From positions 1 through 37,547 of the forward strand of contig NZ_PGCK01000016.1 in assembly GCF_021023085.1 (NCBI RefSeq): a stretch of 37,547 nt of DNA, written 5' to 3'. Each line of letters begins with the position of its first letter. The first letter of the stretch is position 1. The DNA comes from Methanooceanicella nereidis (GTDB taxonomy: Archaea > Halobacteriota > Methanocellia > Methanocellales > Methanocellaceae). Shown in pieces: positions 1-37,547 of the stretch. The notes under the pieces were generated by a model, which was given only the letters and a program-made list of their open reading frames with translations, was not told where the DNA came from and ran no database searches. Made by a program: the position numbers and the translations under genes.

Positions 1-82
1 GGAAGGCAAACCCTCAGAGATATAAACACTTTTTAATCCCATAAAAAGAAAAATATCTCAACACAAGAGGAAAACGCCTTCC
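1..82. repeat. Nested imperfect inverted repeat (long hairpin)
   Basis: Complementary arms are stacked in order: GGAAGGC (1-7) with GCCTTCC (76-82), CCTC (12-15) with GAGG (67-70), GAGATAT (17-23) with ATATCTC (53-59), and CTTTTT (29-34) with AAAAAG (43-48). The whole can fold as one interrupted stem of about 24 base pairs. The outer arm starts at base 1, so the structure may extend beyond the window. Function unknown; it could be a palindromic repeat element or a structured RNA. Confidence 0.5.
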
Positions 83-109
83 AACAAAAACACCGAACAA
101 CCACTCACA

Positions 110-142
110 CACCAACGGAACTACTGGTGTTCCTTTGTGGTG
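110..142. repeat. Imperfect hairpin
   Basis: CACCAACGGAAC (110-121) is nearly complementary to GTTCCTTTGTGGTG (129-142) across a 7-base loop. The words CCTTTGTGG and ACACAAAGG recur in repeats at the right edge of the window, so it may belong to the same family of degenerate repeats. No function can be assigned. Confidence 0.4.
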
Positions 143-237
143 AAAGAGAAGATATAATATCACCAGGAATTAAGGGAACATTACTTAGTGATAGTTCAAA
201 TATTCATAGCAGATAGATACCTTTTTGTCAAAGGAAT

Positions 238-283
238 AAGCCCGGGCCTTACATCAGAACAGTAAAAAAAAATTTCCGGGCTT
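238..283 (-). terminator. Transcription end of the hem operon
   Basis: On the minus strand, about 60 bases past the hemD stop, there is an uninterrupted run of nine T (complement of 264-272), the usual archaeal oligo-U termination signal. It lies between AAGCCCGG (238-245) and CCGGGCTT (276-283), which are perfectly complementary. The position fits termination of the hemA-to-hemD transcript. Confidence 0.5.
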
Positions 284-333
284 GGTTAGATCTGAAAATT
301 TTACAAAAATCAGTTGCCTCAACAAATCTCTTT

Positions 334-1104
334 TCACAGCACTTTCTCAAGCTCTTCTATCATATCCTCGAACGTGAACTTTTCAGGCACCACATCGACG
401 CGGATGCCGTTCTTTATCAGGAAGTCCGCCGTCGGGTTACCTATCACGGCCACTTTTTTCGAGTTGATAGCAGCCTTCAGTTCATTAAGCATGCCCATGG
501 ACTCACCCATCATCAGCAGGCTCTTTGCTGTCATAGTGCTGGTGAACGTGAAAGCGTCTATATCGCCCGATATTGCCTCTCGGACAAATCCTTCCTGCTC
601 CCTGCCGCTCAGCGGGACGATGTCATAGATTATCGTCTCTTTTACGATGGCGCCTTTCTCGGTCAGGCCGGTTATAAGTATAGGGTTGCCCTGGTTGCTG
701 CGAAGCACTTCTACCTTTTTTCCCGCAAGATGAAAGCAGAACTCTTTTACGATCCCCTCGCTTGAAAAAGTGGAAGGCATACGGTCAGCCTTAATGCCGA
801 ATTCGGCAAGAACCTTATTGGTCTTCGGCCCTATGGCCAGCACGTCTACGGAATTAAGCTTATCAATGAACTCATTGGCGTCCCCTGCCTGTTCCATGAT
901 GAAACGCACGCCGTTCTGGCTCGTCAGGATGACTGTATCTACATCGCCGGAATTCAGCCTGCTAATAAAAGCCTCGACGCCTCCGTCCTTCCTGGGCACC
1001 ATCTCCATCATCGGGACAGGGACGGGCTCCAGCCCCTTTGAGCGGAGATATTCTATCGTCGCCGGCAAGAACACTTTTGGCCTTGTGACTGCGATCTTTT
1101 TCAT
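334..1104 (-). CDS. hemD: Uroporphyrinogen-III synthase HemD
   Basis: Closes and inverts ring D of hydroxymethylbilane to give uroporphyrinogen III, the common precursor of haem, sirohaem, F430 and cobalamin; cytoplasmic. The 256-residue length is normal for HemD. The N-terminal IAVTRP start, the TSQNGVRF segment near residue 62 and the FTSTMTAK segment in the second half match the two-domain HemD fold. HemD is poorly conserved, so the assignment rests on these segments plus position. It starts at an ATG overlapping the cobA stop by 4 bases (ATGA), implying translational coupling, and is the last gene of the hem cluster before an oligo-U terminator. Confidence 0.9.
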   Translation of the reverse strand: MKKIAVTRPKVFLPATIEYLRSKGLEPVPVPMMEMVPRKDGGVEAFISRLNSGDVDTVILTSQNGVRFIMEQAGDANEFIDKLNSVDVLAIGPKTNKVLAEFGIKADRMPSTFSSEGIVKEFCFHLAGKKVEVLRSNQGNPILITGLTEKGAIVKETIIYDIVPLSGREQEGFVREAISGDIDAFTFTSTMTAKSLLMMGESMGMLNELKAAINSKKVAVIGNPTADFLIKNGIRVDVVPEKFTFEDMIEELEKVL

Positions 1105-1856
1105 TTCTTACCAAGCACCCCGCTTAACCTGACGACGTCCCCGATCACTATTACGGCCGGAGCTTCTATTTTTCTTTCTGCGGCGATACTGACTATGCTG
1201 CCCAGCGTCCCCGTGGTCAGCCTCTGATCGGGCATCGTGCCCTTCTCTATTATTGCAACAGGAGTGTCAGGGGATTTTCCGCCGGATATAAGGGCATCGA
1301 CGTTATCTTTCAACCGCTTTATGCCCATCAGAATTACGATAGTTCCCTGCATTTTTGCCAGGGCTTTGAAGTTTAATGCGGATTCGCCTTTAGTCGGGTC
1401 TTCATGGCCCGTGATAACCGTGAGCGAGGAAGAGTATTCCCTATGCGTCACAGGTATACCCGCATAGGCCGGGGCTGCTATGGCCGAGCTTATTCCCGGT
1501 ACCACCTCGACAGAGATACTGTTCTTCAATAATTCCTCGGCCTCTTCACCGCCCCTGCCGAAGACGTAAGGGTCCCCGCCCTTTATCCTTGCGACATTAT
1601 ACCCGTCAATAGCGAAGTCCACGAGCATCTGGTTTATCTCTGCCTGGGGATAGGTGTGGTTATCCGCTCTTTTACCGACGTCTATCAGCTTTGCTTTTTT
1701 ATTGAAAAGCTCTTTAATGCCCTCGCTGACCAGGGCGTCATAAAGAATGATGTCGGCTTCTTTTAAGATACGTTCCGCCTTTCTGGTCAATAGCTCTGGG
1801 TCTCCCGGACCCGCGCCGATCAGGTACACCTTGCCTGTTTTAGTTACACTGTTCAT
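1101..1856 (-). CDS. cobA: Uroporphyrinogen-III C-methyltransferase (SUMT)
   Basis: Transfers two methyl groups from S-adenosylmethionine to uroporphyrinogen III, giving precorrin-2, the entry to sirohaem, cobalamin and F430. The 251 residues are the single-domain form, without the dehydrogenase/chelatase half of bacterial CysG. Visible family motifs are GAGPGDP (residues 14-20) and the ARIKGGDPYVFGRGGEE block (89-105) that binds the methyl donor and tetrapyrrole. The gene begins inside the 3' end of hemC (17-base overlap) and overlaps hemD by 4 bases. A separate precorrin-2 dehydrogenase lies upstream at 6508-7161 and would act on its product. Confidence 0.95.
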   Translation of the reverse strand: MNSVTKTGKVYLIGAGPGDPELLTRKAERILKEADIILYDALVSEGIKELFNKKAKLIDVGKRADNHTYPQAEINQMLVDFAIDGYNVARIKGGDPYVFGRGGEEAEELLKNSISVEVVPGISSAIAAPAYAGIPVTHREYSSSLTVITGHEDPTKGESALNFKALAKMQGTIVILMGIKRLKDNVDALISGGKSPDTPVAIIEKGTMPDQRLTTGTLGSIVSIAAERKIEAPAVIVIGDVVRLSGVLGKK

Positions 1857-2775
1857 CGGTAACGCCTCTTAGCTCTTTCTTGGCAGCATCCACCAGCGCC
1901 TTACCGCCCGCAAGCGACAGCCGCTCGGCGATGCGAGCCGCATGCTCCTCGTATCCTTCAACCGGGATGGTATCCCTGACACGGACCTGCTGGCTTCCGT
2001 CAAGCGACAATACCTCGCATATAACGTCCAGCTCATCCCCGACCATGCACGCGTATGCGCCCATAGGGACCACACATCCGCCTTCCAGCCTCGAGATGAT
2101 GATACGCTCGACCTGCGTCTCTATCCAGGTCTCCATATGGTTGAGCTTTCTGGCGGCGAAAAACGCGTCCGTGTCTTTCTTCGTCACGATGGCAATCACG
2201 CCCTGGTTGGCTGACGGCACGAATGTGTAAGGGTCAAGACGCTCCACAGGGATGCTCATGTCCAGCCTTATAAGGCCCGCCTCCGCCAGCATGATGGCAT
2301 CGTATTCGCCTTCGTTCAGCTTCCTCAGGCGCGTGTCAACGTTGCCGCGGATGTTCTTTGTGAGCAAATGAGGATAATGCCTTTTTATCTGGGCTGATCT
2401 CCTTGTGCTCGAAGTGCCCACTATGGAGCCTTCGCCAAGCTCCGAGAGCTTTCTGCCGTCTCGCGTTATGACAACGTCAAGGGCGGATTCTCTGGGGAGT
2501 ACTGCGGCAAGCACCAGCCCTTCGGGACGCTTTGTCGGGACGTCCTTGAGGCTGTGGACCGCAAGATCGATGTCTCCCTTTATCAGGTGATCGTCGATCT
2601 CCCTTACAAAAGCTCCAAAGCCCCCTTTGATGGCGTGAAGCGGCCTGTCGACCTGGATGTCGCCCGAGGTCTTTATAGTGGCAGGTTCTGCGTCAACGCC
2701 CGCTTCTTTTAAAAGGCGGCATACCTTTTCGGCCTGCGCCATCGCGAGTTTGCTTCCCCGGGTACCAACCCTCAT
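1840..2775 (-). CDS. hemC: Porphobilinogen deaminase (hydroxymethylbilane synthase)
   Basis: Polymerises four porphobilinogen units into hydroxymethylbilane on a covalently bound dipyrromethane cofactor. The protein has 311 residues, the family's usual length. It opens with VGTRGSKLA, carries the catalytic aspartate in HSLKDVP (Asp78) and the cofactor-attachment cysteine in [10 protein letters not shown] (Cys234). The ATG at 2775 overlaps the hemL stop by 4 bases, and the 3' end overlaps cobA by 17 bases, so the genes are probably cotranscribed and translationally coupled. Confidence 0.96.
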
Positions 2776-4046
2776 TTTATGGCTCCCAGAGACTTCTTGA
2801 ATGCGAACACGGTCCTCTCAAGGTCTTCCTTCGTATGTGCATATGAGAGGAAATTGGTCTCGAACTGGGACGGCGGCATGAACACGCCATTCTCCAGCAT
2901 ATGCCTCCAGAACTCCATGAATTTGGCTTTGTCGCATTTGAGCGCGTCCGTATAGTTCTCGGGCTGCGGGCCGAAGAATATCTGGAACATGGACGATATG
3001 CCAGAGACCGTATAATCGAGCTTCATGGACCTTACGACGTCCGTCAGCGACTGCCACATGGCCTTGCCCATCTCGTTGACCTTATGATGGACCCTTTCCC
3101 TTTCAAGGAAATCCACCATTGCCATGCCGGCAGTCAGCGACATGGGATTGCCGTTGTACGTTCCGGCCTGGTAGACGCCTCCGTTCGGAGCGACCGTCTC
3201 CATGATGTCGCGCCTTCCGCCGAACACGCCTATTGGCAGGCCGCCTCCGGCGATCTTTCCGAGCGTCGTAAGATCCGGATCTATCCCGTAGTATCCCTGA
3301 GCTCCGAACATGTTGATCCTGAAGCCGGTTATGACCTCGTCGAAAATGAGCAGCGTGTCGTACTCGCGTGTTATGTTCCTCACGGCCTTTAAGTACCCGT
3401 CCTTCGGGAGTATGGGGCCCATGTTGCCCATGACCGGCTCCATGATGACACATGCGATCTCATCCTTATGCGCGGACAGTACCTCTTCCATGGCGAGCAC
3501 GTCGTTGTAAGGCACCTGAAGGGTATTTTTTGCAATGTCTACCGGGACTCCTAGAGAGTCGGGCACCCCTATGGTGCTGGCACCTGAACCTGCCTTTACG
3601 AGCACCGCGTCGTGGGCTCCGTGGAAGCCGCCTTCGATCTTCACTATCTTGTCCCTTCCCGTGAAGCCTCTTGCCGCCCTTATAGCGCCCATCGTCGCTT
3701 CCGTCCCGGTATTTACGAACCTCATGACGTTCATGCTCGGATAGTACATCCTTATTTTTTTGGCGTACTGTATCTCGGTCTCGGAAGGAGTTCCGTATAG
3801 CCAGCCTTTTTCAAGCTGGGATCTTATGGCCTCCATAATGTAGGGGTGGGCATGCCCGAGTATTAGAGGGCCGTAGCCGAGGCAATAATCTATGAGCTCG
3901 TTACCGTCAACGTCTGTGATATGGCTTCCTTTAGCCGACCTGGTATAAAATGGAAAAGGCTTGATAGCCCTTACGGGGCTTGATACCCCGCCGGGGAAAA
4001 GTCCCTGTGCTTCTTCGAACATCGATCTTGAAAGGTCTTGCTTCAT
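2772..4046 (-). CDS. hemL: Glutamate-1-semialdehyde 2,1-aminomutase
   Basis: A pyridoxal-phosphate enzyme converting glutamate-1-semialdehyde to 5-aminolevulinate, the second step of the C5 pathway. Counted from the ATG at 4046 the protein has 424 residues, typical of HemL. The [11 protein letters not shown] start (17-27), the aspartate of FDEVITGFR (Asp236) and the cofactor lysine in [10 protein letters not shown] (Lys264) are present. An in-frame GTG lies nine bases upstream at 4055, but it is part of the GGTGA ribosome binding site (4052-4056), five bases before the ATG, so the ATG is chosen. The 3' end overlaps hemC by 4 bases. Confidence 0.96.
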
Positions 4047-4051
4047 AACTG

Positions 4052-4056
4052 TCACC
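4052..4056 (-). promoter_or_regulatory. Ribosome binding site deciding the hemL start
   Basis: GGTGA on the minus strand sits five bases before the ATG at 4046. Its GTG is the alternative upstream start of the same frame, so the motif is more likely a Shine-Dalgarno site than an initiation codon. Confidence 0.55.
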
Positions 4057-4143
4057 TATTGCTAAATGTTCTTTGATGTCAATAAACTGGCATATTAATG
4101 CGAAAGATACTCTGCCGGATTAACAAACTTTATGCTTCCGGCA

Positions 4144-5118
4144 TTATAGCATCTTCGCAAGGTCTTTCGCAAAGTATGTGATTATCATGTCCGCACCGGC
4201 GCGCTTCATGGAAAGCAGGGTCTCGCGGACGACTTTGTTCTCGTCGAGCCACCCGTTCGATGCGGCAGCTTTTATCATTGCGTACTCGCCGCTTACGTTA
4301 TATGCCGCTACAGGCACCCTGAACTCTGACTTGACGCGGTAGATGATGTCGAGGTAAGACAGCGCGGGCTTTACCATAATTATGTCAGCCCCCTCCTCGA
4401 TGTCCATCCTTACCTCCCGCATAGCCTCGTCGGAATTCGCGGCATCCATCTGGTATGTCTGCCTGTCGAACATGGAAAATCCCGAGTCGGCCGCGTCCCT
4501 GAACGGTCCGTACATGGAGGAAGCGTACTTTGCGGCATATGACATGAGGATAGTATCCTTATACCCGAAAAAGTCGAGCTCGCTCCGGATCGCGTTGACC
4601 ATCCCGTCCATCATGCCCGAAGGAGCGACTATGTCGGCGCCGGCCTTTGCGTGGTTGACCGCGACGCGGGCGATCAGGTCCAGCGTCTCGTCGTTATTGA
4701 CCGTCTCTTTTTCCATGTCAAGAGGACCGCAATGGCCATGTGTAGTATATTCGCAGAGGCATACGTCGGTAATTACTAAAAGGTCCCGGTTCTTTTTCTT
4801 TATCGCCTTTACCGCTGTCTCGATCACATTTCCCGGAGCGCAGGCCTCGCTCCCGGTATCGTCCTTACGTGACGGTATGCCGAATAATATGACGGCGGGG
4901 ATCCCCATGCTTTCTATTATGTCCGCCTCTTCTCCGACGTCCTTGAGCGGGATTCGCTCGACGCCGGGCATCGACTTTACGGGAACTCTTGTCTCGATGG
5001 TCTCATCGATAAAGATCGGACAGATCAGGTCCTTTATGTCAAGGGAGAATTCTTTTACCATCTCCCGGATGACCTTATTCTGTCTTAACCGCCTTGGCCT
5101 TGTTATAGGATAGTTCAT
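4144..5118 (-). CDS. hemB: Delta-aminolevulinic acid dehydratase (porphobilinogen synthase)
   Basis: Condenses two 5-aminolevulinate molecules to porphobilinogen. The 324-residue protein begins with the conserved RPRRLRQN segment. The two Schiff-base lysines are visible in YAAKYASS (Lys197) and MVKPALSYLD (Lys250). The metal loop DVCLCEYTTHGHCG (118-131) carries Cys120, Cys122 and Cys130, indicating the zinc-type enzyme. A GGAGG site at 5125-5129, six bases before the ATG, supports this start even though it puts the first 44 bases inside hemA. About 90 bases separate its end from hemL. Confidence 0.96.
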   Translation of the reverse strand: MNYPITRPRRLRQNKVIREMVKEFSLDIKDLICPIFIDETIETRVPVKSMPGVERIPLKDVGEEADIIESMGIPAVILFGIPSRKDDTGSEACAPGNVIETAVKAIKKKNRDLLVITDVCLCEYTTHGHCGPLDMEKETVNNDETLDLIARVAVNHAKAGADIVAPSGMMDGMVNAIRSELDFFGYKDTILMSYAAKYASSMYGPFRDAADSGFSMFDRQTYQMDAANSDEAMREVRMDIEEGADIIMVKPALSYLDIIYRVKSEFRVPVAAYNVSGEYAMIKAAASNGWLDENKVVRETLLSMKRAGADMIITYFAKDLAKML

Positions 5119-6367
5119 TTATTTCCTCCGTGTCGATATCAAATAGCGTCATAGCAGCCTTTATCCGGTCCTCGTCCCCTTTCTCGGCCGCCAGCCTCAG
5201 CTGCCTTGTCGGGCTTGCCAGTATCTTATTCGTTAGCGAGAACGAAAAGTCGCATAATATCTCCATCTGTTTTTCGGTCAGCCCGCCGCTGGAGATGAGC
5301 TTTGAGACCGCCCTGTTAAGCTCAGCCATACGCAGGTCGTCAGTCCTCTTGTACAGATCGCTGATGAGCCTGTCCGCCTGATGCCGTTTATATTCCCGTT
5401 TTAGCAGGACGAACTCCTCTTTGATTATTACCTCGACCTGGGCGATCTCGCAGTGTCGTTTTTCAAGGTTGGCGTCGCTGATCCGCCTAAGGCTGTCGAT
5501 GTTATGAAGCTGGACGACCTCAAAGTCGGACACAGTCTCTTCGACGTTCCTCGGGTTCGTTATATCGATGATCAATAATTTTTTATTCCCGCGCTCATTT
5601 ATTTTTTCCTCGAGCATCCTTTTGGTTATTACAAGATGCGGCGCTGCAGTCGCGCATATGATGACGTCCGCGGGGATAAGATAGTCACTTATGTCGTCAA
5701 GCTTTACCGCGATGCCTCCGAGCTGGCCTGCCAGTTCTTCCGCATGCTTGAAAGTGCGGTTCGCGACATATATGGCCTTAAGCTTTTTCTCTGCAAGGGC
5801 GTTAGCTACGAGGGTTCCCATCTCCCCGGCGCCCACTACAAGTATGACCTTATCGTCCAGAGACCCCAGGATGTCTTCGGCAAGATCGACAGCCGCAGAG
5901 CCTATCGACACCGAGCCTTTGTTAATACGGGTGTCCTGCCGGGCTCGTTTTCCGACGCTGATCGCCTTCAGGATCGCGGTCGAAAGTGTCGGACCCATTG
6001 CACCGTGCTTTTGTGATAGTAAAAATGATGTTTTAAGCTGCCCCAGTATCTGGTCTTCCCCGATTATCATGGAATCGATGCCGCACGCCAGCCTCAGCAG
6101 ATGGTACAGTGAGTCGTCGTCCAGGAAGAACCTGAAGGTCTTGAAAGGCATGCCTTCTTCTATAGTGAAGCTCTTTAATGCATCAGGATCGTCCGCCACC
6201 GCGTAAACTTCGACCCTGTTACAGGTCTGTAACACCATTGCCTCGCTTACGCCTGGCAAAGATATGAGCTTACGTATGGTACTGTCGACGTCCTTGAACC
6301 TTACGCGCTCAATTTCGTCCACACTTGCCCAATGATGGTTTGCGGACATACTGGAGATGAAGGGCAT
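5075..6367 (-). CDS. hemA: Glutamyl-tRNA reductase
   Basis: First committed enzyme of the C5 pathway: NADPH-dependent reduction of glutamyl-tRNA(Glu) to glutamate-1-semialdehyde. The 430-residue protein has the catalytic cysteine in LQTCNRVEVY (Cys49), the DQILGQ segment (105-110), and a Rossmann motif GAGEMG (179-184) followed by the C-terminal dimerisation helices. It heads the hemA-B-L-C-cobA-hemD run and overlaps hemB by 44 bases. A 140-base gap separates it from the precorrin-2 dehydrogenase gene upstream, leaving room for its own promoter. No strong ribosome binding site is seen before the ATG. Confidence 0.96.
   Translation of the reverse strand: MPFISSMSANHHWASVDEIERVRFKDVDSTIRKLISLPGVSEAMVLQTCNRVEVYAVADDPDALKSFTIEEGMPFKTFRFFLDDDSLYHLLRLACGIDSMIIGEDQILGQLKTSFLLSQKHGAMGPTLSTAILKAISVGKRARQDTRINKGSVSIGSAAVDLAEDILGSLDDKVILVVGAGEMGTLVANALAEKKLKAIYVANRTFKHAEELAGQLGGIAVKLDDISDYLIPADVIICATAAPHLVITKRMLEEKINERGNKKLLIIDITNPRNVEETVSDFEVVQLHNIDSLRRISDANLEKRHCEIAQVEVIIKEEFVLLKREYKRHQADRLISDLYKRTDDLRMAELNRAVSKLISSGGLTEKQMEILCDFSFSLTNKILASPTRQLRLAAEKGDEDRIKAAMTLFDIDTEEINELSYNKAKAVKTE
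5125..5129 (-). promoter_or_regulatory. Ribosome binding site of hemB inside hemA
   Basis: GGAGG on the minus strand, six bases before the hemB ATG at 5118 and inside the last codons of hemA. It fixes the hemB start and shows that the 44-base gene overlap is real. Confidence 0.6.
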
Positions 6368-6507
6368 GGAATCACTTTTTTTCGTTTAATAATATCATTT
6401 GGTAACAAATCTGTATAAAATCATAGCACTGATATTCAATATAGTTTACGCAAGGGATTGGAATGTATAGTAATATATTAGTGAGCTATCGATCTGTGCG
6501 TTTATGC

Positions 6508-7161
6508 TTAAGTCCGCCCGGATCTTAACGATCCCTTTATAAGTTCCATTGCCATATCCAGGGCCTTATCGTAAGAAACGCTTAACGCATCCCAGATCTC
6601 ACGGTCCTCCAGTATTTTCCAGAGTAGCCTTTCACGCTCTTTTTGGTCGGGGACCATACTTTTTAAAGACTCCCTGACGGAGTCCTGCAGCCTTACCATG
6701 GCCGCATGATCTTCATTTATCACATCTTCGAGAGTCTCTCTGATATACCGGGACATACCCGGGCTTTTGCCGCCCGTAGATATTCCTATCGTAATATCCC
6801 CCCTCGTAAGTACTGACGGCACTATGATGCCTGACTCCCCTGTCGCGTTATTCACCATCACGCCCGACTTCTCTGCGATATTCTTAATATCATCGTTCAG
6901 GGCCTTATCGCTGGTAGCGGCTATCACCAGGAACGCGCCTCCTATGATCCCCGGGACATCTTCCGGTACGATGGATCGACGCTCTAGCTTTATGATGCCG
7001 TCCTGGCCCATCTTTTCCAGTCCTTGAGTGAAATGAGCGCTGATCACACGGACATTCCCTGCGCTGAATAGCCTGGCCTTTCTCTCGCCCACTCCGCCCC
7101 CTCCGAAGACGATGATATTGCGCCCTTCGAGGTCTATGAAAAGAGGTATTATCGTTCCCAT
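6508..7161 (-). CDS. Precorrin-2 dehydrogenase (CysG N-terminal/Met8/SirC-like)
   Basis: NAD-dependent oxidation of precorrin-2 to sirohydrochlorin; some relatives also insert iron to make sirohaem. The 217-residue protein begins with PLFIDLEGRNIIVFGGGGVG, the Rossmann motif being GGGGVGERKA (20-29). IAATSDKALN and GISTGGKSPGMSRYIRE, the latter typical of the dimerisation/active-site region, follow. It lacks the methyltransferase half of CysG, which is encoded separately as cobA in the same cluster. The gene starts 11 bases after the DUF4013 stop. Whether it also chelates iron cannot be decided from sequence alone. Confidence 0.9.
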   Translation of the reverse strand: MGTIIPLFIDLEGRNIIVFGGGGVGERKARLFSAGNVRVISAHFTQGLEKMGQDGIIKLERRSIVPEDVPGIIGGAFLVIAATSDKALNDDIKNIAEKSGVMVNNATGESGIIVPSVLTRGDITIGISTGGKSPGMSRYIRETLEDVINEDHAAMVRLQDSVRESLKSMVPDQKERERLLWKILEDREIWDALSVSYDKALDMAMELIKGSLRSGRT

Positions 7162-7172
7162 ACTGATACCTT

Positions 7173-7853
7173 CTACAGGCCGGTCTGAGGCCCGTTATAT
7201 TCTGTCCTGTTCATCGTGTTCTGGTAATATTTCGCGAAGATATAGGATATGGCCGAGCATATGATGAACACCGCCCACGGTATCGTGACGAAAAGCGCCA
7301 TTGACAGGCCGCCGAGGACGACCATTGACGCAGAGGCTATGATGGCTATGAGATAGCCTAAGGGGTTCTTCGAGATAAGGGCGACGATCTCATGAGGCGC
7401 CACTGCTACCTTAATGCTCCCTGTGTTCGCAAAGATGACCCATGAGGCAAAGAACACGACGCCGAAAACGCTGGACAATATGACCAGCGTCAGTATCATT
7501 ATCGCCGTGCTGATCCATGCAAGATACCCTATTCCAAGGTACTGGAAAGCAAGTACCGGTATAGCGGGCACCATGGCGAGAAGGCCGTATATCGCCGCGT
7601 ATATTAAAAAGATGATCGTCATCCTTATGCCGTTCACGAAAATATCGCCGATACCGTCCCAGTCAGGGAGTACCCCGTTACCCCGTATGATCTCCCGGAT
7701 ACAGCGCGTCATATATCCGAGGAAGAACGGCAGGCCGATTATCAACAGGGATAATGTTAGAACGATGCCCCCGATAAGCAAGGAGCCCATATTGGAGAAA
7801 GCATACCGGATCGAGGAGACCACGGTCTCAAGGAAGTCATCGTTCTTTACCAT
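7173..7853 (-). CDS. DUF4013 family membrane protein
   Basis: A 226-residue integral membrane protein of unknown function. The sequence shows about five hydrophobic segments (roughly 20-48, 75-105, 107-150, 165-190 and 190-212) and the DUF4013-like pattern of a GY-x-x-R-like element with a following LPDW (residues 61-64), seen here as GYMTRCIREI and GVLPDWDGIGDIF. It is the first gene of the minus-strand run leading to the hem genes and ends 11 bases before the precorrin-2 dehydrogenase, so cotranscription is likely. Its upstream region of 138 bases is shared with the divergent M20 peptidase gene and is very AT-rich. Confidence 0.75.
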   Translation of the reverse strand: MVKNDDFLETVVSSIRYAFSNMGSLLIGGIVLTLSLLIIGLPFFLGYMTRCIREIIRGNGVLPDWDGIGDIFVNGIRMTIIFLIYAAIYGLLAMVPAIPVLAFQYLGIGYLAWISTAIMILTLVILSSVFGVVFFASWVIFANTGSIKVAVAPHEIVALISKNPLGYLIAIIASASMVVLGGLSMALFVTIPWAVFIICSAISYIFAKYYQNTMNRTEYNGPQTGL

Positions 7854-7991
7854 TATAATTATCCTTATAGCTATTATCGTAAAATATATTTTACCTGTAA
7901 AGCTTAAATGTCATTTTCGAGATTTATTCATATTCTTTTTAATCCTATTTAGCGCAAACGATACATATTAGTAAAGCCTACGAGAGCGTGA

Positions 7992-9125
7992 ATGAGCGCT
8001 TTTAAAACTCCTGCGGAGAGATTTTTACGCGACCTTATAGCAATTCCATCCATTACAGGCTATGAAGGACAGATGAAGGACCTGCTCGAGTTCGCTTTTA
8101 AAGAGATCGGCCTTGAAGTATGTTCTCAGCATGTGGATTCTGACAGGTACAATATAATCGGAAAGCTGGGAGAAGGCCCTATCAGGCTAATGCTCACCAC
8201 CCATATGGACGTGATCCCTGCCCTGGACGAGTCAAAATGGCAAACACCCCCTTTTAAAGCGGTTAAGGATAATGACAGGATATACGGCAGAGGCTCCACC
8301 GATGCCAAAGGCTCCCTGGCAGCAATGATGGAAGCCGTGCAGAGGGTGAAAGCCTCGGGAAAAAAGCTTAACGGCTCGATAGCGATCGCGGCCGTGGTCG
8401 AAGAAGAGACGGGCACTTCGCTCGGGTCAAAAAAGCTCATTGAGGAGTTCAAGCCGGAGTCGGTCATAGTAGGCGAGCCTACCGGACTGGATGTCGCGAT
8501 CACCCACAAAGGCGCTATAAGGCCTGTGATAACCGTGCATGGAAAAGCGGCCCATGGTTCAAGCCCGCGCCGCGGCGTCAACGCCATCTCGCTGATGGGG
8601 AAAGCCCTTAACATGCTGGATTCTTACGGTCAGAGGATAAGCAAGAACGTTGATCCTATGCTGGGCAGGTCCTCGTTCGAGATAACGATGATCCATGGCG
8701 GCGAGCGCATCAATGTCATACCTGAAAGATGTAATTTATACATAGACAGGCGCCTGGTATCCAGCGAGACCATAGATGGCGCGTTCGGAGACCTAAAAAA
8801 GCTGGTCAATAAGATCAGTAAACGGTTAAGGACAAACATGGAGATCGAACTGCTATGCGCTTATCCCCCTTCAAAGGTAGACGAGAGAGAGCAAATAGTA
8901 AAGACCGCTCTTGACGTCCTTTCGAAAAATGGTTTACGCAGAACCCCCGTAGGTTTCCCGGCGGGGTGCGATATGTGGGTTTTCAGGTCCGTCGGCATAC
9001 CGACAATAGTGTTCGGCCCGGGCAGCCTGAAACAAGCCCATGTGATCGGCGAATATATAGACGTAAAAGAGCTCGGGCTCGCCGTTGACGTTTATGAGGG
9101 CATAGCATATTCCCTGCTGTGTTAA
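7992..9125 (+). CDS. M20 family metallopeptidase (ArgE/DapE/ACY1-like deacylase)
   Basis: A cytoplasmic zinc hydrolase that removes acyl groups from amino acids or cleaves peptides. Metal and catalytic residues are visible: His71 and Asp73 in TTHMDVIP, Asp104 in YGRGSTDAKG, the glutamate pair in VVEEETG (137-139), and His350 near the C-terminus in KQAHVIGEY. Its 377 residues match DapE/ArgE enzymes. The substrate cannot be read from the sequence: N-succinyl-diaminopimelate, acetylornithine or another N-acyl amino acid are all possible, and no amino-acid biosynthesis gene lies nearby. Monocistronic, divergent from the DUF4013 gene. Confidence 0.88.
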   Translation: MSAFKTPAERFLRDLIAIPSITGYEGQMKDLLEFAFKEIGLEVCSQHVDSDRYNIIGKLGEGPIRLMLTTHMDVIPALDESKWQTPPFKAVKDNDRIYGRGSTDAKGSLAAMMEAVQRVKASGKKLNGSIAIAAVVEEETGTSLGSKKLIEEFKPESVIVGEPTGLDVAITHKGAIRPVITVHGKAAHGSSPRRGVNAISLMGKALNMLDSYGQRISKNVDPMLGRSSFEITMIHGGERINVIPERCNLYIDRRLVSSETIDGAFGDLKKLVNKISKRLRTNMEIELLCAYPPSKVDEREQIVKTALDVLSKNGLRRTPVGFPAGCDMWVFRSVGIPTIVFGPGSLKQAHVIGEYIDVKELGLAVDVYEGIAYSLLC

Positions 9126-9170
9126 AGCATCAGTCTCCGGCGTAATTACCAGACGGCCCGAATTTTCGCA

Positions 9171-9647
9171 CTATTTTCTTATATGAGAGACTATATGTCC
9201 AAGTTCCGGTATTATAAGGTCTTTTACGGCCAGCCTTGCAGCGTTCGGGGATCCGGGGATACAGAATACCACTCTGTCCTCAACGACCCCTGCCATGGCC
9301 CTGGTAAGCACGCTTGCGGTGCCGATCTCCTCATAGCTTTTTATCCTAAAAAGCTCGCCGAACCCGGGTATTACTTTTTGGAGCATAGGAGTTATGGCCT
9401 CTATCGTGACGTCGCTTGCCGTCAGGCCGGTACCGCCGCATACGATCACTGCATCGGCGCCGGAATCTTTGAACATCTCCATGACCGTGCTTTCGATCAT
9501 TAAACGGTCGTCCGAAAGAAGCCTGTACAGGACTTTATGCCCTGCACCCTTAAGGGCATCCAGAATGATCTTGCCCGATTCATCCTCGCATTTTTCCGGT
9601 GAGTCAGAGTCGCCGTATTTATCATAGCGTGATGTGCTTACGGTCAA
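9171..9647 (-). CDS. moaB: Molybdopterin adenylyltransferase-type MoaB/Mog protein, start unresolved
   Basis: A MoaB/MogA-fold protein of molybdenum/tungsten cofactor synthesis (adenylylation of molybdopterin). It shows LTVSTSR at the N-terminus, the CGGTGLTASDVTIEAI loop that binds molybdopterin, and GSPNAARLAV near the end. The given start is a TTG (9647) lying in the middle of the conserved first strand, so it is too far downstream. The frame stays open and MoaB-like upstream to 9731 but contains no ATG, GTG or TTG. An ATG at 9735 is out of frame by one base, and its frame ends after five codons at a TGA. A one-base indel near 9720-9731 would join them. Confidence 0.85.
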   Translation of the reverse strand: MTVSTSRYDKYGDSDSPEKCEDESGKIILDALKGAGHKVLYRLLSDDRLMIESTVMEMFKDSGADAVIVCGGTGLTASDVTIEAITPMLQKVIPGFGELFRIKSYEEIGTASVLTRAMAGVVEDRVVFCIPGSPNAARLAVKDLIIPELGHIVSHIRK

Positions 9648-9918
9648 GACGCCGCAAGTATATGATTTCCCCTTAGATCCTTCCTTATGTTTCTCATGAG
9701 AAGCGTTTCCCAGGATATCACCCCAAAAATTTCATCTGTATGAATATATGATTGGTATACGCTGTTTTAAAACCAGCGGTATGTATGCCTAAAATATATT
9801 ATAAAATAAGTATAATATATATGTTATTGATTGCCCGGCCGATAACTGATCCATAAAAAAATTGTTGGTTTGTCTGATATATTAAGGACAAATATCAATG
9901 TATTTACATGCGGCCGGC

Positions 9919-10494
9919 CTATGGCAGCGCTTTCCCCTTCAACAGGGACATATCAAGCTCCATTCCGCCGAGCGTCGCATATACCCCGAGGGCGCGAAGA
10001 CAGTCATTTAATGCATTATGGCCTGCGAGCCCCTTTATCTCAGGATAAATTACTGAAGAGACGTAATGGTCCAGCTTTGCAAATTTTCTGGGCTGCATCT
10101 CTACCCAGTTCAGGGCAGGCTTTTTTAAGCCCGACAGCTTGAATGTCCTCCTTATAAAATATTTATCGAACTCATGGTTCCATGCTCCCGCATACTGGAA
10201 ACCGTAGCGCTCCCGCATGCCCAGGAAGATCTCACAGACCTCGGCAGGGGACGGGGCTTTCTCTATTTCCTCGCTCCTGATGCCGTGTATCATGTACGTG
10301 TCCTCGGCGCGGGAAGGGTCCGGGATGCATATGAGGGAGTACATGCTGTCCAGACATTTTATATTCCTGGTATCCACGTCCACGTCCGCGATCACCATGC
10401 CCAGGCTTATGGCATGATCATCATGGCAGGGACATCCCCTGTTGAATATCCCGAGCCCTGTGGTCTCTGTATCGATAACGCTTAAAATTACCAT
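9919..10494 (-). CDS. DEDDh-type 3'-5' exonuclease-like protein
   Basis: A 191-residue protein with the RNase T/DnaQ exonuclease fold. The four acidic metal ligands and the catalytic histidine are in place: Asp8 and Glu10 in VIDTETTG, Asp110 in WNHEFDKYF, His159 and Asp164 in GHNALNDC. An unusual CPC pair (residues 21-23) sits in a short insertion after the first motif. It is a stand-alone domain without a polymerase or helicase part. It lies divergently to the DNA polymerase D large subunit, 194 bases away, which makes a DNA-repair or proofreading role possible but unproven; an RNA substrate is equally possible. Confidence 0.82.
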   Translation of the reverse strand: MVILSVIDTETTGLGIFNRGCPCHDDHAISLGMVIADVDVDTRNIKCLDSMYSLICIPDPSRAEDTYMIHGIRSEEIEKAPSPAEVCEIFLGMRERYGFQYAGAWNHEFDKYFIRRTFKLSGLKKPALNWVEMQPRKFAKLDHYVSSVIYPEIKGLAGHNALNDCLRALGVYATLGGMELDMSLLKGKALP

Positions 10495-10688
10495 TATTAT
10501 GCACCTGGCGACTGATGGATAATAGATTGCTTAATAGTTTATTAATCATTATGTTTTTAGTCTCGAAAACGATCATGGCAGGTCAACCAGGATCCGGCCT
10601 CTTCGCATCTTTTATCCATAATTTCGGACCTTTTACGGGATGAAATTATTTTTAATTATGCCATAATCTATTTGTTAGCAGGCAATAT

Positions 10689-13600
10689 ATGGATATGAGC
10701 ATGATCCCTAAGACCAGTGAAGCCCAGGAACTCTATTTTAAAAAGCTGGAAAACGAGTTCCTGAAATGCCGGGATATAGCCAATAAAGCCCGTGCGCAGG
10801 GATATGACCCCGCGCTACAGTCAGAGGTACCTTCGGCCACGGACCTGGCGGAGAGGGTTGAAGTATTGATGGGTGTCGAAGGACTTGCAGTCCATATAAG
10901 GTTCTGCGAAGAGAAGATGTCCAGGGAAGAGGCCTCGCTTCAGGTGGCCGCGGACATTGCGGCCGGTCTTGTGGGTAAGTTCGATAAAAAAGTGGACGCC
11001 ATACAGTGTGCGATACGCACAGCGGTCGCGGTTCTGACCGAAGGCGTGGTCGCGGCGCCGCTGGAAGGCATCTCACAGGTATCGCTCGGAAAAAACGACG
11101 ACGGTACTGATTATATCAAGGTCTATTTTGCGGGCCCCATAAGAAGCGCAGGGGGTACGGCAGAAGCGCTGGCAGTGCTTGCGGCGGACTATGTCAGGCG
11201 TAAAGTGGGTTTGGCCCCGTATAAGCCCAGGGATATCGAGGTGGAGCGCTATGTCGAGGAGATAATGCTATACAAGTCCATAGCCAGCCTGCAGTATACC
11301 CCGACTGACGACGAGATACGGCTTATAGTTAGAAACTGCCCCATATGTATCGACGGCGAGCCCACCGAGCAGGAGGAGGTCCAGGGATACAGGAACCTCG
11401 AAAGGATAGAGACGAACAGAGTAAGGGGCGGCATAGCGCTGGTCATAGCGGAAGGCATCATACTTAAAGCTCCGAAGGTCAAGAAGCACGTCGATAAGTT
11501 AAAGTTTGACGGGTGGGAGTTCCTTGATAAGATCATCGCCGGCTCGAAGCCCGCGGCCAGCGAGGGAAGCAAGGAAGATGAGAAAAAGATCAAGCCCAAG
11601 GATAAGTTTCTGGCGGACCTGATCGCTGGCAGGCCCGTATTCGGGCATCCGTCGAGGCCGGGCGGGTTCAGGCTAAGGTATGGGCGTTCAAGGAATACCG
11701 GTTTCGCGACGGCCGGTATCCATCCCGCATCCATGATCATTATGGATGATTTCATCGCGACCGGCACCCAGCTAAAGGTGGAGAGGCCGGGCAAGGCTGC
11801 AGCCATGGTGCCTGTGGACAGCCTTGAAGGGCCGACAGTAAAGCTGTTTAACGGCGACGTAGTATACGTGGACGATGTAAAGTCCGCTATCGCCATTAGG
11901 AACGACATCACAGAAATACTAGACAACGGCGAGATCATATTGAACTATGGCGATTTTCTTGAGAACAATCACACGTTCGTGCCGTCACCATACGTTGAAG
12001 AATGGTGGTCGCAGGACCTGGCTTTAAAGACCGCTGAAAAAGTTGAGATAAAAACCGCGAAAGACGCGTTCGAAATTTCGGAAAAGTACGACGTTCCGCT
12101 GCATCCTGAGTATACATACATGTGGCATGACATCACCACCGAAGATGTCGTATATCTTTCAAAATACATTAGCAAGAACGGCAGGATCGAGGAGGGACAG
12201 CTCATATTACCGCTCGAGCCTCGTTCAAAACGTATCCTGGAATTACTTCTCATCATTCAAAAGGTCAGGGATGAAAAGGTCATCATTCCCCCGGACTATA
12301 CATATACGCTGACAAGGTGCCTTGGCCTGGACACGGACCTTTCGGTAAAAGATAAAAGCCCCTATGACAGCCTTGACGCTCATCCGTGGAATGCGGTATC
12401 GACGCTGAGCGGCGTCACCGTCATGGAAAGGGCGCCGGCGAGGATAGGGGCAAGGATGGGCAGGCCGGAAAAAAGTAAGCTCAGGGAGATGAAGCCCCCG
12501 GTGCATGTACTTTTCCCTGTCGGGGATGCGGGAGGCACAAGGAGGTCGCTGCTGGATGCCAGTTCCTATAGCAAATCTTTAAGCGATAAGATCGGCGAGA
12601 TCGAGGTCGAGATGGGTAAGCGCAGATGCCCGGATTGCGGGGCTATCACCATTAAGAACATATGTGACTGCGGAGCCCATACGGTGCCGTATTACGGGTG
12701 CCCCGACTGTAAGATAGAGGGATTAAAGACAGAGACGTGCCCCCGGTGCGGCAAGCCCACAACGTCTAACGTGATGCAAAAAGTGAATATAAAGGCGTTA
12801 TATGCAAAGGCCCTCAAAGACCTGGGGGAGAGGGAAAATTTCGACATCCTGAAAGGCGTACAGGGACTTATATCTAAAGAGAAGACGCCCGAGCCGCTTG
12901 AAAAAGGCATACTGAGGGCAAAGCATGACGTGTACGTGTTCAAGGACGGTACCATCAGGTATGACCTTAGCGACGTTCCCATCACCCATTTTATCCCGAG
13001 AGAGGTCGGGCTCACGGTCGAGAAGGTGAAAGGGCTGGGCTATGATAAGGACATCTATGGAGAGCCCATAACATCACCTGAACAGGTCATAGAGCTAAGG
13101 GTCCAGGACATAATATTATCCCACGACTGCTCCTCATATCTCATAAAAGTGTGCGCGTTCATCGATGATCTTCTGGAGAAGTTCTACCACCTGCCCGCGT
13201 ATTACAACGTGAGCAGCGAAGATGATCTTATAGGCCAGCTCGTAATAGGGCTTGCCCCGCATACTTCGGCAGGCGTGCTCGGGAGGATACTGGGCTTTAC
13301 GAACGCGTCCGCAGGATACGCGCACCCGTTCTTCCACGCGGCAAAAAGAAGGAACTGTGACGGTGACGAGGATTGCGTCATGATGCTCCTCGACGGTCTC
13401 ATAAATTTCTCATTATCTTACCTTCCGGACCGCAGGGGAGGGAAGATGGACGCCCCGCTTGTGCTTTCCATGAGGATAGACCCCAAGGAGATCGATAAAG
13501 AGTCACACAACATAGACGTAATGGCCCGCTATCCCAGAGAGTTCTATCTGGCAACCAGGGACTTCAAATCCCCGAAGGATGTGGAAAAGATAATAGACCT

Positions 13601-14111
13601 TGTCTCAAAGAGGCTCGGGACTCCTGCACAGTACGAAGGCTTCATGTTCACGCACGGCACAAGCGACATTGCCGCAGGCCCTGCAAACTCAGCCTACAAG
13701 ACGTTAGGCACAATGGAAGATAAGCTAAAAGCACAGCTGGAACTTGGACGCCGCCTCAGGGCTGTCGACGAGAAGGACGTTGCCGAGAGAGTTATAAACT
13801 CCCACTTCCTCCCGGACCTGATAGGTAACCTGAGAGCCTTTTCCACCCAGCAGATGAGATGCGTTAAGTGCGGAGCGAAGTTCAGAAGGCCGCCGCTCAC
13901 CGGTACGTGCCCGAAGTGTAAGGGCGGCAGGATAATACTGACGGTGCATGAGGGGGCTGTGACCAAGTACATGGAAGTGTCCCTGTCCATAGCGAGAGAA
14001 TACGGCGTGCCGAAATATACCATACAGAGGCTGGAGCTGCTGGAACTGTCCATACAAAGCCTTTTCCAGAACGATAAGTCAAAACAGATGGGGCTCGCAG
14101 ACTTTATGTGA
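10689..14111 (+). CDS. polC: DNA polymerase II (PolD) large subunit DP2
   Basis: Catalytic subunit of the archaeal replicative polymerase D; it works with the DP1 proofreading subunit, which is not in this window. The 1140-residue length fits an intein-free DP2. A cysteine-rich zinc-binding region starts at Cys647 ([16 protein letters not shown], then CPDC and CPRCG). The catalytic aspartates lie in NCDGDEDC (889-896), and a C-terminal zinc motif runs from Cys1058 to Cys1077 (CVKC...CPKC). The gene begins ATGGATATG a few bases after an AT-rich, TATA-like stretch (about 10645-10657). A hairpin follows the stop. Confidence 0.97.
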
Positions 14112-14120
14112 GCAATATAA

Positions 14121-14145
14121 GCTTAAAGGGCCTATTCCTTTAAGC
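14121..14145 (+). terminator. Stem-loop after the DP2 gene
   Basis: GCTTAAAGG (14121-14129) and CCTTTAAGC (14137-14145) form a perfect 9-base-pair stem with a 7-base loop, nine bases past the DP2 stop. There is no T-run directly after it, so it could be a 3'-end or mRNA-stability element rather than a terminator. Confidence 0.4.
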
Positions 14146-14381
14146 CTTATGTGTATAGGGGCAATTAATAAAGTGATCAATGTATAACTAATGCCTTAAC
14201 ATTCGCTTATTATCCTTAATATCTCTAAGATCGGAGCTTTGTTGGCGCTTTTCCTCAGGATCCTTTGCCTTTTAAACTTTCATCCCCCTGATTTCCGTAT
14301 GGAAAAGGCTTTTAAGTGCCACAACAAAAGGTATACAAGCTATAATACGTTATAAGGGCTTCACGGTAGGGAAGGCAGACT

Positions 14382-15542
14382 ATGGAAGATAAGGAACATG
14401 GCTCCTGCGGGCCAGGGTTGAGCAGGAGATCTTTTCTGACGATGGCCGGTGCGGTAGGCGTCGGCGCGTTATTGTGCTCACATGCGCCGCAGGTCGCGGC
14501 TGCGATCGAAAATTCGTCGACAAAGCTGGTATGGCTGAAAGGCGCCGGCTGCGGAGGATGTACTGCCTCGTTCTTGAACGGCGGTAATCCAGAGATATTG
14601 TCCGCGCTCGGGAAAATAAAGCTCGACCTGGCATACCATGAAGGATTGATGGCACAGCAGGGCATCTTCGTGGAAGGGGTCGCCGAAAACACCGAAGCTT
14701 ACAATTCAATATTAAAGCTCAGGAATATCATTAACAATGAAAAATACATCCTGGTAGTCGAGGGCGCCATACTCAACGGGCCTGACGGGACCGGAAAATA
14801 CAGCATGATAGGAGGCAGGCCTTTCAAAGACATCTTCAAGGATGCCGCCTCCGGTGCATCAGGCATCCTTGCCGTGGGAACATGCGCGTCATTCGGAGGC
14901 ATATCAAAGGCTTCGGGAAGTGACATCGACGCAAGAGGCGTGGGATACACTGGAACTTCGAGAATAAAAGGCATGCTGGGGGAGCTGGGGATCAATAATA
15001 AAGTCGTCAACGTCCCGGGCTGCCCGGCGCACCCCGACTGGATACTTTTAACCCTTGCCGATATGATCATGGATGCTGACATGGAGCTGGACATGTATCA
15101 CAGGCCAAAAGCGTTTTTCGGAGACTCCTCTGTGCACGATTCATGCCCCAGAAGAGGCTATTTTGACAGGGCTGAAAGGGACACAGGATTTGCCGGAGGG
15201 AAATGTCTCTATGAGATGGGATGTAAAGGCCCGCTGGCACATGCCGACTGCCCGGTAAGGAGATGGAACGGGGGCGTGAACATGTGCACGCAGTCCGGAG
15301 GGCCCTGTATCGCCTGCGTGGAGCCTGAGTTCCCCGATGCGTTCTCGCCGTTCTTCAGCAAGGCGGAGAACAGGGAGATATTTTCCGGCATAGACGTCAA
15401 TACGGGAGCGAAGATAATACTGGGAGCCTCCGTGCTGGGTGCCGGCATACACGCCATAAAGAGGCTTGCAATAGGCGAAAGCTACAGGGATGAGCTCGAC
15501 TCTCGCGAAAAGAAGAAAGATGACATGAAGAGGAGGCCGTGA
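14382..15542 (+). CDS. vhtG: [NiFe] hydrogenase small subunit, Tat-exported (Vht/Vho-like)
   Basis: Electron-transfer subunit of a membrane-bound uptake hydrogenase facing the outside of the cell; 386 residues. The N-terminus has a twin-arginine signal, SRRSFL (Arg15-Arg16), before a hydrophobic stretch ending in QVAAA. Proximal cluster ligands are Cys57, Cys60, Cys168 and Cys214; distal cluster His252, Cys255, Cys275 and Cys281; medial cluster Cys290, Cys309 and Cys312. Cys302 stands where many hydrogenases have proline, which predicts a 4Fe-4S medial cluster. A hydrophobic anchor follows at 345-362, then a charged tail. The large subunit begins one base after its stop. Confidence 0.92.
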   Translation: MEDKEHGSCGPGLSRRSFLTMAGAVGVGALLCSHAPQVAAAIENSSTKLVWLKGAGCGGCTASFLNGGNPEILSALGKIKLDLAYHEGLMAQQGIFVEGVAENTEAYNSILKLRNIINNEKYILVVEGAILNGPDGTGKYSMIGGRPFKDIFKDAASGASGILAVGTCASFGGISKASGSDIDARGVGYTGTSRIKGMLGELGINNKVVNVPGCPAHPDWILLTLADMIMDADMELDMYHRPKAFFGDSSVHDSCPRRGYFDRAERDTGFAGGKCLYEMGCKGPLAHADCPVRRWNGGVNMCTQSGGPCIACVEPEFPDAFSPFFSKAENREIFSGIDVNTGAKIILGASVLGAGIHAIKRLAIGESYRDELDSREKKKDDMKRRP

Positions 15543-15543
15543 T

Positions 15544-17331
15544 ATGGTCAAGATCACCGTAGATCCGGTAACAAGGACATCCGGCGGTTTAAGGGTCATG
15601 ATCGACCTGAACAACGGCTCTGTCATAGATGCGAAATGCTCCGGGACATCATACCGCGGAATCGAGCAGATGCTGATCGGAAGGCAGCCAATGGACTCTG
15701 TATACTTTACCCAGAGGGTTTGCGGCATGTGCAGCGCTTCGCACGCGACCGCATCGGCAAACGCTATCGAAAGCCTCTGCGAGTCCACTGCCGTGATACC
15801 AAAAGATGCGCTCATCATAAGGAACATCCTGAACGGGCTCGCATGGCTGAGGAGCCATATAGAACACCTGTATCTCATCTTTCTGCCGGACATCGCTGAC
15901 CCGATGTACAGGGACATGCTGAAGACGTCCGAAGTCGGGAACAGGGTCTGGAACGAGTTCAATGGCCGGTTCGCGTCCCCGGATTATGCCTTGAGCGGCG
16001 TTGAGTCCGGGAAGGGTTACATTGAAGCCTTAAAATGTATCAAGCTCATTAGCCAGGCGGAGGCCATCCTTGGAGGAAGGTCGCCCCACATGCCGGCGAT
16101 CGTTCCCGGGGGCGTCACGTGCAGGCCGACCGGGTCTGACATTTATTCTCTTAAAGAGTGTTATGAAGGCATTATGGATTTCCTGCAGCGACGCCTGCTT
16201 GGCCCGACCATCACGGTCGACGAATGGCTGAAAAACACACATGAACCTTCGTCGAACATGGATTTCCTCTGGAATAACATTAGCGACCTGACGATGGGAG
16301 AGTTCACCCCTGAAAATGGATGGGGTGACATGCAGCTATTCATGGTCTTCTGCTCGAGGATGGTCAGCAGAGATTTCCTCTCCGGTCCAGTATCAATGGA
16401 CCTTGATACCATAGGCGGGTATCCCCTGTATGACCAGCTAATAGGCTTCCTGAGCTATGGGTCTTTTTACAAAGTAAAGGACAATAGCGGGAACTATAAG
16501 GATGGTTATGTGCCTCTCGACGCGGAACTATCTGATTCTTATGAGATACCTGCAGGGTTTACCCCTGGCAGCATGCAGAACATATATTCGACATCCGAAA
16601 AGCTTGACCCCAACCTTATCGTAGAGCATGTGTACAGCTCGTTCTACACGTATGGCGAGCAAAAAAGCTCAAAGTCGCCGCTGAACGGCGAGACTTCCCC
16701 CCTGACAGGGTCGAGAGACATTGACTACGGCAGCGTCAAATATAGCTTCATAAAGGCGCCGAGATACGGGAACGTGCCATGCGAGGTGGGCCCTCTGGCG
16801 AGGCTCATAAACTCAAGAGAGAAGCTTATCATCGACATCATGAAGATGCTCCACGACAAGAACATGCGCGGGACAAGGGACAGAAGCTATCCGATGACAA
16901 GCACCTATACGAGAGTGCTGTCCCGCATGCAGGAGACGCTGATAGTAGCGAAAATGCTCGGGGACTGGATAGAGAATGACCTTGGCGTTCACTCAGGCGA
17001 AAGAAAATACTATGTTCCGCTGGAGATCAGGCCGAAAAAGACCGGCTCGGGGCTGATAGAAGCTCCGAGAGGAGCTTTGGGCCACTGGCTAAAGCTTGAC
17101 GGATACGGTAACATTGCCAATTATCAGATAATATCCCCCACATCCTGGAACGCATCTCCGATGGATAAGGACATGAAGTACGGGCCCATGGAGCTATCTT
17201 TACTGGGCGTGAAAACGACACCGCTGGGGAACAAGCCGGGCTCTGAGTCGAACCCTACGAGCATTTATCACGTAGTCCGGTCTTTTGATCCGTGTGTATC
17301 ATGCGCTGTGCACACCATAAGAAAAAGCTGA
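15544..17331 (+). CDS. vhtA: [NiFe] hydrogenase large subunit (Vht/Vho-like)
   Basis: Carries the NiFe(CN)2CO active site that oxidises H2. The 595 residues include RGIEQMLIGR (38-47), the N-terminal ligand motif RVCGMCSASH (Cys60, Cys63, His67) and the C-terminal motif DPCVSCAVH (Cys584, Cys587, His590). All four nickel ligands are cysteine, so this is not a selenocysteine enzyme. Only five residues (TIRKS) follow His590, where most relatives carry a cleaved tail of about fifteen. No maturation protease or other accessory gene is near. A GAGGAGG site precedes the ATG, and the gene is co-operonic with the small subunit and cytochrome b. Confidence 0.93.
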   Translation: MVKITVDPVTRTSGGLRVMIDLNNGSVIDAKCSGTSYRGIEQMLIGRQPMDSVYFTQRVCGMCSASHATASANAIESLCESTAVIPKDALIIRNILNGLAWLRSHIEHLYLIFLPDIADPMYRDMLKTSEVGNRVWNEFNGRFASPDYALSGVESGKGYIEALKCIKLISQAEAILGGRSPHMPAIVPGGVTCRPTGSDIYSLKECYEGIMDFLQRRLLGPTITVDEWLKNTHEPSSNMDFLWNNISDLTMGEFTPENGWGDMQLFMVFCSRMVSRDFLSGPVSMDLDTIGGYPLYDQLIGFLSYGSFYKVKDNSGNYKDGYVPLDAELSDSYEIPAGFTPGSMQNIYSTSEKLDPNLIVEHVYSSFYTYGEQKSSKSPLNGETSPLTGSRDIDYGSVKYSFIKAPRYGNVPCEVGPLARLINSREKLIIDIMKMLHDKNMRGTRDRSYPMTSTYTRVLSRMQETLIVAKMLGDWIENDLGVHSGERKYYVPLEIRPKKTGSGLIEAPRGALGHWLKLDGYGNIANYQIISPTSWNASPMDKDMKYGPMELSLLGVKTTPLGNKPGSESNPTSIYHVVRSFDPCVSCAVHTIRKS

Positions 17332-17343
17332 TGAGGAGAACGG

Positions 17344-18096
17344 ATGAAAGCTACCGGCAACAGGCTGATCGTCACAAGGCATACGACCCTTGAGAGAATG
17401 TCCCATTACATCAATATCATTACGCTGACAGGCTTGATCATCTCCGGATTCACCATTTACCTGGGACTGGACTATCTGGAATTCAGCGATGCTTACGCTA
17501 TACACATAATATGCGCAGCCATATTCATATCGGTCAACTGGATAGTCATGCCATATAATGCATTCGTGAGCAGGAACCTCCACAGTTACGTTTTCTGGCC
17601 GCAAGACTATAAAAGGCTTATAAAGATCATAAAGAACTTTTTTACCGGTTCTGAATATCCGCGCTACACTATCTACGATATGGGGAAAAGGCGTTTCGTC
17701 AATCGTATCCATCCCGCAGGAAAACTCTTGATATACTCTCACTATGTAGCCCTGCTCGTGGCTACTGTGACAGGAGTTGCCCTATACTCTTCAGGAGTTT
17801 CCCTGTTCGGCATAAATTTTTCCATATTTATCATAAAGCTTCTTGATATTGTGGGACCCTTAGTATCCCTTTCGGGTCTCGCGACGGCAAAGCTGCTTCA
17901 CGTCGCCGCAGGTTACTGGTTTGTCATAGAGATCATATTGCATGCAGGCATGATACAGCTTGACTCCAGGAAGCTACAGCATATCAGATCGATCTTCATC
18001 GACGGTAAAGAGGACCTGGCAAGGGACGAGACCGCGGAGATCGTCAGCACTGAGGAAGAAGACCGTATACTGGAAGACAAGATCTGGAATAAATAG
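17344..18096 (+). CDS. vhtC: Hydrogenase-associated b-type cytochrome
   Basis: Membrane subunit that takes electrons from the hydrogenase small subunit and passes them to a membrane quinone-like carrier, methanophenazine in known methanogen homologues. The 250-residue protein has four hydrophobic segments (about 23-42, 52-70, 128-150 and 160-200). Histidines suited to haem binding are His21, His54, His133, His186 and His200, the last two in LLHVAAGYWF and ILHAGM as in HupC/VhtC. It starts 12 bases after the large subunit with GAGGAGA before the ATG. The charged C-terminal tail (after about 205) is cytoplasmic by inference. Confidence 0.88.
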   Translation: MKATGNRLIVTRHTTLERMSHYINIITLTGLIISGFTIYLGLDYLEFSDAYAIHIICAAIFISVNWIVMPYNAFVSRNLHSYVFWPQDYKRLIKIIKNFFTGSEYPRYTIYDMGKRRFVNRIHPAGKLLIYSHYVALLVATVTGVALYSSGVSLFGINFSIFIIKLLDIVGPLVSLSGLATAKLLHVAAGYWFVIEIILHAGMIQLDSRKLQHIRSIFIDGKEDLARDETAEIVSTEEEDRILEDKIWNK

Positions 18097-18111
18097 TGTG
18101 TTACCGGATAC

Positions 18112-18127
18112 GGACCCTTATTGGTCC
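18112..18127. terminator. Short stem-loop between convergent genes
   Basis: GGACC (18112-18116) and GGTCC (18123-18127) are complementary around a 6-base loop, lying between the cytochrome stop and the end of the convergent mobA-like gene. It may act as a terminator for either direction, but there is little poly-T support. Confidence 0.3.
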
Positions 18128-18729
18128 TCATCCATTATGACGGACATATCTTCCGCCCGGTTAATATTTAAAAAAGTCCTTAGATCGGGATCTATTTCTA
18201 ATATCTTTTTTTCTTGTACATATACGACGTCCTTAAGGTAATTTATGGGCGACGCTATCCTTCTTTCCCCCTTTTCTATCGAGACGCGGACCGCCTCTAT
18301 CATCGAGTCCCTTCGATATACCGCATGCAGAGGCTCCAAAAAGCCATTTTCCCTTACCGGTACGGCTGCGTCATGGCCCTCAGCTTCCTTGAATAAAAGG
18401 TCGATGACGGACTTATTAAGAAAAGGCATATCGCATGCGACGATCACGACATACTCCCCTTTTACCTCGTTAAGCGCCGTGTTGACTCCAGACATGGGGC
18501 CGATACCATGGATCTTATCGTAGACGAACCTTTGCCCTTTTTCTAAAAAAGGCTCCACAAGTCTTTGCTGCGGCTCATCCCTTACCGATACCAGGATTTC
18601 ATCGACCACGCAGGATAGGGCTTCCATGACCCTGCTGATCATGGTTTTCCCCTTTACGACCTTGATGGATTTTTCCTCTCCGCCGAATCGGGTAGATCTG
18701 CCTCCTGCGAGAATAATGCCTGATCTCAT
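18118..18729 (-). CDS. mobA: MobA-like nucleotidyltransferase (molybdenum cofactor guanylyltransferase)
   Basis: Attaches GMP to molybdopterin (or tungstopterin) to give the guanine dinucleotide cofactor used by enzymes such as formylmethanofuran dehydrogenase. From the ATG at 18729 the protein has 203 residues, the normal MobA length. It opens with the nucleotide-binding signature IILAGGRSTRFGG (5-17) followed by Lys20, and contains the metal-binding aspartate in VACDMPFLN. The frame stays open to a TTG at 18795, but that would put an unusual extension before the conserved first strand, so the ATG is preferred. A related sugar-nucleotidyltransferase role cannot be excluded. Confidence 0.82.
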   Translation of the reverse strand: MRSGIILAGGRSTRFGGEEKSIKVVKGKTMISRVMEALSCVVDEILVSVRDEPQQRLVEPFLEKGQRFVYDKIHGIGPMSGVNTALNEVKGEYVVIVACDMPFLNKSVIDLLFKEAEGHDAAVPVRENGFLEPLHAVYRRDSMIEAVRVSIEKGERRIASPINYLKDVVYVQEKKILEIDPDLRTFLNINRAEDMSVIMDEDQ

Positions 18730-18791
18730 GAGTATTAACACCGGTTGATATGACTTAAAAGTTATTGCGAATATAGTATAAAAGCGTGTCT

Positions 18792-20192
18792 TCAATGAAC
18801 GAGGAGGAGATATATCAGCACTGATATTATGCCTCCTACGAACGTGGCGAGCAGGTTGACGCCCGCGTTCGAGAGCATCTTTTTCTTCTGGAGCGTCGCC
18901 CCGAGAAGGCTGTCGGCGTTTGTCCCGAGGAATCCCCCAAGTACGGTGACCAGTACAAGGACAGGATCTAAGGTGGTTATCATCCCCAGAGGCAGCGCGA
19001 TGACAGCTATCGCAGACGACCCGAAAAGCGCCGCCGTCTCGCCCAGTAAGGAAACCGCGCCGTCGGTACCCGTTTTCACTTTTTTAAATGTCGTTATCAT
19101 GCGCGGAGAGCCCTGATATGTGCTCCCGATCTCGCTTGCGAGCGTATCACCGGTCGCCGTAGCCATCGCGCCCAGGTATGCGGCTAAAAATATGGTCTTA
19201 TCAATATATCCAATATAGGGCATCTCAGTATTACCGAGTACGCCATATGCGACAACGAAGATCAACGGCGCAAGACAGTTCCCGAAAGCGTTCTTATAGC
19301 CTCTGGAGCCCTGGTTTGACTCTGCTGCGCCGAGAGATTTCTTATAGGCATATTTGTACTTGGTAAACAACGCGCCAAGGAAGAAGAAAACCAGGAAAAG
19401 TAAAAACCAGGTTATCCCTCCGAAAACGATGATGAGCACCCCTATAAGCACTCCGCTCAAGGCACCCGAAAGGTCCGCGGCGTTGAGCTTGAAGGATATT
19501 ATGCCAATGACCAGCGGGAACGTTACGGCGACGACTATCGCCGCCGGGCTGGGTATGGTCGTGTACGTGAACGACGAGAATAGCCACATTGCCATGCCTG
19601 CCCCCAGAGGGACGGCGATATTCTCCTCATCCACTATCGTATAAAGTAATGCCCCGGTGACTGTGCCTATCACGGCAAGGAAGAACATGAAATCGAGCGA
19701 GTCTATGCCGGCCTGTATGCCGACGTCGCTGTTGGTTATGACCCAGCTTCCGAACAGGAAAGCGAAGATCGTACCGAGTATCAGGAGCGTGACGCTCCAG
19801 AAAATTGCCTTGTTCTCGGATACCAGCATGTTCACGATAGCGGCCGTGCCTTCCCCGAAAGCGACCGTGCCTATCGTAGCGGCCAGTATGAATACAGGAA
19901 AATCAAGCGCCACGACAAGGATTGCCAGAAGCAGCAGCGCGAAGCTGAACTTTAAAGGGCCCAGAAGCACTCCGGCCTCTCTGTCTCTTTCGGATGCAAG
20001 CGCTTTAAATAGAAACGAGTCCTTAGGCATATAGACTATGGCAATAGCCCCCAGGAATATGCCCAGCACGATAAGCCATTCAGGCATGAACGGGAATAAG
20101 AGAGCCAGAAGCCCGAGCGATATATAGGCTGATTGGCGCTTTACCTCATAGCCTAATGTGTGCTTGCTCTCTGAGCTCAGACTCGGATACAT
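18792..20192 (-). CDS. Two-domain prenol kinase-like/DUF92 (VTE5-VTE6-like) membrane protein
   Basis: A polytopic membrane protein of about 466 residues. The C-terminal half (about 230-466) is DUF92, the family of plant VTE6 phytyl-phosphate kinase: it has ATGDTLASEIGS, a VKTGTDGAVSLLGE block, GTNADSLLGATLQ and NAGVNLLATF. The N-terminal half resembles the dolichol/phytol kinase (SEC59/VTE5) family, with FGEGTAAIV in place of the usual GD-x-A element and DEENIAVPL resembling the terminal DDN-x-x-x-PL element. Together they could phosphorylate an isoprenoid alcohol twice. It is divergent from a cis-prenyltransferase-family gene. Start: ATG at 20192 chosen over a TTG at 20201. Confidence 0.8.
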   Translation of the reverse strand: MYPSLSSESKHTLGYEVKRQSAYISLGLLALLFPFMPEWLIVLGIFLGAIAIVYMPKDSFLFKALASERDREAGVLLGPLKFSFALLLLAILVVALDFPVFILAATIGTVAFGEGTAAIVNMLVSENKAIFWSVTLLILGTIFAFLFGSWVITNSDVGIQAGIDSLDFMFFLAVIGTVTGALLYTIVDEENIAVPLGAGMAMWLFSSFTYTTIPSPAAIVVAVTFPLVIGIISFKLNAADLSGALSGVLIGVLIIVFGGITWFLLFLVFFFLGALFTKYKYAYKKSLGAAESNQGSRGYKNAFGNCLAPLIFVVAYGVLGNTEMPYIGYIDKTIFLAAYLGAMATATGDTLASEIGSTYQGSPRMITTFKKVKTGTDGAVSLLGETAALFGSSAIAVIALPLGMITTLDPVLVLVTVLGGFLGTNADSLLGATLQKKKMLSNAGVNLLATFVGGIISVLIYLLLVH

Positions 20193-20257
20193 AGTTGACA
20201 ACTATATACTACCGATACAAAAAATACTTTACTCTATAAACGCATTAAAAGATTACA

Positions 20258-20911
20258 ATGGTCGTAAGACAGATAGCTTACAGGATATACGAAAAATCAT
20301 TGATCAAAGGCATCACAGGCAGCGCTGTACCAAGATGTATTGCGTTAGTCATATCCGACGGGGACCTTGTCGATAACAGGTCGGTCATTAAGCTATTGAA
20401 CTTTATAGAGTGGTGTTGCGAGCTCGGTGTCAGGGAAGTATCGGTGTATATCAGCATCACTTTCACGCAGCCGGGAACGTCGGGCAGGAATAAGCTGATC
20501 GACTGCGTATACGGGTTGTTCCAGAACGCAGGCTTCCCGGGAAATATAGTTGCTGACGGCTCCATAAACCAGATCAAAGGAGATAAGCCTTGCACGGTGA
20601 CCATATCCATCGGTTATGGCGGAAAGCATGAGCTGACGAATGCGATGAGGGATATAATGAAAGAGGTAAAGTCCGGTAAGATCAGGCCCGAAGAGATAAA
20701 CGAAAAGGTCGTCGAGGACCACCTCATATTTAAATGCGAACCCGACCTGTTCATCAGGACAGGTGAGGCGAGACTTACCGATTTCCTGTTATGGCAGGCC
20801 GTGTATTCGGAACTATATTTTACCGATGTAAACTGGGAAGACTTTAGAAAGATCGACCTGCTCAGGGCGATCAGGGATTACCAGTACAGGCAGCGAAGGT
20901 TCGGGGCCTGA
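20258..20911 (+). CDS. Divergent cis-prenyltransferase family protein (UppS/NgBR-like)
   Basis: Member of the undecaprenyl/dehydrodolichyl diphosphate synthase family, short at 217 residues. The C-terminal half is clearly family-like: GYGGKHEL (119-126), [19 protein letters not shown] (162-180), YSELYFTD (183-190) and the terminal RRFG (213-216). The N-terminal diphosphate-binding loop is altered: ISDGDLVDN (32-40) keeps the aspartate (Asp34) but lacks the Asn, Arg and Trp of the usual DGNRRWA. This suggests a non-catalytic partner in a heteromeric enzyme, as in NgBR/NUS1 and its archaeal counterpart, or an altered substrate. It is followed 26 bases later by a flippase-like gene. Confidence 0.85.
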
Positions 20912-20937
20912 ACTGATCTTTATCAAGAGGCTTAAAA

Positions 20938-22023
20938 TTGATAACTGAGGCTGACGTACATTTTCCGGACATACCGTTTAAAAAGACTGCCATACTGACG
21001 CTTATAGGGCTTATCATATACTTCGGATACCTTTACGTAGTGGGCTTTGAAAGCGTGGAGACCGCCCTGTTATCGGTAAACTACTGGTATATCGGCCTTG
21101 CATGCCTGGCGGCCATAGCCGCAAACGTTTTCCATGCCGCGGGATGGTGGATCTTTCTTAAAGACCTGAAATATAAGATATCACTGTTCGACTCTTTCCT
21201 GATCTACATGTCGGCGACGTTTTTCGTCAACCTCATACCCTCTGCAGCCATAAGCGGCGAGGTCGCGAAGATATATTTTGTACAGAAGATGACCCCGGAT
21301 ACGAGGTTTGACAGGACACTCGCGGCAGGCCTGCTGAGCAGGCTGCTCGAGATAGTGCCCGTAGCCCTTGGTACTCTCATCGGCGTTGGCTATCTTGCCT
21401 GGAACTATGATATTCCCTTTTGGGTCCTGGCATTTTGCGTGTTCATAGCCGGGACGGTGAGCCTTGCCGCCATTACGATACTTATCATCTCGTTCAACAG
21501 CGAGCTGCTGATGAGCATATTCAAAAGCATATACATGTTCTTGCACAGGATATTCAAGAGCAAGGACCTTGACAATAGATTATTGAAGATGAACGCGATA
21601 ATCCAGCAGTTTGACGTCAGCATAAGGCTGCTTACAAGAAGCAAGTCCCTGATCCTTAAATCGCTGTGCCACATATTCATGGCGTTCGTGCTGGACGTAT
21701 ATATCGCCTTTATCGCGTTCAAGGCGATAGGCTATCCCGTCTCAATGGGCATCATCATAACGATATTCTCGATAATGATGATACTGCAGATGCTCCCGAC
21801 TTTCTTGCCGGGAGGCGTAGGCCTGGTGGACATTATCATGACCCTGCTGTACCTGTCCATGGGTGTCCCGGAGGTGAATGCCGCGGGAGCGACCATCCTC
21901 ATAAGATTCGTGACCTTATGGTTCCTTACAGCGGCCGGCGGATTGGTGACATTGCATTTATCCAGAAGGTTAGAAAAAGACCAGTTGATGAATTCCGGCA
22001 ATAAATTTGAACGGCCGTCGTGA
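20938..22023 (+). CDS. Lysylphosphatidylglycerol synthase TM region/UPF0104 flippase-like membrane protein
   Basis: A 361-residue polytopic membrane protein with about eight hydrophobic segments, of the UPF0104/AglD C-terminal/YbhN type. LIPSAAISGEVAKIYF (about 100-115), the second-half LPGGVGLVDIIMTLLYLSMGV and the terminal tail are characteristic. The family is linked to lipid or lipid-linked sugar translocation, but individual substrates are mostly unknown. It starts at a TTG with AGAGG eight bases upstream; no ATG lies before the first membrane segment. The 26-base gap to the cis-prenyltransferase-like gene argues for cotranscription and hence for a polyprenyl carrier-lipid role, which is inference. 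Confidence 0.82.
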   Translation: MITEADVHFPDIPFKKTAILTLIGLIIYFGYLYVVGFESVETALLSVNYWYIGLACLAAIAANVFHAAGWWIFLKDLKYKISLFDSFLIYMSATFFVNLIPSAAISGEVAKIYFVQKMTPDTRFDRTLAAGLLSRLLEIVPVALGTLIGVGYLAWNYDIPFWVLAFCVFIAGTVSLAAITILIISFNSELLMSIFKSIYMFLHRIFKSKDLDNRLLKMNAIIQQFDVSIRLLTRSKSLILKSLCHIFMAFVLDVYIAFIAFKAIGYPVSMGIIITIFSIMMILQMLPTFLPGGVGLVDIIMTLLYLSMGVPEVNAAGATILIRFVTLWFLTAAGGLVTLHLSRRLEKDQLMNSGNKFERPS

Positions 22024-22079
22024 ATTTTAAAACATAAAATTTTGCCTAACGTTATATACTCATAAATTAATTCTAGATT

Positions 22080-22532
22080 ATGAACGACTTTGTGCCGGTG
22101 AAAGTGAGAGGAGTATATTTCGTTAGCACGATAACCGGACCTCAGGCAGTAGTTTTTTTATCGGACAATGATGAAAAAATGGTCCCGATATATATCGGTC
22201 CCGCTGAAGCAATATCTATAGATATAGCCCTGCGAAAGGAGACAACACCGCGGCCGATGACTCACGACCTGGTCAAGTCTATAATGGATGGCTTCGGGAT
22301 CGGCATCAACAAGATAATCATCGACGACCTGGACGAGCAGGTGTTCTATGCGAGGCTGATGCTGAAGGACACCGATAAAGAGATAGAGATAGACGCCAGG
22401 CCAAGCGATTGCATTGCCCTTGCAGTCCGCTCGGATGCCAGCATATTCATCGAGAGAGAGATACTCGATAAGGTGGCCATAAACCGTAAGGACATAGAGG
22501 CTGCGGGCAACATAGAGGACCTTTTAGAGTAA
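22080..22532 (+). CDS. Bifunctional nuclease domain (DUF151) protein
   Basis: A 150-residue protein of the DUF151/BFN family, named from plant and thermophilic members reported to cut DNA and RNA. The characteristic blocks are VFLSDNDEKMVPIYIG, GPAEAISIDIAL, RPMTHDLVKSIMDGFG and IDARPSDCIALAVRSDASIFI. The family is widespread in archaea and bacteria, mostly without a known biological role. It starts 57 bases after the flippase-like gene; the intervening region is AT-rich (a TATA-like stretch near 22050-22070), so it probably has its own promoter. Confidence 0.88.
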   Translation: MNDFVPVKVRGVYFVSTITGPQAVVFLSDNDEKMVPIYIGPAEAISIDIALRKETTPRPMTHDLVKSIMDGFGIGINKIIIDDLDEQVFYARLMLKDTDKEIEIDARPSDCIALAVRSDASIFIEREILDKVAINRKDIEAAGNIEDLLE

Positions 22533-22592
22533 AGACCTTAGAAGTCTGTTCTTTTATTCATTATTTTTGTACGGCGTTCAATATCTTATATG

Positions 22593-22606
22593 GCCATTAT
22601 AATGGC
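22593..22606. promoter_or_regulatory. Perfect palindrome GCCATTATAATGGC
   Basis: A 14-base perfect dyad in the 238-base gap between the DUF151 gene and the orphan gene at 22771. It has the form of a dimeric regulator's operator. No second copy was found in the window, and its target gene is unclear. Confidence 0.3.
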
Positions 22607-22770
22607 TATCCGGCACCCTGCACGTGGAGGTAATGCATTGAAAATGCACAATATCCTCGTACGGCAGGTCGGATCACACTCGGATTTTTTATGAAGCTTC
22701 TTATAATACAATATTACTTTCATTATACTGTATAAAAATACATATTTACTTATTTACAATATTATGAAAC

Positions 22771-23598
22771 ATGTTTATACCTCTTAACGTAAATAACACA
22801 GATAGTACCGTATCGCGGCCGAATATACTTATAGCAGGGGACACTGCCGGAATATTTTATCTGCTCGGTATCCTGTCCCGGTTCGAGTTCAATATATTCC
22901 TCGCAGATACAGGCGTGAAAGGCCCGGGGCCTTCCGAATTCAGGAGGGGCGGCGGAAATACGGGGCAAGACATGTCTAACGTGTATTATGATTTTTTTGG
23001 CTCGGCAGACAACATAGGGGCAGGGATCATAAGGCGCATGGACTTTGTTATCGCCACATCCTGCGGGGACTGGCCTGCCATATGGTCAAGATGCTTCCAT
23101 GTGCCGTTCGTCAGCGTAGCTCATGACACGGAAGGTTCTTTGCTGGAGTTTGAGGGATTTGGCTTTATCCAGTGCCAGCCCATCGGTTCAAATAATATCA
23201 GCGATACGATATCGGGCCTGATCGTCCCTAACATAGAAGCGCCTTCGCACAGGTACAGGATAAGGGCGGTGACCAGGGTAAGGATCGAAAAGGACGGCAC
23301 TGCCCATATAACATATGATAACTATAATGGCCCCGTCAGGCTTAACCCGCTCATCCCGGAGGAGACAGGCTATAGCGCATGGGACGACGTCGGAGAGATC
23401 CTTCGCCACGGGGAGATAATGTCGATAGACGTCTTTAACATGAAGACGATAATGGCAGAAGGTGATGAGCATAACAGGCTAAAGATGATAGAGGCGGGAG
23501 TGCCCGAACTTCACGTGATCAAGCTCGAGTCCCCTAAAAAGACAAGATATGTGGAATTGACAGGAGATCTTGTGAGAGTCTTTGACGGAATATTTTAG
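22771..23598 (+). CDS. Hypothetical protein, 275 aa, no family recognised
   Basis: I do not recognise this protein. It is soluble-looking, with no membrane segment or signal. Residues 18-46 (NILIAGDTAGIFYLLGI and IFLADTG) look like a beta-alpha-beta start, but the glycine pattern is not a standard Rossmann motif. A glycine-rich stretch RRGGGNTGQ follows near 58-66. MDFVIATSCGDWPAIW and the C-terminal half (from about 195) have mixed alpha/beta character. The gene is preceded by a long AT-rich region and overlaps the convergent GTPase gene by 4 bases at its 3' end. Codon use looks like that of its neighbours. Confidence 0.75.
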   Translation: MFIPLNVNNTDSTVSRPNILIAGDTAGIFYLLGILSRFEFNIFLADTGVKGPGPSEFRRGGGNTGQDMSNVYYDFFGSADNIGAGIIRRMDFVIATSCGDWPAIWSRCFHVPFVSVAHDTEGSLLEFEGFGFIQCQPIGSNNISDTISGLIVPNIEAPSHRYRIRAVTRVRIEKDGTAHITYDNYNGPVRLNPLIPEETGYSAWDDVGEILRHGEIMSIDVFNMKTIMAEGDEHNRLKMIEAGVPELHVIKLESPKKTRYVELTGDLVRVFDGIF

Positions 23599-24128
23599 TT
23601 TGACCGGAGCGCACTGGCAAGCTCGACTATCCTGTCCAGGACCGCGTCCACACCCTTTCCGGTGACGGACGATATTGGAAAGACATCATCATAGCCTCCG
23701 GCATCCTCCCTGACCTTTTCGACAGATGCCCCCGGAAGGTCTGATTTATTGGCCAGGACTATACAGGGGATGCCGCTCCCCCTTAATTCTGACAGTACCC
23801 TCTTTTCGAACTCCGTCATGCCGCGCGTGGAATCCACTACGACCAGGCCGGCGTTCAGTCCGAAAGCGACGACCTCCCGGGCGACCTCGAATCGTTCCTG
23901 CCCGGGCGTTCCATAGACATATAGTTTATAGCCCTTATGATACCTTATGCCCATGTCAAGGGCTACAGTGGTCGTACCGTCATGGTTTCTTGCTTCAGTA
24001 AGAAGAGGATCTGGATCTATGCGCTTGATGAAAGATGTCTTGCCGGAGTGGTATGAGCCGAAAGCGACCACCTTGACGCGACGCTGGTTATCGTGAACGT
24101 TGATCCGGTTTGAATGCTCGAGAATCAT
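23595..24128 (-). CDS. Small Ras-like GTPase (COG2229/CvnD-like)
   Basis: A 177-residue GTP-binding protein. The P-loop is GSYHSGKT (24-31), the switch I threonines are in DGTTTVALD (50-58), the G3 region is YGTPGQERF (72-80), the G4 motif is NKSD (127-130) and the G5-like motif is SSVTGKG (153-159). In G3 the usual aspartate of DxxG is replaced in the GTPGQ form typical of the COG2229 group, which includes Streptomyces CvnD; these often act with roadblock proteins. A membrane-anchored roadblock-like protein is encoded at 34111-34734. Convergent 4-base overlap with the orphan gene. Confidence 0.88.
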   Translation of the reverse strand: MILEHSNRINVHDNQRRVKVVAFGSYHSGKTSFIKRIDPDPLLTEARNHDGTTTVALDMGIRYHKGYKLYVYGTPGQERFEVAREVVAFGLNAGLVVVDSTRGMTEFEKRVLSELRGSGIPCIVLANKSDLPGASVEKVREDAGGYDDVFPISSVTGKGVDAVLDRIVELASALRSN

Positions 24129-24276
24129 TTAGAGACCTGGTAATTTTGTTTATACTCCCGGGTAGTTATATTTTCTTCTCTCAGGGCAGTAGCGGCGATT
24201 TTTTTATAAATTTAAGTGCAATATACTGAATTTAGTGTCGACGCCAACAAGTTAATATAGTCAGGACAGGTATTTT

Positions 24277-24963
24277 ATGGACATGAGCTATTCAGGCAGG
24301 ATCGGAACATCCGAGCTAATCGATTTATTGCTGTCGTTCATAGTGCTCACCATCGCGTTCTCGATGGGAAGGTCTTACGGGATCAGCGGGCTCAACGCCG
24401 AGATCTTCATCATATGCGCCATAGGCGTCGGCACCGGTTTTCTTCTCCACGAGCTTGCGCATAAGTTCATGGCACAGAGATACGGATACTGGGCGGAATA
24501 CAAAGCCAGCCCTATGGGCCTGATAATCGCGGTCGCCCTGGCAGTCATGACAGGGTTCGTATTCGCCGCGCCAGGGGCCGTACACATACGCAAGACTGGC
24601 TATTCTGCGCCGCAATCCACTTACTCATATTCCGACGATAACTACTGGGACCAGTTCGATAATAAGCCCGGTAAGGAAGAAGGCAGGATAGCGATGGCCG
24701 GGCCCATAACGAACATCATCCTCGCGTTGCTGTTCTTCGTATTGCTGAAAGGGGAACTACTGACCAGCATGCTGATGGTACAGGCTGCCTTTTACGGCAT
24801 GTACATAAACCTGTTCCTGGCCGCGTTCAATATGATACCGGTAGATCCGCTGGACGGCGCAAAAGTGTTCAGGTCGAACCCCCTTGTGTGGGTGATCATA
24901 GCGGTACCGTCGATACTGGCGACGCTGGCGTTCATGACAGGCCTTATCTACGTGATATTCTAA
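24277..24963 (+). CDS. M50 family site-2 protease-type metalloprotease
   Basis: An intramembrane zinc protease of 228 residues with about six hydrophobic segments. The zinc-binding HELAH (His58, Glu59, His62) lies in the second membrane segment, and NMIPVDPLDG (185-194) supplies the third ligand, Asp193. MAGPITNI, a further family block, lies between them. Such proteases release membrane-bound regulators or clear signal-peptide remnants; the substrate here is unknown. There is no PDZ or CBS domain, so it is a minimal form. It is transcribed alone, and convergent with tatC across a gap with two hairpins. Confidence 0.88.
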   Translation: MDMSYSGRIGTSELIDLLLSFIVLTIAFSMGRSYGISGLNAEIFIICAIGVGTGFLLHELAHKFMAQRYGYWAEYKASPMGLIIAVALAVMTGFVFAAPGAVHIRKTGYSAPQSTYSYSDDNYWDQFDNKPGKEEGRIAMAGPITNIILALLFFVLLKGELLTSMLMVQAAFYGMYINLFLAAFNMIPVDPLDGAKVFRSNPLVWVIIAVPSILATLAFMTGLIYVIF

Positions 24964-24972
24964 AAGTTAAGA

Positions 24973-24990
24973 GGAGCATCCATCAGCTCC
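24973..24990 (+). terminator. Terminator after the site-2 protease gene
   Basis: GGAGC (24973-24977) and GCTCC (24986-24990) form a stem with an 8-base loop, ten bases past the stop, followed by ATTCTTTTTA. The hairpin and T-run in this orientation fit termination of the plus-strand transcript. Confidence 0.45.
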
Positions 24991-25084
24991 ATTCTTTTTA
25001 ATATTGCTGATATCTTCACTGGAAAATATTCTTTATCTCAATGACAGAATGATAATTTAATGAAGTCAACGCTTCATAAAAATC

Positions 25085-25104
25085 TTGTATTAAATAAAAT
25101 ACAA
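25085..25104 (-). terminator. Terminator after tatC
   Basis: On the minus strand, TTGTATT and AATACAA (25098-25104 and 25085-25091) form a 7-base-pair stem with a 6-base loop, followed by GATTTTTA. It lies about 48 bases past the tatC stop, in the convergent gap with the site-2 protease gene. Confidence 0.4.
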
Positions 25105-25151
25105 AAGTAGTGTTCAGTAAGCTCTTTTTAACGCTCATCGCGCGAAGAAGA

Positions 25152-25877
25152 TCATATGAACTTCGCCAGGAACATGCTCATCTCGAACAATATGATAAGC
25201 ACGATACCGACTATCAACTGGGACAGCATTGTAGGATCGGGCGATACAAGCACGGCGAAAGCGAATAGTATCCCATAGACTGCAAGCCTGCCGTTCGCGA
25301 GTGTCTTTCTTTTTACTATGTCCATTTTTATAGACATCAATATTACCAGCGGCACCTGGAAAACGACACCGAATCCTACCATAAAGTTGGTGACGATGGT
25401 AAAGGTCTCTTTCATAGAAAGTTCGGGGGATGCTATGGCGGAGCCCGAACTCAGTATCATGTCAAAGAACAGCGGGAGCGTTATAAAATACGCTACCAGC
25501 GCGCCCGCGACGAATAGTGCCAGCGAGAACGGGAATACGGCGAGGATAAAGCGTTTTTCGTTCCGGTACAGGCCGGGGGCCATGAACTTGAAAGTCTCGT
25601 AGACAAGCAGCGGGAATCCTATCGTCACTGCCGCGATGAACGATACGATTATCCTGACCTTTATCAGTTCCATGGGCTCGTACACGGTCATTTTAACGTA
25701 TGGCGGCATTATATGCGTCCAGACCGTCTCCATTAAGTTCCCGGAGACAGGGTAGGCCAGGACCATTAAAAATATGGTGACCGCTAGCACGATCACTATC
25801 CTGTTGCGCAGTTCCCTCAGGTGTTCCGATAACGGTAATTCCTGATCGCCGGGGGGTATGGAAATTTTCTCTCCCAT
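25152..25877 (-). CDS. tatC: Twin-arginine translocase subunit TatC
   Basis: Receptor and core membrane subunit of the twin-arginine system that exports folded proteins such as the hydrogenase encoded at 14382-18096. From the ATG at 25877 the protein has 241 residues with six hydrophobic segments. LSEHLRELRNRI at the N-terminus, YEPMELIKVRI before the second helix and FKFMAPGLYRNEKRF in the first cytoplasmic loop are diagnostic. A TTG at 25886 is an alternative start. A TATA-like stretch (about 25902-25914, minus strand) lies close enough to predict a very short leader. No tatA gene was seen beside it. Confidence 0.95.
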   Translation of the reverse strand: MGEKISIPPGDQELPLSEHLRELRNRIVIVLAVTIFLMVLAYPVSGNLMETVWTHIMPPYVKMTVYEPMELIKVRIIVSFIAAVTIGFPLLVYETFKFMAPGLYRNEKRFILAVFPFSLALFVAGALVAYFITLPLFFDMILSSGSAIASPELSMKETFTIVTNFMVGFGVVFQVPLVILMSIKMDIVKRKTLANGRLAVYGILFAFAVLVSPDPTMLSQLIVGIVLIILFEMSMFLAKFI

Positions 25878-26068
25878 GGATGACAAAACCAGATTGTGGC
25901 ACTGAATATAAAAATTTGCTGAATAAGACAGTAATGCTTTGAGAGCATAGTATCCTTTTCATATGATTTTTTATTTTATCACATGGATAATGCCGACCCC
26001 GTTTTCATCAAGGAAAATAAAGCGTCCATAAAAGCCCGTTTTTCTAATGATTATGCGACGGGATGTCC

Positions 26069-26536
26069 TCATGGCTTCCGGGCCATGTTCAATAATGCAG
26101 GAATGATCAATGCTGCTCCGCATCCCATGGCAAATAGAGGGTTACGTAAAACATCGAAGCTATTCAATGCCAGCAATATACCGGTGAGCAGCATAAACGA
26201 CCCCGCGACAAGTCCGGTAATGTCAGGTAAGAGACCCGTCTTTGCCGGACATGCCGGGACCGTCGATAAAGGCTCTTTATCATTTAGCGCCTTTTCTATT
26301 CCCCGCACCCTTTTCTCCAGCGCCGATAGCGGGTCATCGTAATAGGGCGCACCGGATTCTCCCGCGACGAACTCGGTCGGATCATACTCGTCTTCGCCAT
26401 CAGGCCCCGATGACAGCCTGATCTCAAGAGCGCTTACCCTGCCGCTCAGTCCCCTGAATCTTTGCTCAAGGGACAGTATCCTTCCGTCTATATCGCTTTC
26501 CGGGTTCCTGTAAGTATGATCGTTTCCCTGTAACAT
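26069..26536 (-). CDS. Hypothetical coiled-coil membrane protein
   Basis: A 155-residue protein of no recognised family. Two heptad-like helices, LEQRFRGLSGRVSALEIRL (about 23-41) and LSALEKRVRGIEKAL (about 70-84), flank an acidic linker. Two hydrophobic segments follow (about 104-127 and 131-150), ending in a short basic tail. It looks like a membrane-anchored coiled-coil protein with a cytoplasmic N-terminus. The ATG lies only 51 bases from the divergent start of the pilin-like cluster, so the two directions share control DNA and perhaps function; this is inference. Confidence 0.7.
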   Translation of the reverse strand: MLQGNDHTYRNPESDIDGRILSLEQRFRGLSGRVSALEIRLSSGPDGEDEYDPTEFVAGESGAPYYDDPLSALEKRVRGIEKALNDKEPLSTVPACPAKTGLLPDITGLVAGSFMLLTGILLALNSFDVLRNPLFAMGCGAALIIPALLNMARKP

Positions 26537-26587
26537 ATTTTCATCAAATAGAAATTAAGTCGTAAACTATAAGTAATTTACCATAAA

Positions 26588-27106
26588 ATGAAAATAAGTA
26601 TGATCCAATGCGATAAAGGTACGGATTTTCTGATCATGAGGCTGATAGTCGTGCTTATCGCGTCCGGGATGCTGCTTGTTATGGCTGCGACGTATTTGAG
26701 CGGGTGCATAACGGACATATCCAGGGGTAACGCCAGAGCCGAAATAAGCAATGTTGTGGGGTCCGCTAAACTGGAATATACTGCAGGATGCGCGGGTCCC
26801 GGCTCGGGAATAGACATAATGGTCACGGTGCCCGAGTGCGTTGACAGGATAGTGCTGGGAAGCTCGCCGGGACCTCTGGAACCGGGAGAAGATCTTGACA
26901 GGGAACCGCAATCGTATTTTATTAAATTTAAGGACGGGCAAATAGAGACGTTTTTCTCTGACGTGCCCCTTGCTTACGGCGATATCGATACGGGAGAAGC
27001 ATATGACAGGCCTGTCGATCTATATCCCGGTAAATATTTGCTCAACATCAGGACGATGAGCGTGAACGGTGATCCCATGGCGGCGATATTCGGAGGCAGA
27101 ATATGA
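26588..27106 (+). CDS. Pilin-like secreted protein 1 (hypothetical)
   Basis: First of five tightly linked genes encoding short proteins with one N-terminal hydrophobic helix. The 172 residues start with a short polar segment ending in DKGTD (a possible prepilin-peptidase KG site near residue 11), then a hydrophobic stretch (about 14-38), then a soluble beta-rich domain outside the membrane. It resembles haloarchaeal pilin-like proteins of the DUF7266 type in layout, not in clear sequence. It overlaps the next gene by 4 bases (ATGA). No ribosome binding site precedes the ATG, so the transcript may be leaderless. Confidence 0.65.
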   Translation: MKISMIQCDKGTDFLIMRLIVVLIASGMLLVMAATYLSGCITDISRGNARAEISNVVGSAKLEYTAGCAGPGSGIDIMVTVPECVDRIVLGSSPGPLEPGEDLDREPQSYFIKFKDGQIETFFSDVPLAYGDIDTGEAYDRPVDLYPGKYLLNIRTMSVNGDPMAAIFGGRI

Positions 27107-27705
27107 ACAAGGATGACTCGGGCTGGGACCTGGGCGTTATAACGGGTTTAGGTATCACTGTGGCTTCCGCGGTTTTATTGCTGGCGGCATTTTGTATCTT
27201 TAAGGGAACGGCTCCGTCGGATACCACGATAGCCCTTCACTCGACAGTATGCGAGATCACAGGGGACATTGACATGGCATATTCTTTAACGATACCTTAC
27301 ACGTATGAGAGATCGTATGACCTGGATAATGTCGATGTCATGATAGCATCGGACCATATAATTGCCATGGGAGCAGGCTGTAAGACTTTCGTAAAACCGC
27401 TTACTGCGAGAGTGTATCCGGCGAAGTGTATTGAAGAGCAACATGTCTTATGGAACGATACGGCAGGGATGAGAGAATACCTGAACAGGACATATGGCGC
27501 TACGGGAACCGATGAGCTTCCGCTTGACGATCATAGCTTTAAAAAATTCCGGGGCATTATGGAAAAAGCTGCAGAAAGCATGATAATGGATCCTTTGAAG
27601 ATATCGGGCAAAGACGGGCTGACCATTGAAAAAACGTTCATCCATGTCAGGGACCCCGGGCAAAATATCAGGAGGGAGGGCTTTGTTTTCATTAGTACGC
27701 GATGA
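27103..27705 (+). CDS. Pilin-like secreted protein 2 (hypothetical)
   Basis: A 200-residue protein with a 10-residue polar N-terminus, one hydrophobic segment (about 12-33) and an extracytoplasmic domain containing several cysteines (Cys49 in STVCEIT, Cys92 in GAGCKTF, Cys108 in PAKCIEE). No family was recognised. Its ATG overlaps the previous stop by 4 bases, and the next gene starts inside its last codons, so it is part of a translationally coupled run. The layout is that of a minor pilin or pseudopilin. Confidence 0.65.
   Translation: MNKDDSGWDLGVITGLGITVASAVLLLAAFCIFKGTAPSDTTIALHSTVCEITGDIDMAYSLTIPYTYERSYDLDNVDVMIASDHIIAMGAGCKTFVKPLTARVYPAKCIEEQHVLWNDTAGMREYLNRTYGATGTDELPLDDHSFKKFRGIMEKAAESMIMDPLKISGKDGLTIEKTFIHVRDPGQNIRREGFVFISTR
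27671..27679 (+). promoter_or_regulatory. Ribosome binding site deciding the start at 27683
   Basis: GGAGGGAGG lies inside the end of the preceding gene. It is correctly spaced for a TTG at 27683, which starts the third pilin-like gene, but too far from the in-frame ATG at 27713 to serve it well. Confidence 0.45.
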
Positions 27706-28135
27706 TAGTGCCATGACAGGCCCCTACACCGACATCCCTGCCGTAAGCATGGTCGCCATAGGCATGATCTTATTCTGTTACATTGTGATGATGGCCTATT
27801 CTTCATACATGTCTGGCGTATACTATGCTACGACAAAAGACGACATCAGGGCAATCGCCAGTATCGTGCTTCATGATCCCGCGATCGCTTTCGAAGGGCA
27901 TCCTGGCGTCCTTGACGCCGTAAGGATGGACGGCGTGAAAGACCATTTTTATCCGGGTATCGGTTATCCCGGCTCAACAGTGACAGCTGTCATAAACGCC
28001 GGGGAATATTCCTGGGAATTCGGAAAAGAGGCAAAGGGAAAGTCGATAAGTTATATGCTGCCGGTATCCGTCAGGCTGAATGAAGCTCGGTGCATTCCGG
28101 GGACGCTCACGGTTACGATGTGGGAGGAGGGCTGA
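27683..28135 (+). CDS. Pilin-like secreted protein 3 (hypothetical)
   Basis: A 150-residue protein starting at a TTG chosen because of the strong ribosome binding site at 27671-27679. An ATG at 27713 would shorten it by ten residues, and the frame is open further upstream. A polar segment with RDDSAMTGPYTDIPA precedes a hydrophobic helix (about 20-40), followed by an outside domain. The R-D-D and D-I-P-A elements before the helix recall the haloarchaeal DUF7287/DUF7288 pilin-like proteins. It ends with TGATG, sharing bases with the next start. Confidence 0.6.
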   Translation: MFSLVRDDSAMTGPYTDIPAVSMVAIGMILFCYIVMMAYSSYMSGVYYATTKDDIRAIASIVLHDPAIAFEGHPGVLDAVRMDGVKDHFYPGIGYPGSTVTAVINAGEYSWEFGKEAKGKSISYMLPVSVRLNEARCIPGTLTVTMWEEG

Positions 28136-29208
28136 TGGACGACCTCGGATATTCCACGATGATGGACGCTATAATGTTCCTGTCCATGGTATCTGTCTGC
28201 GCGCTCATATTAAGCCCTGCGATATTCAGCGATAGAAGGGAGATGTCGACTTCTGAGGCATCTCTTAGAAAGCTCGCTTCATCCACCCTGCTATCTATGG
28301 AAAGCGCGAGAGCGGACTATTTTGAGCACAGGATCATGGGGGACCTGGCTGATGAAATTGCCGGCATAGGTGCAGACTCATACCTGTACAGGGAAATGAC
28401 TAGCACGCTGCTCGGAAGGGGCAGCAGGCACAAGACCGTAATGGAGATAGCCGCCGAGAACGCCGCATGCCAGTTCAAGATCCGGGCCGGCGAGCGAACG
28501 CTGAGGCTAAACCCGTTCACAGGAGATTATGATAGAGCCGCCGTAGAGATGCTGGAGAGCTTTATCTCAGGATGCGTTGATAGCAGGTTTTCATACCAAT
28601 TCACGTTAACATGGTCACCGTTCCCCGGGGTCCCTTTCGAAGGTTCTGTGACAGCAGGCGAGACTGCGCCGAATGGAGCCGTATCCGCAGGCACATATGT
28701 CACGATGCCTTATGCGACAAATATCAATAAAGAGAGCATTAAGACGCTTATCGCCCCGGAGCTCGATGATATTGAGAATAGCATAGAGGCGTACAAAGAA
28801 CACGAAGATGACGATAGGCTCCGGAACGATATTAGAAGAGGGCTGGAGAAAAGCTTAGAAAAAACCGCAGATGCAGCCGTTAATGAAGTATGGCAAAACA
28901 CAATAGGCCGCATAAACGTCAATAATAGCCGGTTCAGGCTTCCCGACGCGTTTTTAACGAACAATACTGAAGAGATGAACTTTACGGCACATTTTCCCGA
29001 AATTAAAGATGCACTATGCTCGATGGTAGTGATGCAAAACTCCCTGAGACTTGACAGTCTTTCCGAAGAGTTGGCCATGGACATAGAGAGCGGTTCGATT
29101 GACGGGAAAAATGCCGGAGAACGCATAGTTTCCTGGTTGTCCTCAATGTACGAGCCTGCGAGGGCAAGGGCATGCCTCTACATATGGGTGGACTCTCATG
29201 TCGCTTAA
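28135..29208 (+). CDS. Pilin-like secreted protein 4 (DUF7284-like)
   Basis: A 357-residue protein with an N-terminal hydrophobic helix (about 10-31) after MDDLGYSTMMDA, and a long, mostly helical extracytoplasmic domain. The ATG at 28135 is preceded by GGGAGGAGG (28122-28130) and shares one base with the previous stop; the frame is open upstream but that start is not supported. The STMMDA-then-helix opening resembles haloarchaeal DUF7284 proteins. The middle (about 225-260) is rich in charged residues and may form a coiled coil. It overlaps the next gene by 11 bases. Confidence 0.65.
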   Translation: MDDLGYSTMMDAIMFLSMVSVCALILSPAIFSDRREMSTSEASLRKLASSTLLSMESARADYFEHRIMGDLADEIAGIGADSYLYREMTSTLLGRGSRHKTVMEIAAENAACQFKIRAGERTLRLNPFTGDYDRAAVEMLESFISGCVDSRFSYQFTLTWSPFPGVPFEGSVTAGETAPNGAVSAGTYVTMPYATNINKESIKTLIAPELDDIENSIEAYKEHEDDDRLRNDIRRGLEKSLEKTADAAVNEVWQNTIGRINVNNSRFRLPDAFLTNNTEEMNFTAHFPEIKDALCSMVVMQNSLRLDSLSEELAMDIESGSIDGKNAGERIVSWLSSMYEPARARACLYIWVDSHVA

Positions 29209-32152
29209 GGAAGATGATTCTGCCAGGGTACCGTTCGCTATCATAGGCATTATTATGATAATCATGTCCGCCGCCATTTCTGCATACCTTATGAAGATGG
29301 AGTCGCAGGAGATATCAAGGGCTCAACTGGACGAAAAGGACGCGATGCTTAACGATGCCATATCTTTCGCCGTGGCAGATATAGACCTCGCGTTAAATTA
29401 TGCGGGCATGTATGCCGAATCCGAGATCGGGTTAAGGCCGGTGGCTAACAGGTCGGCTTCAAGCCCGTTATACGGGTCTCCTGATAAGGTGAACATGGAC
29501 AGGATCAAATACCTGACACATAAGAGGCTTTCAGATCACCTTAAGTCTAATTACGGTAAAAACTCATTCGTATATGGCGACTATGCGATCGAGGCGTATC
29601 TGACCGGAGGATATTCTTCCCTGAACATCGAGCCCGTGAACATGAGCATGGAGCGCATAGTCGACAGCCCTGTCATTAAGTGTGACGAGGAATATGCTGC
29701 ATACTATATCATTTCTGCCCCCGTGAGAATAAACATCAAAGAACAGGGGTCTGACCTTTGCCATATCGAGGACCATACGGCCAGGGCGCTGATAACGTCT
29801 CGCTACCCCCTTATGAAGCAGCTTTGCGAGGAGTACGAAAAGCGTCTCGCAGGCGACGCGTTCTTCATAGACATGACAGGAGCGTCCTTCGCATACACTC
29901 TGGCAAGAGGATATAGCCAGTATGTGACCACCGAGCCGATGAACATCGTTGATAATTCTCATCTGGAGCTCATAGTGAACGGGGCGTCTCTTCTGGAGCA
30001 GGGATTCGTGTTTAACTCCGTCGACCCGTTAAGCCTGGCGTCGTTAACTGTAGAGACCGCTGAGAGCGTTTCGAAGACACCGCAGGACAGGTATGGTCAT
30101 GTGAACCAGTATAACTTTTCAAAGAACTCGATGGACAGCGTACAAAATTACGGAGAAGACACCGAATATAGCCGGGAATATGGTTTTAACGCGGACAGGA
30201 TCATCGATTCCGCGTTCGTGAACGCGCTAAAAGGCCCGGGCATCAGGAATACTATAGATTCCGCATACACTTGCGAGATGCACATAGAGATCAAAAGGGA
30301 TACTAAGGGAAATACAAGCAGCCCATATGTAAAAGAATTACTTGACCGTTCACTATACCCGGACACGGAATTGCCTGTGCTTGCCATGGAAAAGTGGTCG
30401 GTGAGCGACAGCGGAAAAAATGAGATCGTGACACTTGAGTATGTAGCGGATGACTATCGGCTTGCACAATACGGGGGTGATGTATGCTCCCCATTTATAT
30501 CAGGCAGTTATTCGGGCCGTAAGGACGTGAACATGGAGGCCTCAGTGGATAGCTATAAGGAGGCTATCGGCTTTGGCTCGAAGATCGATAACATCCTATC
30601 GGATAAAGGGCTATACCCGGATGGTTCGAGCGCCTTTAAACGCAGCTTCTCGGTAAAGCGGGACATGTGGGTGGAATGCGCTGCAAAGGATGAACTCTAT
30701 GAGCTGTCAGGGCAGCTTAAAAAGGACGTCTCGGTCACGATAAGGTCCGACGGCTATGCGTCGCCGCAGGAAATGCTCGCGGAAGCCTCGACGAAGATGG
30801 AAAAGGAGTTCAACGCACGCTACGGGCAATATCTTCTGAAAGAAAAGTATACGGAAGGAGATCTCTTCAAGACATGCGGTGCAAAATCACTCTTTAATAT
30901 CAGAAGATCCTTCCTTGAAGACATTAAGGCAGGGCTTAACGACTCATCGGCGTCGTCCGCATCTTCCTTAGAAAGTTCGATAGACAGTGAAATGGGAAAG
31001 TACACTGGTTCCATGAACTCCTCTAGCCTTTCAAGAAATGCCGGCGTATCCAAAAATTTCCTCACGAACAACCTTTACATACCTTTTGGCCTGGCGATGA
31101 ACCTGTCCAGCGATAATTCCATGGACGGGAACTATTCATGGAGCGAAAAGGTCACTATTGCAGTGAACCAGAAGCCGGATTATCTGTGCACGGTACCTTA
31201 TGTCGATCCGGCTACCGGTTATGCTTCATATCCGCTAAAAGTAAGGAACATATGCATCTTCACAATACCGTGCGATCCTGACTCTGTGGCCGGTACCGGG
31301 AATGCGATACTCGACGGTATCGATTCCGTGCTTGAAGCTTCAGGGGACGTCTCAAACGATACGGTGTCGGTTAATTCCAGGGAGGTCGCAAGCCGCGTTT
31401 CTATTGATGCGGTATTGATGATGAAGGAGGAGATCGGTGCTGCCCTGCTCACCGATATGGAGATGTGCGGGGCGGTATCCGAAAGAGACATCGATAATGC
31501 CGTTGAGGATTCTATCAAAGGCTTAACTTCGTCAGAGATCATCAAAGGCCTGAAAAACGGCATCATACAGCAGGACATCGCCAGGTCGCTGTCAGACCGG
31601 GCCTGCGAAGAGATCCGTAAGAGGGCAGGCGCAGAAAAAGAATATTGTGATTATATACGAGAAAAAACGCGAATCGTCGTCCTGGATGCATGTGACAGGG
31701 CGGTCTCTTATGCATTATCGGAAAATGGCAGTGCCATAGAGAATAATTTTAAAGATTTCATCGCGGCCGGGGAGAGGTCAATAGAGAAAGAAAGCGTTAA
31801 GGCTGCTTTAAGATCGATACCTATGGGGATGCCTTTGCTCCCCCCGTACGGGTACTGGGCGACGCTTAACGTATGGTACATAGAGGTCGACGGCGAGATA
31901 CCTGTTTTCACGGTCTATGATGCCGACTGCGAGCCTGTGCCGGACCCCCTGTTCGGCCATGAGGCCGTGTCATATACCCGGCAGAGAGACCTGGGTATCG
32001 ACGATGGCTACGGGATACTCGGTTACAATGAGCCGATCAGGTTCCATACTGAAACATCGACGTTCATCCTGGTGCCTCCCGGAAAAGCGGGCGCAGGGGA
32101 CAGAATAGGCGGATGGGATGAAAAAAGTCCCGGCTACATTTCAGCCGGCTAG
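29198..32152 (+). CDS. Large pilin-like surface protein (DUF7286-like), 984 aa
   Basis: By far the largest product of the cluster. The N-terminus, DDSARVPFAIIGIIMIIMSA (6-25), is a short polar segment followed by one hydrophobic helix, closely like haloarchaeal DUF7286 proteins. The remaining 950 residues are predicted outside the cell, with alternating helical stretches, a serine-rich linker (SSASSASSLESS, about residue 590) and a C-terminal domain rich in aromatic residues and glycine. There is no C-terminal anchor. A GGGTGGA site precedes the ATG, which lies inside the previous gene. It is probably a surface or appendage-scaffold protein; the role is inferred. Confidence 0.7.
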   Translation: MSLKEDDSARVPFAIIGIIMIIMSAAISAYLMKMESQEISRAQLDEKDAMLNDAISFAVADIDLALNYAGMYAESEIGLRPVANRSASSPLYGSPDKVNMDRIKYLTHKRLSDHLKSNYGKNSFVYGDYAIEAYLTGGYSSLNIEPVNMSMERIVDSPVIKCDEEYAAYYIISAPVRINIKEQGSDLCHIEDHTARALITSRYPLMKQLCEEYEKRLAGDAFFIDMTGASFAYTLARGYSQYVTTEPMNIVDNSHLELIVNGASLLEQGFVFNSVDPLSLASLTVETAESVSKTPQDRYGHVNQYNFSKNSMDSVQNYGEDTEYSREYGFNADRIIDSAFVNALKGPGIRNTIDSAYTCEMHIEIKRDTKGNTSSPYVKELLDRSLYPDTELPVLAMEKWSVSDSGKNEIVTLEYVADDYRLAQYGGDVCSPFISGSYSGRKDVNMEASVDSYKEAIGFGSKIDNILSDKGLYPDGSSAFKRSFSVKRDMWVECAAKDELYELSGQLKKDVSVTIRSDGYASPQEMLAEASTKMEKEFNARYGQYLLKEKYTEGDLFKTCGAKSLFNIRRSFLEDIKAGLNDSSASSASSLESSIDSEMGKYTGSMNSSSLSRNAGVSKNFLTNNLYIPFGLAMNLSSDNSMDGNYSWSEKVTIAVNQKPDYLCTVPYVDPATGYASYPLKVRNICIFTIPCDPDSVAGTGNAILDGIDSVLEASGDVSNDTVSVNSREVASRVSIDAVLMMKEEIGAALLTDMEMCGAVSERDIDNAVEDSIKGLTSSEIIKGLKNGIIQQDIARSLSDRACEEIRKRAGAEKEYCDYIREKTRIVVLDACDRAVSYALSENGSAIENNFKDFIAAGERSIEKESVKAALRSIPMGMPLLPPYGYWATLNVWYIEVDGEIPVFTVYDADCEPVPDPLFGHEAVSYTRQRDLGIDDGYGILGYNEPIRFHTETSTFILVPPGKAGAGDRIGGWDEKSPGYISAG

Positions 32153-32162
32153 GGACGGCAAC

Positions 32163-32708
32163 ATGGCGAAATATATCAAAGCAGCGGCCATCCTGGTGTT
32201 CGGATCGCTTTTATGCATATTATGCTGTCAGGCCGGGGCCGCCTCCATCAAGGCATATTGCGACGGGACCGAGGCCACGGTGGATAATATCAGTATTGTT
32301 ACAGGACAGAGATTTACCGTAGATGTTCATATCACGGTCTCGAGTGATGCGACTATCTACCTGATGCTCTATGAGCCGGGCTACATAGACGCTTATAGGC
32401 GTGTCAGCGGAGATAAGACAGGCGCAGTTATCGTCTCAAAGTCCGGAGGAGGGGTCACGTCCCGCTACAGGTGGACTCTAGCCCCGAGCGGCAAGTGGAC
32501 TAATGGGACTGCGCCTGTGAATGTGGCATACAAAATACTTGAGGACAGGGACGGGAGCCTTACAAAAAAGCTGACATATGGCGACTTTACCGTTGTGAAC
32601 TATTATATTACCGGCGATAGTGGCAATAATATCGAAATAGCCGCAGTGCTGGCGGCAATCTGTATAGCCATAATGGCGGTATGCCTGAGGTTGTTGCTTC
32701 TGGCCTAG
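32163..32708 (+). CDS. Sarcinarray/MAST-domain-like surface protein
   Basis: A 181-residue protein starting at the ATG at 32163, which gives a clean signal sequence (MAKYIKAAAILVFG, hydrophobic to about residue 24, then AGAAS). The domain that follows (IKAYCDGTEATVDNISI, GQRFTVDVHITV, YLMLYEPGYIDAYRRVSG) matches my recollection of the sarcinarray-family MAST domain of Methanosarcina surface proteins. A C-terminal hydrophobic anchor (about 160-180) ends the protein. An upstream in-frame ATG at 32118 would overlap the 984-aa gene by 35 bases and add a polar leader before the signal, so it is less likely. It overlaps the convergent aldolase gene by 4 bases. Confidence 0.7.
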   Translation: MAKYIKAAAILVFGSLLCILCCQAGAASIKAYCDGTEATVDNISIVTGQRFTVDVHITVSSDATIYLMLYEPGYIDAYRRVSGDKTGAVIVSKSGGGVTSRYRWTLAPSGKWTNGTAPVNVAYKILEDRDGSLTKKLTYGDFTVVNYYITGDSGNNIEIAAVLAAICIAIMAVCLRLLLLA

Positions 32709-33262
32709 CGCTTTGCCAGGTCATAAAAATATTTTATCTTAGAGCTGTGCTCGATCATCGCCGTAGTGTTAAAACAGTCCCTCAGGTCGGGACCTATGGC
32801 GAAAGACCCGTGTCCCCTGTTAACTACGCCTTTTACTTTGTGAGACGCGAATATGCCGGTTAAAGCGTCATACAGCTCTTTTGACCCGGACTCGCCGTCC
32901 ACGATAGGTATGGTGTTTAGGAAGGGGAGCCCTTCGCTATCCAGCGGCCTGATCTCGCTCTCGCATAAAAGCGACTCGATTATGGCGAACTGCGGGTGAG
33001 CGTGGATAATTGCCCGGGCGTCGGTCGCCAGGTATATCGCCTGATGGCTGGTGGTCTCCGATGACGCTTCAGGAGGTATCCTTGAGGATGCAATGCTGAC
33101 CTCTATCACGTCCTCTGGCCCCTCGATCTCGTCTAAAAATACTCCGGTCTTTTTGATCATCAAGCCCTTTTCAGTGCGAACGCTTATGTTGCCAAACCTG
33201 GATGCCACAAGGTTATTCTGTGCCAGTTTTTTCCCCCAGTAAGAGATCTCTTGCCACATCAT
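32705..33262 (-). CDS. Class II aldolase/adducin family protein
   Basis: A zinc-dependent aldolase-fold protein (fuculose-phosphate aldolase/ribulose-phosphate epimerase group), 185 residues from the ATG at 33262. Zinc-binding histidines are visible in IIHAHPQ (two) and in the RGHGSF segment (the third). SETTSHQAIY supplies the position where aldolases place the catalytic glutamate, and GNISVR is the phosphate-binding loop. The substrate is not evident; archaeal members are often annotated as fuculose-1-phosphate aldolase without proof. A GTG at 33277 and a second ATG at 33259 are alternative starts. Divergent from the methyltransferase gene. Confidence 0.85.
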   Translation of the reverse strand: MMWQEISYWGKKLAQNNLVASRFGNISVRTEKGLMIKKTGVFLDEIEGPEDVIEVSIASSRIPPEASSETTSHQAIYLATDARAIIHAHPQFAIIESLLCESEIRPLDSEGLPFLNTIPIVDGESGSKELYDALTGIFASHKVKGVVNRGHGSFAIGPDLRDCFNTTAMIEHSSKIKYFYDLAKR

Positions 33263-33369
33263 ATCCCCATAAAGCACGCATAATATTATAATTATGCGGT
33301 CTTAATGTATTATGGAAGGGGATAGTATATGCGGTATTCCAGTGGAAACAAGGGGGTTGTGCGGGCATC

Positions 33370-33972
33370 ATGGTCTCACATTTAAAAGCATGGAAAGATG
33401 AGTATACTCGAGCCACATGGCGCGGGCCATATAACATCGACCATATGAAAAAATATCTGGCCGGAGGCGCAAAAATACTGGACATCGGATGCGGCAACGG
33501 CAAGCTATTGATACCCCTTGTTAGGGCAGGGTTCAACGTCATAGGTATAGACCTTAGCAGGGCAGGCCTGTTAACTATCCAGCATCCGGGGTGCCTCATT
33601 CAGGGTGATGCGATAAACCTTCCTTTTAAGGATGAGGCTTTTGACGCGGTAGTATGCTATGACCTTATCCAGCATCTGCTTGAAGAGGAACGCGATCGGG
33701 CCATAAGGGAGATCCGAAGAGTGCTGGTGCCTGAAGGCACGCTTTTTTTGGAAGTGTTCGGAAATAAGGATATGAGATATGGCGGCACTCTTGTCGAGCC
33801 GGACACGTTCAGGAGGCAGACCGGCATTATATACCACTACTTTAGCGAGGAAGAGATCAAGTCCGCCCTTAAAGATTTCACGATATTAAGTTTGGAAAGC
33901 ATCACCACTGTCAAGATGTTCCACGGGGAGAACTTTACCCGCCACAGGATCACTGCCATAGCTCAAAAATAG
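33370..33972 (+). CDS. Class I SAM-dependent methyltransferase
   Basis: A 200-residue methyltransferase of unknown substrate. Motif I, ILDIGCGNGKLL (about 36-47), binds S-adenosylmethionine; VIGIDLSRAGLL is the acidic end of strand 2, and GDAINLPFKDEAFDAVVCYDLIQHLL contains motifs II and III. The short length and methyltransferase-type-11 layout fit a small-molecule or lipid/quinone-type substrate, but nothing in the neighbourhood fixes it. It is transcribed alone and divergently from the aldolase-like gene, separated by about 107 bases. Confidence 0.88.
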   Translation: MVSHLKAWKDEYTRATWRGPYNIDHMKKYLAGGAKILDIGCGNGKLLIPLVRAGFNVIGIDLSRAGLLTIQHPGCLIQGDAINLPFKDEAFDAVVCYDLIQHLLEEERDRAIREIRRVLVPEGTLFLEVFGNKDMRYGGTLVEPDTFRRQTGIIYHYFSEEEIKSALKDFTILSLESITTVKMFHGENFTRHRITAIAQK

Positions 33973-34110
33973 GCCCAAAATTTTTGTAGTGCAACCATTA
34001 GTTTACGATATTACAGTAATTATAATATTCTTGAGCGCATGCTAGATTATTTTAAATATGAGGCGGACTAATGGTATGTAGCTATGAGCAGTAGAGGGTG
34101 ACCCCGGAAA

Positions 34111-34734
34111 ATGGACATTATGGACAGCTTATATGGCTTTTTCGGCACTTCTGACGTGAAGATCGTTGCAGCGGATATTTTAGTGGCGGTCGTGCTTGCC
34201 GTTTCTATAACTTATCTTGTCCTGGAGGTTTTAAGGATCATTTCTGAATATACCAGAAAAGAAGAACTTGTCGAAGAAACGATAGAGAATGCGCCTGTAG
34301 CCGAATCACTTCCGGAGAAAGTAGAGGTCATCAGCCCCCCGGAAAAGCCGGTCGTATCCATAAGGCCTGTCATAGAGGTCCTTAAAGGCACTCTTCAGGA
34401 AAGCACTAAGGCCATAGTGGATAAATATGAGCTTGAATCCCTTACGATAGCATCTTACGACGGGCTTCCCATCACGTCGACAGCCGGGACCCCCGACGAA
34501 GAAGCTGCGATCTATACGAATAAGTATAATGAGATCAAGAAGACACAAAATTCGTACTTTTTCATAGAAGAAGAGAACATACACCTTTATGAGTTTGAGA
34601 GCGGCTCGTCGAAACTGGTCGGGGTCGCAAAGAAGAAGGGAAAGATGTCTCCAGAGGAAATAAAGGGGTTAAAAGAGGATACTAAAAAGATCATTGATAA
34701 CTTTGCCACTGTAAACAAAAAGAGCACGATATAA
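34111..34734 (+). CDS. Membrane-anchored roadblock/LC7-like protein
   Basis: A 207-residue protein with one N-terminal membrane helix (about 17-45), a proline- and glutamate-rich linker (about 50-85) and a cytoplasmic C-terminal domain. LESLTIASYDGLPITST (about 111-127) is the typical roadblock/LC7 beta-hairpin start, and the rest fits that small alpha/beta fold. Roadblock proteins (MglB type) regulate Ras-like GTPases, and a COG2229-like GTPase is encoded 10 kb upstream in the window. The tail ends with a lysine-rich helix. The ATG is preceded by GGGTGA at a somewhat long spacing. Confidence 0.72.
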   Translation: MDIMDSLYGFFGTSDVKIVAADILVAVVLAVSITYLVLEVLRIISEYTRKEELVEETIENAPVAESLPEKVEVISPPEKPVVSIRPVIEVLKGTLQESTKAIVDKYELESLTIASYDGLPITSTAGTPDEEAAIYTNKYNEIKKTQNSYFFIEEENIHLYEFESGSSKLVGVAKKKGKMSPEEIKGLKEDTKKIIDNFATVNKKSTI

Positions 34735-34909
34735 GGGAATAAATAATTATTTTTTTATAGTTAACGATCTTTGACGCCTCCGCGTTTTAATGAGCACCGT
34801 ATTATGCCTTTTTTATTGATATCCGATAGGCCGGCAGATACTAAAAAACACAAAGTTACATCCAAAAAATGCCGAAATTAGATGCTCTTTGAGCCTTTAT
34901 CATGACAAG

Positions 34910-34937
34910 GATATTATACTGTCAGGTGAATCTGACA
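34910..34937 (+). promoter_or_regulatory. TATA-like element with adjoining inverted repeat
   Basis: An AT-rich stretch, ATATTATAC (34911-34919), runs directly into TGTCAG-GTGAAT-CTGACA (34920-34937), a perfect 6-base dyad with a 6-base spacer. The dyad ends 31 bases before the ATG of the first HAD gene. The arrangement suggests a promoter with an operator just downstream, where a repressor would block initiation; the regulator is unknown. Confidence 0.4.
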
Positions 34938-34968
34938 TATGTAATCGTCAGGAAACGGAGAACGGATA

Positions 34969-35712
34969 ATGGATACATCACGTATCGACACGATAACCTT
35001 TGACCTCTGGAATACACTCATATCGCATGACGAGCTTTACGATGAAAGCATTCGCCGGGCGAGGACAGAAGGCATTATGGAGGCCCTTAAGGATAAGGGC
35101 ATCATCGTCGGGATGGAGGACCTTGAAAGAGCTCATGAGCTTTCGGGACAAAAATTACTGGAGAAATGGTCCGATGACATAGACGTGGATGTCGATGGAC
35201 AGCTCGAGATATTTCTTAGATGCCTGAACGTCGACCCGTCCCCTGATAATATGATGGCGATCGAAAGCCCGTATACGGACGCAGTGTTAAAAGTAAATCC
35301 ATACCTCGTGGATGGAGCCGTTGAGGCTGTGTGCGATATGAAAGAAAGAGGGTACAGGATAGCGCTCATATCAAATACAGGGCGCACCCCTGGAAAAGCC
35401 ATGAGGAAGGTCATGAAAAATTTCGGCCTGCTGGATCTCTTCGATGTTACAGTTTTCTCAAATGAGGCGGGCTATCAAAAGCCACATAAAAAGATCTTTG
35501 AGATGACCCTGGAGATGATAGGCTCCTTACCGTCGAAGGCCGTACATATCGGAGACCATAGCGTGCTCGATGTGCTGGGAGCGAGACGTATGGGCATGAA
35601 GTCGGTCAGGGTCATGAAGCATGCCAAAAAGGACGACGGCTATCACGAGCCGGATATTTATATTGATGACATCACCGGGCTTCCGGAAGCCATTACAAAA
35701 CTGGAAAAATGA
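34969..35712 (+). CDS. HAD family hydrolase-like protein (first of tandem pair)
   Basis: A 247-residue haloacid-dehalogenase-superfamily protein with a helical cap between motifs I and II. The nucleophile Asp12 is in TFDLWNTL; the position two residues on, usually the acid/base aspartate in phosphatases, is Trp14. Motif II is LISNTG, motif III is the lysine in YQKPHKKIF, and motif IV is HIGDHSVLDVLGA. It is a paralogue of the next gene, sharing ISNTGRTPG and KKIFEM blocks. The substrate is unknown; loss of the second aspartate argues against a standard phosphatase. A GGAGA site precedes the ATG. Confidence 0.86.
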   Translation: MDTSRIDTITFDLWNTLISHDELYDESIRRARTEGIMEALKDKGIIVGMEDLERAHELSGQKLLEKWSDDIDVDVDGQLEIFLRCLNVDPSPDNMMAIESPYTDAVLKVNPYLVDGAVEAVCDMKERGYRIALISNTGRTPGKAMRKVMKNFGLLDLFDVTVFSNEAGYQKPHKKIFEMTLEMIGSLPSKAVHIGDHSVLDVLGARRMGMKSVRVMKHAKKDDGYHEPDIYIDDITGLPEAITKLEK

Positions 35713-35822
35713 TACCGGGACCGGCATCGGGCAGTACGGGAACATATATCAGGATAACGTCACTCTTTTTTTAGAGATAAAGGGCAGATAATGCCCCGAT
35801 TCTCATATAAGTCAGCCGAAGG

Positions 35823-35832
35823 GATTTAAATC
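35823..35832 (+). promoter_or_regulatory. TATA-like box GATTTAAATC
   Basis: A self-complementary AT-rich 10-mer about 36 bases before the ATG of the second HAD gene. With the usual archaeal spacing it would place the transcript start around 35853, leaving a short leader that contains the GGAG ribosome binding site. Confidence 0.3.
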
Positions 35833-35867
35833 ATCCGGGATAATTATTCGTTGTCTGGAGCGGGGAA

Positions 35868-36632
35868 ATGATCAACACGGTAACGTTTGACGTATGGAAC
35901 ACTCTTCTAATCCATGAGTTCTACGATGAGAGGATGAAGTTTGCCAGGATGGAGTGCATAAGGTCGGCGATGAATAAAGCTGGCTTTGACTTTTCTTTTA
36001 AAGACATGGAAAAGGCATACGAGCATACCGAAAACTGCCTCATGGAGCTATGGAGCCGGGAAAGGGACCTGGATCTTGACGGCCATTTAAAGCTATTCCT
36101 CGAAGGGCTCGGCATTTCCAGATATGACGGATACGTTGAGATGATCAGAAAGCCCTATTCACAGGTCTTGCTTCGTTTCTCGCCCGGTGCCATCGATGGC
36201 GCCGAGGATTTGCTCAGGACGTTAAAAAGCAAAGGCTACAGGATAGGTTTGATATCGAATACCGGGCGGACTCCTGGCATAACGATGAGGATATTACTTG
36301 ACAGGATGGGTCTTTCCCGGTATTTTGACTCGATGACATTCTCGAACGAGGTCGGGTACATTAAACCGAACAAAAAGATATTTGAGATGTCCCTGGCGAA
36401 TTTCGGGATAAGCCCGCAGGAGTGCGTGCACGTCGGAGACAGTATGCTGCTCGACGTTTATGGCGCAAAGTCATGCGGCATGAAGACAATACATTTCACA
36501 AAATATTCAGCCGAGTTCGAGAAGTATGCCCAAAAATACTATAACGCGAAGGGCAGGCACGAAGATCCTGATGAAGTTGTAGGATCGCTGCCCGAGGTGA
36601 GCGATGCTATCCGGCGCCTGGGAGGGCCATAG
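35868..36632 (+). CDS. HAD family hydrolase-like protein (second of tandem pair)
   Basis: A 254-residue paralogue of the gene at 34969. Nucleophile Asp8 lies in TFDVWNTL, with Trp10 again replacing the second aspartate. Motif II is LISNTG, motif III is the lysine in YIKPNKKIF, and motif IV is HVGDSMLLDVYGA. The helical cap occupies about residues 20-95. It has its own upstream region of 155 bases with a TATA-like box, so the pair is probably two transcription units from a tandem duplication. The two copies differ most in the cap and the C-terminal tail, suggesting different substrates. It is the last gene before the repeat-rich right edge. Confidence 0.86.
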   Translation: MINTVTFDVWNTLLIHEFYDERMKFARMECIRSAMNKAGFDFSFKDMEKAYEHTENCLMELWSRERDLDLDGHLKLFLEGLGISRYDGYVEMIRKPYSQVLLRFSPGAIDGAEDLLRTLKSKGYRIGLISNTGRTPGITMRILLDRMGLSRYFDSMTFSNEVGYIKPNKKIFEMSLANFGISPQECVHVGDSMLLDVYGAKSCGMKTIHFTKYSAEFEKYAQKYYNAKGRHEDPDEVVGSLPEVSDAIRRLGGP

Positions 36633-36718
36633 CAGCCGGTCCCATAAGTTACTATGTATATATCGATTTGCCTTTGATCAGTTCCTTCACAAAGGCAACT
36701 AAGGGCACGGTTTTTTCA

Positions 36719-36821
36719 CCACGAAGCGCACGAAGGCGAACAGGAACACAAAGGACTTTTTTAGAAAATTATCATATTGGAAAAAATTTGTGGTCCTTGT
36801 TCGCCTTCGTGCGCTTCGTGG
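36719..36821. repeat. Inverted repeat with 24-base perfect arms
   Basis: The left arm at 36719-36752 begins CCACGAAGCGCACGAAGG, and the right arm at 36787-36821 is its complement. The outer 24 bases match perfectly, the inner 10 imperfectly, and a 34-base AT-rich spacer separates them. Each arm contains the direct doublet CACGAAG-like/CACGAAGG. There is no transposase and no clear target duplication. It may be a miniature inverted-repeat element or a strong hairpin downstream of the HAD gene. Confidence 0.75.
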
Positions 36822-36963
36822 TAAAAATGGTGGACCTTCGAGCCCTTAGAGCGCTCCCATGAAAAACTTTTAGATGGTTTCTTTAAAAGTGGGCATATAA
36901 CATTTGTTCTGGTATCGATGTTCTGGCGTTGTTCCTGTCGGATGGCAGGTAGACACATAACCT

Positions 36964-37434
36964 CACAGAAACACGGAAACACAAAATTTTTTTTTAGAAT
37001 TTAAGGGCACGAAATCTCAAAGATTTACTCACCAAACCACAAAGGGCCCTAGTATCACTGTCAACGCACCAACAGCCCAAACGCTCGGCTCAACGCACCA
37101 ACCTGCTCTAATTCACCAACGCTAAAACAAGACCCGAACATTCTCCAAACCACTAAAGTTTAATATCCCGGTTTGTGTTCCCCTTGACCTATAGCAGGGA
37201 TATTAGTCGTGTAAGCGTCAACCGTGCAGTTAAAATTTAGTGTTTTTGGAGAATGTTCGGGTCTTGTTTTAGCGTTGGTGACTTGGAGAGGTTAGTGCGT
37301 TGAGCCGAGCGTTAGGGATATTAGAGCATTGACAGTGATACTAGAACCCTTCGTGATTTAGTGAGAGAGATTTTGGGGTCTTTGATACCTTAAAAAATCA
37401 TATAAAAAATTTTTGTGTTTCCAGTGTTCCCGTG
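36964..37434. repeat. 471-bp imperfect palindrome
   Basis: Two arms of about 200 bases face each other around a centre near 37199. The best block is a perfect 33-base match, 37114-37146 against 37248-37280. Others are 37080-37103 against 37290-37313 (one mismatch) and 37051-37064 against 37329-37342 (perfect). Weaker matching continues out to 36964-36992 against 37405-37434. The centre is a spacer of about 70 bases (37161-37230) holding a small AATATCCC/GGGATATT stem. The left arm also has two copies of CAACGCACCAAC (37062 and 37091). No open frame uses it. Confidence 0.8.
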
Positions 37435-37512
37435 CTTGTGTTTTTTGGGTTTGGTGTGTTGTTGGTTTTGGTTGTGGGGTAGAAAAGTGTTTTTATTGTT
37501 TTGAAGGTGGAT

Positions 37513-37546
37513 TACATTCTTTTTTGGTATTTTATGAGAGAATGTA
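37513..37546. repeat. Short hairpin at window end
   Basis: TACATTCT (37513-37520) and AGAATGTA (37539-37546) are perfectly complementary across an 18-base AT-rich loop. It lies at the very edge of the window, so the element may continue beyond it. Confidence 0.4.
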
Positions 37547-37547
37547 T

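What the first reader, a model, noticed from the sequence alone, without database searches (positions are those of the whole stretch)
26588..32708. Five coupled pilin-like genes plus a sarcinarray-like protein without a secretion motor
Five consecutive genes overlap by 1-23 bases, and each encodes one N-terminal hydrophobic helix followed by an outside domain, from 150 to 984 residues. The openings recall haloarchaeal DUF7266, DUF7284, DUF7286, DUF7287 and DUF7288 proteins, which usually sit with a TadA-type ATPase and TadC-type platform protein. Neither is present here. A methanogen version ending in a sarcinarray-type surface protein appears to be a little-described appendage or envelope assembly.
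Basis: partly seen in the sequence, partly recalled or inferred. Interest (0 to 1): 0.57.

Follow-up and report, generated by a model that had tools for sequence, protein, structure and literature searches.

The report
Pilus parts whose motor lies elsewhere
A methanogen carries the filament parts of a hair-like surface appendage in one place of its chromosome and the motor that should build it in another; in related methanogens the outermost part seems to come as an exchangeable cassette, which could let cells change what their surface touches.

Summary
Observation confirmed: five overlapping genes (26588-32152), each with one N-terminal hydrophobic helix, plus a sarcinarray gene (32163-32708); no secretion ATPase or TadC on this contig. 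The genes match Pfam DUF7285, DUF7284 and DUF7286 and NCBIfam sarcinarray; gene 1 is DUF7311-like; gene 2 fits DUF7283 only by position.
"Without a motor" fails genome-wide. In haloarchaea the same parts sit in one operon with TadA and TadC. Here that TadA and TadC, with an A24 prepilin peptidase and two more pilin-like genes, lie on contig C8. The C8 ATPase forms one clade (100/100) with the haloarchaeal DUF7286-linked ATPases and has the Cys-rich N-terminus described for archaeal type IV pilus subclade 4F. Over 390 genomes DUF7286 and this ATPase occur together in 135, apart in 11, neither in 244. The cluster is kept in 4 of 4 Methanocellaceae examined; in Methanosarcinaceae the system is split over three loci.
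Best reading: the pilin and tip module of a 4F-type pilus driven in trans.
New: DUF7286 is followed by sarcinarray in 55 of 56 methanogen places, and some Methanosarcina carry arrays of headless DUF7286 ends, each with a sarcinarray gene, resembling an exchangeable tip store. Function is untested.

The parts
26069..26536 (-). divergent gene, 155 aa, coiled-coil plus C-terminal hydrophobic segments; likely counterpart of haloarchaeal DUF7310
   Evidence: DUF7310 only at E 0.089 and hhalign 4.8%: weak. A similar divergent gene with the same opening in 4 of 4 Methanocellaceae
26588..27106 (+). g1, 172 aa, minor-pilin-like, DUF7311-like
   Evidence: hhalign to 17 haloarchaeal DUF7311 93.5%, E 2.3e-7, 133 columns; to the motor-locus pilin B 95.8%; model: helix 10-66 then eight strands, pLDDT 76
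27103..27705 (+). g2, 200 aa, pilin-like; DUF7283 counterpart by position only
   Evidence: one N-terminal helix; hhalign to DUF7283 only 4.5%, E 0.009
27683..28135 (+). g3, 150 aa, DUF7285 (TTG start)
   Evidence: PF23956 2e-8; hhalign 96.6%
28135..29208 (+). g4, 357 aa, DUF7284
   Evidence: PF23955 1.2e-10; hhalign 97.4%
29198..32152 (+). g5, 984 aa, DUF7286, giant protein with one N-terminal pilin-like helix
   Evidence: PF23957 1.6e-53; hhalign 100%, 912 columns
32163..32708 (+). g6, 181 aa, sarcinarray-family surface protein, signal segment and C-terminal hydrophobic segment
   Evidence: TIGR04209 8.6e-22; follows DUF7286 in 55 of 56 listed methanogen places

Best explanation
The cluster is the pilin and tip module of an archaeal type IV pilus of the kind built by subclade-4F ATPases, with its motor encoded in trans. 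Shown: the same families, in the same relative order, flank the TadA and TadC genes in haloarchaea; the orthologous TadA and TadC sit on contig C8 with an A24 prepilin peptidase and two pilin-like genes. Inferred: the A24 peptidase clips g1-g5 before the hydrophobic helix; the C8 ATPase and TadC assemble the C8 PilA-like pilin into the shaft; g1-g4 act as minor pilins that start or cap it; g5 (DUF7286) is carried to the tip by its helix; g6 (sarcinarray), exported separately, docks on the C-terminal part of g5 and forms the contact surface.
For: ATPase tree: 11 of 46 rows (4 Methanocellaceae, 3 Methanosarcinaceae, 4 haloarchaeal DUF7286-linked) form one side of a branch, 100/100; by pairwise score the other ten stand at 234-981 bits against at most 116 for the rest. 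TadC of C8 matches a haloarchaeal DUF7286-linked TadC, E 1e-72, 30% over 520 columns. Cys-rich N-terminus: 10-13 Cys in 7 methanogen members, 4 in each haloarchaeal one, at most 3 elsewhere, the trait given for 4F (PMC4858521 section 12). A24 peptidase next to the motor, PF01478 5.1e-14, also near it in G001 and G002. Co-occurrence over 390 genomes: 135 both, 5 DUF7286 only, 6 ATPase only, 244 neither. Haloarchaeal order DUF7310-7311-TadA-TadC-7283-7285-7284-7286 complete in 10 of 22 loci. Acidic pair plus G/A before the helix in 19 of 20 g1-g5 N-termini against 8 of 41 control single-helix ORFs, most of those 8 being in other pilin-like clusters (the pattern was chosen after seeing the sequences). 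Long helix plus beta domain for g1.
Against: No structure or experiment shows a filament. The g5 model is unusable (pLDDT 36), so the tip role is inference. g1 has no clear solved-structure match: Foldseek none at E 0.001; pilin FimA appears only at Z 3.3 over 102 residues, rmsd 5.3. g2 and the coiled-coil gene match their haloarchaeal counterparts only by position. 11 of 390 genomes have one partner without the other; G225 keeps a full DUF7286 without the ATPase. The 390 genomes are related, so the Fisher value (5e-90) overstates independence. Subclade 4F was assigned by described traits, not by placing the sequence in the published tree. The genome has other motors that could serve the set.
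Confidence: 0.8

Rival explanations
1. A short pseudopilus or envelope-spanning secretion or anchoring complex: the C8 motor inserts g1-g5 as a short stalk that holds the sarcinarray protein at the S-layer, without an extended filament.
For: Largest and best conserved parts are g5 and g6, not a small abundant pilin; Methanosarcinaceae keep DUF7286 and sarcinarray at a locus without small pilins.
Against: A PilA-like pilin sits beside the motor in 4 of 4 Methanocellaceae, and related 4F-type systems are modelled as filaments (PMC4858521).
Confidence: 0.3
2. The cluster is served by another pilus motor of the genome (the ATPases on C1, C5 or C13), not by C8.
For: Makarova et al. argue that ATPase and TadC modules can share or swap pilin sets (PMC4858521 section 11); the C1 motor has no pilin genes beside it.
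Against: Tight co-occurrence with the C8 type; linkage to it in haloarchaea; C5 and C13b motors have pilin-like genes of their own.
Confidence: 0.1
3. A relict: a decaying operon that lost its motor genes.
For: No ATPase or TadC beside it.
Against: All six frames open, coupling and order kept in 4 of 4 genomes with g1-g5 at 33-47% identity, motor present elsewhere in all four.
Confidence: 0.03

Closest known systems
Archaeal type IV pilus variant of secretion-ATPase subclade 4F (Makarova, Koonin, Albers 2016, PMC4858521)
   Same: ATPase with Cys-rich N-terminus, TadC partner, PilA-like pilin beside the motor in Methanocella, coiled-coil protein in the haloarchaeal loci, S-layer-like protein
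   Different: Here the minor pilins, DUF7286 and sarcinarray lie at a separate locus; the paper's sections that I read do not name this gene set for methanogens (its supplements could not be opened)
Haloarchaeal DUF7310-DUF7311-TadA-TadC-DUF7283-DUF7285-DUF7284-DUF7286 operon
   Same: Homologous DUF7311-like, DUF7285, DUF7284, DUF7286 in the same order
   Different: No TadA and TadC in the cluster; sarcinarray added; coiled-coil gene divergent
Methanosarcinaceae DUF7286 plus sarcinarray loci (with cassette arrays in Methanosarcina)
   Same: DUF7286 directly followed by sarcinarray
   Different: There DUF7286 is about 1350-1460 aa, DUF7285 and DUF7284 lie at a third locus, and some carry arrays of headless ends; the window has one copy
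Bacterial Tad pili and R64 PilV shufflon tips (recalled, not tested)
   Same: TadA and TadC type motor; pilus tip protein with exchangeable C-terminus
   Different: No recombinase or inverted repeats were looked for; relation to these proteins by sequence was not tested

Membership tests
Archaeal type IV pilus, ATPase subclade 4F | secretion ATPase of the clade with Cys-rich N-terminal domain | tested here: met
   clade 100/100; 10 Cys before the ATPase domain in the C8 ATPase. Placement in the published tree itself was not possible
Archaeal type IV pilus, ATPase subclade 4F | TadC partner next to the ATPase | tested here: met
   630 aa, E 1e-72 to a haloarchaeal TadC; Pfam T2SSF alone is weak, E 0.49
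Archaeal type IV pilus, ATPase subclade 4F | dedicated PilA-family major pilin (arCOG02981) | tested here: inconclusive
   pilin-like gene beside TadC in 4 of 4 Methanocellaceae; arCOG models not available
Archaeal type IV pilus, ATPase subclade 4F | coiled-coil protein arCOG07564 in the haloarchaeal loci | tested here: inconclusive
   DUF7310 coiled-coil present in haloarchaeal loci; the window gene matches it only weakly; arCOG07564 = DUF7310 is my inference
Archaeal type IV pilus, ATPase subclade 4F | filament of these subunits | not testable with these tools
   needs microscopy or proteomics
Class III (prepilin) substrates of an A24 peptidase | cleavage site before a hydrophobic N-terminal helix, and an A24 peptidase in the genome | tested here: inconclusive
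   shared acidic pair plus G/A in 19 of 20; peptidase present, two in G000; cleavage not tested
DUF7284, DUF7285, DUF7286 (Pfam) | score above the curated cut-off | tested here: met
sarcinarray TIGR04209 | score above the curated cut-off | tested here: met
   77.6 against 45 bits
DUF7311 and DUF7283 for g1 and g2 | Pfam match | tested here: not met
   no Pfam match; g1 is DUF7311-like by profile comparison only, g2 not supported

The most novel reading that the evidence does not exclude
DUF7286 plus sarcinarray is a paired, exchangeable tip unit of an archaeal pilus: in Methanosarcina and relatives one full-length DUF7286 gene is switched at its 3' end, together with the following sarcinarray gene, from a downstream store of headless DUF7286 ends that each carry their own sarcinarray gene. 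This would be a gene-conversion or cassette-switching system for a surface appendage in a methanogen; the window holds the single-copy, fixed form.
Probability: 0.5. Interest if true: 0.8.

Novelty: new variant of a known kind. Interest (0 to 1): 0.6.

Why it matters
It gives several unnamed protein families and the sarcinarray family a concrete machine, predicts which distant motor builds it, and shows one pilus system kept as one, two or three loci in different archaea. If the cassette reading holds, methanogens that live in aggregates with partners would have a switchable tip, which would make their cell-contact specificity directly testable.

Tried and rejected
Rejected: motor missing from the genome. 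Rejected: g1 as DUF7266 or DUF7288 (no Pfam match; DUF7311-like instead). Not supported: g2 as DUF7283. The g5 structure was discarded for low confidence. Foldseek and VIA-align for g1 gave no clear match; the pilin FimA was listed at Z 3.3. A scan of genome contigs with g5 alone found no relative; with the four-sequence alignment it found one record, Methanocella sp. PtaU1.Bin125. Paper searches: DUF7286, 0 papers; sarcinarray, 1 paper with a table row; Methanosarcina with gene conversion, cassette and pili terms gave nothing on these loci by their listings. This covers only the held open library; subscription papers such as Haft et al. 2012 on archaeosortases are recalled, not read.

Archaeosortase A is present in 10 of 10 genomes tested, but the window's sarcinarray protein has no PGF-type end that I could see, so sorting was not made part of the claim.

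Against my own reading: five genomes of genus g13 carry sarcinarray without a DUF7286 match; in the one looked at (G014) the gene stands alone (L105). In the Methanocellaceae the DUF7286 C-terminus is among the most conserved parts, so no switching is implied there.

Full report
What is there. The six genes are real, coupled and at the stated places. g3, g4 and g5 match Pfam DUF7285, DUF7284 and DUF7286 above cut-off; g6 matches sarcinarray TIGR04209 above cut-off. g1 and g2 match nothing in Pfam. The window is contig C16 of a 41-contig, 3.19 Mb genome. Three genomes of its family were drawn (G001-G003); one of them, G003, is Methanocella sp. PtaU1.Bin125 by its identical 7034-base contig, and the lengths of the two others, 3,179,916 and 2,957,635 bases, are those I recall for M. 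arvoryzae and M. paludicola. So the organism is a Methanocellaceae methanogen of another genus.

Conservation. All four genomes (4 of 4) carry g1 to g6 in the same order, with a divergent coiled-coil gene upstream. DUF7286 was found in 13 of 60 relatives and in 140 of 390 genomes of the phylum at 90% completeness or more.

The motor. Contig C16 has no T2SSE or T2SSF match. Contig C8 (locus L032 = C8:134800-154700) has, in locus coordinates, a pilin-like gene 6752-7246(-), TadC 7305-9197(-), TadA 9194-11479(-), a HerA-like ATPase 13053-14252(+), an A24 peptidase 14215-15120(+) and a second pilin-like gene 15150-15638(+). The peptidase scores PF01478 5.1e-14. TadC is weak by Pfam (0.49) but 30% identical over 520 columns to a haloarchaeal TadC. 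A tree of 46 ATPases puts the C8 ATPase, its three family orthologues, three from Methanosarcinaceae-like genomes (f3) and the four DUF7286-linked haloarchaeal ones on one side of a branch with support 100/100. Of 49 loci given, three (L053, L057 and the outgroup L086) returned no ATPase and were dropped; ATPases of the near-duplicate genomes G059 and G040 and matches under about 50 bits were not put in, except that one outgroup. f3 is read as Methanosarcinaceae from genome sizes and the acetivorans control; this label is mine.

Why these belong together. In haloarchaea DUF7310, DUF7311, TadA, TadC, DUF7283, DUF7285, DUF7284 and DUF7286 follow each other; all eight were found in order in 10 of 22 loci, which I had chosen because DUF7286 and the ATPase were near each other (in one, L102, they are not); in the other 12 one or more were missed or misplaced by single-sequence search. 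Profile comparison ties g1 to DUF7311 (93.5%), g3 to DUF7285 (96.6%), g4 to DUF7284 (97.4%) and g5 to DUF7286 (100%); g2 to DUF7283 (4.5%) and the coiled-coil gene to DUF7310 (4.8%) fail. g1 is also a relative of the second pilin-like gene at the C8 locus (95.8%). The ATPase profile separates cleanly: the 4F-type scores are 433 bits or more, the next 189 or less. Taking those as present, 135 of 390 genomes have both ATPase and DUF7286, 5 DUF7286 only, 6 ATPase only, 244 neither. Of the discordant ones, G187 and G391 have broken ATPase frames and G084, G290 and G257 have short or broken DUF7286 frames. The genomes are related, so the count is support, not a probability.

One, two or three loci. 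Haloarchaea: one operon in the loci read. Methanocellaceae: two loci. Methanosarcinaceae: DUF7286 plus sarcinarray at one place, TadA plus TadC at another, and DUF7285 plus DUF7284 at a third. Among 17 genomes given, which include three Methanocellaceae, DUF7284 was found in 17 (in G193 only 26 positions at E 0.0098) and DUF7285 in 15, lying next to DUF7284 in those 15. In G090 the DUF7285-DUF7284 pair is only about 6 kb from DUF7286, on the other strand.

Known kind. Makarova et al. 2016 (PMC4858521; abstract and sections 7, 8, 11, 12, 15 read) describe subclade 4F: ATPases with a variable Cys-rich N-terminus, strongest in methanomicrobia, a dedicated PilA-family pilin with an example locus in Methanocella arvoryzae, a coiled-coil protein in haloarchaea and an S-layer-like protein, and they argue that motors can work with pilins encoded elsewhere. 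The C8 ATPase has 10 Cys in that region and all seven methanogen members 10-13, against at most 3 in the 35 ATPases outside the clade. I therefore file the system under 4F by traits. The supplements, which may list this very cluster, were not open to me. A passage in PMC6491452 gives Haloferax PilB1 and PilB2 as 4C; which Haloferax motor serves its DUF7286 was not resolved, and this is a loose end for the 4F label.

Pilin nature. g1 is predicted as one long helix (10-66) followed by eight strands, mean pLDDT 76 with two sequences in the alignment; the second model scored 68 and the other three 45-48. No solved structure matches clearly. The g5 model is not usable. A shared acidic pair followed by G or A just before the helix is found in 19 of 20 g1-g5 proteins, 0 of 3 sarcinarray proteins and 8 of 41 control ORFs with an early helix; the motif was picked by eye first.

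Sarcinarray as partner. Among 56 methanogen-type DUF7286 matches with a listed place, 55 are followed on the same strand by a sarcinarray match 32-102 bases further on, in 50 genomes; the 56th (G264) has none on its contig (the list of places was cut, so these are not all). 58 of 63 sarcinarray genomes have DUF7286; the five others are all genus g13.

Cassette arrays. In G207, G357, G374 and in G171, G397 and G303, DUF7286 ends without the N-terminal helix, 68-539 aa, lie before sarcinarray genes; in G130 the extra copies are mainly sarcinarray genes. Some of the fragments at contig ends (G397, G303) may be cut. Pfam confirms three of the fragments as DUF7286 positions 772-1000 or 826-1000. 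G374 has two full-length loci: 600 upstream bases 99.2% identical, gene bases 1-2500 100%, 2501-3600 97.5%, 3601-4179 75.6%, sarcinarray gene 70.2%. Such a step is hard to get by drift after one duplication; it points to replacement of the 3' part with the sarcinarray gene. In G357 nine sarcinarray genes are 63-83% alike except the pair formed by the copy next to the full-length gene and the copy at the far end, 97%. This is evidence of exchange in two genomes, not of programmed switching, and no recombinase or repeat was sought. The window genome has one DUF7286 and one sarcinarray gene.

Mechanism. Shown: gene content, order, homologies, co-occurrence. Inferred: peptidase clipping, assembly by the C8 motor, tip position of DUF7286, docking of sarcinarray on it. 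Confidence 0.8 for the in-trans pilus module, lower for each tip step.

Noticed in passing
L106 1956-12425, L107 3415-15905, L108 4074-10353, L115 2602-9879, L109 84-4384, L110, L111: Full-length DUF7286 plus sarcinarray followed by arrays of helix-less DUF7286 ends with their own sarcinarray genes; two G374 copies identical over 2500 bases of the gene but 76% and 70% in the 3' end and the sarcinarray gene.
   Followed up: partly
L105 3734-4402 (G014): A sarcinarray gene alone, without DUF7286 or the 4F-type ATPase; four other genomes of genus g13 also have sarcinarray without a DUF7286 match.
   Followed up: no
window 14382-18096: A Tat-signal hydrogenase small subunit, large subunit and cytochrome b561-type gene in a row; a membrane-bound, cytochrome-linked hydrogenase would be notable in Methanocellaceae, which I recall as cytochrome-free.
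   Followed up: partly
L032 13053-15638: A HerA-like ATPase, an A24 peptidase and a DUF7311-like pilin form a small operon beside the motor; a similar HerA-like gene also lies there in G001, G002 and G003.
   Followed up: partly
L034 662-3546 and L031 12542-15227: Further clusters of pilin-like genes with the same acidic pair plus G/A before the helix, one beside the C5 motor of the window genome.
   Followed up: no
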